Assembly (NCBI RefSeq): GCF_007858975.2
Contig: NZ_CP042220.2
Coordinates: 3,162,001 to 3,226,000, forward strand
Direction: 5' to 3'
DNA from: Dickeya poaceiphila
Lineage (GTDB): Bacteria > Pseudomonadota > Gammaproteobacteria > Enterobacterales > Enterobacteriaceae
DNA length: 64,000 nt
The notes below the pieces were generated by a model, which worked only from the letters and a program-made list of their open reading frames with translations, ran no database searches and was not told the DNA's origin. Made by a program: the position numbers and the translations under genes. Of this stretch, positions 1 through 64,000 are shown piece by piece (the stretch's first letter is position 1; each line of letters starts with the position of its first letter).

Positions 1-234
1 GTTGCCGCCTGACGACGTTAACCACAGACTTTCCGTCTGATTGCGCCAGTAGACGCCAGCCTGAATGCGCCCCATGAACGCCAGCAAATGCCGGGCGTGT
101 TGTTCCAGCATCAGCGCCTGACGATAAGCCAGCCAGTTGTAAAACCCACCGCCTGTCAGCAATGCCACAATAGCGATCACCACGATTAACTCCAGCAGGG
201 AAAAACCCTGTTGCCGCCCGTTAGTTATGTTCAT
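1..234 (-). CDS. ppdA: Prepilin-type N-terminal methylation protein, partial (PpdA-like)
   Basis: Only the first 78 codons are in the window; the gene runs off the left edge. The N-terminus reads MNITNGRQQGFSLLELIVV, a type IV prepilin leader cut after Gly and followed by a methylated Phe, with Glu at +5 and a hydrophobic helix behind it. Such pseudopilins are processed by prepilin peptidase at the inner membrane. Its position just downstream of thyA on the same strand matches ppdA of the E. coli thyA-ppdA-ppdB-ygdB-ppdC cluster. The symbol rests on that synteny plus the leader; the rest of the protein is not visible. Confidence 0.85.
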   Translation of the reverse strand, partial: MNITNGRQQGFSLLELIVVIAIVALLTGGGFYNWLAYRQALMLEQHARHLLAFMGRIQAGVYWRNQTESLWLTSSGGN

Positions 235-472
235 GACGGCCATTCTAGAGCGCGGTATCAGTATGAATAGTATTGAAGAGCGCGGTTGCGAGACGTCTCG
301 CAGGCAAGATGCCGGGCAACAGCAACCTACAAACAAATTGCACGGTGGCTCGCAAATCAGGAGATAAGAAAAACCGCCCATCGGCAGGAGGCCCCGACGC
401 AACAGGAAACGATTATTTCCATTGTCCGCGGCATCCGCCTTTGGGCGGTGATATCAGAACAGGAAGACAGGC
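235..472. other. Intergenic region thyA-ppdA
   Basis: No gene is supported in these 238 bases; the two short overlapping plus-strand frames have no ribosome site and no recognisable product. A short perfect hairpin (CCGCC, loop, GGCGG at 435-448) lies just past the thyA stop on the minus strand but has no T-run. The stretch probably carries the ppdA promoter, which I cannot place. Confidence 0.4.
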
Positions 473-1267
473 TTAGACGGCTACCGGAGCCTTGATGGCA
501 GGGTGCGGGTCATATCCCTCAATCTCGAAATCTTCAAACCGGTAATCAAACAGCGATTCAGGACGGCGTTTGATCACCAACTGGGGCAAAGGACGTGGCT
601 CACGGCTGAGCTGCAGGCGCGTCTGTTCAAGATGGTTGTTGTAGAGGTGAGTATCGCCACCCGTCCAGACAAAATCTCCGACATCCAGCTCGCACTGCTG
701 CGCCATCATATGCACCAGCAGTGCATAACTGGCAATGTTAAACGGCAGACCAAGGAAAATATCGCAGGAGCGCTGGTACAACTGGCAGGACAATTTACCG
801 TTCGCAACGTAAAACTGGAAAAAAGCGTGACAGGGCGCCAGCGCCATTTTATCCAGCTCGCCCACATTCCAGGCAGAAACAATGATGCGGCGGGAATCCG
901 GATCTTGCTTCAATTGTTGCAACACCGTTTGCAACTGATCTATCTGACGACCATCCGCCGCTCCCCAGGCACGCCACTGTTTGCCGTAAACCGGCCCAAG
1001 GTCGCCATGTTCATCCGCCCATTCATCCCAAATGGAAACCTTATTGTCATGCAGGTAACCGATGTTGGTATCGCCGTTCAGAAACCACAGCAGTTCATGA
1101 ATGATGGAACGCAGATGGCAGCGTTTGGTCGTTACCAACGGAAAACCATCCTGCAGGTTGAAACGCATCTGATGACCGAAAATCGATAACGTTCCCGTGC
1201 CCGTGCGGTCATTCTTGGGAGTTCCTTCTTCGAGCACTTTTTTCATCAGTTCCAGATACTGTTTCAT
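473..1267 (-). CDS. thyA: Thymidylate synthase
   Basis: Converts dUMP to dTMP with methylene-tetrahydrofolate as methyl donor, in the cytoplasm. The 264-residue length equals that of E. coli ThyA. Visible signatures are [18 protein letters not shown] near the start, the catalytic cysteine in [13 protein letters not shown] near residue 146, the substrate-binding [13 protein letters not shown] stretch, and the C-terminal end in APVAV. It lies 31 bases downstream of lgt on the same strand, the classical lgt-thyA arrangement, so the two are probably co-transcribed. Confidence 0.98.
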
Positions 1268-1298
1268 ACCACCTCTATCTACGTAATTTTATCAACAA

Positions 1299-2162
1299 TC
1301 ACTGCCGGGCAGACTGGCGGCGATAGGCCCAGACCATCATCAAAATGCCGGCCAACACCATTGGTATCGACAGAATTTGCCCCATGCTGACGCCGCTAAA
1401 CAGTCCCAATTGCGCATCCGGCTGACGGAAGAATTCCACAATAATGCGGAACGAACCGTAGCCTATCAAAAACAGGCCGGACACACTGCCCATCGGGCGC
1501 GGTTTGCGAATGAACACATTCAGAATAATGAACAGCACTACCCCTTCCAGCGCCAGCTCATATAACTGCGAGGGATGACGAGGCAGCACGCCGTATTGAT
1601 TGAAAATCGCCTGCCACTGCGGGTTGGTGGCGACCAGCGTCATATCTTCGCTGCGTGAGCCAGGGAACAGCATCGCCCATGGCGTATCAGTCGTGACGCG
1701 GCCCCACAGTTCACCATTGATAAAGTTCCCAAGACGCCCGGCACCCAGGCCAAACGGAATCAGCGGAGCAATGAAATCAGATACCTGGAAGAAATGACGT
1801 TTGGTGCGATGGGCAAACCACAGCATAACCGTAATAACACCCAATAACCCGCCGTGGAAGGACATGCCGCCATCCCACACCCGGAACAGGTAGAGCGGGT
1901 TATCCAGAAACAGAGGGAACGCATAAAACAGCACGTACCCCAAACGCCCCCCCACAAACACGCCGAGGAATCCGAAATAAAGCAGGTTTTCCACTTCGTC
2001 TTTATGCCATCCGCTACCCGGTTTACTCGCCCGCCGCACCGCCAGCCACATGGCAAACACAAACCCGACTAAATACATCAACCCATACCAGTGCAGGGAA
2101 ACCGGCCCTATTGAAAAAATCACCGGATCAAATTGGGGAAACACCAGATAGCTCGTCGTCAT
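1299..2162 (-). CDS. lgt: Prolipoprotein diacylglyceryl transferase
   Basis: Inner-membrane enzyme that moves diacylglycerol from phosphatidylglycerol onto the lipobox cysteine of prolipoproteins, the first step of lipoprotein maturation. The 287-residue polytopic protein has the Lgt signature [14 protein letters not shown] near residues 143-156, the HGGLLG loop near residue 103 and the usual seven or so hydrophobic segments. It is upstream of thyA and downstream of ptsP as in E. coli. No truncation is apparent. Confidence 0.97.
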
Positions 2163-2345
2163 CGATCACCACATTGTCGTTGCTTTGTCCCTGAATTCAG
2201 GGCGATTCAAAGGGCTGAGAAAGGCAGGAACTCCGTCAGCCGTCCGCGGTTGCGCATGATAGCATAGCCAGCAGAAACAGTTGGCGGTGAGGGAATAAAA
2301 GAACTGTAAACATTTCCGGTATGTGAAAATGGGCCGACGCTGCGT

Positions 2346-4595
2346 TTAGCGCCCACCCCGAATCAGGCCGCCTAATCCACGCTCTTCAATGAAAATCGAC
2401 GCCCATTGACGCACTTCGCTGGCGGTTTGCGCTTTAAGCACCTTGTCCGCCAGTTGGCGCGCTTCCTCTTCGCCTATCCGGCGCAACAAATATTTGATGC
2501 GGGCGACACTGCGTCCATTCATGCTCAGCGTGCGGTATCCCAGGCCGATGAGCAACAATGCGCCGATTGGCTCGCCCGCCATTTCGCCGCACACCGAAAC
2601 CGGCAGTTGGTAATGACGGCACTGAGTAATAATCATATTCAGCGCCTGTAGCATTGATGGATGCAGGTTATCGTAAAGGCTTCCAACATGTGGATTATTG
2701 CGATCCACCGCCAGCAGATACTGGGTCAGGTCATTGGTACCGACGGAGACAAAATCGATGCGAGACGCCAGATGCGATAACAGGAACAACACCGACGGCA
2801 CTTCGATCATAATACCAATGCGTGGCCATGGCAGCGCAAAGCCCAGCATTTCCGATACTTCCACCGTAGCACGTGCGATCAACCGCTTTGCCTCATCGAT
2901 CTCATCCAGGCTGTTGATCATCGGTAATAAAATACTCAGGTTCCCGATATGTGCGTTGGCGCGCAGCATGGCACGAACCTGAATCATGAAGATTTCCGGC
3001 TGATCGAGCGTGACGCGAATGCCGCGCCAGCCCAGGCAAGGATTCTCCTCACTGATCGGCAGATAAGGCAACTGTTTGTCCGCACCGATATCCAGCGTAC
3101 GCAACATTACCGGGCGGGTGGGGTAAAGCCGCAACATGCTTTCATATTGCGTCATCTGTTCCTCTTCCGAGGGGAAACCGCTTTGCAGCATGAATGGAAT
3201 TTCAGTGCGATACAGCCCGACGCCGTCTACCTGATTAATGAAACGTTTCTCATGCTCGGCGCTTAGACCGGCATTGAGCATCACATCCACCCGCTCACCG
3301 CTTTTCAGCACCGCCGGGCGTTCCATGTCATCTTCCGCCAGCCGGGTAAGCTCGTGTTCCTCACTCAGCAGACGCTGATACTCCTGCACCAGCACGGGTT
3401 CCGGGTCTACCAGCAGCTCACCGCGATAGCCGTCCAATATCAGCAGTCGCTGGTGCAACAGATCAGGTTGGATATCAGCGCCCATCAGCGTGGGAATGCC
3501 CATCGCCCGCACCAGAATAGCAGCGTGGGAATTGGCTGCGCCGTCATAGGCAACGACACCCGCCAGACGCTCCTGCGGCACCTCCGCCAGCAGCGTGGCG
3601 GTCAATTCGTCCGCGACCAGAATAAAACGCTCCGGCCACTGGCCGTTGCTTTGAGCATTGTCATCAAGATGAAACAGCAAACGCTGCCCCAGCGCCCGCA
3701 AGTCGCTGGAGCGATCACGCAGGTAGGGGTCCTGCAGGCTGGCGAACTGGGCGGCAAACCGTTCGATCACCACTTTGACTGCCCATTCGGCCACACTGCC
3801 GGTATCCACTTCCTGAAACAACTCGCGTTTGAGGCGAGCGTCATTGAGCAGGTGGGAGTAAAAATCGAATATCGCCGCGCTTTCTTTCTGGGCACTGGCG
3901 CTGAAACGCTTGCTGAAACGGCGAAACTCCGAGCCAGCGTCTTCCATCGCCACCAGCAGCCGGGATCGCTCACTATCACTGTTCAGACTGGAAGCCGGAA
4001 ACACCAGTTCCAGCGACGGCTGACTACGGTCCTGCCAGCCGGGAGCAATGGCTACACCGGAAGACGCTGCCATCGCCTTGATACGCGTCTGTCGATATTG
4101 CCCGAACAGCGCCTTCATCTGTGATTGAGACAGAATGGCCGCCATCTGGGTAGCCAGCGTCACCATGAACGATTCTTCGTTTTTGTCGAACTGTCGGTGC
4201 TCGCGTTGCTGTACCACCAACACGCCCAGCAGTTGGCGCCTATAGATTAACGGCACGCCCAGAAAGGAACGAAAGTGTTGTTCGCGTACGGCGGGAATGA
4301 ATTTGAAACTAGGATGACTTTGCGCATCCGCCAGATTAATAGGCTCAGCCCGTTCGCCTACCAGGCCGACAATCCCCTGACCGAATGCCAGCGTAATGGT
4401 ACGACCACGTGGTTTTTTCAACCCGCGCGTCGCCATCAGGTAATAACATTGACGATCATGATCCGCCAGATAGATAGAACAGACTTCCGTATCCATCGCC
4501 AGACAGGTTTCATTCACCAGAATGTCCAACGCATCACTCAGCCGGGCCGCGGCCGCAACCTTTTCAATAATTTCCCGCAGTCGCGTGAGCATCAT
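2346..4595 (-). CDS. ptsP: PEP-protein phosphotransferase of the nitrogen PTS (EI-Ntr)
   Basis: First enzyme of the nitrogen phosphotransferase system: autophosphorylates from PEP and passes phosphate to NPr. At 749 residues it has the usual family length. Domains in order: an N-terminal GAF domain (about residues 1-150, sensing glutamine and 2-oxoglutarate in E. coli), the EI linker and swivelling domain with the active-site His in NSHAAILVRAMGIP (about residue 356), and the C-terminal PEP-binding TIM barrel with GEMAGEP. It starts 11 bases after rppH on the same strand, the conserved rppH-ptsP operon. Confidence 0.97.
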   Translation of the reverse strand: MMLTRLREIIEKVAAAARLSDALDILVNETCLAMDTEVCSIYLADHDRQCYYLMATRGLKKPRGRTITLAFGQGIVGLVGERAEPINLADAQSHPSFKFIPAVREQHFRSFLGVPLIYRRQLLGVLVVQQREHRQFDKNEESFMVTLATQMAAILSQSQMKALFGQYRQTRIKAMAASSGVAIAPGWQDRSQPSLELVFPASSLNSDSERSRLLVAMEDAGSEFRRFSKRFSASAQKESAAIFDFYSHLLNDARLKRELFQEVDTGSVAEWAVKVVIERFAAQFASLQDPYLRDRSSDLRALGQRLLFHLDDNAQSNGQWPERFILVADELTATLLAEVPQERLAGVVAYDGAANSHAAILVRAMGIPTLMGADIQPDLLHQRLLILDGYRGELLVDPEPVLVQEYQRLLSEEHELTRLAEDDMERPAVLKSGERVDVMLNAGLSAEHEKRFINQVDGVGLYRTEIPFMLQSGFPSEEEQMTQYESMLRLYPTRPVMLRTLDIGADKQLPYLPISEENPCLGWRGIRVTLDQPEIFMIQVRAMLRANAHIGNLSILLPMINSLDEIDEAKRLIARATVEVSEMLGFALPWPRIGIMIEVPSVLFLLSHLASRIDFVSVGTNDLTQYLLAVDRNNPHVGSLYDNLHPSMLQALNMIITQCRHYQLPVSVCGEMAGEPIGALLLIGLGYRTLSMNGRSVARIKYLLRRIGEEEARQLADKVLKAQTASEVRQWASIFIEERGLGGLIRGGR

Positions 4596-4606
4596 GATGT
4601 GTCGGA

Positions 4607-5134
4607 TTATCCTCGTTTTCGTCTGATTCCTGATGACATTCGGGTAGCCGAATTCTCCTGTAGCTGCATCACGGCGATGACAAACTCCTTCATCACCTTT
4701 CGATAAACATCACGTTTGAAAGACACGACCTGGCGTACCGGATACCAGTAGCTCACCCAGCGCCATCCGTCGAATTCCGGGGTGCCGCTGCTTTGCATGT
4801 TGATGTCAGATTCATTACACATTAACTGTAGCAGAAACCATTTCTGCTTTTGGCCGATACATACCGGTTTTGTATCCCAACGCACCAAACGTTTTGGCAA
4901 TTTATAGCGTAACCAGCTTCGGGTGGAAGCCAGGATACGAACGTCCTTTTTCCGCAGCCCCACCTCTTCGAACAGTTCGCGGTACATGGCTTGTTCCGCG
5001 CTTTCTCCGGGATTAATTCCCCCCTGAGGAAACTGCCAGGAGTGCTGGCCGTAGCGACGGGCCCATAACACCTGACCCTGCCGATTACAAATTACAATAC
5101 CAACATTCGGGCGGTAGCCATCATCATCGATCAC
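4607..5134 (-). CDS. rppH: RNA 5'-pyrophosphohydrolase
   Basis: Nudix hydrolase that removes pyrophosphate from mRNA 5' ends and so triggers RNase E decay. The Nudix box is complete (GGINPGE, then REL and FEEVG, about residues 38-59). I chose the GTG at 5134 rather than an upstream ATG at 5182: homology to E. coli RppH begins at [12 protein letters not shown]. coli also uses GTG there, and a GAGG site sits about eight bases upstream. The resulting 175 residues fit the family length. It is followed by ptsP after an 11-base gap. Confidence 0.96.
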
Positions 5135-5532
5135 CGGACTACCTCGATAAACTAGAATGCAAAGATGTCTCGATTGTTTCACACTCCTGACAGACGGTAA
5201 ACTCCCGCTTTACATCCCTTTTATTGATACCGTTTCTGACGATTGCATCACGTGTTAATCGTTCCGTCATCCCGACCATCGCTGATAAAACGTCGTTAAC
5301 CCACAGATAAAATCGAAGTTATGAACATTCACCTGATAATTTTACCGGTTTATTCACTTTTTCTGTGGACATCTTTGTGAAGAACATCATGAAAAAGTGC
5401 GCAAAACTCATTTCAATTTTTATGCAATTGTGATGACCCGAACAAAATCACCCTGTCCTTTCAATCAATTACCCCACTCCCCAGCGTGTTTCCTCCCCCC
5501 CTCTATGAACAACATCCGCAGAGGTTCTCAGG
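5135..5532. promoter_or_regulatory. rppH-mutH divergent intergenic region, left part
   Basis: About 400 bases upstream of rppH with no supported gene. It is AT-rich and holds near matches to DnaA boxes (TTAACCCACAG near 5296, TTATTCACT near 5350, TGTGGACA near 5364). The rppH promoter must lie here but no clear -35/-10 pair was picked out. Confidence 0.35.
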
Positions 5533-5697
5533 ATGGCGAAAGATCGCACTACGTCGGTTTTATCCACAGGCGATAACGAAAAACCAGCCAAAAAAACAGC
5601 AAAACCAGCAAAAGCACCGTCCGTCAAGGCTGTAAATCAAAACAGTAATCCTGAGTTATCCCTGTTATCCCAAAAAACTGTGGATAACATAGTGTAA
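5533..5697 (+). CDS. Possible 54-residue basic protein, unrecognised
   Basis: A short frame starting MAKDRTTSVLSTGD, with a central Lys/Ala/Pro stretch (KPAKKTAKPAKAP) and ending DNIV. An AGAGG site sits eight bases before the ATG, which favours translation. The composition recalls small DNA-binding or histone-H1-like tails, but no family is recognised. It lies between divergent rppH and mutH and contains two perfect, oppositely oriented DnaA boxes within its coding sequence, so the DNA may be constrained for another reason. It could equally be a chance frame. Confidence 0.35.
   Translation: MAKDRTTSVLSTGDNEKPAKKTAKPAKAPSVKAVNQNSNPELSLLSQKTVDNIV
5560..5568 (+). promoter_or_regulatory. Perfect DnaA box TTATCCACA
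   Basis: Exact match to the strong E. coli DnaA-binding consensus. It pairs with an inverted perfect copy at 5679-5687. Together they sit between rppH and mutH, away from the chromosomal origin as known in relatives. Confidence 0.6.
5679..5687 (-). promoter_or_regulatory. Perfect DnaA box, inverted orientation
   Basis: Reads TGTGGATAA on the plus strand, the exact reverse complement of TTATCCACA. It lies 111 bases from the plus-strand copy, and two TTATCC repeats (5655-5670) lie between them. Confidence 0.6.
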
Positions 5698-5893
5698 AAT
5701 CCTGTTTATTGTCGGTGTCTTGTCATGAACAAAAACCGGCGAGGTTTTTCTCACCATGCATCGCGAGATAAAAATCATAAAAAAATCATGCTATTATTAT
5801 TTCCTGCCTGAATAACTGAATACCTGATGTTATCCTCCGCCATGGCTGTGTTTTTTTTAATCACCTTGATTATCAGTAACGGATACGCAATAC

Positions 5894-6586
5894 ATGCAGA
5901 CGCAACCACCCACCCTCCATCAAACGCCGCCGGACAGTGAACAGGCTTTGCTGTTGCGGGCACAGGCGCTGGCTGGTTATTCGCTGGCAGAGTTGGCGCG
6001 AATCGCCCAACTACCGCTGCCCGCCAACCTTAAGCGAGATAAAGGGTGGATCGGCGTACTACTGGAGCGTTTCCTGGGTGCCAATGCCGGCAGCAAGCCG
6101 GAGCAGGACTTTCCCAATATCGGGGTTGAGTTGAAAACCATTCCAGTGGATGAACAAGGGCGACCATTGGAAACGACCTTCGTCTGTGTAGCGCCGCTCA
6201 CCGGAAACAGCGGCGTAACCTGGGAAAGCAGCCATGTACGTCATAAGCTGACCAGAGTACTGTGGATTCCGGTGGAAGGTTCGCGCCCCATCCCGTTGGG
6301 GGAACGCCGTATCGGAGCACCATTGTTATGGAGTCCCAGTCAGGAAGAAGAGCAGCAGTTACGGCAAGACTGGGAAGAGCTGATGGATTTGATCGTGCTT
6401 GGCAAAGTAGAAAGCATCACCGCACGTCACGGCGAAGTGTTGCAATTGCGCCCCAAAGCCGCCAACAGCCGGGCGCTGACCGAAGCGATTGGCGAACATG
6501 GGCAGCCGATTTTGACGCTACCACGCGGTTTTTATCTGAAAAAAACCTTCACTACACCGCTACTGACCAGGCATTTTCTGCTGTAA
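5894..6586 (+). CDS. mutH: DNA mismatch repair endonuclease MutH
   Basis: Nicks the unmethylated strand at hemimethylated GATC sites when activated by MutS-MutL. The 230 residues match the family length. The PD-(D/E)XK catalytic set is visible as Asp72, Glu79 and Lys81 in [14 protein letters not shown], and the conserved C-terminal FYLKKTFTT region is present. It is divergent from rppH and followed by ygdQ after about 100 bases, as in E. coli. Nothing looks broken. Confidence 0.97.
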
Positions 6587-6684
6587 TTCCTTCCGGGACA
6601 AGCACAACCTAATTCCTCTTGCCTGTACAACTGCAGGCCGTAGATAATAGTCATTTACATTTCGTTTAAGGATGCACTGAGATA

Positions 6685-7401
6685 ATGCTCGATTGGATCG
6701 CAGACCCTAATGCCTGGCTGGCGCTGGGGACACTCACCATACTGGAAATCGTACTTGGCATCGACAACATCATCTTTTTGTCGCTGGTCGTCGCCAAGCT
6801 TCCCAAACAGCAACAGAACAAAGCTCGCCGTATCGGCCTGATGGGCGCGATGCTGATGCGCCTTGGCCTGCTGGCGTCCATCGCCTGGGTTATAAAACTC
6901 ACCAATCCGCTGTTTAGCGTATTCGGTCAGGAAATTTCCGCCCGTGACCTGATTCTGTTCCTCGGCGGCCTGTTCCTGATCTGGAAATCCAGCAAAGAAA
7001 TCCACGAAACGATTGAAGGCGAAGCAGAAGACCACACCTCGCAGGTACATTCCTTCTTTGGCGCTATTGTGCAGATCATGCTGCTGGACATCATCTTCAG
7101 CCTGGATTCGGTGATCACCGCCGTGGGTCTGTCCGACCACCTGTTCATCATGATGGCAGCCGTCGTCATTGCCGTCGGCATTATGATGTTTTCCGCCCGT
7201 CCTATCGGCGAATTTGTTGATCGCCACCCATCGGTGAAAATGCTGGCGTTGTCATTCCTGATTCTGGTGGGCTTTACGCTAATTCTGGAAAGCGTTGATA
7301 TTCATGTACCTAAGGGCTACATCTACTTCGCCATGTTCTTCTCGATGGCAGTGGAAGCACTGAACCTGATGCGCGGCAAGAAATCCACTAAAAGCCACTA
7401 A
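6685..7401 (+). CDS. ygdQ: TerC-family integral membrane protein YgdQ
   Basis: A 238-residue inner-membrane protein of the TerC family, with about seven transmembrane helices and the acidic intramembrane motifs EIVLGIDNIIF and DIIFSLDSVITA typical of the family. Relatives are implicated in manganese and other metal export; the exact substrate of YgdQ is not established. The position after mutH and before ygdR is conserved. At the 3' end an 11-base unit (aaaagccacta) is tandemly repeated across the stop codon, a minor local duplication. Confidence 0.93.
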   Translation: MLDWIADPNAWLALGTLTILEIVLGIDNIIFLSLVVAKLPKQQQNKARRIGLMGAMLMRLGLLASIAWVIKLTNPLFSVFGQEISARDLILFLGGLFLIWKSSKEIHETIEGEAEDHTSQVHSFFGAIVQIMLLDIIFSLDSVITAVGLSDHLFIMMAAVVIAVGIMMFSARPIGEFVDRHPSVKMLALSFLILVGFTLILESVDIHVPKGYIYFAMFFSMAVEALNLMRGKKSTKSH

Positions 7402-7416
7402 AAGCCACTAATTCTT

Positions 7417-7450
7417 GTGCGGGAAATGGTCAATGCGCCATTTTCCGCAC
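7417..7450 (+). terminator. Stem-loop downstream of ygdQ
   Basis: GTGCGGGAAATGG (7417-7429) pairs with CCATTTTCCGCAC (7438-7450), 13 pairs including one G-U wobble that works only in the plus-strand RNA, with an eight-base loop. There is no strong T-run immediately after, so termination strength is uncertain. Confidence 0.55.
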
Positions 7451-7563
7451 CATACTTACATAGGTTTTTCATTTTTTTACCATAAATCCTAACTTCACCC
7501 GCACGGCGCTTTGCTAGACTGGGAAACATTCAGTTTTTTTGCTAAACAACAGGTACATTCAGT

Positions 7564-7782
7564 ATGCGACTCCGGATAAAAACCGCCATGGCTCTGACGG
7601 TTATCATGCTGCTCTCCGGCTGCGCCAGTCATTATGTTATTGCCACCAAAGACGGCCAGATGCTGCTGACCAAGGGAAAGCCCGTGTTGGACCCGTCCAC
7701 TGGACTACTCAGTTATACTGATGAAGATGGCGTGCAGCACCAGATCAACAACGACAACATTTCTCAGGTGATCGAACGATAA
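7564..7782 (+). CDS. ygdR: YgdI/YgdR family lipoprotein
   Basis: A 72-residue lipoprotein with a signal peptide and lipobox LLSGC (cysteine near residue 20). The body has the DUF903 pattern [18 protein letters not shown] followed by a short beta-rich domain ending in SQVIER, closely like E. coli YgdR. Function is unknown; it is expected to be anchored in the envelope by Lgt-dependent lipidation. It lies between ygdQ and tas. Confidence 0.9.
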
Positions 7783-7809
7783 ACCGGTTATTCATATACT
7801 CCCCCCCGC

Positions 7810-7840
7810 CGGGCAGATGTAGCAGCATGTTGTCTGCCCC
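7810..7840. terminator. Weak stem-loop after ygdR
   Basis: GGGCAGA (7811-7817) and TCTGCCC (7833-7839) form a seven-pair stem with a 15-base loop just past ygdR. No T-run follows. Confidence 0.35.
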
Positions 7841-8016
7841 GCCATTATCCTCATGTTGCTTTGTCAGTCGCTGAAACTATTTTTAAACTATTTTTACCCG
7901 CATGATGCCCGGCCTTCCCGCACAAAGAGCCTTCCCCCCTCGCCACGGCTTGGTTATAGTCAAATTTGCGGCGTTGTCGCACCCGCGTTACTCAGAAGAA
8001 TAAAAAGGAAACTGCA

Positions 8017-9057
8017 ATGCTCTATCACCGTATTCCCCATAGCAGTTTGGAAGTCAGTACATTGGGTCTGGGTACCATGACCTTCGGCGAACAAAACAGT
8101 GAGGCGGATGCCCACGCTCAGTTAGATCTCGCCATTGCCGCCGGTGTTAACCTGATTGATACCGCCGAACTCTACCCGGTTCCACCACGCCCGGAAACGC
8201 AGGGACTGACGGAAAGCTATATTGGTTCATGGTTGAAAAGCCGCGGTGGGCGCGAAAAGCTGATCATCGCCAGCAAAGTCGCCGGACCAGTACGTCTCAA
8301 CGACAGCGGCCTGCGTCCGCAACAGGCGTTGGATCGCAAAAATATCCGCGCCGCACTGGACGACAGCCTCAAGCGTCTGAACACTGACTACATTGACCTG
8401 TACCAGTTGCACTGGCCGCAGCGTCAGACCAACACCTTCGGTAAGCTAAGTTATCAGTACAGCCAGGAAAAACCCGCCGTCACACTGCTGGAAACGCTGG
8501 AGGCGCTGAACGAGCAAGTGCGAGCCGGTAAAATCCGCTATATCGGCGTGTCAAACGAAACCCCATGGGGCGTGATGCGCTATCTGCAGTTGGCGGAAAA
8601 GCACGACCTGCCGCGCATTGTTTCTATTCAGAACCCTTATAGCCTGCTCAATCGCAGCTTCGAAATCGGTCTGGCGGAAATCAGCCAGCATGAAGGAGTG
8701 GAACTGCTAGCCTATTCGCCGCTGGCGTTTGGCACCTTGACGGGAAAATACCTGAACGGCGCGAAACCAGCAGGCGCACGCAATACACTGTTTAGCCGCT
8801 TTGTGCGCTACTCTGCGCCCCATACCCAGCAGGCCATTGCCGAATATGTCGCACTGGCGCAAAAGCACGGGTTAGACCCGGCGCAAATGGCGCTGGCGTT
8901 TGTGCGCCAGCAACCGTTTGTCGCCAGCACCCTGCTCGGTGCCACCACGCTGGAACAGCTAAAAACCAATCTGGATAGCCTGAATCTGACACTTGACGAA
9001 GACGTGTTGACAGAGCTGGAAGCCATCCATCGTCGGTTTACCATTCCCGCCCCCTGA
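8017..9057 (+). CDS. tas: Aldo/keto reductase Tas
   Basis: NADP(H)-dependent aldo/keto reductase, 346 residues from the ATG at 8017, the same length as E. coli Tas. The start is supported by AAAGGA eight bases upstream and by the conserved MLYHRIPHSSLEVSTLGLGTM beginning; the frame stays open for 17 codons before it. Catalytic residues are visible in IDTAELYPVP (Asp and Tyr), the Lys in IIASKV and the His in LYQLHWPQ. The physiological substrate is unknown; E. coli tas was found by suppression of tyrosine auxotrophy. It is convergent with the autotransporter gene. Confidence 0.93.
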   Translation: MLYHRIPHSSLEVSTLGLGTMTFGEQNSEADAHAQLDLAIAAGVNLIDTAELYPVPPRPETQGLTESYIGSWLKSRGGREKLIIASKVAGPVRLNDSGLRPQQALDRKNIRAALDDSLKRLNTDYIDLYQLHWPQRQTNTFGKLSYQYSQEKPAVTLLETLEALNEQVRAGKIRYIGVSNETPWGVMRYLQLAEKHDLPRIVSIQNPYSLLNRSFEIGLAEISQHEGVELLAYSPLAFGTLTGKYLNGAKPAGARNTLFSRFVRYSAPHTQQAIAEYVALAQKHGLDPAQMALAFVRQQPFVASTLLGATTLEQLKTNLDSLNLTLDEDVLTELEAIHRRFTIPAP

Positions 9058-9066
9058 TGTTCGTGA

Positions 9067-9097
9067 ACTGCGCCTTCCCGGTAAAGGAAGGCGCAGT
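9067..9097. terminator. Bidirectional stem-loop between tas and the autotransporter
   Basis: A perfect 12-pair stem, ACTGCGCCTTCC (9067-9078) with GGAAGGCGCAGT (9086-9097), and a seven-base loop. It lies between two convergent genes, the usual place for a shared terminator. Confidence 0.7.
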
Positions 9098-9129
9098 ACT
9101 CACCATGTTATACGCTCGATGTCACACGA

Positions 9130-12100
9130 TCAGAACGCCATGCTAAACAACGCCTGCGCACTATCATCCTTAACCCGGCTGGCGCGATCCCCCTGATATC
9201 CCAACGACAGGTGAGCACTGTGAGAGAAATCCACCGTGACGCCAGCCCGCATCAGTCGGGTATTATCCGCCAGCGGCAGACCTTCGGTAGTGAAAGTATC
9301 TCCGCCGGAAACAAAGCGTAGCCGGACCTGATTATCATCATGGGTTAAGCGGTGCTGATAGCCGAAATCCCCATACAAGGATACCGGCAGGCGTGACAAT
9401 GGCTGAACTTTCAGACGCAAACCGCCGGTCGCAAAAGCGGCGCGGGTGGTGTCTTTCTCAAACGCCAGCGACGCACCATTTCCCTCTTCCTGTCCGCTTT
9501 GATTTTGCAGCCAGATCCAGGCAGCATTACCATAAGGCTCCACACTGAAGGTTTCAAAGAAATCAAAATGGTGGCTGGCTTCAACGAACCCTTGTGCCAG
9601 ACTGGCGCGATAATCCCCCGTCACCTGACCATTCAGCCCGGAGACATTGATGCCGCGTTGGCTATCGAGGGTGATATAGCTGTAACTGAGTCCCGATCTC
9701 AGATCGAGCATCATCGCCCGATCAGACAGGTAAACGCCGGCATGGTAGGCGTTAAGATCGCCGCGAGATGCACGATCATCCATCGTGATCTGACCTTTTT
9801 CCGCGCCAACGGCAACCCCCAGCGTACCCTGCTCACCAACATGCCGGCCATTGCCAAGCAGCAAACCGTAGCCGTTGTATTTCATACCTGCTCGTATGCC
9901 GTCTCCATCTTGTTGACCATCATATCCCCAGCTACTCACCCAAGGCTCTGCACCTTTGCCCGCCCCCATCATGGTGCTGTTCAGGGTATCGCGCACCGCG
10001 CGGCTGTTGCGAATCAGCGCATTGCGTGCTGTGGCGTAGAATTCGCCATTCAGATTATCAAAAGCACGCCGGGCGCTGTCGGCATCCTGCTGGTCGGCAA
10101 CCGCGCTCAGCACCGCAGTACCCGACTGGTTGTCGATAGCATTCGCAACCGCACTCTGGTTAGCCGTTTGCGCCACGTCGCTAAAGCGCACGTTGTTACG
10201 CACCACGTTGACAAACGCGCCTTGCGAGCCATAAGTCAGTGCATCAGTCAAAAACAGCGAATTATTGGCCGACTCCAGCTTATCGAACACACCGGTTAAC
10301 GTGCCTGCTTTCACCAGCGCAAACCGGTCCCCCAAATGCCCGCTGCCCTGCCCAACCAGCTTCACCGTGCCTGCCAGTTGAGCATTATTGACCACTACCA
10401 GTTGGTCGGCATTACCTTGCTGGTCTATCTCAACTTCATAAATGGAACCGGGGTCAAAGCGTACATTGCCAACCGTGAGTGTTCCGATTGAATTGCCGGG
10501 CGACAGTGTGCCGCCATTCTGCACCACCACTGAACCGTTGATGGTGCCGTGCCCACCCAGCACAGCGCCGGACTGCACCCAGGCGTCACCCGCCAGCTGT
10601 CCGGCATCGCCGGCGACCTTGCCAACAATCAGTTTGCCTCCTTCCACCACAGTCGGGCCGGCAAAGGTGTCATTCCCCGTCAGGTATAGCGTGCCAGCGC
10701 CTTGCTTACGCAGGCCAACATCCAGCCCGGACAACACACTGCCGCTGGCGGTATTTTTCACCTGACCGATATCGTTGCTCCAGGTGCTGTCTACACCTTT
10801 GGTATCAATAGCATAGAGAGCATAATTTCCACCAAATGTGCCGCTACTGAAGTCGCTGTCTACCAGACGTTTAGCGTTCAGCAAGCCGGGGCCTTGTACC
10901 GCTTTAAACGCATTAACTACGCCCTGCCCAAACAACGCCTGATAGTCGCTCTGCGACATCACGTTAATATTCTGATCAGTGGCGGCGCTCAGAATCGCGG
11001 CCCGAACCTGATCGTCCGTCATACTGTTATATGGACTTTTAATTTTCAGCGAGCTTATCAACGTGGTCAGTTCGTCATCGGTAAAGGTAATACCGGTGTG
11101 GGTTGCATAGACTTTGACGGCTGTACCGGTCAGCGACTGATTTTCATCATACTGTTCGTTAGCCAGCACCACCGCTTTAGGCAAATTGTTGCCGGTAAGC
11201 GGCGTCGCGGTGGACAGCAGTACATCCGCAATTTGCTTGCCGCTCATGTAGGGAAACGCCTGACTGACCAGCGCACCAACGCCGGCGACATAAGGTGAAG
11301 CAAATGAGGTGCCGCTGACCCGGAAATAGGTATTGTTGGTGGATGGCGTAATGATGTTGACGCCCGGCGCCAACAGGCTGTAATCGGTCGCGCCCTGTGC
11401 CAGATTGCTGAAGGTAGCGATAAATGCCGCGCTGCTGGTGGGCTGAGACGGATCGAACGCCATGACGTTAATCCAGGTATTGGCGATATTATCCTGAAGA
11501 TGGTTATTATCCAGCACGGTGGGCAATGCGGAAAACAATGTCGGCGTCAAATGCCCTTCGTTCCCGGCAGACATCACCATTAACTGCCCCTGGCTGGCCA
11601 GCACATTCGCCGCACTGACATAAGCGGGAACCACCGTATTTAACAGCAAATCCTGCATGGCGGCAGAATACGAGGAGATCTGGTCAGGATAAAACAGAAA
11701 CCCCCAGCTGTTGCTGATGATTTTCACATCCGGGCGATTGGTCATATCCACCATGCCTTGCAATAAGTCACTGATGGAATTATCCGTTCCCAGCGTTAAC
11801 AGATTGGAATTATAGGCAATGCCCTGTACGCCGACACCATTCCTGGCCGCGCCAATCACCCCGGCTACCCAATAACCGTGTGGGCTGGCGCTGCTGGGAT
11901 CACTGATCCAGTGTGAACCGGCATCCACTTTTCCATTAAACTCATCATTACTGGATAAATCGCCGACGCGGTTAATAATCCCAACCGTCACATCTGCGCC
12001 GCTATATCCCATGGCATAAGCTTCAGCGGCATGAATGGAATCCAGCGCAGCGCCATCACGCATATATTCAGGCGTGCGAAAATCATCAGCGGTAGCAGCC

Positions 12101-12276
12101 AGTGCCGGATGTAATACAGAACCCAATTGAGCCAGCAGCAAGCCGGCAATCAGCCGTCTTTTAAATCGCACTTTATCCAGTCGTTGCCTGCTGTGATAAA
12201 AATCTATTTTTATTCGGTGAGACATCACCGATTTTTTGACATAAGAAAACCTTAACGTATTAAACGTCATGCGCAT
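9130..12276 (-). CDS. Autotransporter with subtilisin-like (S8) passenger domain
   Basis: Type Va secreted protein of 1048 residues from the ATG at 12276, chosen because AGGA lies eight bases upstream; an in-frame ATG 13 codons earlier lacks a site. Order: a long signal peptide ending in HPALAA (about residue 60), an S8 protease-like domain (about 70-350), a passenger-associated repeat and beta-helix region (TLSPGNSIGTLTVG), and a C-terminal beta-barrel ending in SMAF. The catalytic His (HGYWVAG, residue 133), oxyanion Asn (SAGNEG, 239) and Ser (GTSFASP, 324) are present. The catalytic Asp position reads VGIINRVG, Asn102 in place of Asp, and HGTHVAG is altered to HGYWVAG. It may be a weak or dead protease. 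Confidence 0.9.
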   Translation of the reverse strand: MRMTFNTLRFSYVKKSVMSHRIKIDFYHSRQRLDKVRFKRRLIAGLLLAQLGSVLHPALAATADDFRTPEYMRDGAALDSIHAAEAYAMGYSGADVTVGIINRVGDLSSNDEFNGKVDAGSHWISDPSSASPHGYWVAGVIGAARNGVGVQGIAYNSNLLTLGTDNSISDLLQGMVDMTNRPDVKIISNSWGFLFYPDQISSYSAAMQDLLLNTVVPAYVSAANVLASQGQLMVMSAGNEGHLTPTLFSALPTVLDNNHLQDNIANTWINVMAFDPSQPTSSAAFIATFSNLAQGATDYSLLAPGVNIITPSTNNTYFRVSGTSFASPYVAGVGALVSQAFPYMSGKQIADVLLSTATPLTGNNLPKAVVLANEQYDENQSLTGTAVKVYATHTGITFTDDELTTLISSLKIKSPYNSMTDDQVRAAILSAATDQNINVMSQSDYQALFGQGVVNAFKAVQGPGLLNAKRLVDSDFSSGTFGGNYALYAIDTKGVDSTWSNDIGQVKNTASGSVLSGLDVGLRKQGAGTLYLTGNDTFAGPTVVEGGKLIVGKVAGDAGQLAGDAWVQSGAVLGGHGTINGSVVVQNGGTLSPGNSIGTLTVGNVRFDPGSIYEVEIDQQGNADQLVVVNNAQLAGTVKLVGQGSGHLGDRFALVKAGTLTGVFDKLESANNSLFLTDALTYGSQGAFVNVVRNNVRFSDVAQTANQSAVANAIDNQSGTAVLSAVADQQDADSARRAFDNLNGEFYATARNALIRNSRAVRDTLNSTMMGAGKGAEPWVSSWGYDGQQDGDGIRAGMKYNGYGLLLGNGRHVGEQGTLGVAVGAEKGQITMDDRASRGDLNAYHAGVYLSDRAMMLDLRSGLSYSYITLDSQRGINVSGLNGQVTGDYRASLAQGFVEASHHFDFFETFSVEPYGNAAWIWLQNQSGQEEGNGASLAFEKDTTRAAFATGGLRLKVQPLSRLPVSLYGDFGYQHRLTHDDNQVRLRFVSGGDTFTTEGLPLADNTRLMRAGVTVDFSHSAHLSLGYQGDRASRVKDDSAQALFSMAF

Positions 12277-12386
12277 ATGACACATCCTAAAATATAAAGA
12301 AAAACAAAACCTCAATAAGCGGATCGCGCGATCCGATAATTAAGCATTACGGGTGCGTTTTATATGCTGCGTAGGAAATACCGTTT

Positions 12387-12581
12387 TATACCCGTCATAC
12401 TTCAAGTTACAGGTGCGTTGGCTGCGCTCAGTCATCCGAATCACTTACCTGAGTAAGCTCATCGGGATTCCTTCCCTTGCCGCGTTACAAGGCTCAATGA
12501 GCCTTGCCCTGAAGGGCCAACGCGCTGCGTTGTTCAAAACGCAACGCGTTTTGTCCTGAAACTCGAATTATTTAGGGTATA
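12387..12581. repeat. ERIC-like palindromic repeat, long copy
   Basis: Begins TATACCCGTCATACTTCAAG and ends with the complementary-style terminus CTCGAATTATTTAGGGTATA. The core carries a hairpin GAATCACTTACCTGAGTAAG followed by GGGATTC, which resembles the enterobacterial ERIC core. Such intergenic repeats are abundant in Photorhabdus, Yersinia, Serratia and soft-rot bacteria. A short frame inside it is not a gene. Confidence 0.7.
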
Positions 12582-12584
12582 TAC

Positions 12585-12685
12585 GATATATCCGTCATAC
12601 TGCAAGTTGCAGGTGCGCCAGCTGTCGCCAGCAACATTCAAAATGCAATGCATTTCTCCCTGTAACCTGAATTATCTTTGGTATC
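12585..12685. repeat. ERIC-like repeat, shortened second copy
   Basis: Has the same termini as the neighbouring element (GATATATCCGTCATACTGCA at the left, AACCTGAATTATCTTTGGTA at the right) but lacks most of the core. The two copies sit in tandem, only a few bases apart, upstream of the autotransporter gene. Confidence 0.6.
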
Positions 12686-12930
12686 TTCCATGATTCAGGA
12701 ATACATTATTTTTACTTTCACGCCATGATGTTATTTCATATACGAAAAGCAGTATTCCTTGAAGTTATCTTTACACAATGAAAATGAACAAAACAAGCCT
12801 TTTAATTTACAGTTTTATGAATTACATAAAACCAAAATCAAAATGAAACATATGGAATTAAAATAAAACAAAAATAGATGAAAAGATTAATTTTTATAAA
12901 AAATGTAACTCATTAAAATCAAGAAAAATC
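12686..12930. other. AT-rich gap between repeats and yggN
   Basis: About 245 bases, strongly AT-rich, no supported gene and no clear promoter. Its low GC compared with the flanking genes suggests foreign or relaxed DNA beside the autotransporter. Confidence 0.4.
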
Positions 12931-12970
12931 CTAAAAATAAAAAAGGCGAATACACAATAATGCATTCACC
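12931..12970 (-). terminator. Intrinsic terminator of yggN
   Basis: On the minus strand GGTGAAT (12970-12964) pairs with ATTCGCC (12951-12945), and the stem is followed by a T-rich tract (complement of the A-run 12931-12944). It lies 15 bases past the yggN stop. Confidence 0.7.
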
Positions 12971-12985
12971 CTATTTAAATAAAGG

Positions 12986-13699
12986 TTATTTGATTGACAG
13001 CAATAACATCTGACGCTGATTTTCCAGTGAAGTCACCCGATTGCAGACATCGTGACCAAAACGCTGAAAATCCGCTTCCTGATTTTTCCACTCAGTCTGA
13101 ATGGCTTGTTGCAAACCGCCCAGATTACCCATCATCGCCTGCAACGGATTACCGCCGCCACCCAATTGTTTGACACCCATTTCATTGAGGCTATCTTGCA
13201 AGACACCGCCCATCGTTCGCTCGACAATCTGCTGCCCATCCTGCTCAACCTGCTTAATCGCCTGATGATGAAAGGTCAGGCCATCACTGCGATGCTCGAT
13301 AATCCGGTTCATCTGCTGTTTTAGCTGCTCATCCAATGTGCCAAGCCGGTTACGCACATTACTGTCGCTGCCCAACTGCTGCACAATGACCTTGTCCAGC
13401 GCCTGACGCGCTTTTTCCAGATGCTGTTTTGCGCCTTCATCAATCCACGGTAGTTGCTGGCGCAATTCAGCCTGATACGACTTAGCCTGCTGGCGCTGTG
13501 CGGCATTGAGATTCAGTGCGCTACCGTTGCTCAGTACATCACCCTGCGGCGAAATCTGTAAATTGCCGCTGGTGCCGACCACTTTCACACTCTGTGGGCT
13601 GATAATGATGTCATCCTGGGGTTGAACCGGGCACTGATAGGCCGCTTGTGCTTGCCAGGCCAGTAACATCAATGCGCCTAAAGTTATTTTACGCAACAT
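12986..13699 (-). CDS. yggN: DUF2884 family protein YggN
   Basis: A 237-residue exported protein of unknown function, close in length to E. coli YggN (239). I used the ATG at 13699 (MLRKITLGALMLLAWQAQA), which gives a clean signal peptide and has AGGAG seven bases upstream; an upstream in-frame start adds 17 unrelated residues. The mature part has the conserved NAAQRQQAKSYQAELRQQLP and RSDGLTFHHQAI segments. It lies between the autotransporter and yggL. Confidence 0.92.
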   Translation of the reverse strand: MLRKITLGALMLLAWQAQAAYQCPVQPQDDIIISPQSVKVVGTSGNLQISPQGDVLSNGSALNLNAAQRQQAKSYQAELRQQLPWIDEGAKQHLEKARQALDKVIVQQLGSDSNVRNRLGTLDEQLKQQMNRIIEHRSDGLTFHHQAIKQVEQDGQQIVERTMGGVLQDSLNEMGVKQLGGGGNPLQAMMGNLGGLQQAIQTEWKNQEADFQRFGHDVCNRVTSLENQRQMLLLSIK

Positions 13700-13806
13700 A
13701 AAGACTCCTGAAAAAACAGCGCCTGCCGCCAGCCGAACACTCAGCGGCAAAGGCTAACAGCCGTCATCACTGGCGATAGCCGACAGTGATGACCAAAACG
13801 CGCGGT

Positions 13807-14151
13807 TTAACCGAGGGTAGCAGGCAGATCCCACCAAATATCGAACAGATCGCTAACGGTCACATCAGTCAGTTGATGTGCTGTCAGCCAGCTACGTACC
13901 AGCTCGCGCTGTTCGTCGGTACAGTTGCCCAGTTTTTGCAAACAGACCAAACCTTCCCACTGTAGATAGCCACTGCCTTCAAACGCCAGACCATGCGGTT
14001 CGATCACTTCATCAACGAACAAATCCAGCGTACGGTCAATCTCTTGCACATTGGTTCCCTGCGGGAAACGCCAACTGACCGAAAAACCAAATTCCTGAAA
14101 CTCATCAATGTGCAGTTTCTTACGTAAACGACGACTCCGATTCTTAGCCAT
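13807..14151 (-). CDS. yggL: YggL family 50S ribosome-binding protein
   Basis: A 114-residue protein with the conserved start MAKNRSRRLRKKLHIDEFQE and the WEGLVCLQKLGNCT and LFDIWWDLP motifs of the DUF469 family. E. coli YggL binds the large ribosomal subunit. Its start lies two bases after the trmB stop, so trmB-yggL is almost certainly one transcript. Confidence 0.93.
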   Translation of the reverse strand: MAKNRSRRLRKKLHIDEFQEFGFSVSWRFPQGTNVQEIDRTLDLFVDEVIEPHGLAFEGSGYLQWEGLVCLQKLGNCTDEQRELVRSWLTAHQLTDVTVSDLFDIWWDLPATLG

Positions 14152-14153
14152 TA

Positions 14154-14870
14154 TTAATTCCTCTCAAACATCAGATCCCAGACGCCATGACCCAACCGCT
14201 GACCACGGGCCTCAAATTTGGTCAATGGCCGTGACGCCGGACGCGGTACATAATCATTATGGTCTGACAGATTGCGATAACCTGCGACCGAACTCATCAC
14301 TTCGAGCATATGCTGCGCATAAGGTTCCCAGTCGGTCGCCATATGGAACACACCGCCGACCGCCAGCTTACGCTGAACCAGCTCGGCAAACGGCACCTGC
14401 ACAATACGGCGTTTGTTGTGACGCACTTTGTGCCATGGATCAGGGAAAAACAGCTGCACCATGGCAAGCGAGCCATCGGGAATCATGCGCTCCAGCACTT
14501 CTACCGCGTCATGACACATCACCCGCAGGTTATCGACGCCCGCTTCCTGTGCCGTTCCCAGACAGGCCCCGACGCCAGGTACGTGCACTTCTATCCCCAT
14601 AAAATTCTGTTCAGGGTGCTGCTGCGCCATCGTCACCAGAGACGCCCCCATCCCAAACCCTATCTCCAGCACCACGGGGGCATTGCGTCCGAATAAACGG
14701 TCAAAATCCAGCATGTCATTCTGATATTCCACGCCCATCACCGGCCACAAATCATCCAGCGCCTGTTGCTGTCCTTTAGTCAGGCGGCCCTGGCGGCGCA
14801 CAAAGCTGCGGATTCTACGCAGCGGACGCCCGTTTTCATCGAATTCCGGAGAGATGACGTTATTGATCAT
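14154..14870 (-). CDS. trmB: tRNA (guanine-N7)-methyltransferase
   Basis: Methylates N7 of G46 in the tRNA variable loop using S-adenosylmethionine. The start at 14870 ([20 protein letters not shown]) follows E. coli TrmB; the frame is open 16 codons further. The SAM-binding motif [12 protein letters not shown], the [14 protein letters not shown] loop and the catalytic [17 protein letters not shown] stretch are intact. At 238 residues it has the family length. It is divergent from mutY, with the shared promoter region in between. Confidence 0.95.
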
Positions 14871-15031
14871 AATGCTTTCTGTAAGTCTGATTGGGTTGGG
14901 AAAACGCGCATTATCCAAGGATACGGTTGTTTAGCAAGTAGTCAGAGGCGGAAAGTTCCGGTTTACAGTACATTCACTCTGTGCTGCAATCGCTGTCAAA
15001 TTTTTACCTGCCGGATGACGACGCCTCTATG

Positions 15032-16389
<1,358 letters not shown>

Positions 16390-16455
16390 CTGTAACCTTG
16401 AATGACAAGGGCCGTCAGGCCCTGACGCATCGTTGATCCTGTACGGCTTGATACA

Positions 16456-17538
16456 ATGAAGAAACTGCTTGTTTTGCTGCTTGTCGCCCCATTGTTGATC
16501 TCCTGTTCCAGCAAAAAAGGACGTGAGAACGACGAGGCATTTATTAAAGATACCAACGCCTTCGATATTTTGATGGGGCAATTTGCCAACAACATCGAAA
16601 ACATCTGGGGATTGAACGAGGTTCTGATCGCCGGTCCTAAAGACTACGTCAAATACTCTGATCAATATATGACGCGTAGTCACGTCAACTTTGATGCCGG
16701 TACCATCACTATCGAAACCATTTCTTCAACTAACTATCAGGCCAGCCTGCGTCAGGCGATCATCACCACCCTGCTGATGGGTGACAACGCCAGCAACACC
16801 GACCTCTATTCTGACGCCAACGATATTCAGATCAGCCGCGAACCACTGCTGTACGGCCAGGTACTGGACAATACCGGCCAGCCGATCCGCTGGGAAGGCC
16901 GTGCCGGCAACTTCGCTGATTATCTGCTGCAAAACAAGCTGCAACGCCGTACCTCCGGTATGCGCGTGATCTGGTCAGTGACCATTCAACTGGTGCCTAA
17001 CCACCTGGATCAACGCGCGCACAAATATCTGCCGATGGTGCGTCAGGCTTCTGAGCGCTATGGCATCGATGCGTCGCTGATTCTGGCCATCATGCAAACC
17101 GAATCCAGTTTTAACCCGTATGCGGTCAGCCGTTCTGACGCGCTGGGACTGATGCAGGTGGTGCAGCACAGTGCTGGCCGCGACGTGTTCAAAATGAAAG
17201 GCAAATGGGGACAACCAAGCCGCAGCTACCTGTTTGACCCGGAGAACAACATCGATACCGGCACCGCCTATTTGTCGATGCTGAAAAACGTCTACCTGTC
17301 GGGAATTCAAAACCCGACATCACAACGCTATGCCATGATCACCGCTTATAACGGCGGCGCCGGCAGCGTGTTGCGGGTCTTCTCCAGCGATAAAGACAGG
17401 GCGTTCGGCATCATCAATACGATGTCGCCCGGCGAGGTCTACCAAACGCTGACCACGCGTCATCCATCTGCTGAATCGCGGCATTATCTGTACAAGGTCA
17501 ACACCGCGCAGAAAAACTATCGCGGTTATAGCCGCTGA
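16456..17538 (+). CDS. mltC: Membrane-bound lytic transglycosylase C
   Basis: Outer-membrane lipoprotein that cleaves the glycan strand of peptidoglycan with formation of 1,6-anhydromuramyl ends. The 360 residues match the family. It has a signal peptide with lipobox LLISC (Cys17), a DUF3393 N-terminal domain and the SLT domain with the catalytic Glu in [17 protein letters not shown], followed by ALGLMQV and [12 protein letters not shown]. It lies in the conserved mutY-yggX-mltC order. Confidence 0.96.
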
Positions 17539-17993
17539 CTGCCGTTTGCCCCGGCTGTTTGCCCCAAACAAGCAATGGCCTGTTTCACCACAGGCCACTG
17601 CCTCACGGTGGTCGGCGCTGCTTGCTGTGCCCCCCTGCCACCACGTCCGCGACATTAACAACGATGAACCTTTCACCAATGCAAACGATTGGTTACAGTC
17701 ATAAGCAAAAACTATTCAAAAAGCCATTTTTCAGACCAAAAGACTTAAAAATAAAAACAAAATAATTTATTGCTCTGATATAAATGAAAAACAAAGCAGA
17801 TAAATAAAACACTCACGTTGAATCAGCGCAGAGAATTTTTGCCTCTCCGGTCAGGAAACGGTAGCATCGCTGGCGTTTTTGAGCCCGACAACAGATAGCC
17901 GGGCCGGAAAAATACCATCCACTCGATGAATCAGGCTGTGACACAACAGCTATTTCATGCTCCTGAATGACAGACAATGGAATCCAACGGGTA
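17539..17993. promoter_or_regulatory. mltC-ansP intergenic region
   Basis: About 455 bases with no supported gene. The middle part (17690-17810) is AT-rich and probably holds the ansP promoter; no convincing -35/-10 pair or operator was identified. Confidence 0.4.
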
Positions 17994-19451
17994 ATGAACC
18001 AACATAAAAACGAGACCGAACACCACGCCAAACGACGCTGGCTCGATTCACACGAAGCGGGTTACCACAAAAGCATGGGTAACCGCCAGGTACAGATGAT
18101 CGCCATCGGCGGTTCGATTGGCACTGGCTTATTTCTGGGTGCCGGCGCACGCCTGCAAATGGCCGGCCCGGCGTTAGCGCTGGTTTATCTGGTGTGCGGC
18201 ATCTTCTCTTTCTTCATTCTGCGGGCGCTGGGCGAATTGATCGTACACCGTCCCTCCAGCGGTAGCTTCGTCTCCTATGCCCGCGAGTTTTTAGGCGAAA
18301 AAGCCTCTTATGTCGCGGGCTGGATGTACTTCCTCAACTGGGCGATGACCGGCATCGTCGATATCACCGCCGTCGCACTCTACATGCATTACTGGGGTAC
18401 CTTTGCCGATGTTCCTCAATGGATGTTTGCACTGGGTGCGCTGGCTATCGTCACCACTATGAACATGATTGGTGTGAAGTGGTTCGCCGAGATGGAGTTC
18501 TGGTTCGCATTGATCAAAGTGGCGGCCATTTCCCTGTTCCTGATAGTCGGCACGATTTTTCTCGGCACGGGCAAAACGCTGGATGGCAACATACCAGGGT
18601 TACACCTGATTACCGATAACGGCGGGTTGTTTCCACACGGTCTGTTGCCGGCGTTAGTACTAATACAAGGGGTTATCTTCGCATTTGCCGGGGTAGAGCT
18701 TATCGGCACCGCCGCTGGCGAATGCAAAGACCCGGAAAAGACGCTGCCCAAAGCGGTCAACAGCGTTATCTGGCGTATCGGTCTGTTTTACGTCGGTTCC
18801 GTCATCCTGCTGGTTTGTCTGCTGCCGTGGAATGCGTATCAGGCCGGGCAAAGCCCGTTCGTCACCTTCTTCAGCAAGCTGGGCGTGCCCTACATCGGCA
18901 CTATCATGAATATTGTGGTGCTGTCGGCGGCGCTCTCCAGCCTTAACTCCGGGCTGTACTCCACTGGCCGCATCCTGCGCTCCCTGTCTCAGGGGGGATC
19001 AGCGCCCAAATTTCTTGGCAACATGAACGCCCAATCGGTGCCTTATGCCGGGATTTTGGTCACCGTCTGCATTCATGTGATCGGCGTATTCCTGAACTAT
19101 ATCGTTCCATCACAGGTGTTTGAAATCGTACTGAATGTGGCCTCGCTCGGCATTATCAGCTCCTGGGCCTTTATCATCATCTGTCAGATGAAACTACGTC
19201 AGGCTATTCGTCAGGGCAAAGCCAGCCCAGTCGCCTTCCGTATGCCGCTGGCGCCGTTTTCTTCCTGGTTGACATTGGCGTTTCTGCTAAGCGTATTGGT
19301 ATTGATGGCGCTGGATTACCCGAACGGCACCTGGACTATTGCCACCATCCCGGTGCTGACTGTCCTGCTGATTGCGGGCTGGTATGGGTTGAGTAAACAG
19401 AAAGAAGACGTTAACCGGCTAAAAGCAGAGCATGAGAAAACTGCGGCCTGA
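17994..19451 (+). CDS. ansP: L-asparagine permease (APC family)
   Basis: Inner-membrane amino-acid:proton symporter with about 12 helices. The protein follows E. coli AnsP closely: KRRWLDSHEAGYHKSMGNRQ, the APC signature GGSIGTGLFLGAGARLQMAG, GVKWFAEMEFWFALIKV and AAGECKDPEKTLPKAVNS. The ATG at 17994 gives 485 residues; an in-frame ATG at 17967 adds nine, and neither has a strong ribosome site. In E. coli nupG lies between mltC and speC, so this is a local gene replacement or rearrangement. Confidence 0.9.
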   Translation: MNQHKNETEHHAKRRWLDSHEAGYHKSMGNRQVQMIAIGGSIGTGLFLGAGARLQMAGPALALVYLVCGIFSFFILRALGELIVHRPSSGSFVSYAREFLGEKASYVAGWMYFLNWAMTGIVDITAVALYMHYWGTFADVPQWMFALGALAIVTTMNMIGVKWFAEMEFWFALIKVAAISLFLIVGTIFLGTGKTLDGNIPGLHLITDNGGLFPHGLLPALVLIQGVIFAFAGVELIGTAAGECKDPEKTLPKAVNSVIWRIGLFYVGSVILLVCLLPWNAYQAGQSPFVTFFSKLGVPYIGTIMNIVVLSAALSSLNSGLYSTGRILRSLSQGGSAPKFLGNMNAQSVPYAGILVTVCIHVIGVFLNYIVPSQVFEIVLNVASLGIISSWAFIIICQMKLRQAIRQGKASPVAFRMPLAPFSSWLTLAFLLSVLVLMALDYPNGTWTIATIPVLTVLLIAGWYGLSKQKEDVNRLKAEHEKTAA

Positions 19452-19477
19452 TGACTGAGATCACTGAAACGCTGTAA

Positions 19478-19509
19478 AAAACCGGGGATGTCGAAACATC
19501 CCCGGTTTT
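19478..19509. terminator. Bidirectional terminator between ansP and speC
   Basis: A perfect 14-pair stem, AAAACCGGGGATGT (19478-19491) with ACATCCCCGGTTTT (19496-19509), around a CGAA loop. The A/T ends serve as U-tracts in both directions between convergent genes. Confidence 0.85.
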
Positions 19510-19535
19510 CTCTTTGGTTGCTCAGCACAAATCCA

Positions 19536-21689
19536 TTAGCAAGCAATCACATTTGCGCACAGGCATTTGCTGCCGTCTTCCTGCGCTACACTGTAGACAC
19601 CTTGCAGTTCCGGCGCAAAGCCCGGCATCAGGTTGATACCGGCTTCCAACGCCTGGAAATAATGCAGCACCGCTCCCCCCCACACTTCGCCCGGCACCAC
19701 GCACAGCACGCCCGGCGGGTAAGGCAATGCGCCTTCAGCAGCGATTCTCCCCTGCGCTTGCGCCAACGGCACCAGATCCACCTCGCCACGGATATACGCG
19801 GTATGCGCATCCTGCGGCAGCACCACTGCCTGCGGGAAAGACGCTTTGCGGAACATCTCTTTTTGCAGCCGCTTCACGTCGTGGCTGACGTAAAAATCAT
19901 GCATTTCCTGACACAAACGCCGCAACGTATAGCCGGTATAGCGCTGTTCATACTTGTGATACAGGCTCGGTAACACTTCGCTTAACGGCGCATCCTGCTT
20001 AATCAGTTGTTCAAACTGAACCAGCGCCGCTACCAGTTGCTCCATCTTCACGCTATCTTCCGCTGGCGTTAGCAGGAACAAAATTGAGTTCAGATCGCAT
20101 TTCTCCGGAATGATGCCATGTTCGCGCAGGTAGTTGGCCAGAATGGTCGCCGGAATACCGAATTCGGTATAAGCGCCGGTTACCGCATCAATTCCCGGTG
20201 TAGTCAGCAACAGTTTGCATGGATCGACAAAATACTGCTCCTGCGCGTAGCCTTCGAAGGAATGCCAGTTATCGCCTGGTTCGAAGTTGAAAAAGCGCAC
20301 ATCGTGGGCCATCACCTCGGTGTCGTGATCCTGCCAGCGTTTTCCCCCCACCATCGGCGGCACAAACGGCTTGATCAGCGTACAGCGCTCCAGCAGTTGC
20401 TTGCGCGCTTCAATCCCCAGCCTGACGCACTCCATCCACAGCCGGCGACCGCTCGGCCCTTCGTGCATTTTGGCGTTGACGTCCAGCGCCGCAAACAACG
20501 GGTAAAACGGGCTGGTGGACGCGTGCAACATGAATGCGTTGTTAAGGCGTTTGTGTGGGCAGAAGCGCTTTTGCCCACGAATATGGTTATCTTTCTTATG
20601 AATTTGCGAGGTTTGCGAGAAACCAGCTTGCTGCTTATGCACCGACTGAGTGACAAAAATCCCTGGGTCGTTCTCGTTTAAGTCCAGCAACAACGGCGAG
20701 CACTGCTTCATCATCGGGATGAACTGCTCATATCCCACCCAGGCAGAATCAAACAAAATGTAGTCGCACAACTGGCCGATGCTATCAACCACCTGCCGGG
20801 CGTTGTAGATAGTGCCGTCATAAGTCCCCAGTTGAATCACCGCCAGACGGAACGGCCTGACCTCATCAGCACGTTCCGGGGCGACTTCACGTATCAGCTC
20901 ACGCAGATAGGCTTCATCAAAACAGCGCGCATCCACCCCACCGATAAAACCGAACGGGTTACGGGCGGTTTCCAGATAAACCGGCGTCGCGCCAGCCTGA
21001 ATCAGCGCGCCATGGTGATTAGATTTGTGGTTGTTGCGATCAAACAACACCAGATCGCCGCGCGTCAGCAACGCATTGGTCACCACTTTGTTCGCCGCCG
21101 ACGTACCGTTCAACACAAAGTAGGTTTTATCGGCATTGAACACGGTCGCAGCAAATTTCTGCGCCTTTTTGGCGGCACCTTCATGGATCAACAAATCACC
21201 CAGCTTTACATCTGCGTTGCAGATGTCGGACCGGAACATATTTTCGCCATAAAATTCGAAAAACTGGCGGCCTGCCGGATGTTTGCGGAAAAATGCCCCG
21301 CCCTGATGTCCTGGGCAGGCAAACGTGGTATTGCGCATACCGACATACTTAGACAGCGTGTCGAAAAACGGCGGCAACAAACGAGCCTGATACTCCGCCG
21401 CCACTTTTTCCAGTTGAAGCGCATGTTCTCCGGCCTTATCCAGGCTCAACCACTCACTACCCGGCGGCAGCACTTCCTGACCGTTATGCCACGGCTCGCG
21501 CACCACGAATGCCGGAATACCGAAGCCGGAATGATGCATCACCGACAGGATGCCGCTGCGCGCCTCCTCAACCGATACCACCACAGCTGCGATGTCGGTA
21601 AAATCGGTCTGATTGAGCGCCACAACCGGACGCAAGGTGATTAGACGGGAGGCAACCGCCGCATTAGCCGCAATTTTTAACTGTTTCAT
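19536..21689 (-). CDS. speC: Ornithine decarboxylase, constitutive type
   Basis: PLP enzyme that turns ornithine into putrescine. The 717 residues match the fold III bacterial decarboxylases: N-terminal wing domain, TFACPGHQGGAFFRKHPAG, the PLP-binding lysine in TQSVHKQQAGFSQTSQIH near residue 355, and the C-terminal domain with LPYPPGVLCVVPGEVW. Sequence and position beside mltC and tRNA-Phe fit speC rather than the inducible speF. It ends unusually in CLCANVIAC, with three cysteines. Confidence 0.94.
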   Translation of the reverse strand: MKQLKIAANAAVASRLITLRPVVALNQTDFTDIAAVVVSVEEARSGILSVMHHSGFGIPAFVVREPWHNGQEVLPPGSEWLSLDKAGEHALQLEKVAAEYQARLLPPFFDTLSKYVGMRNTTFACPGHQGGAFFRKHPAGRQFFEFYGENMFRSDICNADVKLGDLLIHEGAAKKAQKFAATVFNADKTYFVLNGTSAANKVVTNALLTRGDLVLFDRNNHKSNHHGALIQAGATPVYLETARNPFGFIGGVDARCFDEAYLRELIREVAPERADEVRPFRLAVIQLGTYDGTIYNARQVVDSIGQLCDYILFDSAWVGYEQFIPMMKQCSPLLLDLNENDPGIFVTQSVHKQQAGFSQTSQIHKKDNHIRGQKRFCPHKRLNNAFMLHASTSPFYPLFAALDVNAKMHEGPSGRRLWMECVRLGIEARKQLLERCTLIKPFVPPMVGGKRWQDHDTEVMAHDVRFFNFEPGDNWHSFEGYAQEQYFVDPCKLLLTTPGIDAVTGAYTEFGIPATILANYLREHGIIPEKCDLNSILFLLTPAEDSVKMEQLVAALVQFEQLIKQDAPLSEVLPSLYHKYEQRYTGYTLRRLCQEMHDFYVSHDVKRLQKEMFRKASFPQAVVLPQDAHTAYIRGEVDLVPLAQAQGRIAAEGALPYPPGVLCVVPGEVWGGAVLHYFQALEAGINLMPGFAPELQGVYSVAQEDGSKCLCANVIAC

Positions 21690-22308
21690 GTAACCAAACC
21701 CAAACGGTTAAGAATGAGTGTACGTGCCTGAAAGACACCGCGCAGAGATAGCACTACGTTTTAAGCGTAACGTACCCCATCAATACTGCCCAAAATGACG
21801 AACAGCGTGCCAGTTAACCACAACAAGCGTATGACCCACGCCAGCGGCACAGGCAAACATCGCATCATCTGGGACCAGCACCGTCCGATAGACATCAGTA
21901 AAATCAGAGACCAACTGGCTCTATTTTTAATCATGCCTAACAGGGGGCGTCAGCACGCCTCACCGCATGGTGGCAAGGGATAATCGGAAAAACAGGGACG
22001 GGGTTAACGCAGAGCGTTCAGAATGCGGCGACAACAGCAGAGATCCGGCGCACGGTGCTTGTACCATGGGCATTGAATCCAACATATCCGCAATCCTCTA
22101 AATAACCGCAGGTGAAAGGTAAGCTAAAAACCGCGCAATGGTGGCATTATTTTTCACCGAATTCAAGAAAACGAATGTGACAGTATTTATCGGCGCAATA
22201 CCGCGCGCCATCGGGTCTGCTGCTGCCATTATGGCGGCGTAAAACTGACTGAGAACAGAGGCAACTGACTGAAAATAGACCAACCGCAGCGATTGTGACA
22301 GAAACTCG
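21690..22308. other. speC upstream region
   Basis: About 620 bases between the speC start and the tRNA promoter. Short frames on both strands lack ribosome sites and recognisable products. The speC promoter should lie near the left end. I see no repeat or further gene here. Confidence 0.4.
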
Positions 22309-22337
22309 TTGACGCTCTGCGCGATATACGGTTTAAT
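22309..22337 (+). promoter_or_regulatory. tRNA-Phe promoter
   Basis: TTGACG (22309-22314), a 17-base spacer and TTTAAT (22332-22337), followed by a GC-rich discriminator GCGCCCCG before the tRNA. This is the form expected of a stringently controlled stable-RNA promoter. Confidence 0.8.
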
Positions 22338-22347
22338 GCGCCCCGTT

Positions 22348-22423
22348 GCCCGGATAGCTCAGTCGGTAGAGCAGGGGATTGAAAATCCCCGTGTCCTTGG
22401 TTCGATTCCGAGTCCGGGCACCA
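22348..22423 (+). tRNA. pheV: tRNA-Phe (GAA), ICE attachment site
   Basis: A 76-base tRNA with acceptor stem GCCCGGA/TCCGGGC, D-loop AGCTCAGTCGGTAGAG, anticodon stem GGGGA-TTGAAAA-TCCCC with anticodon GAA (22381-22383), T-arm GGTTCGATTCC and an encoded ACCA end. It sits beside speC as pheV does in E. coli, a well-known insertion site for islands of the SPI-7 family. The integrase 230 bases downstream and the abrupt change to mobile genes mark its 3' half as the left attachment site. The other att copy is not in the window. Confidence 0.96.
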
Positions 22424-22535
22424 TTCTTCAGAGCCTGTTCGTTACGAGTATCAGCTCATAACGGGCAGTAAAATGGGCCCGACCTTGGATCTGTGTCCGT
22501 TGACAAGTACACACAGTGAAGAAGTTGAGACTCAT

Positions 22536-22568
22536 AAACCGGTGCATATTCGTCGTATGCACCGGTTT
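22536..22568. terminator. Strong stem-loop between tRNA-Phe and the integrase
   Basis: Perfect 13-pair stem, AAACCGGTGCATA (22536-22548) with TATGCACCGGTTT (22556-22568), and loop TTCGTCG. It lies past the tRNA on one side and past the integrase on the other, and may insulate both. Confidence 0.7.
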
Positions 22569-22656
22569 CCTATTGCCCGAAAAATACTTACAACTTTTCC
22601 TTTTTCTGTCAAGCCAGTGTAAAGAACAAAGTTAATCCATCCTTATCATTAGTCAG

Positions 22657-23613
22657 CTAACAGCGCAATTCACACTCGATTGCCGCCCGGATACTGTCAA
22701 TATTCGACTCCACGTACTCTAACGTCGTAGTCAGACTGGAGTGCCCCAGCAGGTTTTTCACGATCTGCAGGTTCCTGTCCGGGCTTTTCATCATTTCGGT
22801 GGCCAGCGTATGGCGGAAACGATGAGGGCTGACCGTAAAACGGCATTCGTTCGACAGTCGGCGGAAGAACGAGCGCAGTGGTATCTCTGACATCGGCGCC
22901 ATGTCATTGCTCGCTCTGCCAATAAACCGATAAACATTAAACAACTGCTCATCCGGTTGCGCCTCGCGGGCTATCGATTCTTCTATCAGCCGGCTCAGTC
23001 CCTGGCGTAGCACCGAAATTATCGGCACCCGGTGTTCGCGATGATTTTTCGACCCTTCAGGGCGCAAATTGATGATCCCCGCATCCAGGTTCACGTCACT
23101 CAGCCGAATGTGCAGCAGCTGATTCTGCCGCATACCCGTATAACGCAAAGTATCGAGAACCGTTTTCCAGAACCAGGCGGGATACAGTGCGCATTCATTA
23201 AAATGCGCTCCCATCCCCTGACGCTCATGCTCCAGATGCTGCTCCATGAGGCGATCAATCGCATCCAGTTGTCCAGCAGCCAGTGTCTTCTTGCGCTTCA
23301 TGTCGGGCCGTGTAATCACGTTATTAAACGGGTTTTCGGTATGTGGTAATAAACGATGTTTTATTCCGTGATTAAAAATTGCACGCATGTGAGCTACCTT
23401 GTTGTTCCATGTTCTTGCCGATACTTTCTTTTCTGTCAGTAAGTGTCGACGCCAGTGTAATACCGCCGTTCTGTCCACACGACAAGGCGGAATATCAGAT
23501 GCAAACCGAATAAATGAATTTGTGACCTTGCGGTAACTCCACTCCGTAGCCGGACGCAACGATTTAGAAAAAAAATAATCGTCCAGCAGATTCTCATAAC
23601 CAATTTCAGTCAT
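22657..23613 (-). CDS. ICE tyrosine integrase at tRNA-Phe
   Basis: A 318-residue site-specific recombinase with an N-terminal SAM-like core-binding domain (about 1-105) and a catalytic domain. Catalytic residues visible are Arg in LRYTGMRQNQLL, His-X-X-Arg in SPHRFRHTLATEMM, and His and Tyr in LLGHSSLTTTLEYVES. AAGGAC precedes the ATG. It sits 234 bases from the tRNA-Phe 3' end, so it is the likely enzyme for integration and excision of this element. It follows the TraI-like gene after 11 bases and is probably co-transcribed with it. Confidence 0.93.
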   Translation of the reverse strand: MTEIGYENLLDDYFFSKSLRPATEWSYRKVTNSFIRFASDIPPCRVDRTAVLHWRRHLLTEKKVSARTWNNKVAHMRAIFNHGIKHRLLPHTENPFNNVITRPDMKRKKTLAAGQLDAIDRLMEQHLEHERQGMGAHFNECALYPAWFWKTVLDTLRYTGMRQNQLLHIRLSDVNLDAGIINLRPEGSKNHREHRVPIISVLRQGLSRLIEESIAREAQPDEQLFNVYRFIGRASNDMAPMSEIPLRSFFRRLSNECRFTVSPHRFRHTLATEMMKSPDRNLQIVKNLLGHSSLTTTLEYVESNIDSIRAAIECELRC

Positions 23614-23624
23614 GTAGATTGTCC

Positions 23625-25142
23625 TTAATTATTAGGTGAAACATATGGGCTGCTATTTACCAGCCTGTTTTTGCATTTAGACAATGCAGTAATGGGTATC
23701 ATATAACCTGCTATTTTTTCATACTTCCCTGCTCTTTCCTGATTATCATAAATACGATACGTATAAATCCCTTTCCCTCCGCGTGTATGGTGGTAGCTGC
23801 AGGCTTCAAACGATTGCTGCAGCGCAGATTTATCAATGTCGACACCTGATGATGATAAATATGATAAATACTTAAAAAAACACTCCGGTGTTTTCAAAAA
23901 TAAAAACTGACTGACGACATGAGTAAAGCTATCCCGCTCATTGACAGAAATAGAATCTGAATTAATCCCTTCGACAATCCACTCAAAAAATAAACGACCA
24001 TACTGATTCTCACCATGCTCACCAGTTGGCTCATTGACGGAAATGGATTCCTTATCTTCCGCTGCCGAAAAAAGCTGACGATCAAGTATCGACAGTGTGT
24101 CGATATCCGCATCACCCGACGCAGTATCCTGCTGTTGTTGATCGCTATCTTCAGCGCTTTCTGGAGAGTGCAATGCAGAAACCAGTTCATCAGGACTGAT
24201 ACTCATCGGAACGCCTGGTTCCTGAGTAGCCGACACTGCCACGTTGTCAGCAACCTGATTATCACCAGACTTATTATTGTAATTATTATTTTGTTTTTTT
24301 ATTTCGCTTTCTATCGCTATTGATACTGGATGTTCAAGAGAACGGTTCTCAGCATTCTGAGATATACTAGTATTCATTGACGCTGCAATTGGCGGTGTTG
24401 CAGCGTTCCTCCCAGAAAGACCACACCTTTCCCACGCGTTACCAACAATGACCGAAACCATCCCACCGGCCTGCTCATCAAGACTCGACAGTAACGTTTG
24501 TAATACAGATGGCCATTGAGACAGCCAGATGAGTGCAGGCTGCGGAAGTAGCCGACCAGCGATCATCAGACGCCAGTAATGCGAAGCTGATACATCAGAT
24601 TCCAGACGAAACCGATACGCATCAGTCGGGGGGATTAACGCAGGTAACCAGGGCTTGCCATTACGTGTTTCGCCGCTGACAGAACCCAGCTCACCAGCCA
24701 GACTGAACAGTGCTGCATAGTAGATAGCCGTACACCATGCAGAACTCTGCGCCGCCTGCTCTTCCGGCGGCGCACCCGGAGGCAATAGGTGAGACTTTGA
24801 CAATCTGACGGCACACACCGACACAGACAGCACCGCATCAAGTAGTCCACCACGCCGTCCATATTCACCTGATGCTATTGGTAGCGGCAATGACTGAGCC
24901 AGTTCGGCAACCTGACGCAGAGGAGAAAGCCACAATGACTCAAACATGCTGGCTGATAGTGGACAGTTCTCCCAGAGCGCTTGCATGAGCCGAGGCCGGC
25001 CTGCAGAAGCCAGTAACTCATCTGCCGAACAAGGGAGGATCCAGCCTTCAGCTGATACGGTCTCCCCAACTGAGACACCGGGAGTTATAATATTTCCGCG
25101 CGGTGACAGCCCTGACACCTGTTTTCTCAGCCAGCCAAGCAT
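23625..25142 (-). CDS. TraI_2/MobH-like protein lacking the metal-binding residues
   Basis: 505 residues. The N-terminal 240 follow the TraI_2 domain of PFGI-1-class ICE relaxases, including ADELLAS, LLPPGAPPEEQAAQ and a segment around PTDAYRFR. Known members carry a His cluster before the GG-LLDH helix and an AALLHDIGK motif. Here these read IASGEYGRRGGLLDAVL (about 89-105) and AALFSLAGE (about 143-151), so all expected His/Asp ligands are gone. A low-complexity linker (250-360) leads to a C-terminal domain resembling the TraI C-terminus (RLFFEWIVEGI). It sits beside the integrase, the usual relaxase position. It may be an inactive paralogue with a structural or DNA-binding role. Confidence 0.7.
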   Translation of the reverse strand: MLGWLRKQVSGLSPRGNIITPGVSVGETVSAEGWILPCSADELLASAGRPRLMQALWENCPLSASMFESLWLSPLRQVAELAQSLPLPIASGEYGRRGGLLDAVLSVSVCAVRLSKSHLLPPGAPPEEQAAQSSAWCTAIYYAALFSLAGELGSVSGETRNGKPWLPALIPPTDAYRFRLESDVSASHYWRLMIAGRLLPQPALIWLSQWPSVLQTLLSSLDEQAGGMVSVIVGNAWERCGLSGRNAATPPIAASMNTSISQNAENRSLEHPVSIAIESEIKKQNNNYNNKSGDNQVADNVAVSATQEPGVPMSISPDELVSALHSPESAEDSDQQQQDTASGDADIDTLSILDRQLFSAAEDKESISVNEPTGEHGENQYGRLFFEWIVEGINSDSISVNERDSFTHVVSQFLFLKTPECFFKYLSYLSSSGVDIDKSALQQSFEACSYHHTRGGKGIYTYRIYDNQERAGKYEKIAGYMIPITALSKCKNRLVNSSPYVSPNN

Positions 25143-25234
25143 AATTTCCCCTTCTCACCTGAAATGGGGCTATTAAGCTATGAGGCGCTCTCCATCCATC
25201 AATCACAATTTCATTTCATGGCTGAACATAAAAA

Positions 25235-25807
25235 ATGATTGTTATGCTACTGACTATCCTGATATGGGAACTGTTCATGTTGTTGACAGCTTTCGTGATT
25301 ATCACTCCATCACTACCTGTACCGATGTCCAGTATCGCTGCGTTAGTCGCTATCGTCACATCGCTCGCGTTACTTTTCCCACTAATTTTACGACCGGCAT
25401 ATTGGCTGATTGGTCATATAGATCGTGATTATTTCTTTGTTAAGAAACTTCGCCGAACTCACGCTGGTACTGTTGCTCTACACGTCAATAACGTTAGAGA
25501 TGTCAGTAAACTTCGAACCTCGCCGACCGACCTTGAACAGGCATGGAATGAACTCATCGACCGTATTAATGACATCGCAAACAGCGACACCCAGATTTTG
25601 ATGCAATCACACCTGTTCACTCGCAGTAAGATTAGGCGACTAAAAAATACCTTTCCGCAGATGCGTATTCACGTCAGGCAATGGCGAATGTCTGGATGGC
25701 AGGAAGGTGTATTCAGGGCAGTTGAACTCTGCAAACAGTGGCATTACCCGCAGATTCAAGAACGTGGCTATATGCTGGTGATGCGTTCCCGCCGTTCCCG
25801 CAACTGA
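25235..25807 (+). CDS. Membrane protein of unknown function
   Basis: 190 residues with two N-terminal hydrophobic segments (about 3-25 and 30-60) and a basic cytoplasmic part rich in Arg and Lys ending RSRRSRN. No family is recognised. It is the first plus-strand gene of the element and diverges from the TraI-like gene; no strong ribosome site is seen, so the exact start is uncertain. Confidence 0.6.
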   Translation: MIVMLLTILIWELFMLLTAFVIITPSLPVPMSSIAALVAIVTSLALLFPLILRPAYWLIGHIDRDYFFVKKLRRTHAGTVALHVNNVRDVSKLRTSPTDLEQAWNELIDRINDIANSDTQILMQSHLFTRSKIRRLKNTFPQMRIHVRQWRMSGWQEGVFRAVELCKQWHYPQIQERGYMLVMRSRRSRN

Positions 25808-25880
25808 AAAATCATTTCCCCTGCAGATACAATTTCCACTATCGCCCCGATAGCGCTGTATTCAAAATGACTACATGAAC

Positions 25881-25905
25881 AGATTCGATCAGAACGATCG
25901 AATCT
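25881..25905. promoter_or_regulatory. Inverted repeat 1 upstream of the regulator gene
   Basis: AGATTCGATC (25881-25890) and GATCGAATCT (25896-25905), perfect ten-base arms with a five-base spacer. It shares the GATTCGA core with the larger palindrome 35 bases downstream, consistent with two operator sites. Confidence 0.55.
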
Positions 25906-25940
25906 CTCCGTTATACAAAACCCAGTGAAGCGTATTTAAT

Positions 25941-25977
25941 GACTCTGTTTGTATTCGATTCGAATACAAACAGAGTC
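25941..25977. promoter_or_regulatory. Inverted repeat 2, 18-base perfect palindrome
   Basis: GACTCTGTTTGTATTCGA (25941-25958) and its exact complement (25960-25977) around a single T. It ends 22 bases before the ATG at 26000, where an autoregulatory operator would sit. It could also act as a transcript hairpin. Confidence 0.6.
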
Positions 25978-25999
25978 AACACCAGGGAAACTTTATAAT

Positions 26000-26902
26000 A
26001 TGAAGGCGAATCTGACTTCCGTTATGGCTGAATTGGCGGTCATGGCATTCAACGCAACAGACATGAATGTGGCTCCGGATAATGACGGCAAGACGGGGCC
26101 TTTCTCAGTCAGATTTCGACCATCAACAAAATTATTTATCGAAAAACAATCAGCGCTGCTCGGTATATCTGGCTCGGAGCTGGTCAACATGATTGTCGAA
26201 GGGGCCATCAGGGAAATAACCATGCCGTTTGAAAGCATGGTGACCAGCGTGTATGAACGGTTTGTTTTACTGATGCGCGCTCATGATGTTGGGATTGTCC
26301 AGACTGCTGACCTGCTAAAACCGTTTAATATCAAGCTGAGCATCCTGGAAGACCGGCAACGCACGCTCGATTATCTGACCATAGATGTATTGCACTACCT
26401 GTCAGAACAGTTCTGTGTGAGTTTTGACTGGCTAACGGGCAAAAGTGATGTCATTACCGATAGTGAATCACAGGACCATTACCCTGCAATCTATGTAGAT
26501 AACATGCTTGCAAATAAGGGGCCAGCCCCCAGGGTAGTATTCATCAAAAGTAACAAGGGCGACACTGCCATATGGATATTAAAAAAAACACACTGCAATA
26601 ATGTCATAAAGCCATTTTCAATATCAGGAGTATCAGCGCAAAGTGAGCTACAAGCATTTTTCCGATTCCTGGAAAAAAATGGCATTCTAAAAACCACCAT
26701 ATTAAACATTACACAGACAGAAATGGAGAAATTAAAAACCGGAAAGATACTTCCGATACTTCTGTACAAAAAATGGCTCCCGTATTTTACCGAGAATCAG
26801 CCAGATGAATACGAATCAAATGATAACAACATGTCTGAATCAATCAAAGAAATGGCAATCAACATTGTCATGAAAAGAAAAAGTACCTTATTAAATTTTT
26901 GA
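26000..26902 (+). CDS. Putative ribbon-helix-helix regulator
   Basis: 300 residues from the ATG at 26000, which lies past the palindrome and has AGGGAA upstream; a TTG start further up would lie inside the palindrome. Residues about 34-75 (FSVRFRPSTKLFIEKQSALL, then GISGSELVNMIVEGAIRE) follow the ribbon-helix-helix pattern of Arc/CopG-type DNA-binding proteins. A later segment, LSEQFCVSFDWLTGKSD, resembles the end of phage-repressor helix-turn-helix domains. The C-terminal half is unrecognised. Two inverted repeats just upstream suggest autoregulation. Function is inferred from these patterns only. Confidence 0.6.
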   Translation: MKANLTSVMAELAVMAFNATDMNVAPDNDGKTGPFSVRFRPSTKLFIEKQSALLGISGSELVNMIVEGAIREITMPFESMVTSVYERFVLLMRAHDVGIVQTADLLKPFNIKLSILEDRQRTLDYLTIDVLHYLSEQFCVSFDWLTGKSDVITDSESQDHYPAIYVDNMLANKGPAPRVVFIKSNKGDTAIWILKKTHCNNVIKPFSISGVSAQSELQAFFRFLEKNGILKTTILNITQTEMEKLKTGKILPILLYKKWLPYFTENQPDEYESNDNNMSESIKEMAINIVMKRKSTLLNF

Positions 26903-26971
26903 ACCTGTTATTTAGCACCAGGGCCTTTATTTATCACACGTCACTTTTTAATAAAAAAGGAAATATCTGTC

Positions 26972-28177
26972 ATGCAAAAAAAATACATTACTCATGCCAT
27001 CATTGCAGCACTGGCTACCCTTCCCGTCGCTGCAATGGCCGCGGGTACCTGGTCTGATGCACGTAACGACGCCATGGGTGGTACTGGCGTAGCATCTTCG
27101 CACTACAGTTCGGCAGCCTTGGTTAATCCCGCGTTACTGACCAAATTTAACAGCCATGACCATGTCAGCCTGATTCTGCCATCGCTCGGCGCAACGGTGT
27201 CCAACCCAGATAGGATTGAAGACAAATTCGACGCAGTGAAGAACAGTTGGGACGTCTACAAACACGCGACTGCGTTCAACACTAATACCACAGCGTCTGC
27301 TCAGAACTTGAAGAACGCGTTTCAGGACATTTCAGGAAAAGGCGGCTCAGCTGACGCTGCAGTTTCTACTGCGATTGCCGTTCCTAATACCACGCTGCCG
27401 TTCGCCTTTACCGCCAAGGCCTGGGGGGTGGCCAGCGCCAAAGCGACAGTGACGGATAACGATCTGGCTTACCTGGATTCTGTGATTGCCGGCAGAACAC
27501 CGACGACGGAGGATCTGAACTCACTGACCTCCCGCGCAGATGGCGTCGGTGCCATTGTTACCGAATACGGCATTTCAGCGGCGAAGTCTCTCACGCTGGC
27601 CGGGAAAACCGTCTCAGTCGGTATGACGCCCAAACTGCAGCAGGTCTACCTCTACAACTACAACGTCGGCATCAATAACTACAGCTCGTCAGACTTTCGC
27701 AATGGGGAATTCAAGAATAGCCAGTCAGGTGCCAACGTCGATGTGGGTGTTGCGATGGATTTAACCCCCAACTGGACTGTCGGCCTGGTTGGCCAGAACC
27801 TGGTGGCACGGAGTATCGACAGCAAGGAAGTAAACGGCATCAAGCGTACGTTTGAAATCCGTCCTCAAGCGACCGTCGGTACTGCCTGGACAAACGGCAC
27901 GGTGACGCTGGCCACCGACGTTGACCTGACACCAGCCAGTGGTTTTTCCGGCGAGAAGAAAAACCAGTATGCCGGCTTTGGAGCAGAACTGAATGCCTGG
28001 GACTGGGCGCAACTGCGCGCAGGCTACCGTGCCAACCTGAAAGACAGCGACAAAAGCTTGATTACCGCTGGTGTCGGCCTGTCGCCGTTTAAACTGGTAC
28101 ACCTTGATTTAACTGGCATGGTTGGTACCAGCAGCAATACCTATGGTGCGGCGGCAAAATTATCGTTTACCTTCTAA
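26972..28177 (+). CDS. TraF-like outer membrane protein (TraF_2 family)
   Basis: 401 residues with a signal peptide ending AAMAA, the DARNDAMGGTGVASSHYSSAALVNPALL start and an aromatic C-terminus LSFTF expected of a beta-barrel. These are features of the TraF_2 (plasmid transfer operon TraF) family found on ICEs and plasmids. Its role in transfer is not well defined. It lies about 18 kb from the main secretion genes, alone on the plus strand, preceded by AAAAGG. Confidence 0.75.
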   Translation: MQKKYITHAIIAALATLPVAAMAAGTWSDARNDAMGGTGVASSHYSSAALVNPALLTKFNSHDHVSLILPSLGATVSNPDRIEDKFDAVKNSWDVYKHATAFNTNTTASAQNLKNAFQDISGKGGSADAAVSTAIAVPNTTLPFAFTAKAWGVASAKATVTDNDLAYLDSVIAGRTPTTEDLNSLTSRADGVGAIVTEYGISAAKSLTLAGKTVSVGMTPKLQQVYLYNYNVGINNYSSSDFRNGEFKNSQSGANVDVGVAMDLTPNWTVGLVGQNLVARSIDSKEVNGIKRTFEIRPQATVGTAWTNGTVTLATDVDLTPASGFSGEKKNQYAGFGAELNAWDWAQLRAGYRANLKDSDKSLITAGVGLSPFKLVHLDLTGMVGTSSNTYGAAAKLSFTF

Positions 28178-28192
28178 TTCAATTCATAAAGC

Positions 28193-28216
28193 GCGATGGG
28201 AGCTGATTCCCATCGC
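28193..28216 (+). terminator. Stem-loop after the TraF-like gene
   Basis: GCGATGGGA (28193-28201) and TCCCATCGC (28208-28216), nine perfect pairs with a six-base loop, 16 bases past the stop. No T-run follows, so it may only stabilise the mRNA end. Confidence 0.5.
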
Positions 28217-28234
28217 AATTATGGGAATACTGAC

Positions 28235-28774
28235 ATGACAATTTTAACGAAAGAGAAATTGGAAGAAGTAGCATCATGGGCAGAATTATCTCGTAGTAAG
28301 AACGTTACTATCTCTGCTCATGTGGTCGGAAATATCGCTCGCCGTCTTCTTGCGGCAGAAGCTCAGCTTACACTGGCAGCGCTTCCCATCATCACGGATA
28401 AACCGTTCATGTACGCGATCCGTGAACCGGATGGTTCAGCATACATGGATGAGTACTGCGTGGATCTGAATAGAGAGCACATTGAAGGGGTGGCCGCTAG
28501 CTTAAACGAAACAATACCCACAGAAGCCCCTAACAAATACTCAGTGGTTGCGCTCTATGCAGCTCCATCAGCGGTGCCGGATGAAGTTACGCCGGATTAT
28601 TGGGTTTATGACACAAAGTTCGGATTGGATATATCACGAGAAAAGCCAGCCGATGCTGAAAACACCGAACCGTATTTCCCGGTTTTTAAAAAGATGCTCG
28701 CTGCCATTTCCGCCCATCAACCTGAAAATACCGAGAAGTCACCGGAATCAGATGAGGGCGCTAGCGATGACTGA
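28235..28774 (+). CDS. Phage Ea22-like protein
   Basis: 179 residues from the ATG at 28235. The N-terminus TILTKEKLEEVASWAELSR with ARRLLAAEAQL, and the segment YSVVALYAAPSAVPDEV, resemble the Ead/Ea22 group of lambdoid phage early proteins, whose function is unknown. An earlier in-frame ATG would lie inside a hairpin. The stop overlaps the next gene by eight bases, so the two are translationally linked. Confidence 0.6.
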   Translation: MTILTKEKLEEVASWAELSRSKNVTISAHVVGNIARRLLAAEAQLTLAALPIITDKPFMYAIREPDGSAYMDEYCVDLNREHIEGVAASLNETIPTEAPNKYSVVALYAAPSAVPDEVTPDYWVYDTKFGLDISREKPADAENTEPYFPVFKKMLAAISAHQPENTEKSPESDEGASDD

Positions 28775-29237
28775 CGCCACCGGAATGACAAAAGAATATG
28801 CCCTAGCCCGCATTATTGAACTTAACGATTTCCAAAGAATGATCGGGCTTTCCGGTCACCCGGGGCAAGGTCAGTTTGTTGTTACCGGACCTAATTTTCT
28901 TGGAGACGACATGCGTGTTGGATACTGCGTCCAGGTTCGCAAGAAAGTTGGTCAATTTGGATCTGACATGGTTTTCCTGCGCCATGCCAACGGCTCCCTC
29001 ACTGTCCATGAAAATCAGTGTTATTGCGCAATGAATGCCGAACAGGAGACGCTGGCTCGTTCTTTCTTTGAGGTTTTGCCAGAAGACGAAGAGTACGAAC
29101 AAGGTTATAGCGATTGCCAGAAAGTTCATGAAATTGGATTTGTTATAGAACATTCACAATCTCGCGGAGCACCTGATGCGCCCTTTGCAATAACAATTAC
29201 AAACGGCGACGCACGCCATGAGGACTGGATAATATGA
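28767..29237 (+). CDS. Phage-like protein of unknown function
   Basis: 156 residues from the ATG at 28767, which overlaps the end of the Ea22-like gene and has GAGGG upstream. The body (RVGYCVQVRKKVGQFGSDMV) resembles small accessory proteins of phages and plasmids, but no family can be named. It ends with an ATGA overlap into the next small gene. Confidence 0.55.
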   Translation: MTDATGMTKEYALARIIELNDFQRMIGLSGHPGQGQFVVTGPNFLGDDMRVGYCVQVRKKVGQFGSDMVFLRHANGSLTVHENQCYCAMNAEQETLARSFFEVLPEDEEYEQGYSDCQKVHEIGFVIEHSQSRGAPDAPFAITITNGDARHEDWII

Positions 29238-29446
29238 CTACCAAACCGATTAGCAAAGTGGTTGCGACGATCCGTTCTGATATCGAAAAAACACACAAGA
29301 CTGCATTATTCACAATCGTTTCAATTAAAGACTTGTCAATGTTGCTCGACTATATATCAGACCTTGAACAACTCCAACTAACTGATAAGGCGGTCATAAC
29401 TGATAGCGAGCGCCAACTCCGATTATTTACCATATGCAGCCAGTAA
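29234..29446 (+). CDS. Small protein of unknown function
   Basis: 70 residues, beginning MTTKPISKVVATIRSDIEK, overlapping the previous stop by ATGA. Probably helical. It is the third of three coupled small genes of phage character. No family recognised. Confidence 0.5.
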   Translation: MTTKPISKVVATIRSDIEKTHKTALFTIVSIKDLSMLLDYISDLEQLQLTDKAVITDSERQLRLFTICSQ

Positions 29447-29473
29447 CAAAAATCAGCATTAAGGATATATAAA

Positions 29474-29926
29474 ATGAAAAATATCATTGCTTCATTCATT
29501 ATCATGATGACAGCATATAACGCCAATGCCACCACTACCCCAAAAGACACTGCTCCGGGAAAAAATGGGATGGTTGTATCAGTAGAAATATTAATTTTTT
29601 CCGAGTGTGGAAATCACCTTGTAAACTGGAAGGCTGCAACCACCGCAGGGCAACCACTTATCTATCAAATCAGTGACAACAAAGGTGAAATTAATTTCTA
29701 TACAACAACCACTCAAAAGACCAACGACGACGTAGTTATTAGCTATAAATTAAAGGTAACCGATAAAAAGGGTAAAAAATGGGATAATGCAGGAGAGCTT
29801 CATTTAACACCCAACAAAAAATTACGCACGGAAACGTTCAATTATAGTGATATTAATTATAGTGATGTTTTTTGTGAGAATGGGCTTCCTCTCTTTAACG
29901 CAAAAGTGATAGCCGAACAAAAATAA
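29474..29926 (+). CDS. Exported protein of unknown function
   Basis: 150 residues with an N-terminal signal peptide (MKNIIASFIIMMTAYNANA) and a beta-rich mature part with two cysteines (about residues 45 and 137) that could form a disulfide. AAGGA lies eight bases upstream. The gene is more AT-rich than its neighbours. No family recognised. Confidence 0.55.
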   Translation: MKNIIASFIIMMTAYNANATTTPKDTAPGKNGMVVSVEILIFSECGNHLVNWKAATTAGQPLIYQISDNKGEINFYTTTTQKTNDDVVISYKLKVTDKKGKKWDNAGELHLTPNKKLRTETFNYSDINYSDVFCENGLPLFNAKVIAEQK

Positions 29927-29983
29927 TTTAAAAAACATCAAAGATGGATAATCAAAACTGATATAAGTCACCTAGGGTTTTTT

Positions 29984-30781
29984 ATGAATTTATTAGACGA
30001 AAAATTCAAAAAAGTAAAACAGGCCATTCATCAATTCGAGTCTGAGCAAAGCAGGTTCAACTCAAAAGTGGATACAATAAAATCCGAATTCGAACAGGCT
30101 CTAAGCGCAGCGCAAGTTAACATTCAAAAAGCGAAGATTGAATACGAATTAACGTGTATTAAGTCGTGGGGAGGAGTCTATCGCGCTCCTCCAGAAGAGG
30201 ATGAGCACTGGTACTGGAAGGACATCTATGTTGAATGGCCGCAGGGAACTCAGCCAGACCTGGCGATGCTTATTCATCCACCATACAGAGGGTTTTGCCG
30301 ATATGTCCTCATGCGTTTTGCGATGGATTGCGGCCTGGCGTGCAATTTGAGCCAATGGGATGGAAGCAGATATCATCTGGACTTTGTTTGCCTGCGTCAT
30401 CCTCCATCTCGCTACCAGTTACACCTATTACCATCCGTGTTACACGGCATTTCTGTATTTTCAAAGGTAATGGCGTGTGACCGAGATGGATATGCTCGTT
30501 TAGAATTAACTAGCTGTATGAGAAAGATCATATTCCAAGATATGAGATTTGAGTTACTCGCCGAATATATTGAGTTGTTAGTCTCCCCAGAAACAGGAGA
30601 AAGCAAGGTTACGCTGGAAATAGAGTCATGCATCTATTCTGTGGTATCAGATATCAATCATTGGAATGGAAAAAAACGCATAACATTAAAATTCCCTAAT
30701 GTGAGGGAAGCGTATCTGCATTTAATCGCGGTTAAGTATCGCTCGTGGAAATTCTATAGAAAAATTTATGAGGGGTCATAA
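29984..30781 (+). CDS. Coiled-coil protein of unknown function
   Basis: 265 residues. The first 55 form a likely coiled coil (EKFKKVKQAIHQFESEQSRF); the rest is mixed, with conserved-looking WYWKDIYVEWPQG and HPPYRGFCRYVLMRFA segments. No known domain is recognised. It is followed at once by a short membrane-anchored protein gene, and the pair may work together. Confidence 0.55.
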   Translation: MNLLDEKFKKVKQAIHQFESEQSRFNSKVDTIKSEFEQALSAAQVNIQKAKIEYELTCIKSWGGVYRAPPEEDEHWYWKDIYVEWPQGTQPDLAMLIHPPYRGFCRYVLMRFAMDCGLACNLSQWDGSRYHLDFVCLRHPPSRYQLHLLPSVLHGISVFSKVMACDRDGYARLELTSCMRKIIFQDMRFELLAEYIELLVSPETGESKVTLEIESCIYSVVSDINHWNGKKRITLKFPNVREAYLHLIAVKYRSWKFYRKIYEGS

Positions 30782-30782
30782 A

Positions 30783-31115
30783 ATGGATGATTTATTTATT
30801 TTTGTCTTATTCATTTCTCTAATTTCCCTTTTGTCTCATGTATTTCACATCGGAGATGACTTTGAAAAACCGCCATCAACGAAGGAATTAAATGAAATCC
30901 TTGACAATACAGACCAGAATGCATGTGCAAGGGAAAAACTGTCTAAATATTTTAGTTGTGAAGAAAACTGTAAACCGTTATCAAAATCAGAGATGGAATA
31001 TACTTTATCGATATGTAAGATAGAGGAAGAGAGTAAAAAGAAAGAAGAGGAAAATAGAAAACTATTCGAAATGCAACGTTCGGCAATAAACAAGCATAAC
31101 GAGGAAGGAAAATGA
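30783..31115 (+). CDS. Small membrane-anchored protein
   Basis: 110 residues from the ATG at 30783 (GAGGGG upstream; ATG at 30768 is also in frame). One N-terminal hydrophobic segment is followed by a charged region with three Cys and a Lys/Glu-rich helix (EEESKKKEEENRKL). The stop overlaps the next start by ATGA. Function unknown. Confidence 0.5.
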   Translation: MDDLFIFVLFISLISLLSHVFHIGDDFEKPPSTKELNEILDNTDQNACAREKLSKYFSCEENCKPLSKSEMEYTLSICKIEEESKKKEEENRKLFEMQRSAINKHNEEGK

Positions 31116-31348
31116 AAACGCTGTCCACGATAGTTAAGTGGTTCGCCAAACAGTTCATTCTCCTCATGTCTTTATTCAGCCTGTACCATGGATTGAATAA
31201 TTACGTCAACAGGCCAAAAATCGACCTTTTGGGTGGGTTGGGTGGGGACCCTATGTATTTTTTTGCAGACCCACCAGAAATGTCGACGTTCATGTTTATT
31301 TTTATAGGGATCTTCGGTATTTACTTTTGGTTTAAATATTTAAGGTAA
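31112..31348 (+). CDS. Small two-helix membrane protein
   Basis: 78 residues with two hydrophobic segments (about 8-28 and 57-77) and a Gly-rich loop (LLGGLGGDP) between. It overlaps the upstream gene by four bases and has GGAAGG upstream, so it is probably translated in tandem. Function unknown. Confidence 0.5.
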   Translation: MKTLSTIVKWFAKQFILLMSLFSLYHGLNNYVNRPKIDLLGGLGGDPMYFFADPPEMSTFMFIFIGIFGIYFWFKYLR

Positions 31349-31359
31349 AAACATGTGTG

Positions 31360-31497
31360 ATGAAAAAAAGCAGGTATATCGAAAAAATCCAAAAACTACT
31401 CTATTTGGCCAGACGTAGCACCAACGAGTACGAAGCGGCGAATGCAATCAATCATCAGGCTGTAAGCGGCACAGCACAGGGCCGAATTCCCAAATAA
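31360..31497 (+). pseudogene. DUF2786 fragment (45 codons)
   Basis: The short frame starts MKKSRYIEKIQKLLYLARRS and continues TNEYEAANAINHQAV, which matches the first helices of DUF2786 proteins (pattern IEKIRKLLALA then STN and EAA). Family members run to 200 residues or more; here a stop follows shortly after, at GRIPK. It is either a truncated remnant or a genuine micro-protein keeping only the N-terminal helix pair. Confidence 0.5.
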
Positions 31498-31533
31498 TTC
31501 GTATCAGATACGATTAGTGATTAGCGGGTAGAT

Positions 31534-31821
31534 ATGCGCATATCAAAAAACCAGAGCGATATTCTATTCCTATTGTACGGAATAGAGCAACAACGGGGGA
31601 AAAACATACCAATACCAGTGATGGCACTGTTTGATATGGTACAACAAAACCGCAACCAAACATTACATGCAAACCACTTTAGGACATCATGCCATAAATT
31701 GCATGAACATGGCCTTATAGCCCAGTTCAGAAATAAAAGCCTTAACCTGGCATACACATTGACAGACCAAGGACGGGATATCGCACTTGAAATTTATACA
31801 GATAGAGTAATTAATCAATAG
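31534..31821 (+). CDS. Winged-helix protein of plasmid/ICE type
   Basis: 95 residues: ISKNQSDILFLLYGIEQQRG, LHANHFRTSCHKLHEHGLIAQ and LAYTLTDQGRDIALEIY follow a winged helix-turn-helix fold with a recognition helix near HFRTSCHKL. Similar short proteins occur on enterobacterial plasmids and are sometimes labelled partition-related, but that role is unproven. It probably binds DNA. Confidence 0.55.
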   Translation: MRISKNQSDILFLLYGIEQQRGKNIPIPVMALFDMVQQNRNQTLHANHFRTSCHKLHEHGLIAQFRNKSLNLAYTLTDQGRDIALEIYTDRVINQ

Positions 31822-31830
31822 GCAGGAAGT

Positions 31831-32100
31831 ATGTTGCACGAGGCAATTACCGGTAAAAAACATGTGAAGGTGACGCTGAACGTCACGGACTGCGAAAGCA
31901 GCAACGGTATTGAGTATGAGAGAGTGGACTTTTACACATGTAATAATCTCGATGCTGCTGCGCTGGAAGACGCGATATCGAATATCTCCGGCTGTCGTGA
32001 GATGTATCATTTTCTGTATGATAGCGGTTTTGGTAAGGGATGTTTTATCACGATCTGCGGGTGTCCGGAGTCGGGTGAGTATGACGTCGAACTGGCATGA
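31831..32100 (+). CDS. Small cysteine-containing protein of unknown function
   Basis: 89 residues with AGGAAGT upstream of the ATG. It has four to five Cys (CESS, TCNN, SGCRE, KGCF, ICGCP) and acidic ends. It lies nine bases after the winged-helix gene and is probably in the same transcript. No family recognised. Confidence 0.5.
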   Translation: MLHEAITGKKHVKVTLNVTDCESSNGIEYERVDFYTCNNLDAAALEDAISNISGCREMYHFLYDSGFGKGCFITICGCPESGEYDVELA

Positions 32101-32241
32101 GGCGATCCAACCGCCGCGTGACCGTTATCATCGGACCTGGACCGAATGCTGAATCAGCGTGAGCAGCAAGAGCGGTAGATAGGTTTAACGTTTAACAGGA
32201 TCTGCATCATCATCAAAGGGGCCGGAAGCCCTTTAAATATC

Positions 32242-32448
32242 TCACATGCCGATCATCATCAACTTATCACTGATTTTCTGTGCGCCAGGCACAAGATCCG
32301 AACGCCGAAAAGCACGCTCAATCTCTTTGCCATCAGCTCCAGTCCACGCACACAGCAAATCGCCTGATGGCATGAACTGCTTTACCGTCATTGTAGAATC
32401 ATCGTCTTTAAGGCAGACAGGCATACCAACGTAAAATGATGTATTCAT
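32242..32448 (-). CDS. YodC/DUF2158-like small protein
   Basis: 68 residues from the ATG at 32448, which has GGAG nine bases upstream. The pattern FYVGMPVCLKDDDSTMTVKQF with LLCAWTGADGKE and FRRSDLVP follows DUF2158 (YodC), a small SH3-like beta-barrel in which GD-V-LKSGGP-MTV and C-W are typical. Function of the family is unknown. Confidence 0.6.
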   Translation of the reverse strand: MNTSFYVGMPVCLKDDDSTMTVKQFMPSGDLLCAWTGADGKEIERAFRRSDLVPGAQKISDKLMMIGM

Positions 32449-32592
32449 AATCTTTAACTCCAATCGTGTGCCGAGCATTGGCACGGACAGCAGATTGGCA
32501 TCACGCGCGAAAGGAAGCACAACTTCCCTACCCAAAAAATTTGAGGGGCAAAAAAACCCTCAAGTGCCTGCGTAATGCCGATATCCACAGCA

Positions 32593-32787
32593 TCAGTCCA
32601 TTGGATCGATAAATTTTGCATCAGAATTGACGCCAAAGATGGCGTCCAGTTCATACCGGTCTTGTTCTTCTTTATCACTATCTAGAGAACAAATGACGCT
32701 CTTGTCATCGTCAACACTAACGACAGTCATTGGTTGCTGATCCGACTTACGAAAAACCTGATCACCCTTGCTATATGGATTTGCCAT
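32593..32787 (-). CDS. Second YodC/DUF2158-like small protein
   Basis: 64 residues from the ATG at 32787 (GGGAT upstream). The pattern YSKGDQVFRKSDQQPMTVVS with VICSLDSDKEEQDRYELDAI resembles the gene just downstream, so the two are probably diverged duplicates of one DUF2158-type family. They lie in tandem, 144 bases apart. Confidence 0.5.
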   Translation of the reverse strand: MANPYSKGDQVFRKSDQQPMTVVSVDDDKSVICSLDSDKEEQDRYELDAIFGVNSDAKFIDPMD

Positions 32788-33040
32788 CTTAAAATCCCTG
32801 TTTGCCAATAATAGAGACATCTAGGCCTCAAGTGCATGGTTACATCACTGTGCAACATGGACAAACAAAGATGATGTGATGGAAGCCACAAAAACAACAT
32901 ATTGTAAGAGATAACACCCCTGCCCCGTGGCTGGCGTGAGCATAGTTGTATGGGAATTCCCCCCGTATTACTGGACGGGGAGGTCGTCGTTCAATATATT
33001 GGCTGTCATTGTCAATTGCTAAAAGGATGGGATAGGAACG

Positions 33041-33235
33041 ATGTTACATGCATTGTTCGTTGCAGCCCTATTTTATTTTTTCCTCGAAAAATACACGACT
33101 ATCAACCCAGTCGATTTTACGCTGGGAGCAGTAATGATGGTCGCGCCTTATTTTCTTTTCGTCGGCATAAAAATTATTATTGATGAATGGCGAGAGGACG
33201 GTGCCAGTAATATCCAAAAAAAAATAGCGCCATAA
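33041..33235 (+). CDS. Small membrane protein
   Basis: 64 residues, two hydrophobic segments (about 3-15 and 27-47), acidic tail DEWREDG. TAGGAAC precedes the ATG. It stands alone between minus-strand genes. Function unknown. Confidence 0.45.
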   Translation: MLHALFVAALFYFFLEKYTTINPVDFTLGAVMMVAPYFLFVGIKIIIDEWREDGASNIQKKIAP

Positions 33236-33258
33236 GGCGCTATTCATGCAAATCACTA

Positions 33259-34173
33259 TCAAGCAGCCACACGCAATTCCGTTACCTCCCTGACTTCCCG
33301 TTCGTTTGATTTTGCCACATCAAACTGCGTCCTCACCCACTCGATGGCGTCGGCCACCACTTCGTGGTAGTCGTAACTGGGTATGTTATCCAGGTTGTCA
33401 ACGTCGACATCGGCCAGGAACGACTCCATCTCGATACCATTATTGTAAAATACCGTTGCCTGTACACAGGCCGGTGTAACGATACCTTCCGCCACCTTAT
33501 CGATATACTGCACAAGATAGTCGGGGTCGAACTCGCATATATCTATCTCCGATAATTTCTGCGGTCGGCACATTACATCAATGTGGCCAATCGAGAGCTG
33601 AAACCGCCGAATACGTCGTTCGTCAAAGCTGCAGCGGTGAAAGAACCGGTTGAGCTGGTGATAACAATGCCTGCTGATGTCCGCCAGTTTTTCCCCCAGA
33701 TGTGTCATAAACGCAATCCAGTGTGAAACAGTTTTTGCAAACAGTCCCCGCGGGATCTGCTGTGCCGGACTCACATCCATCTGCCCTGTCATAGCCAGAT
33801 AATCTTCATCCGTCAGTTGCAGCAGCGCCTGGTAGTCCGGACAAATCAGCGTCATGAACCGCCCACTGTTCTGCCGGTGCATATACGGTAACAGTGAATA
33901 GTTCTGCTCCCGCTCGCTCAGTGCCTGCAATCCCTGGATCCAGAGCGACAGATAACGCCGACTACGCTCACAACGTGCTTCGTTTCCAGGCTTTTGAGCC
34001 AGCTCAGTCAGCGTCGCTTCCATCACTGGCAACAATCGCTCCTGGGTGAATATCAGGCTGGCGTTAACATACCCTTCCAGCCCATCACCAAGATTCCAGT
34101 CCAGTTCATCACTCTCCAGCTCCAGACCGATGGCCCGAAATTGCTGGATAATGTACATATCAATCAGTTCCAT
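33259..34173 (-). CDS. Conserved ICE protein of unknown function
   Basis: 304 residues from the ATG at 34173 (GGAG seven bases upstream; an upstream in-frame start is TTG). Largely helical with an acidic C-terminal half (DVDVDNLDNIPSYDYHEVV). No known domain seen. It is the last gene of the minus-strand operon headed by the 37925-38206 gene and follows the ArdC-like fusion after a hairpin. Confidence 0.6.
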   Translation of the reverse strand: MELIDMYIIQQFRAIGLELESDELDWNLGDGLEGYVNASLIFTQERLLPVMEATLTELAQKPGNEARCERSRRYLSLWIQGLQALSEREQNYSLLPYMHRQNSGRFMTLICPDYQALLQLTDEDYLAMTGQMDVSPAQQIPRGLFAKTVSHWIAFMTHLGEKLADISRHCYHQLNRFFHRCSFDERRIRRFQLSIGHIDVMCRPQKLSEIDICEFDPDYLVQYIDKVAEGIVTPACVQATVFYNNGIEMESFLADVDVDNLDNIPSYDYHEVVADAIEWVRTQFDVAKSNEREVREVTELRVAA

Positions 34174-34201
34174 AACATGCTCCGTCAATGAAAAAGCCAG
34201 A

Positions 34202-34220
34202 GCATTCCCGCCAGGAATGC
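34202..34220 (-). terminator. Hairpin between ArdC-like gene and downstream gene
   Basis: GCATTCC (34202-34208) and GGAATGC (34214-34220), seven perfect pairs with a five-base loop, in the gap between two genes of one operon. It is followed by no U-run in the direction of transcription, so RNA processing or partial termination is possible. Confidence 0.45.
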
Positions 34221-34250
34221 CCTGACGGGTTAGAAAAAATCAGTTAAACG

Positions 34251-36206
34251 TTACGCTGCTTCGCCTTTTGCGGGAGCCGTCGGCACGACATCGTGACGAA
34301 TGCCTTCATCCCGGGCCAGTTTGTAACGCCACAGTCCCAGATGGTACATCGGCGTTACCAGGTGACGACTGAACTCCTGGCTTAACGAATTACCAATAAC
34401 CACCACGGCCGGTAATCCCAGCAGGGATAACTGTACGTAGGTCATCATGGCCGCTACCGGATCGAGGTCGACACAGTGTGCGAACATTTGCGTCTGCGGG
34501 TTTAAACCTTCATCCCGCATAGCCTGGTACATGCCGATGATCATCGCCCCGCCACCACAGGCGGGATCAGACACCGTCACGTACTCGCGTTCGCCGCTAC
34601 GCAGCGCTTCAGCCATCGGTACCATCTGTATTTTGCCCATCATGTAACTGACAGAATACGGGGTAAAATACTGCCCTATCCGACTGCTGCTCAGTTCCAG
34701 CTCCATGAATATGCTGCCAAGAAAATCACAGACCTCATACTCCAGGCCCATAGTCAGGATCCCCATCAGCTCCGCCAGTCTGGACGCATCCTCTTTTGAG
34801 TAGCGTTTGACCCGGCGCATATAGTCCGCCTCCAGCTCTTCATTTTTGAAAATGCTGTTGTACAACGAGATAGCCGCCATATGCACAAAGTCACTGAACA
34901 CCTGCCAGCGGTTTTCATAGGGCGATATACGTTTAAACAACGCAACAAACTGGCTGCGATAAGGATTACGACCAGAGCCTGATGTTGCAGCTGATGGCAA
35001 CTCGACTACGTTATCTGCCGGATCATCACCATCATCATCGGGATCATCATTGGCTGCATCAGGTACCGGTTCAACAGCAGAAAGCGTCGGTGCAGACAAA
35101 GGCGTCATTGCATCATCAGGTAAAGACAATTGCCGTTCGGTCTGCCGCCGGTATACCGTCAGCGCAGTCGGGCACACTTCAGCCAGAGCCAGGACATCAT
35201 GCGCCAGTGTCAGTAATGCACGAGTCAGCGTCGAACGACGTGGCCACCGATACAACTCCGCCAGTGCACTGATAGCCTGCCCAGGCGAATTGCCCGCCTT
35301 CAGATGCCCGATCACCTCACTTTCACACACCAGTGAGGTATCAGCGAATGACTGGTCAAAATACTGCCCGGTCAGAAACGCTGCCAGTTCCTGCCAGCGC
35401 TCTACCGCCAGAGAACGAGGGTCACGTAGCAGATAGCGTTGTACACGGCTGGCTAACATGCCGGCACGAAAGAGCACGGATTCATCCTGCCGTAGCCGAC
35501 TCGTCAGAGCAGGCATAAATGACAATGACGATCTGAACCCTGACAAACGGCAGCGAGCCAACAGAAACGCCGTCGCAAGCTCTTTTACCAGCTCCCAGAC
35601 CACATCATCCGGAATATTCAGCCGATGTTCGTGCCCGCTTGATGCAACCAGCAAAGGCAGCAGCGCCTGGTAAAAACCCACGTCGGTATCAAACTGTGTA
35701 ACAGGTGGTATTTCGATACGATCCGGGCCTGGTAAATAACAGGCCGGTTCGGATGTCATATCCTCCCGGAACACAATCGGCACCTCAGCCATCGACAGCA
35801 TCTGTTCCAACAGCGGTAATTCTGCTCGCCATGGTTTGATGTCCGGTCCGAGATAGGCTGCCGGCAGTCCTTCACACTGCGCCACATTGGCCACTTTCAT
35901 CAGTGAAAGTGTGGGACGAAAACGCACTATCGTCGTCGGCCTAGCACTGTCGATCAGTCGCCCGCCAACCGCACGCAGTTCGTCACCAGTCAGCCACCGA
36001 TTAGACGGCAGCATGTTGTCCCGGGTGGCCTGCCAGAGCAGCAGAATGTTGATGCCGGAGAACATCTCCCCCGTCACGGCGTGCTCGGGGATCCCCGACG
36101 CAGGAAGTGGTGTATCAAAATGCCAGGGGATCATTCCACGTTTCATCAATGCCAGCAGTCTGTTATTGATAAAGTGAAAAATTTGTTGATGTGAAAAATG
36201 TGCCAT
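34251..36206 (-). CDS. ArdC-like / N6-methyltransferase-like fusion, catalytic motifs lost
   Basis: 651 residues from the ATG at 36206 (GAGAGG upstream). Residues 5-115 follow the ArdC N-terminal ssDNA-binding domain (INNRLLALMKRGMIPWHF, AVTGEMFSGINILLLW, NRWLTGDELRAVGGR, CEGLPAAYL). Residues 120-215 follow the ArdC metallopeptidase-like domain, but HExxH is replaced by PLLVASS before the retained GHEHRLN. After a 160-residue helical stretch and an acidic linker, the C-terminal 200 residues resemble a type I HsdM-like methyltransferase with motif I DPACGGG (547-553) but no NPPY-type motif IV. ArdC proteins are anti-restriction factors protecting incoming DNA. A binding-only anti-restriction role is my inference. 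Confidence 0.7.
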   Translation of the reverse strand: MAHFSHQQIFHFINNRLLALMKRGMIPWHFDTPLPASGIPEHAVTGEMFSGINILLLWQATRDNMLPSNRWLTGDELRAVGGRLIDSARPTTIVRFRPTLSLMKVANVAQCEGLPAAYLGPDIKPWRAELPLLEQMLSMAEVPIVFREDMTSEPACYLPGPDRIEIPPVTQFDTDVGFYQALLPLLVASSGHEHRLNIPDDVVWELVKELATAFLLARCRLSGFRSSLSFMPALTSRLRQDESVLFRAGMLASRVQRYLLRDPRSLAVERWQELAAFLTGQYFDQSFADTSLVCESEVIGHLKAGNSPGQAISALAELYRWPRRSTLTRALLTLAHDVLALAEVCPTALTVYRRQTERQLSLPDDAMTPLSAPTLSAVEPVPDAANDDPDDDGDDPADNVVELPSAATSGSGRNPYRSQFVALFKRISPYENRWQVFSDFVHMAAISLYNSIFKNEELEADYMRRVKRYSKEDASRLAELMGILTMGLEYEVCDFLGSIFMELELSSSRIGQYFTPYSVSYMMGKIQMVPMAEALRSGEREYVTVSDPACGGGAMIIGMYQAMRDEGLNPQTQMFAHCVDLDPVAAMMTYVQLSLLGLPAVVVIGNSLSQEFSRHLVTPMYHLGLWRYKLARDEGIRHDVVPTAPAKGEAA

Positions 36207-36237
36207 GCTCAACCTCTCACGCAGCAGGAGAGAGGTA

Positions 36238-36269
36238 TCCCCCGGAGGAGATACGCTCTCCCCGGGGGA
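36238..36269 (-). terminator. Long hairpin upstream of the ArdC-like gene
   Basis: TCCCCCGG, one bulged A, GGAGA (36238-36251) pair with TCTCC-CCGGGGGA (36257-36269) around a five-base loop. It lies between the 161-residue protein gene and the ArdC-like gene of the same operon. Confidence 0.55.
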
Positions 36270-36280
36270 CGGTGTGGTAA

Positions 36281-36766
36281 TTATTGTGCAGACGGCGTCT
36301 GCGGATGGAACAGACCAGTGGCAAAGCTCACCAGTCCCTGGACGTTGGCATAAAACTGATGGGCTTTTCCGGTCAGATAAGTCACATCAATTATACCAAA
36401 ATGCCAGGCGGCCAGTGCGCCGGTAACCACGGTGGTCACTGCCAGTGTGCTCAGCCAGCGAAGACGACGGCGGCGCAGTTCAGCACGTTTGAGCTCAACC
36501 TGTTGGAACAGGAACAACCCCAGTGTCTGCAGCTCGGTGAAACGCTCAAACTCGGCATCACGCAACTGTTCACAGGCCTGGTCATACTGTGCCAGTTCCT
36601 GCGGGAACTCCGCCTTCAGGAAATCGCGATAACTCTCGTTTCGCAAAGAGCGATAGTGTTGATCGAATTGCGTTTGCAGCCATTTCTGAAACCGGGTGCG
36701 TGTCTCACTGACGATTGACGGCTCGGTTACTAAAGTCTGCAGGTTGTGATTAGTCATCTCGGTCAT
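36281..36766 (-). CDS. Single-span membrane protein of unknown function
   Basis: 161 residues with AAAGGA upstream. A long helical N-terminal region (1-95, ending in the basic RAELRRRRLRW) precedes one transmembrane segment (about 104-124) and a short periplasmic tail. No family recognised. It is in the minus-strand accessory operon. Confidence 0.6.
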   Translation of the reverse strand: MTEMTNHNLQTLVTEPSIVSETRTRFQKWLQTQFDQHYRSLRNESYRDFLKAEFPQELAQYDQACEQLRDAEFERFTELQTLGLFLFQQVELKRAELRRRRLRWLSTLAVTTVVTGALAAWHFGIIDVTYLTGKAHQFYANVQGLVSFATGLFHPQTPSAQ

Positions 36767-36798
36767 GGATAAGTCCTTTGTTTATTAAGATATAAAAC

Positions 36799-36828
36799 GG
36801 CGGACTTATCCTGACGGATAAGTCCGCC
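36799..36828 (-). terminator. Perfect 13-pair hairpin in the accessory operon
   Basis: GGCGGACTTATCC (36799-36811) and GGATAAGTCCGCC (36816-36828) with a four-base loop, between two co-oriented genes. There is no U-run, so it is a strong RNA structure rather than a clear intrinsic terminator. Confidence 0.6.
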
Positions 36829-36845
36829 AGGCGGTGGATATAACG

Positions 36846-37124
36846 TTAACTGCCCATCAGAATCGACAACTCACTGCCGTTATAGTGGAGCCGAAGTGGC
36901 TGCCATAATGGCGTGAGACTGTCAGCACTGCCGGGTGGCTCGCTGTATATCCCGAATGACGCATCAGTAACACCAGGTTTCAGTGCTGCCCAGGCGTGAC
37001 ATGATGCAATGAGTAGTGACTGAAAACGCTCGCCTTCACGCTGCGGATCAGCCGGAAATGTAACGACACGGTGCCAGACGTCATCGTCAATGACGATAGC
37101 CGGCACACGAGGTACCAGGTTCAT
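36846..37124 (-). CDS. Small protein of unknown function
   Basis: 92 residues from the ATG at 37124 (GGAG nine bases upstream; an upstream start is TTG). Contains DDDVWHRVVTFPADPQREGE and SCHAWAALKPG. No family recognised. It is flanked on both sides by strong hairpins. Confidence 0.5.
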   Translation of the reverse strand: MNLVPRVPAIVIDDDVWHRVVTFPADPQREGERFQSLLIASCHAWAALKPGVTDASFGIYSEPPGSADSLTPLWQPLRLHYNGSELSILMGS

Positions 37125-37158
37125 AGCAAACAGCTCCAAATCGTATCGGAGCTGCCGG

Positions 37159-37186
37159 CATGATACGCGGGAGCCCCGGTATCATG
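37159..37186 (-). terminator. Hairpin upstream of the 92-residue gene
   Basis: CATGATAC (37159-37166) and GTATCATG (37179-37186) with an inner CGGG/CCCG stem, giving a nearly continuous 12-pair hairpin in the gap between two genes of the operon. Confidence 0.55.
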
Positions 37187-37214
37187 GGAAAAGTAACAAA
37201 AGAAAACGATGACG

Positions 37215-37586
37215 CTAGGCGACATTGAGCACGCGATGGCGTTGGCCAAGCACACGCTGCAACATCTGATTTGCCATATCGACGGCTTCGTTTTCATCCT
37301 TGAGCTTTTTATCGCCCCACATCTGATCGGGCGACTCATCGCCGAAATAGATCAGTTCGACGCCAGGCTGAAAATGGTTCAGTGCATCACGTATCACGAC
37401 AGGCCGACCACAGGCCGCCGCATTATCGCTCAGTAACCATTTCCCGCTGTAAACGGTATGGAATACCACGTTCTGCCGCTCACGATGGTTGTAATGCGTT
37501 GTCAGCAGCAGTTTCAACACGTACAACAATGACATCATTAACCAGCACACGCCTTTCCAGACCATGATGGCCAGTCTCAGAAGCAT
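37215..37586 (-). CDS. Membrane-anchored protein of unknown function
   Basis: 123 residues with a strong GAGGAG site. One N-terminal hydrophobic segment (about 5-28), then a soluble domain with YSGKWLLSDNAAACGRPVV and ELIYFGDESPDQMWGDKK. No family recognised. In the minus-strand accessory operon. Confidence 0.55.
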   Translation of the reverse strand: MLLRLAIMVWKGVCWLMMSLLYVLKLLLTTHYNHRERQNVVFHTVYSGKWLLSDNAAACGRPVVIRDALNHFQPGVELIYFGDESPDQMWGDKKLKDENEAVDMANQMLQRVLGQRHRVLNVA

Positions 37587-37609
37587 AGATATCTCCTCGG
37601 TTTAGCCCG

Positions 37610-37822
37610 TCAGAGAAACCACTTGTACACCATATACAGCAGACCAAACGCGAGTGAGCAAACCAGTTTTACCACGGTCATCATGCCCAGCAGTTTGAGT
37701 AACGATGAACGGTCACGTTCATAACACTCATCGCGAATAATTTGCCGAACAAGCCTTTTCTGCTCGTTTGTCAGTGAGTCTGCTGTGTCACCAGACTCAG
37801 ATACTGAGAATGTAAAGGGCAT
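37610..37822 (-). CDS. Small C-terminally anchored membrane protein
   Basis: 70 residues with a charged N-terminal half (NEQKRLVRQIIRDECYERDR) and a C-terminal hydrophobic segment (about 45-68). GGAG lies 11 bases before the ATG. Function unknown. Confidence 0.5.
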   Translation of the reverse strand: MPFTFSVSESGDTADSLTNEQKRLVRQIIRDECYERDRSSLLKLLGMMTVVKLVCSLAFGLLYMVYKWFL

Positions 37823-37888
37823 CTGATACAGGGCTCCGCAAAGCGGGAACCTCGTTATCGGGAAAAGATCCCCGCGGGGTCAAAGGAA

Positions 37889-37912
37889 GGGGAAATCCAA
37901 ATAGATTTCCCC
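37889..37912 (-). terminator. Hairpin after the first gene of the accessory operon
   Basis: GGGGAAATC (37889-37897) and GATTTCCCC (37904-37912), nine perfect pairs, six-base loop, 13 bases past the stop of the 37925-38206 gene. A second small palindrome, CCCCGCGGGG, lies just downstream at 37870-37879. Confidence 0.55.
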
Positions 37913-37924
37913 GGTAACGGTAAA

Positions 37925-38206
37925 TTACAGAGTGAAACGGTAGCGGTAAAACGCCATGTGCCTGGCCATTATACTGGCTTCTGCCAGTGCACGCCGTGCA
38001 CTACGGAACTCTCCTACCGAATCGAAGAATTCAGCGGCACGAGTACCGACCCGGCGCTCCACATTTGCAACATACATCCCGTTACGACGTGAAATCACAG
38101 GGCGGAAACTCAGTTGCCCTGTCCGGTTTGTAAACCACTCCTGTTCGTGATCAGCAGATTTATTACGCAGTACGTTCATCAGCTTACGCAACAGTGAAAT
38201 TATCAT
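37925..38206 (-). CDS. Small basic protein, first gene of the accessory operon
   Basis: 93 residues, pI high (MIISLLRKLMNVLRNKSADHE and many Arg). GGAGAG precedes the ATG. No family recognised. It directly follows a textbook leader terminator, so it is the first gene to be affected by any attenuation of the operon. Confidence 0.55.
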   Translation of the reverse strand: MIISLLRKLMNVLRNKSADHEQEWFTNRTGQLSFRPVISRRNGMYVANVERRVGTRAAEFFDSVGEFRSARRALAEASIMARHMAFYRYRFTL

Positions 38207-38221
38207 TGAAGTCTCTCCATT

Positions 38222-38268
38222 AAAAAAAGCGGAGAAAACTTCGCCACGATCGGGGAGGTTTTCCCCGC
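38222..38268 (-). terminator. Leader intrinsic terminator / attenuator
   Basis: On the minus strand GCGGGGAAAAC (38268-38258) pairs with GTTTTCTCCGC (38239-38229), 11 pairs including one G-U wobble valid only in this direction, followed by seven U (38228-38222). The ribosome site of the first operon gene begins right after. It lies between a structured RNA element (38472-38630) and the operon, so it can decide whether transcripts continue into it. Confidence 0.75.
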
Positions 38269-38311
38269 GGTGGGTTAAGAAAATATCATGCTATCGTTGA
38301 GCTATCTGGTT

Positions 38312-38340
38312 CATACAACCAGCTCAAGCGATGTTGTCAA
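38312..38340 (-). promoter_or_regulatory. Possible promoter of the accessory operon
   Basis: On the minus strand TTGACA (38340-38335), a 17-base spacer and TGTATG (38317-38312). The -35 is perfect and the -10 is poor. It lies upstream of the leader terminator and downstream of the structured RNA. Confidence 0.35.
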
Positions 38341-38471
38341 AAATACGCATCAGTTCGCATAGAACATCCTCATACAGTCAATAAAGCCTGTCGAGGACGC
38401 ATTACCCGTATCGGATAATATCCCGACAGGGTGAGTAAGAAAAAACAGAAAGGTTGGGTGGACATGACCTT

Positions 38472-38630
38472 GAATGCGTTAGCATCCGCTGTTCTCAAAG
38501 GTTAAACAGCATTACCACCATTTCTGGCGATCACCTTTCAGGTCACATAACTCGCTCAGCAGAGGGTTATGCAGATGATCTTTCATGTGATTACCCGAAG
38601 GCGCCCTTCTCAAATCACCAGGGCATTGGC
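38472..38630 (-). ncRNA. Structured RNA element, copy A (possibly C4/P4-CI-like)
   Basis: About 160 bases with four stems that recur, with different bases, in copy B at 40639-40793. Stems on plus coordinates: GCTGTT/AACAGC (38488, 38505), ACC/GGT (38533, 38541), ATAAC/GTTAT (38547, 38566), GTGATT/AATCAC (38587, 38613). Loops and joining segments such as CCCGAAGGCGCCC and CTCGCTC are nearly invariant. Wobble pairs in copy B make sense only for minus-strand RNA, which would lead into the leader terminator and accessory operon. The layout recalls C4 antisense RNA of phages P1/P7 and CI RNA of P4, which act by pairing with nearby targets; that family link is from memory. Confidence 0.6.
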
Positions 38631-38699
38631 TGTTGTCGAAAGACAACGATTAGCCTAATCACTATACATCGACAAAAAGACAGACATCAAGCACTGTTA

Positions 38700-39026
38700 T
38701 CAACAAGCTAAGGACTTAGTTGCCCCGGTTTCCATGTACTGCCATACTTCACCAAAATTTTCGGCTACAGTTGGCTGAGATAATGTGCGGTTTGCCTCGT
38801 GATTACCGAGAGCACTCCACATCATAGCCCTACCAAAAGACAGGCAGCAAGTGCTACTGAAAAAAACACGCTCATCCCGAATATCACAAAACAATACACC
38901 CCCGGTAATCAAACTCACCGTTTTTTGTCGTGGATAAAGCGACAGCTTAAAACTACTCCACGATACTCTGCCCTGCAGGAATATCCTGAACATGCGTATT
39001 ACCCGGAATAAATACCACATCATCAT
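38700..39026 (-). CDS. Possible small protein coupled to the second recombinase
   Basis: 108 codons. The ATG at 39026 overlaps the recombinase stop (TAATG) and AGGATG lies just upstream, as for a translationally coupled gene. The N-terminus is hydrophobic and basic; the C-terminal half contains ALGNHEANRTLSQPTVAENF. No family recognised. Existence is uncertain. Confidence 0.4.
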   Translation of the reverse strand: MMMWYLFRVIRMFRIFLQGRVSWSSFKLSLYPRQKTVSLITGGVLFCDIRDERVFFSSTCCLSFGRAMMWSALGNHEANRTLSQPTVAENFGEVWQYMETGATKSLAC

Positions 39027-39916
39027 TATTCATCCTGGTCAACTTTACTGTATACACGATTAACGTAATAGCCTCGTCCGTCACCGTGACCTAAATCCAT
39101 TGACACCATTGCCTGAGCCTCTTCCTCACTCAGTCCCCTCTGTTGATGAAATACCAGCGCTTCCTGCGCATAAGCATATCTCAAACTATGTGGAGCATAC
39201 TTCCCTACTAAACCAGCTTCTCTGACTACCGTTCTATAACGGTCTATTGATGAGTGCAGGTTTGGTTTGTCTATCAGTCGACCATTATTTTCACTGGCAA
39301 AGCGAATAGCTGAATTAATAACAGGCAATAATTTATCTCTATTAATAATTGTCGTTTCCCTGGGACGCCCCCCTTTTGTTCCAAATATCACCTTTACCCG
39401 CTCACTGTTGTTGATTATCGCTGTTCGCCATGTTGTCAATGATTTAACCGACTGAACTGCCTCTTCTGTTCTCAATCCTAATAAGCGAGACAGCTGCAAC
39501 GTTAATCCAACACCACTGTCCGTTTCTGAAACCTTAGATAAAACAGACTCAAATACATTTTCAGGAATGGCGACTTTCGTACCATCTCTGTTCGCCCCGG
39601 ATATGCCTAGCGATGCATTATTCAATGCATCGTGTTCAGGATCAGCCATAATGGTTTTCCCCGCGACTCTGAGCACTCCTCGAATAGCGGACATCTCATT
39701 TTGAAGTGTACGCAATGAAATGCCTTCTTCGCGTCGACTCTTTATGTATTGCTGGATGTGACGGACTTTCAAATTGTTTGCATCACGAATCTGTATATTC
39801 AGTGATATCAACCTGGACGCAACGCGATCAGCAATTTTCATGCGATCAGCGACAGTTTTAAAACTACCGCCACCTTGCTTTGCCAGTGATACCAGTTGAC
39901 GACTTAATTTACTCAT
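39026..39916 (-). CDS. Second tyrosine recombinase (Integrase_1 type)
   Basis: 296 residues. The N-terminal part resembles the phage SAM-like integrase domain (RHIQQYIKSRREEGISLRTL) and the C-terminal part the catalytic core: Arg in RLLGLRTEEAVQ, His-X-X-Arg in APHSLRYAYAQEA, His in LGHGDGRGYY and Tyr in NRVYSK. Such integrase-domain proteins on ICEs and plasmids may act on the element itself rather than at the tRNA. It is preceded 23 bases upstream by a 21-base perfect inverted repeat. Confidence 0.8.
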   Translation of the reverse strand: MSKLSRQLVSLAKQGGGSFKTVADRMKIADRVASRLISLNIQIRDANNLKVRHIQQYIKSRREEGISLRTLQNEMSAIRGVLRVAGKTIMADPEHDALNNASLGISGANRDGTKVAIPENVFESVLSKVSETDSGVGLTLQLSRLLGLRTEEAVQSVKSLTTWRTAIINNSERVKVIFGTKGGRPRETTIINRDKLLPVINSAIRFASENNGRLIDKPNLHSSIDRYRTVVREAGLVGKYAPHSLRYAYAQEALVFHQQRGLSEEEAQAMVSMDLGHGDGRGYYVNRVYSKVDQDE

Positions 39917-39938
39917 TCCCCCTCCTCAACCCAATCCG

Positions 39939-39988
39939 CTGACGATACCTACATTTCGTCTGCGTGAACGAAATGTAGGTATCGTCAG
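39939..39988. repeat. Perfect 21-base inverted repeat upstream of the second recombinase
   Basis: Arms 39939-39959 (CTGACGATACCTACATTTCG and a final T) and 39968-39988 are exact complements around the eight-base spacer CTGCGTGA. No U-run follows on either strand, so it is not a plain terminator. The position suggests an operator, a recombination site for the adjacent enzyme, or a stem in the leader. Confidence 0.65.
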
Positions 39989-40638
39989 TGGCACGCCACC
40001 AACGATTTACGATTTGAATGTTCACCCCGACGGCACGGTTAAGATGCGCTTCCTGCGTCTCGACAAGTATCTGTGCATCGGGGTGGCGAATAAGTTGAGT
40101 TCTTGCGAAGCACCCCGGGGATTTCACCCGTTCGCGGCTTATGCCGGGCTGACTCGTTAGTGAATCAGACTGCTTCCACACGTCAGTGTTAGTGACGTCG
40201 CCATCGATACTGTGTCGATTTTTCTCCTCATGCTTAAAAGATCATCGTTGACGCGGTTATTGCGTTACATACGACGTTGATGTTGAAAAAGTGAACACTT
40301 CAAAGCGCATTTACGATATGAAAAACGTCAAAACGAAGTTCACTACGTGTTGGTCAGATGGAACAACTTTCATTGAAGCGGCGCTACGTGCGGTTCAGCA
40401 CGTTGTGCGCTACGCGCGTCACTTGGTTTTCGTTTCACTCAACACAAGTGACGCGCGCTCGTGTTCCCAATGCGTTCTCCCGGAAGATGCCAAATGTTCC
40501 AAATGGCATATCCTGGAGCGCAAAGGTCTCAACGAGTCGTTGCATATAATGAAATCAATGAATTAACTTCATTCTCTGACGTGAGCAGCAAAACGCTCAA
40601 AGCGTACGTTTTTGCTGTTGTGATGTGAAATGAACCCT
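39989..40638. other. Non-coding, repeat-rich region
   Basis: About 650 bases with no convincing gene. Holds a 13-pair hairpin CGCGCGTCACTTG/CAAGTGACGCGCG (40413-40425 and 40445-40457) and an imperfect stem CAGCAAAACG/CGTTTTTGCTG near 40587-40617. A reading frame on the plus strand (to 40160) lacks a start codon. The high density of inverted repeats could fit an origin of transfer or a recombination region. Confidence 0.4.
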
Positions 40639-40793
40639 AAATGCCGTTACGCACTTGCCGTTTTCAAGGGATAAACGACTTTGCCACCTTGCAGCACCGC
40701 CTTTCAGGCTAAACAGTTCGCTCGTAATAAGGTCTGTTCATGCGGTTTTGTGATCACCCGAAGGCGCCCCTCTCAGATCACCAGGGCATTGGC
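40639..40793 (-). ncRNA. Structured RNA element, copy B (possibly C4/P4-CI-like)
   Basis: Diverged second copy of the element at 38472-38630, same strand and order of stems: GCCGTT/AACGAC (40657, 40674), GCC/GGC (40699, 40707), AACAG/CTGTT (40712, 40734), GTGATC/GATCAC (40750, 40776). On the minus strand the first stem has a G-U pair where the plus strand would have a C-A mismatch, and the inner GAGGG/CCTTC hairpin behaves likewise, which sets the transcribed strand. Minus-strand transcription would run toward the second recombinase. Confidence 0.6.
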
Positions 40794-40948
40794 AGTCACA
40801 TATTAGTGACGGTACAACGGATGCATGGTAGATCAACTCAGCGATCCAGATCAATGCCACAAACAGCCTGCACAGACAAAACGTAGGGTAATTTGAGTTA
40901 TACACATACCCACCGGCAAAGTCGGCTCGACACTCGCCGACCGCTCCC

Positions 40949-40996
40949 GCATCTGCTCCCCCCTTGTTGGGGGGGAGACAGATGCTGGCTTTTTTG
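40949..40996 (+). terminator. Intrinsic terminator, plus strand
   Basis: GCATCTGCTCCCCCC (40949-40963) pairs with GGGGGGAGACAGATGC (40970-40985) with minor internal mismatch, followed by GGCTTTTTTG. It points in the plus direction although no supported plus-strand gene lies just upstream; it may block read-through toward 41089. Confidence 0.6.
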
Positions 40997-41088
40997 CCCG
41001 TGGATATGTGCATAACTAATGAAATTATTGACAATTACTAATAAGATAACAACACACAGTAAAATGAATTAATTCGGGAAAGACACTT

Positions 41089-41343
41089 ATGTATAACATA
41101 GCTGAAAAAACAGAAGACGAACGGAATAAAATAAATGTCGATTTAGCCGCGTCAGGCGTTGCATACCGCGAGCGCCTGAATATACCTGTCATCCCCAAAG
41201 ATATTGAAGAAAAGCAGCCAGAGTATTTAAAGACCTATTTTAGAGAGCGACTAGAGCATTATCGTCAAGTCAGTAAAACCCTACCAAAAGCTGATTCTCC
41301 AGAGTATGCTTCAATGCGAGATGATGTGCCCCCATCTAAATAA
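41089..41343 (+). CDS. Small acidic/basic protein of unknown function
   Basis: 84 residues starting MYNIAEKTEDERNKINVDLA and rich in charged residues, probably helical. Its reading frame is clean and it follows a terminator and an AT-rich promoter-like region. No family recognised. Confidence 0.5.
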   Translation: MYNIAEKTEDERNKINVDLAASGVAYRERLNIPVIPKDIEEKQPEYLKTYFRERLEHYRQVSKTLPKADSPEYASMRDDVPPSK

Positions 41344-41445
41344 CTCACACTTTTAAAGCATCACTCACTTATAACAGACCAGACAAATCATCCCTGTGAT
41401 GCAAATCATCATTGGGATGATATTGGTCAAACATAAACCATTTAA

Positions 41446-42207
41446 TTATAATTTTGTCATTTTAAATTCTTCGCGATCAAGGCTAACCGTATCAATTTTT
41501 ACTACATGCCCATGCATCTCTTGGTATCTTTTGACAGCAGATGTAACTTCCGCTACATCCTTCTCATTCATTTTCATACCCAGATATACTCGGTTCAATT
41601 GATCTTTTCGAAAAGGATATGCGCCTTGTTTATTTTCCCTGAAACATCGCATTTCCTGTTCATATGACCAAGCCTCATCTTTTGTTAAAATAATATTTCG
41701 TGCAATTTCACCTGTAACAATTCCATCTTTATCGTATAGCCGAGGCCTCTTTTTGCTATATACAACATCCAATGGATAGATGACTTCATCATCCATACAA
41801 CCTTTATCAAGACATTCAATAATGTAGTTACTAATAGCCGAATTAACCCGAAACTCAAGCACACACCCCTTATGATTGTCAGCATAATGAGCCCACAAAG
41901 GAAGAATAAAAGGCGACTTACTAAAACACGTCACGGCCCATTTCTTTGAGAACTCAGCGCGCATATCATCAATATTTATATTATTTAAGGTCGATTTCTT
42001 CTTTTTTCCATGAACATCAGGGAGAATGTTATGATGCCTAAGGATATATTTATAATGCTTACTAAGCCCCTCCTTGGGTACACAAGGGAAAACATCAAAT
42101 GGATCATTGAAATTTAAAGGGTTGGTAAAAAAAAGGGTGCCATTATTAATAATTAACAATGCATCCTTTTTATTAACATACTTATAGAATGAAAAGCCTT
42201 TTATCAT
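41446..42207 (-). CDS. DUF2971 family protein
   Basis: 253 residues. The pattern YKYVNKKDALLIINNGTLFF, TNPLNFNDPFD, CFSKSPFILPLWAHYADNHK with GCVLEF and AWSYEQEMRCF is that of DUF2971. The family is of unknown activity and is frequent on mobile elements near defence genes. AT-rich compared with the surrounding tra genes, and free-standing, which suggests cargo. Confidence 0.8.
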   Translation of the reverse strand: MIKGFSFYKYVNKKDALLIINNGTLFFTNPLNFNDPFDVFPCVPKEGLSKHYKYILRHHNILPDVHGKKKKSTLNNINIDDMRAEFSKKWAVTCFSKSPFILPLWAHYADNHKGCVLEFRVNSAISNYIIECLDKGCMDDEVIYPLDVVYSKKRPRLYDKDGIVTGEIARNIILTKDEAWSYEQEMRCFRENKQGAYPFRKDQLNRVYLGMKMNEKDVAEVTSAVKRYQEMHGHVVKIDTVSLDREEFKMTKL

Positions 42208-42307
42208 TTTATATATTTCTCACCTCTAACATACATCTGAGCCTGTTCTCCAAGGCTCAGAAACGATTAGCTACAGTGTGATCATATGGATAATTGGATC
42301 TTTCTGT

Positions 42308-43396
42308 TTACAGATCACCATACAGACTACGCAGTCCTGTCAGGGACTCGGCCAGCGCCCCTTTTTCTGCCCTAGCAGTCAGTTGGCCAACGAGTGACGC
42401 AAAGGCATTTGGCTGCAAAAACACACGCAGACCATCAAGGCCGAAAAATCCGTCTTCAGAGACGTTCCCTGGTGGCGAGAACATGACTCTATCCCCCTGA
42501 TGCCCGTGTTTTAGAGCATTCGGGTATTTCGCATATAGCGTCAACACACCCAGGAGTTCTGAAAAATGCTCCCAGCCATACGGCACAACGAAATCCTGAC
42601 CAGTGATGAGTAGATGAAGACGAGGCATCTCATACCATGTTCCAGGCCGCTGTCCAGCAGGTTGCCCATCGATACGAATATCCAGCCTCAGCGATCCAGC
42701 TTTAATGCTCTCCACCACAGCCGGTATGAGCGGACGGAGTTCCTGCACCAAGGCCTCCGCCTTGCTATCAGACCACCTCAGACCACGCAGAACCAGCGGA
42801 AACATCTGCTGTAAACGCGTTAGAGTGAAAATTTGGTTCAGCGCATCACTGGGAAACGTGGTGAGATCAAAACAACCACACGCCAAGGGACGAAGCAGGC
42901 ATTCGGCATAGTCCTGGTCGATAACTGGTCGAAGATCCGTTAGGAAATGGGCGTATTCGGCAGGTAAATCCTCCCCAGTCAGCCTGAAAGTCCCTTGCAA
43001 GTAGTGCTGATCCACATCCATATCGTGTTCAGTCTGCCATATCAGCAGTTCGTGGGTAATCTCCAGCATCGTGCGCAACGCGGGCAGGCTCGCCAGACGG
43101 TTGCGACCAGTGAGATAACCCTCCCGAGCAAACGTCACCATGAATCGCAGTTCATCGCGTGATACTGGTACCACACCAAAACTCTGACCGAGGATCAGTC
43201 GACGATACAGTTGGCTGACAGTCGCATCAGGATCGGAAACCAGGCTCAGATAATTGTCACTGACCGTGGCAGTTTTCAGTCCATCATCAATGAAACGCTC
43301 CGCAAGCGCGTTAACGGATGTCTGTTCACTGGCTGCACGTTTTTTAAGAGCATCAATGAGTCGTTTGTGAAATCGCAAATTCAACTGGCTAAGCAC
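42308..43396 (-). CDS. Ribbon-helix-helix protein of unknown function
   Basis: 362 residues. The N-terminus QLNLRFHKRLIDALKKRAAS then SVNALAERFIDDGL follows a ribbon-helix-helix DNA-binding domain; the remaining 310 residues are unrecognised. It diverges from parM across a 250-base region containing a palindrome TGCTATCATAGCA 40 bases before its start, so it could regulate itself and possibly the partition operon. Confidence 0.6.
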   Translation of the reverse strand: MLSQLNLRFHKRLIDALKKRAASEQTSVNALAERFIDDGLKTATVSDNYLSLVSDPDATVSQLYRRLILGQSFGVVPVSRDELRFMVTFAREGYLTGRNRLASLPALRTMLEITHELLIWQTEHDMDVDQHYLQGTFRLTGEDLPAEYAHFLTDLRPVIDQDYAECLLRPLACGCFDLTTFPSDALNQIFTLTRLQQMFPLVLRGLRWSDSKAEALVQELRPLIPAVVESIKAGSLRLDIRIDGQPAGQRPGTWYEMPRLHLLITGQDFVVPYGWEHFSELLGVLTLYAKYPNALKHGHQGDRVMFSPPGNVSEDGFFGLDGLRVFLQPNAFASLVGQLTARAEKGALAESLTGLRSLYGDL

Positions 43397-43435
43397 GCCA
43401 CCCCTCCATAATCATCACAATAGAATGCTATCATA

Positions 43436-43462
43436 GCAAAGGAATGATAGCACACCATAAGC
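43436..43462. promoter_or_regulatory. Probable operator between the RHH gene and parM
   Basis: TGCTATCATAGCA (43436-43448) is a palindrome around one C, and ATGATAGCA (43454-43462) repeats its half site, giving three copies of TGATAGCA-like sequence 40-66 bases before the RHH gene start. Confidence 0.5.
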
Positions 43463-43643
43463 AGCACATGATGAAAAAACGGGTCACAAAATCCACATTA
43501 ATGTGACAGAGATAATAAATTATTCTCATATTTATCTCTAATAAAACCTTGATAAGTCTCAACCAAGGGCATAAACTCAAAAAGTTCTCATATAGTTCCC
43601 TTAATGATCTCGTTATTCACCCATATATATATCACAAGGAGTC
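43463..43643. promoter_or_regulatory. Candidate parC centromere and parMR promoter region
   Basis: AT-rich stretch just upstream of parM, where parC lies on plasmid R1. It holds GTCAC/GTGAC (near 43486-43507), AGAGATA/TATCTCT (43508-43540) inverted repeats and two copies of TTCTCATAT. I could not resolve a regular array of ParR iterons. Confidence 0.4.
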
Positions 43644-43646
43644 ATG

Positions 43647-44603
43647 ATGAAGATTTTTGTTGACGACGGTTCGACCAACATCAAGGTGCAATGGAACGAA
43701 GGGGGGGGAGTTAAGCGCTTGATCAGTCCGAACAGTTTCAAGCGCGAATGGTCGGTTTCTTTCGGCTCAGAACCCGTGTTCAACTACTCGCTTAACAGCG
43801 AAAACTATAGCTTCGACGCTATTAGCGCCGATGCCCTTGTGACGACTAATGTCGCATGGCAGTACAGCGACGTGAATATCGTAGCTGTGCATCACGCGCT
43901 GCTGAAGACCGGCCTGGAACCACAGGATGTCGATGTAGTTGTAACCCTGCCATTGGCCGAGTTCTATGACCGAGATAATCAACCACGTCTGGACAATATC
44001 CGTCGTAAGGAGGAAAACCTGAAACGCCCCATTTCCCTGAATGGTGGGCGCACATTCACGATCCGCAGTGTTCAGGTTATGCCGGAATCAATTCCGGCCG
44101 GGTACGGCATCGCGAAGGAGATGGATGATCTTGAATCGCTCCTGATTGTCGACCTTGGTGGTACTACACTCGATATATCTCACGTCATGGCACGTATGCG
44201 CGGAATTTCCCGCATTTACGGTAACTCGCAACTGGGGGTATCACTGATGACACAGGATGTACGTGCGGCAATGGCCATGGCCAGAACGCGGAGCAGTAGC
44301 TATTTAGCTGATGAAATCATCATCCACCGCAACGATGAAGACTATTTACGCAATCGCATTAATGACACCGAGCGGTTGGAACTGGTGAAAAACGCTCTGT
44401 ATGAGTCACATCACCGCCTTGTAAACCGGGTGATTGAAGCGATCGCAAGCTTTAGCGGGTATTCTCATGTTAAGGTGATCGGCGGCGGTGCAGCGCTCAT
44501 CGCCGATGCGGTCAAAAAACACTGTGGACTGAGAGAAGATCGCTTCTTCTTCAGCGATGATCCACAATTTGACCTAGTTAATGGCATGTACGAAATTGGT
44601 TGA
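43647..44603 (+). CDS. parM: Plasmid-type actin-like partition ATPase ParM
   Basis: 318 residues, strongly like ParM (StbA) of plasmid R1: [43 protein letters not shown], the phosphate-binding [14 protein letters not shown] and [18 protein letters not shown]. ParM polymerises into filaments that push apart ParR-parC-bound DNA copies. The ATG at 43647 is five bases after AAGGAG; the ATG at 43644 is too close. Followed by parR with overlap. A type II partition system implies that the element has an extrachromosomal, segregating phase. Confidence 0.93.
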
Positions 44604-45019
44604 TGATGGTTGATGATATGGAAAAACCGGACACACGACGCAAAATCATGTTTTATCTCAGTCCTGAAAGCAGCATGGCTGACCGTTATGTCTGCGACGA
44701 AATAGACAGAATGCCACAGGGTGAAAGAGGCAAAACATGGCGTGCTGCGCTGCTGGCCGGTTTTGCTCTGCGTAAGCAAGATAGCCGACTGCCACACATG
44801 CTTGCGGAACTGCTGACAGAACACACCACATTCGAAGAAATGGTACTGGTCATGCAGGCTGTTTTCCCGGAAGAGATGAAAACCTTCGGAGAACGGAGAC
44901 CAGGCCCTGTAACCAAGGCTCCAACTATGCCTGAGGGGCAAAGAACGGAGGCTGAAGCAAAGCCTAGGGATGAAACGCAGGAAAATGCCAAAGCGATGTT
45001 CAATTACAAAGCTGATTAA
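44603..45019 (+). CDS. parR: Partition adaptor ParR
   Basis: 138 residues from the ATG at 44603, overlapping the parM stop (TGATG). KPDTRRKIMFYLSPESSMAD, CDEIDRMPQGERGKTWRAAL, LAGFALRKQDSRLPHML and the PEEM region parallel R1 ParR, a ribbon-helix-helix protein that binds parC and caps ParM filaments and also represses the operon. The C-terminal tail is disordered and acidic, as in relatives. Confidence 0.9.
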   Translation: MMVDDMEKPDTRRKIMFYLSPESSMADRYVCDEIDRMPQGERGKTWRAALLAGFALRKQDSRLPHMLAELLTEHTTFEEMVLVMQAVFPEEMKTFGERRPGPVTKAPTMPEGQRTEAEAKPRDETQENAKAMFNYKAD

Positions 45020-45023
45020 TAAA

Positions 45024-45042
45024 AGCCCGTCAGTGACGGGCT
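45024..45042 (+). terminator. Stem-loop after parR
   Basis: AGCCCGTCA (45024-45032) and TGACGGGCT (45034-45042) with a one-base centre, four bases past the parR stop. Only a weak T-tract follows. Confidence 0.55.
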
Positions 45043-45130
45043 ATTCCAGGGCCATGGCGAATAATTGCGGACAATTTTTCACCATGTTAGATTAACAGCA
45101 ATAATCTATTTTTGCGGGAGCATAAATACG

Positions 45131-45376
45131 ATGACTCAGAAACAGTCAGACTGGGACCTTGAACTCAGCAAACTAGATGGGAAGAGCCTCAAAGAAAATC
45201 TGCTAGGTGCCTTTGGTGCTACCAGCTCGGCCATGCGTGTAGCCGCACCTGTTCTTGACGTTTTGTTGTCCCCCAGAAAAGAAGATGACCGTCTGGAAAG
45301 GGAATTTGAAGAACAAAGAAAACTAAACGATGAGTACAGTCGCCATATCCACCATGGCCATGATTATGATTACTAA
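45131..45376 (+). CDS. Small protein of unknown function downstream of parMR
   Basis: 81 residues from the ATG at 45131 (GGAG 11 bases upstream). Charged helical ends flank a short apolar segment (LLGAFGATSSAMRVAAPVLD); the C-terminus is HIHHGHDYDY. No family recognised. It lies between parR and the end of the transfer operon, closed by a good terminator. Confidence 0.5.
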   Translation: MTQKQSDWDLELSKLDGKSLKENLLGAFGATSSAMRVAAPVLDVLLSPRKEDDRLEREFEEQRKLNDEYSRHIHHGHDYDY

Positions 45377-45415
45377 GTAATCGGGTAGCACTCATAGCTA
45401 GCCCGATTACTTTTT
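45376..45415. terminator. Terminator between the 81-residue gene and traG
   Basis: AGTAATCGGG (45376-45385) pairs with CCCGATTACT (45402-45411), ten pairs, followed by TTTTT on the plus strand. It lies between convergent transcripts and can serve both. Confidence 0.75.
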
Positions 45416-45422
45416 ATCTAAC

Positions 45423-46973
45423 CTACTTACCTATTGATGATTTGACTTTATCGGTTATTTCTTTACCACCTTTTTCACCAGCCTCTTTAACTGGTTGAGC
45501 GGCATGTTTCATACCATCAGTGGCTATGCCACTGGCTATATTCCCTACCGTCGCCCCTGTCCAGCTCAACATCCCCACCCATCCCGTAGGGAAGACCAGA
45601 TACATCATCCCCAAGACCAGATTCATGATCCAACCATCACGCGGAGAGGTCATGAAATCGATAATCGGCAGGTTTGAGCTTTGAGCATCCACGCCAGCCA
45701 GCCCCTGCTCCATCATCGCTGAGTAGAGAATGGTGATGAGCCGATCATCCAGCCAGCCAGCTAACTCCCACCAGAACGAGATGAATATCAGTGCAAACAG
45801 CGCGAATGAAATCGTCACGACTGTTTTGATTTCATAACCACTGAACATCACTATCGCTGGAATCGTGATGACAATCATCATCTCCAGCAGCGCCTGGATC
45901 ATCGGTAACGCCTGTTTCATCGCGTCAAACCCGGGCAATGCTTCTGTCTGCTTCATCCCCAGACCAAACGATGACGCCACTTGCGTCAATGCACCGGTAA
46001 CCCCCGATGAACCAACGCCAGCACTGCCGGTTGCATACGTCTCGCCACCTTCAGATAGCGCCACGTTCTTCGGGCTGACCAGCCAGCGCAACGCAATCTC
46101 CTCCGCCTGTGCCTGAGTATAATTGCGCTTCAGGTACCCCCGGGTGTTGTCACTCAGCCCCGCCATCACCCTGGCTTTCAGGCCGTTGGTGCTGTCGGAC
46201 CACCACTGCTTACAGGTGGGATACCCTCCCCGGCCGACGTCTGGATAACCGCTGTCCCGGGACGCCTCATAGGGCCACTGACTTCGCGGCTCGGTTGAGG
46301 TGTAGTAATCGTAGTATCCCGCCGTATTGAGGAAATAGCTGCTGCCAATCCACCCCACCGAGTTGATGGTGGCGTCACTCAGTGCGCTGTTGCTGTTCTT
46401 CAACTTGAAATACGCCCGGGAGTAACACTGATCGGCAAACGCCCGGATTTCAGACAACAGAATGGGGTCACGCAGCTTGGTACTCTGTACCTCAAACCGG
46501 AGTTGCCGAAGCTGTTTGCCACACGGTATCGACGCGATCATGGCCTGCGTCGTCCCTTTCGAAATTACATGCACGAAGTACCACCAGACCGGTACCTCCG
46601 CCGTCTTGCCGTCAAAATCGTTCACCAGGGCCTTATAGCCCGAGTTTTGCGGTGACGGAACATTAAAACCGCACTGCTGCGCCCGGGAGCTGTCAAACTT
46701 GATGGTACTGACGTCAACTGGCAGCAGCGGAACGCAACAGAACATAATGACGCAGAACGAGAGGTACGCCGCGTGCTCTACTCGCGGCAAGACCAGTGCA
46801 CCCTTGTTACCCTCATCTGCACCTTCTTCACGTACTTTCAGCCAGATGCCGACAATCTTGAACACCACTGGCAGCAGATACAGACCCGTGCCATTCAGGA
46901 TATTCCACATGGCGTTATTCAGCAGCCAGCCAAAGAACACCAGGAAGTATTCGAGATAACTTTGTGTCGTCAT
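45423..46973 (-). CDS. TraG N-terminal-domain conjugation protein
   Basis: 516 residues from the ATG at 46973, nine bases after AAGGAG; the frame is open 18 codons upstream. Several hydrophobic segments lie at the N-terminus and in the C-terminal third (ALLEMMIVITIPAIVMFSGY, WIMNLVLGMMYLVFPTGWVG), with a large periplasmic-looking part between. This is the TraG_N arrangement of GI-type ICEs, where the protein acts in mating-pair stabilisation. It is the last gene of the transfer operon in this window. Confidence 0.85.
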   Translation of the reverse strand: MTTQSYLEYFLVFFGWLLNNAMWNILNGTGLYLLPVVFKIVGIWLKVREEGADEGNKGALVLPRVEHAAYLSFCVIMFCCVPLLPVDVSTIKFDSSRAQQCGFNVPSPQNSGYKALVNDFDGKTAEVPVWWYFVHVISKGTTQAMIASIPCGKQLRQLRFEVQSTKLRDPILLSEIRAFADQCYSRAYFKLKNSNSALSDATINSVGWIGSSYFLNTAGYYDYYTSTEPRSQWPYEASRDSGYPDVGRGGYPTCKQWWSDSTNGLKARVMAGLSDNTRGYLKRNYTQAQAEEIALRWLVSPKNVALSEGGETYATGSAGVGSSGVTGALTQVASSFGLGMKQTEALPGFDAMKQALPMIQALLEMMIVITIPAIVMFSGYEIKTVVTISFALFALIFISFWWELAGWLDDRLITILYSAMMEQGLAGVDAQSSNLPIIDFMTSPRDGWIMNLVLGMMYLVFPTGWVGMLSWTGATVGNIASGIATDGMKHAAQPVKEAGEKGGKEITDKVKSSIGK

Positions 46974-46986
46974 GGTTGGTTGCTCC

Positions 46987-47349
46987 TTACACCGTACGCC
47001 AGGCGAGACATTCGCTGAACACCACAAAGAGCAGCAGCAACCGCTCTATCTTCAGTACGGTCTGACGCGGGGTAGAACGCAAAAGCCGGGCACGTATCGT
47101 CATCCACATCCATGCGGTGCCGGCGTACAGCATCAGCCGCCAGACAAATAGTCCGTAACGGCTGGCCTCCAGCCAGGCTTTGACCTGCTGACCATCCGGA
47201 TCGTATTCAAACAGCATGGCGGCCAGTAGCAGCAACGCAGCCAATATGAGTATCAACATGCCAAACACCAGGGCAGATTGTCTTGCCCAGGCAAGCACCC
47301 TGCGCTTCCGGCTGTTCGCCAGTGGCTCTACATTCGTCGGCATCATCAC
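46987..47349 (-). CDS. ICE membrane protein between TIGR03755 and TraG genes
   Basis: 120 residues with two to three hydrophobic segments (about 28-50, 68-85, 100-115) and a basic N-terminus (NSRKRRVLAWARQ). A small membrane protein commonly occupies this slot in PFGI-1-class transfer clusters. The start overlaps the upstream gene stop by four bases. Role unknown. Confidence 0.7.
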   Translation of the reverse strand: MMMPTNVEPLANSRKRRVLAWARQSALVFGMLILILAALLLLAAMLFEYDPDGQQVKAWLEASRYGLFVWRLMLYAGTAWMWMTIRARLLRSTPRQTVLKIERLLLLFVVFSECLAWRTV

Positions 47350-48728
47350 TCTCCTGTCTTCTGGCTCAAACCGTTAAAGCCCTGGTCTTCATTCCCGGAT
47401 TTCTGCTGCATCCGGTTGTCTGTATTACGCAGCCCCTGGCGATCGAGCGCAGTCAGCAGGCTGTTGTTGCTGATCGCTTTGCGCAGCTCCATCTCGTTTT
47501 TCAGCGCATTAATCTCGCGATCCAGCGCGTCGATACGACGATCGCTTTCCGCCATTGCTTCCGGCTGGTCTGCCGCATTCGGTTCGGATTGCCCCGTCGT
47601 GATCATTCGCCGCATCACCAGGGCCGTCTCCACCGTTTCCGACATTGCCAGCTCACTGGCCAGTCGCATCACCAGCGCACTATTGTCCGGGTCATCTTTC
47701 AGTGACTGAATTACGCCCCGTGTCACCGTAAGTCCTCCCGTCTTCAGCTTGCCGATGTTTTCTGTGGTGGGTGCCAGTGTTCCCGATACCAGCTGCGACA
47801 GAACTTCGGTATTGACCTTGGTCGCATCTTCCAGCATCGGTGCAAATCCGGTGCCGGCTACGCTGCTGCGCGGCTCATTCTCGCTGCCGCCACTGGTACA
47901 CTGGCTGGCATCGCGGCAAGTACGGATCGAACGATCGCCCAACACCTTCACCACCGCCTCTGCAGCCTGTTCCGAATTGGGAAACTTCTGGCAGACAGAG
48001 CCGTTACAACTGGATGCAGATACCGTGTTGTTGCTGGTTACAGGCTGGTTGTTCATCATGTTGTAACCCGCCTTGGCCAGGTCATGTGTCGGCCGAATGG
48101 CTGCCTGACCTTTGCCACCTTTTTTCTGGCCACCGACCCAGGTTGTGCCCTCTTCGCCTGTCGCCTTTTGCAGTTTCTGCTCGCTGCGTACCGCATCACC
48201 GTCAGATGACTGCACAATGTCCTTGAACTCCTCTGCTACCGCCGCCTGCGTCCATTTGTTGCCCATGGTAAAATCAGCCATGCGGTTGGACAGGCTTTCA
48301 CAGCGCATCTTGGCTTTATCGAATGACAACCCCGCCTGCAGAATGCCGTTGGTCAGCATTTCGTACAGGCTGGGATTGGCGCGCTGAATAATCATCGCTG
48401 GCATACTGGCTACTGCCCCGGTTGCCCCCTGGATCACAGTACTCATCAGGTCTTTGAAACCGCTGGTCATGCCGTTTAACTGGTTACCGACTGTCGTTTT
48501 CATGTCGAAATTGCCGCACATCAAATCGCTCGACCAGCCCCCCTGAACCCCCAGACGGGTCATGCTGTTGCGTGTAGCCGGCTGCGAGATCACCGAACCA
48601 CCTCCGATGCTGTAAAACATCATGTCGCTAATCGCCCCGGAACTGGATGTACCCAATGGAGTAGATGCTGCAAAACTCATTACCGGCATCAGATACGCCG
48701 CTGCAATCATCGTTTTCATATTCATCAT
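47346..48728 (-). CDS. ICE protein, PFL_4711/TIGR03755 family (TraH-like)
   Basis: 460 residues with a signal peptide (MKTMIAAAYLMPVMSFAAS). Features include SIGGGSVISQPATR, LGVQGGWSSDLMCGNFDMKT, NPSLYEMLTNGILQAG, a central cysteine-bearing region and a helical C-terminus (RRIDALDREINALKNEM). This matches the TIGR03755 family of mating-pair proteins, periplasmic and pilus-associated by analogy with F TraH. Several in-frame ATGs lie at the start; 48728 is a choice. It overlaps the TraU-like gene end. Confidence 0.85.
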   Translation of the reverse strand: MMNMKTMIAAAYLMPVMSFAASTPLGTSSSGAISDMMFYSIGGGSVISQPATRNSMTRLGVQGGWSSDLMCGNFDMKTTVGNQLNGMTSGFKDLMSTVIQGATGAVASMPAMIIQRANPSLYEMLTNGILQAGLSFDKAKMRCESLSNRMADFTMGNKWTQAAVAEEFKDIVQSSDGDAVRSEQKLQKATGEEGTTWVGGQKKGGKGQAAIRPTHDLAKAGYNMMNNQPVTSNNTVSASSCNGSVCQKFPNSEQAAEAVVKVLGDRSIRTCRDASQCTSGGSENEPRSSVAGTGFAPMLEDATKVNTEVLSQLVSGTLAPTTENIGKLKTGGLTVTRGVIQSLKDDPDNSALVMRLASELAMSETVETALVMRRMITTGQSEPNAADQPEAMAESDRRIDALDREINALKNEMELRKAISNNSLLTALDRQGLRNTDNRMQQKSGNEDQGFNGLSQKTGE

Positions 48729-48736
48729 GGAAAGTC

Positions 48737-49720
48737 TCAAAGGTCAGTGGTGTAAAGGAGGGTTTGTCCGCGGCGCTGGCAGCAGCTGTACGGTTGCCAT
48801 AATGCCCAGGCGTAATTGCCTTGTTCTGAATACGGCATCGATGCCTGGCCAACGTTGTCCGGAAAGATTGCGCAGCTCATGGACAACTGCGGTGCCAGAG
48901 CCTGCCATTTGTGGTTGGTTGTGCCGGTATTTTCTGTCACCGGCTCGGGTGGCCAATATCCGGGACTGGGTGTCCCCACCAGAGCCTGGTAAATATGCAG
49001 TTGCCCGTTTCGGGTGATCACATCGGCCGTTCGCTGGGCAACTAGCGCCGCCGCTTTATAACCGTCCTGCTGGGTAACAAAGCCACTGCGGGGATAGATG
49101 TTGCCCCACATATTCCCGCCCGTCTGGCTACCCAGTTCTCGCTGGCCAGGAATGAGTGCTTCCGGATACAGCGACTCCGGCAACGACGTTCGCCAGAACA
49201 GCGCATCGAGCGAGCTGAGAAAATACGGATTGAGCGGCAACGCGGCACTACGGCATGAGTACCCCGGTACCATTCCGCCAATCAATGACGTGGCCGGGTG
49301 GCCAATCGCATCGCTATAGAGATAGCGCAAGTTCTTCTTGCGCCCTGCTTCGGGGGCTTTCAGTTCCTGATTGCCGCCGCCAGCAACAACGCCGGCGATA
49401 CTCCCCAGCAATCCGCCCTCTGCAGATGCCGCGCTCTGGCTGACCAGCGACATTTCAGTCCAGGGGTTATCACCACTGTTACCATAAGCCGATACGACAG
49501 CCTCCGGGATAAAATGCTCAACGCGGACTGACGTCTTGACCGAACACCCAAATGGCGTGCAGAGCAGCCAGTAGCAAATGCCCTTGATCCGCCAACTGAT
49601 ACAGGACACCGACGAGGCGCTGGCCACAATCTGCGCCGTATTCACGCTAGCCGTTGTCAGCCCGCTGACAGACAACAGGGTGGCCATCAACAATCGGCGG
49701 GTTTTCAGCGTCATCCTCAT
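48737..49720 (-). CDS. ICE protein, PFL_4710/TIGR03756 family (TraU-like)
   Basis: 327 residues with an N-terminal signal (LLMATLLSVSGLTTASVNTA) and a Cys-rich mature protein: SCISWRIKGICYWLLCTPFGC, SLIGGMVPGYSCRSAALP, MSCAIFPDNVGQ and CCQRRG. This is the TraU-like family TIGR03756, periplasmic proteins needed for DNA transfer. Its start overlaps the previous stop by ATGA. Confidence 0.88.
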   Translation of the reverse strand: MRMTLKTRRLLMATLLSVSGLTTASVNTAQIVASASSVSCISWRIKGICYWLLCTPFGCSVKTSVRVEHFIPEAVVSAYGNSGDNPWTEMSLVSQSAASAEGGLLGSIAGVVAGGGNQELKAPEAGRKKNLRYLYSDAIGHPATSLIGGMVPGYSCRSAALPLNPYFLSSLDALFWRTSLPESLYPEALIPGQRELGSQTGGNMWGNIYPRSGFVTQQDGYKAAALVAQRTADVITRNGQLHIYQALVGTPSPGYWPPEPVTENTGTTNHKWQALAPQLSMSCAIFPDNVGQASMPYSEQGNYAWALWQPYSCCQRRGQTLLYTTDL

Positions 49721-50118
49721 CGGCGCACCTCCTGCCAGTTGCTCAGGCGAGCACTGGCCAGATCGACGTCGGTAGTGCCATAGACAACATAGGTATCGTC
49801 AAAGACGACAGCGGGATAACGCTGCAGCTGCAGTTGCCAGGCCTTGATCACGCCGGCGAACGCCGACGATAGATCAGCCTGCCGCTGCCTGAATTCAGGC
49901 GACGTCAACACTGCCCGGGCGCGAGCTTCTGCTTGTTGTGGATCGGCAGACAACCCGGTAAACAAATCAGCCTGAATTTTATCGGGAGCATCCAGGTAGA
50001 CCACCTGGGCGGCGGATGAGCCAGGTATAACAGGGTGAGCGCTGTCGGTATAAATGACTGTGCCGGCGAACGTACCGGCTGGCAGCAACAGCGCGGTCAG
50101 ATAAACAAATCTGAACAT
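49717..50118 (-). CDS. ICE protein, PFL_4709/TIGR03757 family (TrbC-like)
   Basis: 133 residues from the ATG at 50118. Signal peptide (FRFVYLTALLLPAGTFAG), then VIYTDSAHPV and the AVVFDDTYVVYGTTDVDLA end typical of TIGR03757/TrbC_Ftype-like periplasmic proteins with a thioredoxin-like trace. Its ribosome site AAGGAG is partly inside a perfect hairpin (50129-50159). It heads the distal half of the transfer operon, after the cargo block. Confidence 0.85.
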   Translation of the reverse strand: MFRFVYLTALLLPAGTFAGTVIYTDSAHPVIPGSSAAQVVYLDAPDKIQADLFTGLSADPQQAEARARAVLTSPEFRQRQADLSSAFAGVIKAWQLQLQRYPAVVFDDTYVVYGTTDVDLASARLSNWQEVRR

Positions 50119-50128
50119 GGTGAGCACT

Positions 50129-50159
50129 CCTTAAACGGGGAAAACTAACCCGTTTAAGG
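50129..50159 (-). promoter_or_regulatory. Shine-Dalgarno-masking hairpin before the TrbC-like gene
   Basis: CCTTAAACGGG (50129-50139) and CCCGTTTAAGG (50149-50159), 11 perfect pairs, nine-base loop. In the minus-strand RNA the 3' arm ends in AAGG, the first part of the AAGGAG ribosome site nine bases before the ATG at 50118, so the folded leader would hide it. Confidence 0.6.
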
Positions 50160-50356
50160 TGCGTTTATGGGCACGGCGTGTCAGTAAGGAACTGTTTTCT
50201 GAGATTCAAAAAATTAACCAATACATTCCCTATCTCGTCACATCATGCATGACCGGGTAAAATCCATGTCAACAACAGCCTGAAAGTGGTCTATCCTCAT
50301 CAGCAACAACCTTTTAATAAATTAATCGTTAGTAACAACTAATTATAAGGGAAGAT

Positions 50357-50755
50357 ATGTTTAATTTTTTAAAACGCAAGGAACATAAGGTAGATATTGA
50401 AGAAACGCTGAAACAGTTTGTCTCTTTAACATTAAATGATGACAAGCTATCCATGCCTTTGTACATACCTGAGATTGAGCAAGAATCTGATGCTGAAAAA
50501 CTCGGTATCGGACCGCTGGTTTATATATGGAATGTAGATCATGCAGCAGGGACATACTCATTATCTGTAAATGGCAAATGTGTGGGATATCTTCTTGAGG
50601 CTTTTATTCCTAGAACTCACCCATCATTCTCAGAAATCAGAGATAAGGCAATGCAAATCATCTCAGACGTTTCAATCAATTGTGTATCGGAAACGATAAA
50701 AAAAACAGGTCTTATGCCGGATGTACTATTTAACAGTCTAAATAGTGAGTCGTGA
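50357..50755 (+). CDS. Cargo protein of unknown function
   Basis: 132 residues with GGGAAGAT upstream. N-terminus MFNFLKRKEHKVDIEETLKQ, acidic overall, with LVYIWNVDHAAGTYSLSVNG. No family recognised. It is on the plus strand inside the minus-strand transfer operon, the first gene of the inserted cargo block. Confidence 0.5.
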   Translation: MFNFLKRKEHKVDIEETLKQFVSLTLNDDKLSMPLYIPEIEQESDAEKLGIGPLVYIWNVDHAAGTYSLSVNGKCVGYLLEAFIPRTHPSFSEIRDKAMQIISDVSINCVSETIKKTGLMPDVLFNSLNSES

Positions 50756-50857
50756 AGAACCTTACATGGCAATTAGGTAAAGGAAATCTTTACTTGATTA
50801 TTACAGTACATAAAGTGCCAATAATGGATTTTCCCAAACTGATAGCCCCCATCTACT

Positions 50858-51721
50858 GTGATGAAGTCTAGCTTTATACAGTATTATGACAATAAACGGA
50901 GACAAAAATTGGATTCATTAAAAAAATTCTTGACCATGAACATGGCAAAAAATATCTACCTTTGCCTGACAGGAGCGGGTGTAGTCGTTTTTATTTTCTA
51001 CTGTATGCGAATAGATTTCTTCCCTACTGGATTGTATCTATCAGATGTAATATTTTTCCTGATGGTCATAACTTCATTTTCGCTTTTCTTAGGTTTTTTC
51101 CTATTGTGCTGGTATTCCATGTCGATTATCACTTCCTATCTATTTGTGAGAGTCGCATTGATAATACTGAGAAAAATAATTAAGACCCGAAAAAAATGGC
51201 TATATACATTGAAAGGAACATATAGAATGGCAAGGATTTTGAAAATTTACGAGCCATTATTTTCATATATTTTAATCTCATTTATTGGGCTAATTATCGT
51301 TCTTTCAGCAATACAGTCTGACAAGGTTGGGGTTCAATCAGTCATTATGTCTATACTTATAATAGCGCTTTGCATCACCTTAATTCCAAACATTTACTTT
51401 GACAGAAAAATTAAGAAAGAGAGCAAAAAAAAACTCGTTGCATCAATTGGTGCTATCATGCTAGTTTTCTTTTTTACTATTTCGAACATGCCGCCACTGC
51501 TCAGCGACGCAGGAATGAATTTTATTGGAGTAAGAAAAGCTAACATAACTGTCATGCTACAAGGGAAAGACTTGGAGATGGCCAGATATTTAACCGGGAA
51601 TCAGAATCAGACCTATTTTAAGAGTGATGCACTTTTTACCGGTGTAGGAACGACTTCCTTACTGGTCATCAATCATAAACGGATGATTGTGAGTAATGAA
51701 AATATGTCCCTTTCATTCTGA
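50858..51721 (+). CDS. Polytopic membrane protein of unknown function
   Basis: 287 residues with about five hydrophobic segments (near 33-50, 60-100, 135-155, 160-178, 195-212) and a soluble C-terminal domain (LQGKDLEMARYLTGNQ). AT-rich, unlike the transfer genes. No family recognised; cargo by position. Confidence 0.5.
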   Translation: MMKSSFIQYYDNKRRQKLDSLKKFLTMNMAKNIYLCLTGAGVVVFIFYCMRIDFFPTGLYLSDVIFFLMVITSFSLFLGFFLLCWYSMSIITSYLFVRVALIILRKIIKTRKKWLYTLKGTYRMARILKIYEPLFSYILISFIGLIIVLSAIQSDKVGVQSVIMSILIIALCITLIPNIYFDRKIKKESKKKLVASIGAIMLVFFFTISNMPPLLSDAGMNFIGVRKANITVMLQGKDLEMARYLTGNQNQTYFKSDALFTGVGTTSLLVINHKRMIVSNENMSLSF

Positions 51722-51738
51722 CTCAGGACACAACTAGT

Positions 51739-51760
51739 TGTATTAGCTCAGACTTGAGCT
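51739..51760. repeat. Left arm of an imperfect inverted repeat flanking the defence-like pair
   Basis: TGTATTAGCTCAGACTTGAG and CT; its complement recurs with 20 of 22 matches at 55072-55093. The repeat is itself palindromic (AGCTCA/TGAGCT). The two arms enclose the restriction endonuclease gene and its divergent partner. Confidence 0.5.
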
Positions 51761-51809
51761 GATAGTTTACTCGGAAAAAACTCTATCAAATCTGGCAGTC
51801 TGCTTTGAG

Positions 51810-51833
51810 TAAGCGGACTTACCAGTCCGCTTA
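51810..51833. terminator. Stem-loop downstream of the restriction endonuclease gene
   Basis: TAAGCGGACT (51810-51819) and AGTCCGCTTA (51824-51833), ten perfect pairs, four-base loop, between two convergent genes. Confidence 0.6.
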
Positions 51834-51946
51834 TGGTTAAGAAGCATCAGGTAATAACATACCTTCATATTAGTTGATGTGCTACAGATAAGATGAAGCA
51901 ATGAACTTAACGAAAGTGCTAGCTTCAATGGCATCCTCTAAATTAC

Positions 51947-53560
51947 TTAAAAATTTGGATTAATACGGGCTGATACGCCGGCGTGCTCCTTTAAGAGATA
52001 AAGAAGACCTCCACCATCAATGAGTTCTATGGGTTTATCCTCACAAAACCGATAAGCGTCTTTGCCGTACTGGCTGGTACAGACCAAAATCCCTTTATTC
52101 GCACCCTCATTCATCATTGTACCGTACAGGTCTCTGACGGCGCTAACACCGACCGTGTCTTTATATCTTTTGGCTTGAATAACAACTTTACCTCCCAGAA
52201 TTGGACGTGTATCAAATGCGACCGCATCAACACCACCGTCTTTTGTGCCCCTGGTAAGTTTCGTATCTAATCCCATTTGCGTAAACAGGTTTGAAACCAA
52301 AACTTCAAACTCAGATGGAGAAAGCTCCATAAGGTTTGGGCGAGTTTCAAGGCTAGAAAGAGCGTCACCTTGATCAATGAAACGGTTATCAACCATATCA
52401 AACTCAAGAATGGGCTTGACTGCCTGGAGTTCATCAGGCCGTCCTGAAACTTGAGCACCGAGACTTCGGAGACATGCAATTTTTTCAACTCGCTCAAGGT
52501 TGATTTGCATAAAATCATCTTTATGTGCTCGCGCTGAAACCAAAGTAACGATGATGTCATGGCCGCTGGTTGGATCAATAGTCTCGATAACACCGTTAAA
52601 AAGAACAGATGTTAAAGCTGAGGCCTTATCTGCTTCGAACAGTTCATGCAAAGTTCGAAGTGTAATTGCTGCAATTATATTTCGATAAAGTTCTTTTATT
52701 TCGTTAGGCTTTCTAGCCTTTGCCTCAATCGTATCTCTTGTCTTAATATACTTATACTCAAGCTGGCTTGGGACAATAGATATCTCTGGCAAACTATATT
52801 CAACTACCAACTCTTGATTTTCAGGTAAGTATGCGAGCCTAAATGATTGAGGAAAACCGACTTCTGGATATTCAGAACGTGTCAAAACCATTTCACAATA
52901 AGCTAGCACGCTTTCAGGAACACATTCCAGATAGTCTAGTTCAAACTGATTAACTTCTTCATGCTGCTTTTTAATTTCTTCGAAATAGGCTGTTCTATTC
53001 TTTTGATATTCTTCAACCAATGAATCCAACTCAGTCTTCTGGTTAGAAACCTTTCGCAGATATTCTTCTTTTCTTCTAGTAAAAATCTCTTCGGAACTTC
53101 GTAATTCCCGTTGATACTTTTTTTTCACCCACGGGAAAATCATTTTCCATGCAGGAGGAACATTCACAACTTTCAGTTCAGGCTCTGCCTCAGGTAATAA
53201 GTGCCTAGGCGTTTTGAAATCGTCGAACTGAGGTGTTTTCTTTAAAGCGGAGAAATCTATCGAATCATCAAACTCAAGAGTATGTTCAAGTAAAGTTGAA
53301 AGGGCAATGATAACCTCTTCCAACTCAGCGTTCAGGTCGGACACCTCATCCAGTCGCCCTTCTAAGTACGCGACTTTAGCAGCTTTTTCTGTCGCTTTGT
53401 GCAAACGTAATATCTGTGCGTTTTCTCTTTTAGCTTCACGTTCTAAACGTCGAACCTCAGCAAAGTGATTTCTCTCTGACCTCTTCCGCTCGCGCTCCGC
53501 CGCTGCTACCGCTCTAGTTGTCGCGCGAATAAAACCTTCAAATCCCGATCTGCGTCCCAT
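51947..53560 (-). CDS. Mrr-type restriction endonuclease with coiled-coil N-terminus
   Basis: 537 residues. The first 80 are a charged coiled coil (AAAERERKRSERNHFAEVRR), followed by a second helical stretch (about 170-230) and a middle domain of unknown type. The last 125 residues form an Mrr_cat PD-(D/E)XK nuclease: LSPSEFEVLVSNLFTQMG, GTKDGGVDAVAFD (catalytic Asp445) and KVVIQAKRYK (Gln462, Lys464). Mrr-like enzymes cut modified DNA, and coiled-coil versions occur in phage-defence islands. It is divergent from the 53914 gene. Confidence 0.85.
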   Translation of the reverse strand: MGRRSGFEGFIRATTRAVAAAERERKRSERNHFAEVRRLEREAKRENAQILRLHKATEKAAKVAYLEGRLDEVSDLNAELEEVIIALSTLLEHTLEFDDSIDFSALKKTPQFDDFKTPRHLLPEAEPELKVVNVPPAWKMIFPWVKKKYQRELRSSEEIFTRRKEEYLRKVSNQKTELDSLVEEYQKNRTAYFEEIKKQHEEVNQFELDYLECVPESVLAYCEMVLTRSEYPEVGFPQSFRLAYLPENQELVVEYSLPEISIVPSQLEYKYIKTRDTIEAKARKPNEIKELYRNIIAAITLRTLHELFEADKASALTSVLFNGVIETIDPTSGHDIIVTLVSARAHKDDFMQINLERVEKIACLRSLGAQVSGRPDELQAVKPILEFDMVDNRFIDQGDALSSLETRPNLMELSPSEFEVLVSNLFTQMGLDTKLTRGTKDGGVDAVAFDTRPILGGKVVIQAKRYKDTVGVSAVRDLYGTMMNEGANKGILVCTSQYGKDAYRFCEDKPIELIDGGGLLYLLKEHAGVSARINPNF

Positions 53561-53913
53561 CTAAGTCCTCAAGAGTCTCCCACTGAAAATTAACCTATGA
53601 CTTTAGCAAGGCTGCCACAAACAATCATAGATTTCCTTTAATTTTTTCTCAATTTACCTTATTGATATTCACATAATCTAGAAAACTAGTAAAATTTACC
53701 ACCACCAGTAATTAGTTAGCATTCTATTAATCAACAGACAAAATAAACTTAATTTTCATTGATGAATCCCCACGTGGAATTAAGGTTGCCACGAGAGATA
53801 AGTGGAGATTAGTGCTTATTTTTATACTAGTAAAACCACAATTAAATTATTTTATTAATCTACTAATTATGTGGTATTTTATACAAATTTTATTGATAAC
53901 CTCTAGGATTGCC
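53561..53913. promoter_or_regulatory. AT-rich divergent promoter region of the defence-like pair
   Basis: About 350 bases between two divergent genes, clearly more AT-rich than the transfer operon. No operator or RNA could be defined. An upstream in-frame ATG at 53812 lies here but lacks a ribosome site. Confidence 0.4.
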
Positions 53914-54954
53914 ATGTCTAAATTTGAAAAATACCTGCCAACTTTGAAGCGATTATCGAAATTAGATAAGCTCTCTGAGAGAGACATTTCAAATCAATTC
54001 AGAAAAAATCATAATACAGAACAAGTAATTTCTAAAAATGAGCATTGCTATGGTTCTTTCTCAGTTAGAGTTGATGATTTAAGCTTCTTCCTTACTGAAA
54101 GACCAATATCATATCTAAATAAACATTGGGGACGATGCTCAAATGTTCAAACACATGCAAATTCACTTGGTATAGCATTACCCCTGTATATTGGGGAAGG
54201 CACTCTTTCTTCTGCAATATATGAAATTGAACGATGTGAAACACCACTTGAGAATTCTAATAAATGGCTATTTCAAAATTTTTCATTAGAGATCGCAATT
54301 GCTTATTTTAACAAGTACTTCATTAAAAGCGAATCACTCAGTGATTATAAAACAATTATTTTTGAAGCTATAGAGGCTTTTTATTTAGGCTATGATCATA
54401 TATCTATCATGTCACTTTTCCCTGTATTCGAAGGTGGGTTGAGGAGATTGCTTGTAAAATTCGCTGATGGTGACAGCACAAACACAAGTGCTGATAGATT
54501 TGAAAAGGAAATAAAAAAACTCATCATCACATGGGGGTTACGCCAGATCCCAAATTTTGACTGGCACCCTGGTAAAGGGTATGACATTGAAACTGAAATA
54601 GATTTTTTCACACATTTAAATCCTCAGTGCGATGTAATTAATTCAACCAGATCTTTTTTTAAAAATGTCATATACAAACCGACCGGAGGGGTTAATGAAG
54701 GTAGTTTCAATAGACATTTGATACTGCATTTGCTGAATCAAAACTTCAATGAACCTTCTAATTTTGTTAGAATTTTCTTGGCATTAACACACATAACCTT
54801 TGCAGAAAGCCTTATGAATAATAATGTTCCTTTTTTCTGGGAAGGTGTAGATGACAATGATCGACGTATTGCTTCATTCATTTCTAAAAGTGGTAATATT
54901 ATTTTTGAAATGCGTAGGAAAGAAATTAATAATCTTGGATTAAATTTATACTGA
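53914..54954 (+). CDS. Unrecognised protein with HEPN-like motif
   Basis: 346 residues from the ATG at 53914 (TAGGA seven to eight bases upstream). Very AT-rich. A central helical part (ISIMSLFPVFEGGLRRLL) resembles the start of helical domains in DUF4209-like proteins, and the segment GSFNRHLILH carries an Rx4H motif (Arg267, His272), as in HEPN ribonucleases. No assignment is firm. Its divergent pairing with an Mrr-type endonuclease inside a repeat-bounded cassette suggests a defence role, which is inference. Confidence 0.5.
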   Translation: MSKFEKYLPTLKRLSKLDKLSERDISNQFRKNHNTEQVISKNEHCYGSFSVRVDDLSFFLTERPISYLNKHWGRCSNVQTHANSLGIALPLYIGEGTLSSAIYEIERCETPLENSNKWLFQNFSLEIAIAYFNKYFIKSESLSDYKTIIFEAIEAFYLGYDHISIMSLFPVFEGGLRRLLVKFADGDSTNTSADRFEKEIKKLIITWGLRQIPNFDWHPGKGYDIETEIDFFTHLNPQCDVINSTRSFFKNVIYKPTGGVNEGSFNRHLILHLLNQNFNEPSNFVRIFLALTHITFAESLMNNNVPFFWEGVDDNDRRIASFISKSGNIIFEMRRKEINNLGLNLY

Positions 54955-55279
54955 CCAAAAAAAATTTTAAATAAAAAGCAAGTATGGTTTGTTCTTTTGA
55001 TTACCACTCAGTTTGCTTCAGGCACAGAGCTGCCTGTCAGATTAGGTTAAGCTCTGTGCTATGACAATGCCAGATCAAGTCTGAACTAATACAGCATACA
55101 ACTTGGGCGACAGTTCACCTCGCGCGGTGGTGTACCAACCCGATGAACACCAACCCTGGCTGTGCCTTGAGTCTATTTTTTGTATAATCCAATCCATGTC
55201 TTAACCATGCGAAGTCTTTATAACTTAGTACGTTACGATTTTCCTGATGTGTCTATTCGCTAATAAAAGGATTTAAGTC
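54955..55279. other. Gap after the HEPN-like gene
   Basis: About 325 bases with no gene. It holds the hairpin GCACAGAGC/GCTCTGTGC (55022-55030 and 55051-55059) and the right inverted-repeat arm (55072-55093). Confidence 0.5.
55072..55093. repeat. Right arm of the inverted repeat flanking the defence-like pair
   Basis: AGATCAAGTCTGAACTAATA and CA, complementary at 20 of 22 positions to 51739-51760. The repeat marks the probable right border of the cassette with the Mrr-type endonuclease and the HEPN-like gene. Confidence 0.5.
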
Positions 55280-55582
55280 ATGTTGAAAAAGCTGGTGACT
55301 GGCAAGTTAAGTCTACCTATGACTTTCTGGGGGTGGGGGTTTTGTGGCGGTTTTTTCCTTGGACTTATTGGTATGGCCGGAGTTCACTCGGGCCACAGTG
55401 CTCTGGTACCCATATCGTACATTCTTAAAACCGTGCTTTTTTCAGCAGTTCTTTCTGGAGTTACATTCATTTTAAGAAGAAAAATAACCTTTTTTGGCGT
55501 AATCGCCTTTCTCATTGTTTTAATTCAAGTGATTCTTGGTGTGGTCATGGTAGTTGGTCTATCTTCTCTGTTATTTAAGTAG
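55280..55582 (+). CDS. Small polytopic membrane protein
   Basis: 100 residues with three hydrophobic segments (about 15-35, 45-64, 70-97). AAAAGGA precedes the ATG. No family recognised. Last plus-strand gene of the cargo block; followed by a strong hairpin. Confidence 0.5.
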   Translation: MLKKLVTGKLSLPMTFWGWGFCGGFFLGLIGMAGVHSGHSALVPISYILKTVLFSAVLSGVTFILRRKITFFGVIAFLIVLIQVILGVVMVVGLSSLLFK

Positions 55583-55627
55583 CTCAGCCAGAGTAAAGAC
55601 TTTACCTTTCATATTGTTGCAAGAAAC

Positions 55628-55652
55628 GGGAAGGAGCAATCAGCTCCTTCCC
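55628..55652. terminator. Stem-loop at the right end of the cargo block
   Basis: GGGAAGGAGC (55628-55637) and GCTCCTTCCC (55643-55652), ten perfect pairs and a five-base loop, between the plus-strand cargo and the minus-strand transfer operon. Confidence 0.65.
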
Positions 55653-55715
55653 ACACTTAGGAAATACCTATAAACCTTTATTTTTCAATAAACTGCTGAT
55701 TTTAAAAGTCAATTA

Positions 55716-56111
55716 TTAATCTGTACACCCTGTCAAATTTGCCAACCTACTCACCAGCCACATGGCATCCACCGTATCGGGGACACTGATATACCAGCGT
55801 ATACCGTGCTGATAGTCCTGGTCATCTGGCCATGAAATATTACCGGTGACCGTGACCAGAATATCCAGTGTGTTCTCCAGCGAGTCACACAAATGTACCG
55901 AGACACTGTTGCTGCGCCCGATACGGTGCGGCAATATCGACGCTGCTATCGGCAGAGTCAGCCGTTTTTTCACCTCAGCCTGCAGCCTGGAAAGCTCACG
56001 GTGCTCATGTTCCCCTATGCGGGCGCCGCCCTGTGGCGGGACATCGAACATTACCGATGGCGCGATATCTCTATCCGGAACCACAACCACATCAGTCATC
56101 AGCGATTTCAT
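55716..56111 (-). CDS. Small protein downstream of the TraC-like ATPase
   Basis: 131 residues starting MKSLMTDVVVVPDRDIAPSV, overlapping the ATPase stop by ATGA. SVMFDVPPQGGARIGEHEHR and a beta-rich C-terminal half are seen; no family is recognised. It is the last gene of the proximal transfer operon before the cargo block. Confidence 0.6.
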   Translation of the reverse strand: MKSLMTDVVVVPDRDIAPSVMFDVPPQGGARIGEHEHRELSRLQAEVKKRLTLPIAASILPHRIGRSNSVSVHLCDSLENTLDILVTVTGNISWPDDQDYQHGIRWYISVPDTVDAMWLVSRLANLTGCTD

Positions 56112-58927
56112 AGTATTTCAGCCCGTTCAGAGAGTATGCCACGTGCTACATCCAGGCGCTTCGCCACCCGGAACGCAGCTTCCAGTTCACTGCAGTTAAA
56201 CTGCTGCATCAGTTCCCGGCGCTCAGCCTTCTCCTCTTTTTCTGTCATCCCGAGAGCCAGATAGAGACTGGGCGGCACAGACCGGAAGAGTGCCTGCACA
56301 CGCGTTGAGAGCACAACGCCTTCGGTATAACATCGAGGCAGCTTCGTAGCTGACAGCAACATCGCTTTCTGCTCTGCAGTCAGCGTCTTGAAACGCGCTA
56401 TTTGTTCCACTTCATCCGGCGGCATGGTCAGGCACAACCACCACTCCGCCATGTTGAGCATTTTTTCGGATACACTGGGATAATCCTTCAGGTTCTGTGT
56501 CGCCAGCCACAGCCAGGCGCCGAGCTTACGCCACATTTTCACCACCTTGGTGACATACGGCGACAACAAGGGATTGGTGGTCACGATATGCGCCTCGTCG
56601 ATCACCATGACTATTTCCCGATCCAGGTACTGATCACGTTCAGCAATATTGTTGACGGTATTAATCAGTGCAATCACCGCAACAGCCATCTGCGCCTCAT
56701 ACCCTTCACGTGCCAGCGTGCCCAAATCAATAATGGTGACATCCGACTCCGGCCAAGGTATGCCTGGACGATTGAACAACTCACCTTCAAACCCTTCGGT
56801 GAACATTCGAAGGGCCTCAGACATTTCTTCCGCCCTGGCACGACGCGCCGCCGTTCGACGCTCCCGACCTTCACTGTCCCGGCTATTGTCGCGAGCAATG
56901 GACTCCAGGGCTTTCATCAGATGCTCAGGCAACATCTGGGTTTGCTCATCGTGAGCGGCATGAGCAGCTATCAGAATGGCTTCACGCAGCATCCCGCGAT
57001 CTGCCCGTGTCATCCGCAGTTCTTCTGCCGCCTCTCCACCAGTAACCATCAGGCGTGCGGCGATCTCCATTTCCCCCAGAACATCGCGTTCATCGTCACC
57101 GTCGTCATCCTTGATTTCATCCAGTTCAGGAAGTTTATCTTCGTCAGTAATTAACGTGTTGGGTGCTGCCTCCAGCAACAAATGCGAATCAGCAAACGGC
57201 GCTAACGAAACGCCTTTCCCCGGCTTGATACTGATTTTATTGACAGTCAGCCCTAATGACTCGCAATAGTCGCCATAAAGCCCGAAGGAATTACCCGCTT
57301 CCAACAGGAACAGCCTGGGACGGTGGAGTGCCATCGTCTGGGACAAACCGCTACAGAGCGTTGCCGACTTTCCCGACCCTGTTGGGCCAAACAACAACAA
57401 ATGCGCATTCTGAGTACGATCCGCCTTGTTCATCGGGTCAAATGTCAGCGGTGCCCCGCCCCGATTGAAAAAACTGAGTCCAGGATTGCCAGTGCCTGTA
57501 TCTCGACCGAAGACCGGTAACATGCACGCAAAATGCTGCACGAACATCAGCCGACTATACCAGTGTTGCTTGTCCAACTCCGGATTAAAGGCCATCGGCA
57601 GCGCGCGGAGGTATCCATTCAGCGGCGCGACATCGTGCTCCGGATTGACCGGCTTCATACCGTTGTTCAGCAGCTTACTGTTCAGATCTAACTGGCGTTT
57701 TGACAATGTATCGATGTCAGGAGCCCGCAGCAAAAATGTTATCGCCGCTCGATACAGTTTGTGACGTTCACCCAGATAGGCTTTGGCTGTTTGAGCGTCC
57801 TCACGTGCCCGGGCCGAATCGACGTTCTCACCCATCGCATCACGACCTAATTTGTTAAACTGTTCTTCCAGCACGTCCTGTGGCTGCACAATCAGCGTCA
57901 TGACCAGCATCGAACCCTGGGGCATCAAATCCATTAGCGCGTTGACGTTATCGCCTCGCCGCACTTCCCCGGTCAGATGCCCGGTCTGTGGCACCCGACG
58001 CAGCGCCTCCACCGGCACAGCCTTGTGTGCAATGTCGTCAAACCACCAGATCCCCCGTTCAGCGTCGCTCCTGGGGCGGGTGTACCATAACGATTCGCTA
58101 AAATCGTTCATCAGCGGCAACGAACCTGGCCCACCATCGTCATGGTGGGCTGAGCGGTAGAGTGCGTCCGGTGCTACCCACCTGGGATTAGGATTGAACC
58201 AGCGCAGCAGCCAGCCGTGGATCTGCTCACCATTCTGCCGATGACATTTGATACTGGCTCCGGCCAGTGCCGACGTCACCCTGTCACACACCTGATTCAG
58301 CATCACCACAGGTGACATCTGATCACGAACCGGCGTTTCAACATACCGGTAGATCACCATGCGGGTACGACGAGCCTGCCCCCGCCAGGGGGCCCCTGTT
58401 ACAATCTTGTCTTCAAACAACCCTTTTTCGACCGAAATGCTCTTCATATGCCGTTCGGACTCAGCGAGCCAGGCTTTCGTAAACGCCGTTCCTTCTGCCC
58501 AGGGTTTGACATACCCCCGCAGCCGGTCAATGTACTCAGTTACGTCAGTCTCATCCTGACAGTAAAACTGGACCACCCACTGATGACTATCCAGCTCCGG
58601 CAGGCTGTCCTGCAGCGCGTCCTCTACGGTATCGCGGATCTCATCCAGCCGTTCTGCCGGGCGCCCTTCAGTCCCTATCGGTATCACTTCATATACCGCC
58701 CCCACCGACACGCCGTCATCCAGCAGAATACAGCGCTCCTGGGGCAAATATTCTGCATACGGCATGAAATCAATGATCGATGGAGCTGTGTCGTATAACC
58801 GCTGCTCATCGCGATGAGTCAGCGTACCATCTCTGTGTAACGGCTCACGGCCGGCAACGGCAAAAGGGCCGTCGCCCTCCTGATATTGAGGACGCACGTT
58901 CACTTTAGAGCGGAATAAGGAAAACAT
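56108..58927 (-). CDS. Conjugative transfer ATPase, TraC/VirB4 type (PFL_4706/TIGR03744)
   Basis: 939 residues, the motor ATPase that energises pilus assembly and transport. Walker A GPTGSGKS lies at residues 514-521 and Walker B with EIVMVIDEAHIV near 770. LFLLEAGNSFGLYGDY and the C-terminal ATQNLKDYPSVSEKMLNMAE match the TIGR03744 ICE family. An unusually acidic insert (DEIKDDDGDDERDVL) follows the Walker A region. It overlaps its neighbours on both sides by a few bases, so it is within one operon. Confidence 0.93.
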   Translation of the reverse strand: MFSLFRSKVNVRPQYQEGDGPFAVAGREPLHRDGTLTHRDEQRLYDTAPSIIDFMPYAEYLPQERCILLDDGVSVGAVYEVIPIGTEGRPAERLDEIRDTVEDALQDSLPELDSHQWVVQFYCQDETDVTEYIDRLRGYVKPWAEGTAFTKAWLAESERHMKSISVEKGLFEDKIVTGAPWRGQARRTRMVIYRYVETPVRDQMSPVVMLNQVCDRVTSALAGASIKCHRQNGEQIHGWLLRWFNPNPRWVAPDALYRSAHHDDGGPGSLPLMNDFSESLWYTRPRSDAERGIWWFDDIAHKAVPVEALRRVPQTGHLTGEVRRGDNVNALMDLMPQGSMLVMTLIVQPQDVLEEQFNKLGRDAMGENVDSARAREDAQTAKAYLGERHKLYRAAITFLLRAPDIDTLSKRQLDLNSKLLNNGMKPVNPEHDVAPLNGYLRALPMAFNPELDKQHWYSRLMFVQHFACMLPVFGRDTGTGNPGLSFFNRGGAPLTFDPMNKADRTQNAHLLLFGPTGSGKSATLCSGLSQTMALHRPRLFLLEAGNSFGLYGDYCESLGLTVNKISIKPGKGVSLAPFADSHLLLEAAPNTLITDEDKLPELDEIKDDDGDDERDVLGEMEIAARLMVTGGEAAEELRMTRADRGMLREAILIAAHAAHDEQTQMLPEHLMKALESIARDNSRDSEGRERRTAARRARAEEMSEALRMFTEGFEGELFNRPGIPWPESDVTIIDLGTLAREGYEAQMAVAVIALINTVNNIAERDQYLDREIVMVIDEAHIVTTNPLLSPYVTKVVKMWRKLGAWLWLATQNLKDYPSVSEKMLNMAEWWLCLTMPPDEVEQIARFKTLTAEQKAMLLSATKLPRCYTEGVVLSTRVQALFRSVPPSLYLALGMTEKEEKAERRELMQQFNCSELEAAFRVAKRLDVARGILSERAEIL

Positions 58928-59340
58928 TACAGGTCCCCCAGCCGCTCGCCCGGCAATGCGTATTGGATCTGAGAGTAGAACGGGAACACCGTGCTGTACC
59001 CCGGAACCGGGGTAGTGCCTTCGGCAAGATGAGGGAACACGTACATGACCAGGTCAGGATTGGGTAACCGAGGAAACGTCTGCTGGATCTCGTTCTCCTG
59101 GGTACGACTGTAGCTGTCTGACTCCTGTTGCAGTTGAGTGCGATCACGTTCAGAGAGCCCTCGACGCAACACGCTCCGACCATCGCCGGCAGATGGTGAG
59201 GCAGTCCCCGAACCGGCACCGTTACGCCACAACTCCAGCATATTGCTGTCCCCTGGCGGTAGCATGGCGTCCTTGCTGGTACTGCATCCAGCAAGCAAAA
59301 AAACCGATAATACTAATACCATACGTTTCTTTTCCGTCAT
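58927..59340 (-). CDS. Conjugative transfer lipoprotein, TIGR03751 family (TraV-like role)
   Basis: 137 residues from the ATG at 59340, preceded by GGGGAG. Lipobox LLAGC (Cys about 19). GDSNMLELWRNGAG and FPRLPNPDLVMYVFPHLA are typical of TIGR03751. By position and lipid anchor it is the counterpart of F TraV, holding the secretion core in the outer membrane. Its stop overlaps the ATPase start. Confidence 0.88.
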   Translation of the reverse strand: MTEKKRMVLVLSVFLLAGCSTSKDAMLPPGDSNMLELWRNGAGSGTASPSAGDGRSVLRRGLSERDRTQLQQESDSYSRTQENEIQQTFPRLPNPDLVMYVFPHLAEGTTPVPGYSTVFPFYSQIQYALPGERLGDL

Positions 59341-59351
59341 TGTGCTCCCCT

Positions 59352-60872
59352 TCAATCCATCCCCATTCCGGTCTTATTCAGGCTGAAGTCATATTTGACC
59401 TTGCGCCCTTTTTCTTCGTAATCGATAGCCAACTGCCGGGTGATATGTACTGCCACCCGGGCGCCGGGCTGCACATAAATGGCATCAAACGTCTGGCCAT
59501 ACCTCGATTTCACCCAGTCCACGATTTCTTTGGTACTACCCGAAAATGCTTTACCCAGCACCACCTGACCGGCATCGCCAGTTAGCGTGGATGTGACGCC
59601 ACCATACGCATTGGTTTGTGAGGTATTCTGGTTTTGTGCCAGGGCATCACCTGCCGCACTGGCTCCGGCCAGCAGTGCAATGGTCGGCAAATATGTAGAG
59701 GCGTTCGATTTGCGTTCGCCGGCCAGGCACGGAATACCGTGCTCATCTGAAATCCAGCCAATGCTGCCGCCCGCCGAACCATTGCCGGAATTATTCTGGC
59801 CACCACTGCTGTCCGCTTTATCTGACGGGCGCGGTAATGTACGAACAGTACCGTCCGTAAACACAAAGGTGATGCTGGTCACGGACCCACGCACGCAGGA
59901 CAGCGTCCAGTCGCCGGTAGCCGTTCCCGAAACAATGGCACCCTCGACATCAGGCAATTCAATACCATTGGCCGTCAGGTTATCCTTGCCGATCATCACC
60001 TTGAATGGATACGGATCGACGACCTTGCCATCAATGGGAATGCGTCCCAGCAGGGCCGTCATTGCCTGGCTGCCCACCAGCGTCGAGTTCTCCGGCAGGG
60101 TATAAACCGGGTCAACCGGTCCCTGCGTACCGTTGTCGTTCAGTGATGCCGAACCCGACTTACGATCCAGCTCGGCCTTCTGCCGGGTAATGGCGTTATC
60201 ATCAAGAAATGACAGTGGGAACGTAGTGCCAGTGGCCACAACCCCCTTCGCCACTGGTTTACCACTGGCATCGGTGGCAATACCGTCGGTGGGCTCAACC
60301 CACATCAGTCCATCAGCACCTGCCACACCTGTCGTTGATGCAGGAGGCATTCCTCCCGTATCGCCCAGTCCCAGACCGACGGGAAAATCTGACCGGCTAT
60401 TCACCGATGGAGAAGACGTACGAGACTGTCCATTCTTCAGCTGATCCAGTGCATTGTTCATCTGCTGCGTCAGTTGCTGAATCTGCCCTTTTAATGCGCC
60501 CTGCTCTTTGGCAGCCTCCTGCTGGGAGGTAGACACAGCCTGATTGATGCGACCATCAACATCCGCATTTGCCGATTTCAGCTTCTTGTTTTCTTCCAGC
60601 AGTTGTTTGTTCTGCTCTTCGAGTTGTGTCTGTTTTGCAGACACATTTTTGAGGGTACCTACCAGCGTCCTCAGCGTGTCTTGTGGGGTATCGCCTTCAA
60701 TACCCAACGTGCGCAAGTCATCCGGCGTTAACTCGCTCAACGTCGCCTTCTTCGTTGTTTCACCGACGTTATTGCTTTTACCCCCGGAACAACTTTTCAC
60801 ACCGATGACGGCAGAGGCCAACAACACGGTAGGTACCAGGATTTTTACCAGTCCGTTCGACTTCATCTGCAT
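59352..60872 (-). CDS. ICE protein, PFL_4705/TIGR03752 family (TraB-like)
   Basis: 506 residues: an N-terminal membrane anchor (about 9-26), a coiled coil (LEEQNKQLLEENKKLKSANA, about 80-140), a Gly/Ser/Pro linker and a VirB10/TraB-like C-terminal domain ending RQLAIDYEEKGRKVKYDFSL. It spans the periplasm as part of the core complex. It lies between the TraK-like and lipoprotein genes, the standard order. Confidence 0.9.
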   Translation of the reverse strand: MQMKSNGLVKILVPTVLLASAVIGVKSCSGGKSNNVGETTKKATLSELTPDDLRTLGIEGDTPQDTLRTLVGTLKNVSAKQTQLEEQNKQLLEENKKLKSANADVDGRINQAVSTSQQEAAKEQGALKGQIQQLTQQMNNALDQLKNGQSRTSSPSVNSRSDFPVGLGLGDTGGMPPASTTGVAGADGLMWVEPTDGIATDASGKPVAKGVVATGTTFPLSFLDDNAITRQKAELDRKSGSASLNDNGTQGPVDPVYTLPENSTLVGSQAMTALLGRIPIDGKVVDPYPFKVMIGKDNLTANGIELPDVEGAIVSGTATGDWTLSCVRGSVTSITFVFTDGTVRTLPRPSDKADSSGGQNNSGNGSAGGSIGWISDEHGIPCLAGERKSNASTYLPTIALLAGASAAGDALAQNQNTSQTNAYGGVTSTLTGDAGQVVLGKAFSGSTKEIVDWVKSRYGQTFDAIYVQPGARVAVHITRQLAIDYEEKGRKVKYDFSLNKTGMGMD

Positions 60873-60877
60873 TTCTG

Positions 60878-61792
60878 CTACCTCTTTTTAGTCGACTGAG
60901 CAGGCATTACCGGCTCGGCAATAAACGCACTGTCCGGTTTGCCCTGTACAACCAGGTAAACGGCCGTTGTGTCTTCGGGGGTACCAGCTCGCCCCAACCA
61001 GCGGTGTTGAAAAGCAGCAGACAAGAAACGGCCGTCCAGTCGACGCGGATCCAGGATCACCTTACGCGTGGAGGTATTACGCACCTGTAATGCCACCACG
61101 GTGTGTTCATTGAGAGCCCACGCCGCCAGGGGTTTAATCTGTACCGGCTCAGAGGGATAAAGCGTGGTGATCGTGCCAGGCAGACGCAGCGGAACCGGGT
61201 GAATACCGGGTACAGACTCGACAGCGCGCAGAGGGGCATACAGGTTTTGTGCGGCATACCGTGTCATCACCACGGGTAACGGCGCGTTCAGCGAGGGAGC
61301 CTGGCGACGGGAAGTTGATCCACTCCCCGAATCAGCACTCTCCGACTTAACTGAACCTGAGCTTGCCCGGTGCCCATTACCGTTGCTGCTCCCCGTGGTT
61401 TTAGCGTTATCCGGAGATGACACCGATGTGACCTCTCCCTCATACACCACTTTCACCGGTTCACGGAGTGCCTTACCGGCAGATGCACTGATATCCAACA
61501 GGATAATTTCACCACTCTCTGCATCCAGAAGGGTCAGGCGCGTTGTCGGGAAGGCCTCGCTGGCCGACAGATAGACCGCACCGCCACTGCTCTGAACCCG
61601 GAGTTTGTCTTTCAGTGACGGCGGGAAGCCCACCCGCACGTTCTTATCGACAAACACAATGCGCTCCTGGCCAACGTTGAGCGGTACCTGCAACGGGATA
61701 CGCTCCCAGCGCATCAGCTCTACCGCCGAAACCGGAAATGCAGCAGCAATCAGCAACGCGGATGTGATACGTGAAAAAACGGTCACGGTCAT
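60878..61792 (-). CDS. ICE protein, PFL_4704/TIGR03749 family (TraK-like)
   Basis: 304 residues with signal peptide (ITSALLIAAAFPVSAVEL). MRWERIPLQVPLNVGQERIV, GGAVYLSASEAFPTTRL and LDPRRLDGRFLSAAFQHRWL fit TIGR03749, a VirB9/TraK-like secretin-type core protein. A Ser-rich linker occupies about 130-165. The start overlaps the TraE-like stop by four bases. Confidence 0.9.
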   Translation of the reverse strand: MTVTVFSRITSALLIAAAFPVSAVELMRWERIPLQVPLNVGQERIVFVDKNVRVGFPPSLKDKLRVQSSGGAVYLSASEAFPTTRLTLLDAESGEIILLDISASAGKALREPVKVVYEGEVTSVSSPDNAKTTGSSNGNGHRASSGSVKSESADSGSGSTSRRQAPSLNAPLPVVMTRYAAQNLYAPLRAVESVPGIHPVPLRLPGTITTLYPSEPVQIKPLAAWALNEHTVVALQVRNTSTRKVILDPRRLDGRFLSAAFQHRWLGRAGTPEDTTAVYLVVQGKPDSAFIAEPVMPAQSTKKR

Positions 61793-62451
61793 TGGAATAC
61801 CCCCGTTTTCTTTTCCGGTGCCGCGACCGGCGCAGCTTCAATGCGTTGAGGCATACTGTCGTAGCAGTCCAGTGCCAGCCCGAACGGGTTACGTTCCGGG
61901 TCACCCTCCCAACGCAGTACACGCAGCGGATAACGCACCATGGCACGCTTTACCGGCTCGGTGTGGTAGTACTCGTCAGCCACCAGATCCAGACGTACCA
62001 CCCACTCATCGTCTGAGCGAACGGTAACACTCTGGCTGCTATACCCTCGCCGGGGTAGCTCATACACCACGCGGACACGGTCCTTCAGCTCGCCGCTGTC
62101 ACTACGCACTTTCGCATCTTTGTTGAGAAAGTCCTGACACGCTGGGGTCAGGAACGCGCCCAATTGAGCAATTTTGGCCGGGTAGTCCACATCACCATTC
62201 TTCGGCCAGGCATTGAGTTGCTGGAAAATGTAAAACCCAAAGGCGTAGACCGTGGAGGGCGGTACTTTCCACCATTCACGCGTGCTGCCACTGCGTAAAT
62301 CGGGGGGATTGTGGATAGTGAGCTGACGCGGTGCAGACATCCATCCGACAATGGTCATGATGAGCAGCAGCACCAACAGCACAATAATGCCGCGCAACGT
62401 CAATATGTGGTTATCACGAGCGCTGACCGCATTACGAAAACGACTCAGCAT
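61789..62451 (-). CDS. ICE protein, PFL_4703/TIGR03746 family (TraE-like)
   Basis: 220 residues with one N-terminal transmembrane segment (about 19-39) and a periplasmic VirB8/TraE-type domain. APRQLTIHNPPDLRSGSTRE, STVYAFGFYIFQQLNAWP and NPFGLALDCYDSMPQRI are family features. It shares a base with the TraL-like gene stop. Confidence 0.92.
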   Translation of the reverse strand: MLSRFRNAVSARDNHILTLRGIIVLLVLLLIMTIVGWMSAPRQLTIHNPPDLRSGSTREWWKVPPSTVYAFGFYIFQQLNAWPKNGDVDYPAKIAQLGAFLTPACQDFLNKDAKVRSDSGELKDRVRVVYELPRRGYSSQSVTVRSDDEWVVRLDLVADEYYHTEPVKRAMVRYPLRVLRWEGDPERNPFGLALDCYDSMPQRIEAAPVAAPEKKTGVFQ

Positions 62452-62819
62452 CAGCGCCCCCTCGTGATACGAACAGAGCGCTTGATTTGCCAGGGCTGAG
62501 ATGACAGGACCAACCCTGAACCCGGAGCCAGGGACAAACGGGCACGGAGCTCCTGGAAGCGACGCCAGATATAGTTATCCGGCTTACCGCGTTTGTAACT
62601 GCTGATGTAGTGTCCGCCGATAAAAACAACCAACAGCGGCGTCAACAGCATACAGGTCGGTAATATCACCCATCCCACCAGGGGCAACATCGGCAGAGCC
62701 AGGGGTACACCAAGCAGAACGCCAGTTCCAGCAGCCAGTCCCAGCTCGCCCGTGGTAAACCCCTTGTATACGGCCGGAGGGTTATTCAACCGGTCCGGAA
62801 GGAAGTCGATCACCGCCAT
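62451..62819 (-). CDS. ICE membrane protein, TIGR03750 family (TraL-like)
   Basis: 122 residues starting MAVIDFLPDRLNNPPAVYKG, a signature of TIGR03750, with two transmembrane segments (about 30-75) and GKPDNYIWRRFQELRARL. Corresponds to TraL/VirB3 of other systems, involved in pilus assembly at the inner membrane. Confidence 0.92.
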   Translation of the reverse strand: MAVIDFLPDRLNNPPAVYKGFTTGELGLAAGTGVLLGVPLALPMLPLVGWVILPTCMLLTPLLVVFIGGHYISSYKRGKPDNYIWRRFQELRARLSLAPGSGLVLSSQPWQIKRSVRITRGR

Positions 62820-62829
62820 GCTCCCTCCC

Positions 62830-63168
62830 TTAGATGATGTCTGCCGCTTTAGTCAGCAACCAGATCACCGCAACCAGCAAGACCACACCAACAACGATAA
62901 ACGCACCGAATTCGGTCCACGTCGCTTTTCCCTGACGAACATGGTGAAAACAGCTGATGGCAGCATTGGCTACCACGATAAAGGCGATTACTGCAATCAC
63001 CAGACCACCCAGAGTGGACCCATCTCTGATAATCCCCTTCATTGTGTTAAACAGTCCACCACCGCCACCAGTCGACGGCGCTTCAACAGGTGGCAAGTCG
63101 GCATAAGCACGAAATGACAGGACAGCAAGCAAACAGGCTTGTCCAATACGGTTAAGTAGATTTTTCAT
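62830..63168 (-). CDS. ICE membrane protein, PFL_4702/TIGR03745 family (pilin candidate)
   Basis: 112 residues from the ATG at 63168 (an ATG at 63186 is also in frame; neither has a strong site). Signal peptide ending SFRAYA, a Pro/Gly linker (PVEAPSTGGGGG), then two transmembrane helices separated by a basic loop (HHVRQGKATW). This is the VirB2/TraA-like prepilin layout, and the position between TIGR03758 and TraL-like genes agrees. Confidence 0.88.
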   Translation of the reverse strand: MKNLLNRIGQACLLAVLSFRAYADLPPVEAPSTGGGGGLFNTMKGIIRDGSTLGGLVIAVIAFIVVANAAISCFHHVRQGKATWTEFGAFIVVGVVLLVAVIWLLTKAADII

Positions 63169-63189
63169 AACGTTAAGAATTTCCATCGA

Positions 63190-63432
63190 TTAATTGGCAA
63201 AGAAAAAGAGACAAATCACCAGCAGCAGGATGAACCGGAGCACACTGCTCACCATCGTTTCGGTGTCTATCGCCTGACTCCGCCATCCCCGATACAAAGA
63301 AACGAACGTCCATGCGGCTATCAGGAACAACACGACAAAGAGCGTCCCCGTGATCAAGTTGTTGAGTACGGAGGACTCATTGCCCCCGGCACCAATACTC
63401 CATGCTCCACTTTGTGCGCTGGTCATCGGCAT
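63190..63432 (-). CDS. ICE membrane protein, PFL_4701/TIGR03758 family
   Basis: 80 residues with two hydrophobic segments (about 28-46 and 64-79). AWSIGAGGNESSVLNNLITG and YRGWRSQAIDTETMVSSVLR are the TIGR03758 pattern. Role in the transfer machine unknown. The start abuts the RAQPRD gene stop. Confidence 0.9.
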   Translation of the reverse strand: MPMTSAQSGAWSIGAGGNESSVLNNLITGTLFVVLFLIAAWTFVSLYRGWRSQAIDTETMVSSVLRFILLLVICLFFFAN

Positions 63433-63761
63433 CAGCGTGACTCCTGGCTGTACTGGCCAGTGACGTTCATCGGCACAGCGGGCTGCGCCCGGGACGGCTG
63501 TAGATATCGCTCGATACCGAGCTTCATCGCCGTGATGTCGCGCGTAGCACTGGAGTAGTCGAAGTAGTAGCGGGCGGAATCACCCGAGTTCTGACTGGCA
63601 ATCACCTGAGCCCGGTTGAGCGCGGCCTGCACCTGATCCAGTTGACGCATCACCAATGCCAACTCGTCTTTTTCAGAGGCCTGTGCAGCCGCCGAAAACA
63701 AAAAGGAAAAGATGACGACAGAAAGGACACATTTGAGGGGGTTGATAGATCGAACCACCAT
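63432..63761 (-). CDS. RAQPRD family ICE protein (TIGR01690)
   Basis: 109 residues with signal peptide (VLSVVIFSFLFSAAAQA) and a short helical mature part: RQLDQVQAALNRAQVIA, RYYFDYSSATRDITAMKLGI and RYLQPSRAQPAVP, the region that names the family. First gene of the transfer operon in the window. Its ribosome site GGGAG lies inside the 3' arm of a perfect hairpin. Confidence 0.9.
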   Translation of the reverse strand: MVVRSINPLKCVLSVVIFSFLFSAAAQASEKDELALVMRQLDQVQAALNRAQVIASQNSGDSARYYFDYSSATRDITAMKLGIERYLQPSRAQPAVPMNVTGQYSQESR

Positions 63762-63763
63762 GT

Positions 63764-63797
63764 CTCTGCTCCCATAACAGTAACGGTGGGAGCAGAG
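63764..63797 (-). promoter_or_regulatory. Shine-Dalgarno-masking hairpin before the RAQPRD gene
   Basis: CTCTGCTCCCA (63764-63774) and TGGGAGCAGAG (63787-63797) pair over 11 bases with a 12-base loop. In the minus-strand RNA the 3' arm contains the GGGAG ribosome site and ends two bases before the ATG, so folding would block initiation. Confidence 0.6.
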
Positions 63798-64000
63798 TGG
63801 CGGATTAGCGTGGAGAGGACAGCACGAAACCCTTTTTCGAGTTAGAAAAATTTACTGTACGTTCTCAATCTATGACTGATGTATTACCAACGATGAACGA
63901 CTCTAGTACCCCAAACATCACGGACTCCATTAATATGACAAACAGCATCGCACATTGATGCTTCACTTCTCATCGTGCGAGGTCTGCGCAAGTGGGGGGA
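63798..64000. other. Upstream edge of the transfer operon
   Basis: About 200 bases to the window edge with no supported gene on either strand. Probably leader or promoter of the transfer operon; the remaining transfer genes (coupling protein and others usual for this class) would lie further right. Confidence 0.3.

Follow-up and report, generated by a model that had tools for sequence, protein, structure and literature searches.

Two diverged repeats lie on either side of the integrase gene of an ICE in the window (the whole 64,000-nt stretch analysed). Which molecule do they encode, and what does it do for the genes behind it? A first-pass annotation had described them as structured minus-strand RNAs, homologous end to end, trans- or cis-acting and reminiscent of C4/CI antisense RNAs.

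Identity, fold and strand of the repeats

Both segments match STAXI RNA (RF01728) on the minus strand (cmscan; gathering score 40.5 bits).

38463..38648, minus strand: STAXI RNA copy A, 186 nt, leader of the ArdC/methylase operon (77.5 bits; class A from neighbouring genes)
40630..40811, minus strand: STAXI RNA copy B, 182 nt, leader of EFASI and the integrase gene (72.5 bits; class B from neighbouring genes)

Homology over the whole length was confirmed, the full units being slightly longer, and a structured minus-strand RNA repeated within one ICE is supported. Identity between copies A and B is about 61%, gaps counted. A third copy, missed at first pass, lies about 21 kb outside the window (genome 3246965-3247154). 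It is 82% identical to copy A and adjoins the topB and ssb gene clusters (locus L080).

The resemblance to C4/CI did not hold. The suggested Rfam comparison, with C4 (RF01695) in particular, was run by cmscan and returned STAXI, whose gathering score is exceeded by more than 30 bits in both segments. For C4 (RF01695 or its clan), nothing in the window reached the gathering score, and the span 36000-43000 gave no match even when E was relaxed to 1. A C4/CI-like antisense immunity RNA, for which a C4 RNA near another STAXI of the same genome could be cited, is thus practically out of the question. This identity was dropped on the covariance models: no C4 match and a strong STAXI match.

STAXI was described in 2010; its function and the active molecule (RNA or ssDNA) are left open in the accessible part of that paper (PMC2864571). 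Besides the score, the copies share with the published motif its tandem pseudoknots and UUCG loops, and its neighbours ssb, topoisomerase, antirestriction and XerDC-type integrase genes, represented here by integrase and ArdC in the window and by topB and ssb at the third copy. They differ in a stem-loop insertion in unit 2. The terminators behind STAXI, its 5' position and the G-U strand test are additions of this work.

The STAXI units are H-type pseudoknots enclosing a UUCG hairpin. Of the stems proposed at first pass the pairing stood, while the fold into plain stems gave way to these pseudoknots. The pair counts cover the first hairpin and unit 1; for units 2 and 3 the cmscan alignment was viewed. 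Over the initial third of the copies (three sequences only), 98.3% of 60 cells are paired and seven pairs have changed on both sides, a level reached by 0 of 500 shuffles. Unit 1 pairs in 773 of 784 cells from 56 distinct relatives (681 Watson-Crick, 92 G-U); the remainder are 5 A-C and 6 other cells. Re-dealt controls average 473 Watson-Crick (maximum 504), 176 G-U and 91 A-C. The suspected covariation was thereby borne out. So was the minus strand as RNA strand, which is fixed by the excess of G-U over A-C (92 to 5; 39 to 5 without the single near-invariant G-U pair). The unit 1 pseudoknot P1/P2 was followed in the 56 distinct sequences, 51 of which have the TTCG loop; the C(UUCG)G loop, with its C-G closing pair, is mostly conserved.

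Position, predicted promoters and the three sites

Both copies in the window are preceded by promoter-like sites.

38661..38690, minus strand: sigma70-like promoter of copy A (-10 TATAGT 38661-38666, spacer 18, -35 TTGATG 38685-38690; 9/12 consensus positions)
40825..40854, minus strand: sigma70-like promoter of copy B (-10 TACCAT 40825-40830, spacer 18, -35 TTGATC 40849-40854; 8/12 consensus positions)

The wider sample comprises 107 places among the matches listed, 98 in retrieved loci (90 of them distinct) and nine outside. Classes U (ssb leader), B (int leader) and A (ArdC-operon leader) were assigned by gene clusters, leaving 10 of 98 copies unclassified. Among 81 distinct copies scoring at least 70 bits, the best -10 box ends 13-14 nt ahead of STAXI in 52, and TTG[AC] is located 38-45 nt upstream in 70. 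This -10 spacing makes STAXI the probable 5' end of the transcript, as judged from predicted promoters. On the same predictions it lies near the transcript start in operon sense, the position of an antiterminator RNA.

All 17 complete sets show the three sites in the order U, B, A. Neighbouring copies share one strand in 32 of 33 groups, the exception being a low-scoring pair on opposite strands (G177, contig 14). In 10 of 20 elements the A and U copies share 92-100% identity across a distance of tens of kb. A nearest-neighbour test for concerted evolution was mixed (n=82: nearest copy from the same element in 33, from the same position in 27, from neither in 22).

Copy B is followed by a second RNA and the integrase gene.

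40061..40218, minus strand: EFASI RNA, downstream of copy B and upstream of the integrase gene (RF02957 by cmscan, 56.1 bits with a gathering score of 51.2)
39939..39988, minus strand: perfect inverted repeat with two 21-bp arms (39939-39959, 39968-39988), without T tract, 22 nt ahead of the integrase start
39026..39916, minus strand: tyrosine recombinase (Integrase_1, Phage_int_SAM_2; PF12835 E=1.8e-58, PF12834)

EFASI shares with its family (RF02957) the place downstream of STAXI and upstream of an integrase, as its name indicates, and differs in its low score. The inverted repeat also scored, below threshold, as a miRNA-like hairpin. In locus L142, which holds another STAXI-EFASI-integrase module of this genome, a genuine C4 RNA lies downstream of the module (4910-4997).

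Terminator-like hairpins behind STAXI

The operon behind copy A comprises the following features; the relaxase is given as context.

38220..38268, minus strand: terminator-like hairpin with T tract, downstream of STAXI A and ahead of the first gene; its 3' arm complements the Shine-Dalgarno (SD) region of that gene
37925..38206, minus strand: first ORF, 93 aa, cluster c2 (ORF list, clustering)
37610..37822, minus strand: ORF, 70 aa, cluster c75 (ORF list, clustering)
37215..37586, minus strand: ORF, 123 aa, cluster c29 (ORF list, clustering)
36846..37139, minus strand: ORF, 97 aa, like cluster c33 by eye (ORF list)
36790..36828, minus strand: terminator-like hairpin with T tract before ORF 36281-36766; 5' arm repeated in the SD region
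36281..36766, minus strand: ORF, 161 aa, like cluster c34 by eye (ORF list)
34251..36212, minus strand: ArdC-N/zincin/N6-methylase fusion, 653 aa (PF08401, PF18818, PF02384)
34187..34226, minus strand: terminator-like hairpin with T tract ahead of the last ORF, its 3' arm complementing the SD region
33259..34188, minus strand: last ORF, 309 aa, no family match in profile searches
33214..33245, minus strand: terminator-like hairpin closing the operon
23625..25142, minus strand: MobH-type relaxase of the ICE (TIGR03760, 189.2 bits, cut-off 161.4)

Hairpins were located with a custom finder (a fold of at most 45 nt with a T-rich 8-mer after it; cut-offs between -9 and -14 kcal/mol). The cut-off of -12 kcal/mol applies to the full-locus counts of class A, the stricter counts of classes B and U, and the methylase, c5 and integrase-family controls. 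Some sites lie inside genes, probably by chance, and the antisense counts estimate their number. The 28 class A loci (171.5 kb) hold 118 sense and 18 antisense terminator-like hairpins, with at least one in 27 loci and none at the cut-off in G683. The first 700 nt of 27 class A loci contain 25 sense and 0 antisense sites (shuffles 2.7). Class U yields 37 sense versus 7 antisense hairpins in 94.5 kb; 17 of the 37 sit 73-188 nt before a pilL-like gene and may simply separate operons. Class B has 0 sense and 0 antisense terminators in 22.4 kb at the stricter cut-off; at the looser one, 2 sense versus 6 antisense sites amount to no excess. Putative terminators downstream in the operon are seen strongly in class A, partly in class U and not in class B.

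STAXI-less controls, which hold distant homologues only, show no excess. Eight plasmid leading regions with a methylase homologue, out of 2,150 plasmids matched, give 8 versus 6 in 54.6 kb, five elements with a c5 homologue 4 versus 3 in 41.6 kb, and 14 loci whose integrase belongs to the same family 14 versus 15 in 123.7 kb. In a pattern search of 23 genomes (17 with STAXI, 6 without; 110.9 Mb), 19 of 33 distinct sites fall at most 12 kb downstream of STAXI on its strand; the reversed pattern gave 17 matches. The simple pattern misses the window's own three hairpins, and the form used on the 23 genomes was slightly narrower, so the search is a specificity test, not a census. Neither of the stretches matched in the STAXI-less genomes G188 and G080 has a hairpin array. 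The ORFs of the G188 stretch look chromosomal by eye. STAXI occurs without such hairpins in the satellite-like module L142, and together with EFASI on a 3.1-kb Rep plasmid.

The 3' arm of the hairpins is often able to pair with the SD region. The complementary run averages 5.87 versus 3.98 after re-pairing (maximum 4.25 in 200), and 6.07 versus 5.07 when re-paired within gene families (maximum 5.43 in 300). The computed effect of the resulting R-R'-R element on SD accessibility is modest. Each gene could be regulated by its own R-R'-R element, with STAXI doing something else.

Proposed processive antitermination and its alternatives

Most genes behind copy A are guarded by stop-like hairpins, so STAXI may help RNA polymerase through. 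The computations establish the family and strand of the RNA, its pairing and position, the promoter-like sites, the hairpins, the complementarity of arm and SD region, and the co-occurrence; we infer that the hairpins terminate, that STAXI suppresses termination and that it acts in cis. STAXI as a cis-acting processive antiterminator RNA, the 5' leader of each ICE operon, is the reading that we favour, at a little under an even chance. Each STAXI would be the 5'-terminal cis leader of one operon. Its tandem pseudoknots would fold on leaving RNA polymerase and remain bound to it, directly or via a host or element factor, and the bound polymerase would resist intrinsic terminators. In the copy A operon it would pass the hairpins guarding most genes while stray transcription is halted. 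Since only STAXI-started polymerase would pass, ArdC and methylase would be made only from transcripts begun at the STAXI promoter. In read-through RNA the 5' arm would hold the 3' arm and leave the SD region free; in RNA without the 5' arm, the 3' arm could cover it. The int leader (class B), with no terminator excess, lends antitermination no support.

A cis leader for RNA stability, translation or a protein/ligand response, with the hairpins as separate gene-by-gene attenuators or processing sites, is unlikely, though it accounts for the probable 5'-terminal place in all three contexts and for class B without terminators. A 5'-terminal hairpin would also protect the RNA end, and the arm/SD complementarity suggests translational control gene by gene. 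It would make a lineage coincidence of the hairpin excess behind STAXI, which is absent from the sampled STAXI-less homologous operons. Trans-acting small RNAs are improbable. Rfam classes STAXI and EFASI as sRNA genes, a terminator-like hairpin closely follows class A copies, and RT-PCR picked up both RNAs in vesicles from a single STEC strain, according to the available part of PMC12370729. This reading does not need promoter-linked copies at three sites in operon sense, and no terminator excess lies just behind class B copies. A terminated sRNA was dropped, the clear excess close behind being confined to class A. Of the two modes first considered, trans or cis, the probable transcript 5' end and the missing class B excess favour a cis leader over a separate trans RNA.

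More improbable still is action as single-stranded DNA in transfer (ssDNA promoter, primosome or priming site), an idea raised by Weinberg et al. (PMC2864571, accessible part). The neighbours ssb, topB, ArdC and methylase, methylase homologues in F-type leading regions near traM, and the STAXI on a Rep plasmid speak for it. The excess of G-U over A-C marks the transcript strand, not its complement, as the pairing one, which is still compatible with ssDNA of the same strand; the mostly kept UUCG loop with its C-G pair also counts against ssDNA. One folding test (200 nt upstream of 90 distinct copies, against mononucleotide shuffles) found no general promoter-spanning hairpin of the Frpo kind (mean z -0.4 in class A, -0.8 in B); the class U value of -1.9 includes a terminator-like hairpin behind topB. 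A Frpo-like ssDNA promoter was dropped on this result. Frpo/ssi of F and ColIb-P9 lead anti-defence genes of leading regions, as STAXI does (PMC11541004, as far as the available text goes), but STAXI has an ordinary duplex promoter-like site in place of a general promoter hairpin.

The available parts of two papers describe precedents for antitermination, canT of Tn916 (PMC11658703) and a bipartite system of Gram-positive conjugation operons (PMC8955417). Like STAXI, canT and conAn1/conAn2 (pLS20-type plasmids) are leader RNAs, plus a protein in conAn, of conjugation operons with internal terminators. Both are Gram-positive and their antitermination was measured; that of STAXI is predicted. 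The structures of put and EAR differ from STAXI's tandem pseudoknots. Both put RNA (phage HK022) and EAR (Bacillus eps) are antitermination RNAs without known protein partner (cited in PMC11658703, part seen). Among the papers listed on antitermination or terminators in conjugative elements, no title or abstract opening mentions STAXI. Doubtful, and proposed tentatively, is the wider reading that Gram-negative conjugative elements have in STAXI their first RNA-only or RNA-led system of processive antitermination, with three co-evolving leaders tying together the integration, ssb-T4SS and anti-defence operons, and with anti-defence genes that carry their own terminator, its 3' arm an anti-Shine-Dalgarno, and are read only from the STAXI promoter.

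If true, antitermination would account for how the long transfer and anti-defence operons of a Gram-negative ICE stay off until they are required, and STAXI would be a compact antitermination tag. For a common RNA, orphan since 2010, the question narrows to polymerase carriage through the terminators that it precedes. Among 392 genomes sampled from the family, STAXI occurs in 84, and 660 of 5,426 complete E. coli genomes have a BLAST match to it.

Identity and folding strand of the two segments

Both segments are members of a known RNA family, STAXI. The relevant features are:

38463-38648, minus strand: STAXI RNA copy A, leader of the ArdC/methylase operon (Rfam RF01728, 77.5 bits, gathering cut-off 40.5)
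40630-40811, minus strand: STAXI RNA copy B, leader of EFASI and the integrase gene (Rfam RF01728, 72.5 bits, gathering cut-off 40.5)
40061-40218: EFASI RNA (RF02957, 56.1 bits)
22348-22423: tRNA-Phe, adjoining the ICE

The first-pass annotation had described two structured minus-strand RNAs, which is borne out by the minus-strand matches and the pairing counts. Its analogy to C4 RNA did not hold: no member of the C4 clan matched in 36000-43000, even at E up to 1. The whole chromosome (G000:C1, of which the window is 3162001-3226000) harbors four STAXI copies. The third is located about 21 kb outside the window on the strand of A and B, the fourth at 3928750. Genes for an integrase and a MobH-type relaxase lie beside the tRNA-Phe, and the transfer genes, including a TraC-like ATPase, beyond 45 kb of the window.

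In an alignment of the three STAXI sequences of this ICE, 98.3% of 60 cells were paired, and in seven pairs both bases had changed. This value was not reached in any of 500 shuffles, and slid structures yielded 31-57%. Unit 1 was counted in 56 distinct gapless versions from relatives (784 cells). Watson-Crick pairs occupied 681 cells, G-U 92, A-C 5 and other combinations 6, versus averages of 473 Watson-Crick, 176 G-U and 91 A-C in re-dealt columns. One column was almost always G-U (53 cells); leaving it out, the ratio of G-U to A-C was 39:5. Had the complementary strand been the one that folds, tolerated wobbles would appear as A-C and not as G-U; the excess of G-U thus indicates folding of the minus strand. 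At a single pair position of the pseudoknot stem P1, C-G, T-A, A-T and G-C were all seen. The unit 1 loop was TTCG in 51 of the 56 versions, with C-G as closing pair in 53.

The motif was described in 2010 together with neighbouring genes for ssb, topoisomerase, antirestriction and XerDC integrase; action as RNA or as single-stranded DNA was left undecided, RNA being favoured because of the UUCG loops, and some STAXI were reported near c4 RNAs (Weinberg et al., PMC2864571). A later paper quotes the name EFASI as 'frequently around STAXI and integrases' and reports that RT-PCR detected both RNAs in vesicles from a single E. coli strain (PMC12370729). No paper on the function of STAXI was found in the literature searched. 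The functional lead described here is new and testable.

Distribution, order and leader position

STAXI was present in 84 of 392 sampled genomes of the family, 76 of them above the curated cut-off, and in 7 of 394 of the order. BLAST with one query matched 660 of 5,426 complete E. coli genomes; 9 of 72,556 plasmids had a BLAST match, and phage records had none. STAXI and PF12835 occur together by genome (84 and 94 genomes, 73 common to both).

Neighbours, order and classes were analyzed in 98 copies. Class B (33 copies) lies upstream of an Integrase_1 gene, often with EFASI, class A (28) upstream of the ArdC/methylase operon, and class U (27) downstream of topB and upstream of an ssb cluster; 10 copies were not assigned. 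Class U neighbours in an annotated E. coli record are DNA topoisomerase III, an STY4534 family ICE replication protein, ssb, PilL and TIGR03759. Grouping copies that share a contig and are spaced by under 120 kb gave 33 groups of two or more, 32 of them with a single orientation. The sole exception, on the 14-kb contig 14 of genome G177, has two low-scoring copies on opposite strands (3500 and 12630). All 17 groups containing U, B and A showed the order U-B-A in transcript sense. B and A were 1.8-3.8 kb apart in 13 of these and 9.6-26.7 kb in four; U and B were separated by 24-112 kb.

Copy pairs within one element had a mean identity of 0.70 (68 pairs), those at the same place in different elements 0.52 (1,086 pairs). 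This difference suggests a shared partner, although a nearest-neighbour count was mixed. A and U were 92-100% identical in 10 of the 20 elements carrying both and 43-87% in the other 10. The U and A copies of one ICE (G707:C1:606499 and 653435) are identical though about 47 kb apart, which looks like recent gene conversion.

TTG[AC] was found 38-45 nt upstream in 70 of 81 distinct copies, and in 52 the end of the best -10 element was 13 or 14 nt from the start of the STAXI model. The mean best promoter score was 8.86, compared to 7.42 in shuffled sequences (maximum of 50 shuffles 7.62). Judging from these promoter-like sites, transcription probably starts a few nucleotides ahead of most STAXI. 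Folding of the opposite DNA strand revealed no general promoter-region hairpin (mean z -0.4 in A, -0.8 in B, -1.9 in U, where the stretch includes a terminator-like hairpin behind topB), which disfavours an Frpo-like element as a rule; individual copies reached z of -4 to -5.6.

Terminator-like hairpins and candidate antitermination

Downstream of class A (28 loci, 171.5 kb), 118 terminator-like hairpins with T tract were located in sense and 18 in antisense, with at least one sense hairpin in 27 loci. Up to 700 nt downstream, 27 distinct loci together had 25 sense and no antisense hairpins (2.7 in shuffles). Among 102 distinct hairpins from class A, unclassified loci and the window (three), 79 had a start codon with SD-like sequence 12-42 nt downstream, at 17-30 nt in 66 of them. 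The STAXI A operon of the window has three hairpins before genes, one terminal and one further site within a 653-aa gene. On the same strand, the transfer part (45-64 kb) has a single site (63295-63347), inside a 130-codon open frame. Over 94.5 kb, class U showed 37 sense versus 7 antisense hairpins, and 17 of the sense ones lie 73-188 nt upstream of a pilL-like gene. A sequence pattern of the hairpin occurred 38 times in sense and never in antisense in class A operons. A slightly narrower pattern was run on 23 whole genomes (110.9 Mb), of which 17 carry STAXI and 6 lack it. Of its 33 distinct sites, 19 were within 12 kb downstream of STAXI on its strand and 14 elsewhere; the reversed control pattern had 17 hits.

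The reading favoured here, held tentatively, is that STAXI acts in cis as a leader RNA for processive antitermination, making polymerase pass such intrinsic terminators. Class B speaks against it, having nothing to be passed before int: no terminator-like hairpin was detected in 22.4 kb, and a looser cut-off gave no sense excess (2 versus 6 antisense). Controls lacking STAXI showed no clear excess. Eight plasmid leading regions with a homologue of the operon methylase, taken from 2,150 plasmids with a match and none among the nine with STAXI, had 8 sense versus 6 antisense hairpins in 54.6 kb. Five elements that carry a distantly related c5, a protein cluster of the class A operon, in a stretch free of STAXI by BLAST had 4 versus 3 in 41.6 kb; two distant c5 homologues in STAXI-bearing elements had the typical hairpin. 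Of 384 genomes, 42 had the c5 protein. Every hit that was nearly full-length and exceeded 50% identity came from a STAXI genome; one partial hit (54%, G680) was in a genome without. In genomes devoid of STAXI, 14 loci with an integrase of the same family had 14 sense versus 15 antisense hairpins in 123.7 kb; among 12 scanned, EFASI occurred in 10 and STAXI in none. Lineage effects may contribute to these comparisons, since the control loci are distant relatives.

Alternatively, the hairpins might act alone. Many modules carry a repeat of the hairpin 5' arm in the SD region (R-R'-R), which gives the 3' arm a second partner. The longest Watson-Crick run of the 3' arm averaged 5.87 with its own SD and 3.98 with those of other genes (maximum 4.25 of 200); within gene families (58 hairpins) the values were 6.07 and 5.07 (maximum 5.43 of 300). 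In 73 modules, the SD window had a predicted mean probability of being unpaired of 0.42 when the 5' arm was included and 0.30 when it was left out; with the 3' half shuffled and the 5' arm absent it was 0.43. The predicted effect is modest, with accessibility lowered by more than 0.1 on removal of the 5' arm in 32 modules. The methylase homologue lies a few kilobases from traM in five of the eight control plasmids. In F-type plasmids, traM is near oriT; the class A operon is thus plausibly leading-region-like.

Neighbouring and other loci

The fourth STAXI of the chromosome belongs to a module (L142, 2751-7329; genome 3928750-3933328) with EFASI, an Integrase_1 gene, isrK, c4-a1b1 and C4 RNA, followed by a long ORF resembling, by eye, a P4-type primase. 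The module looks satellite- or phage-like. The 3,140-bp E. coli plasmid NZ_CP059920.1, which encodes Rep, has both a STAXI (139.2 bits) and an EFASI (77.2 bits) at 78-880 of locus L146; no integrase is annotated.

In the window, a strong plus-strand hairpin with T tract (40946-40997, -34.4 kcal/mol) lies upstream of the STAXI B promoter-like site. A perfect 21-bp inverted repeat without T tract (39939-39988) directly precedes the integrase start and might serve in recombination or bind a repressor. Adjoining STAXI B, 41446-42207 encodes a DUF2971 protein matching the PADLOC candidate defence model PDC-S31 (E=5.9e-36). The ICE transfer region harbors an Mrr-type restriction enzyme (51947-53560; PF04471, PADLOC mREase_IV). 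Partition genes of plasmid type occupy 43644-45019 of this integrated element: a ParM-like gene (PF06406) and, behind it, a small ORF in the place of ParR.
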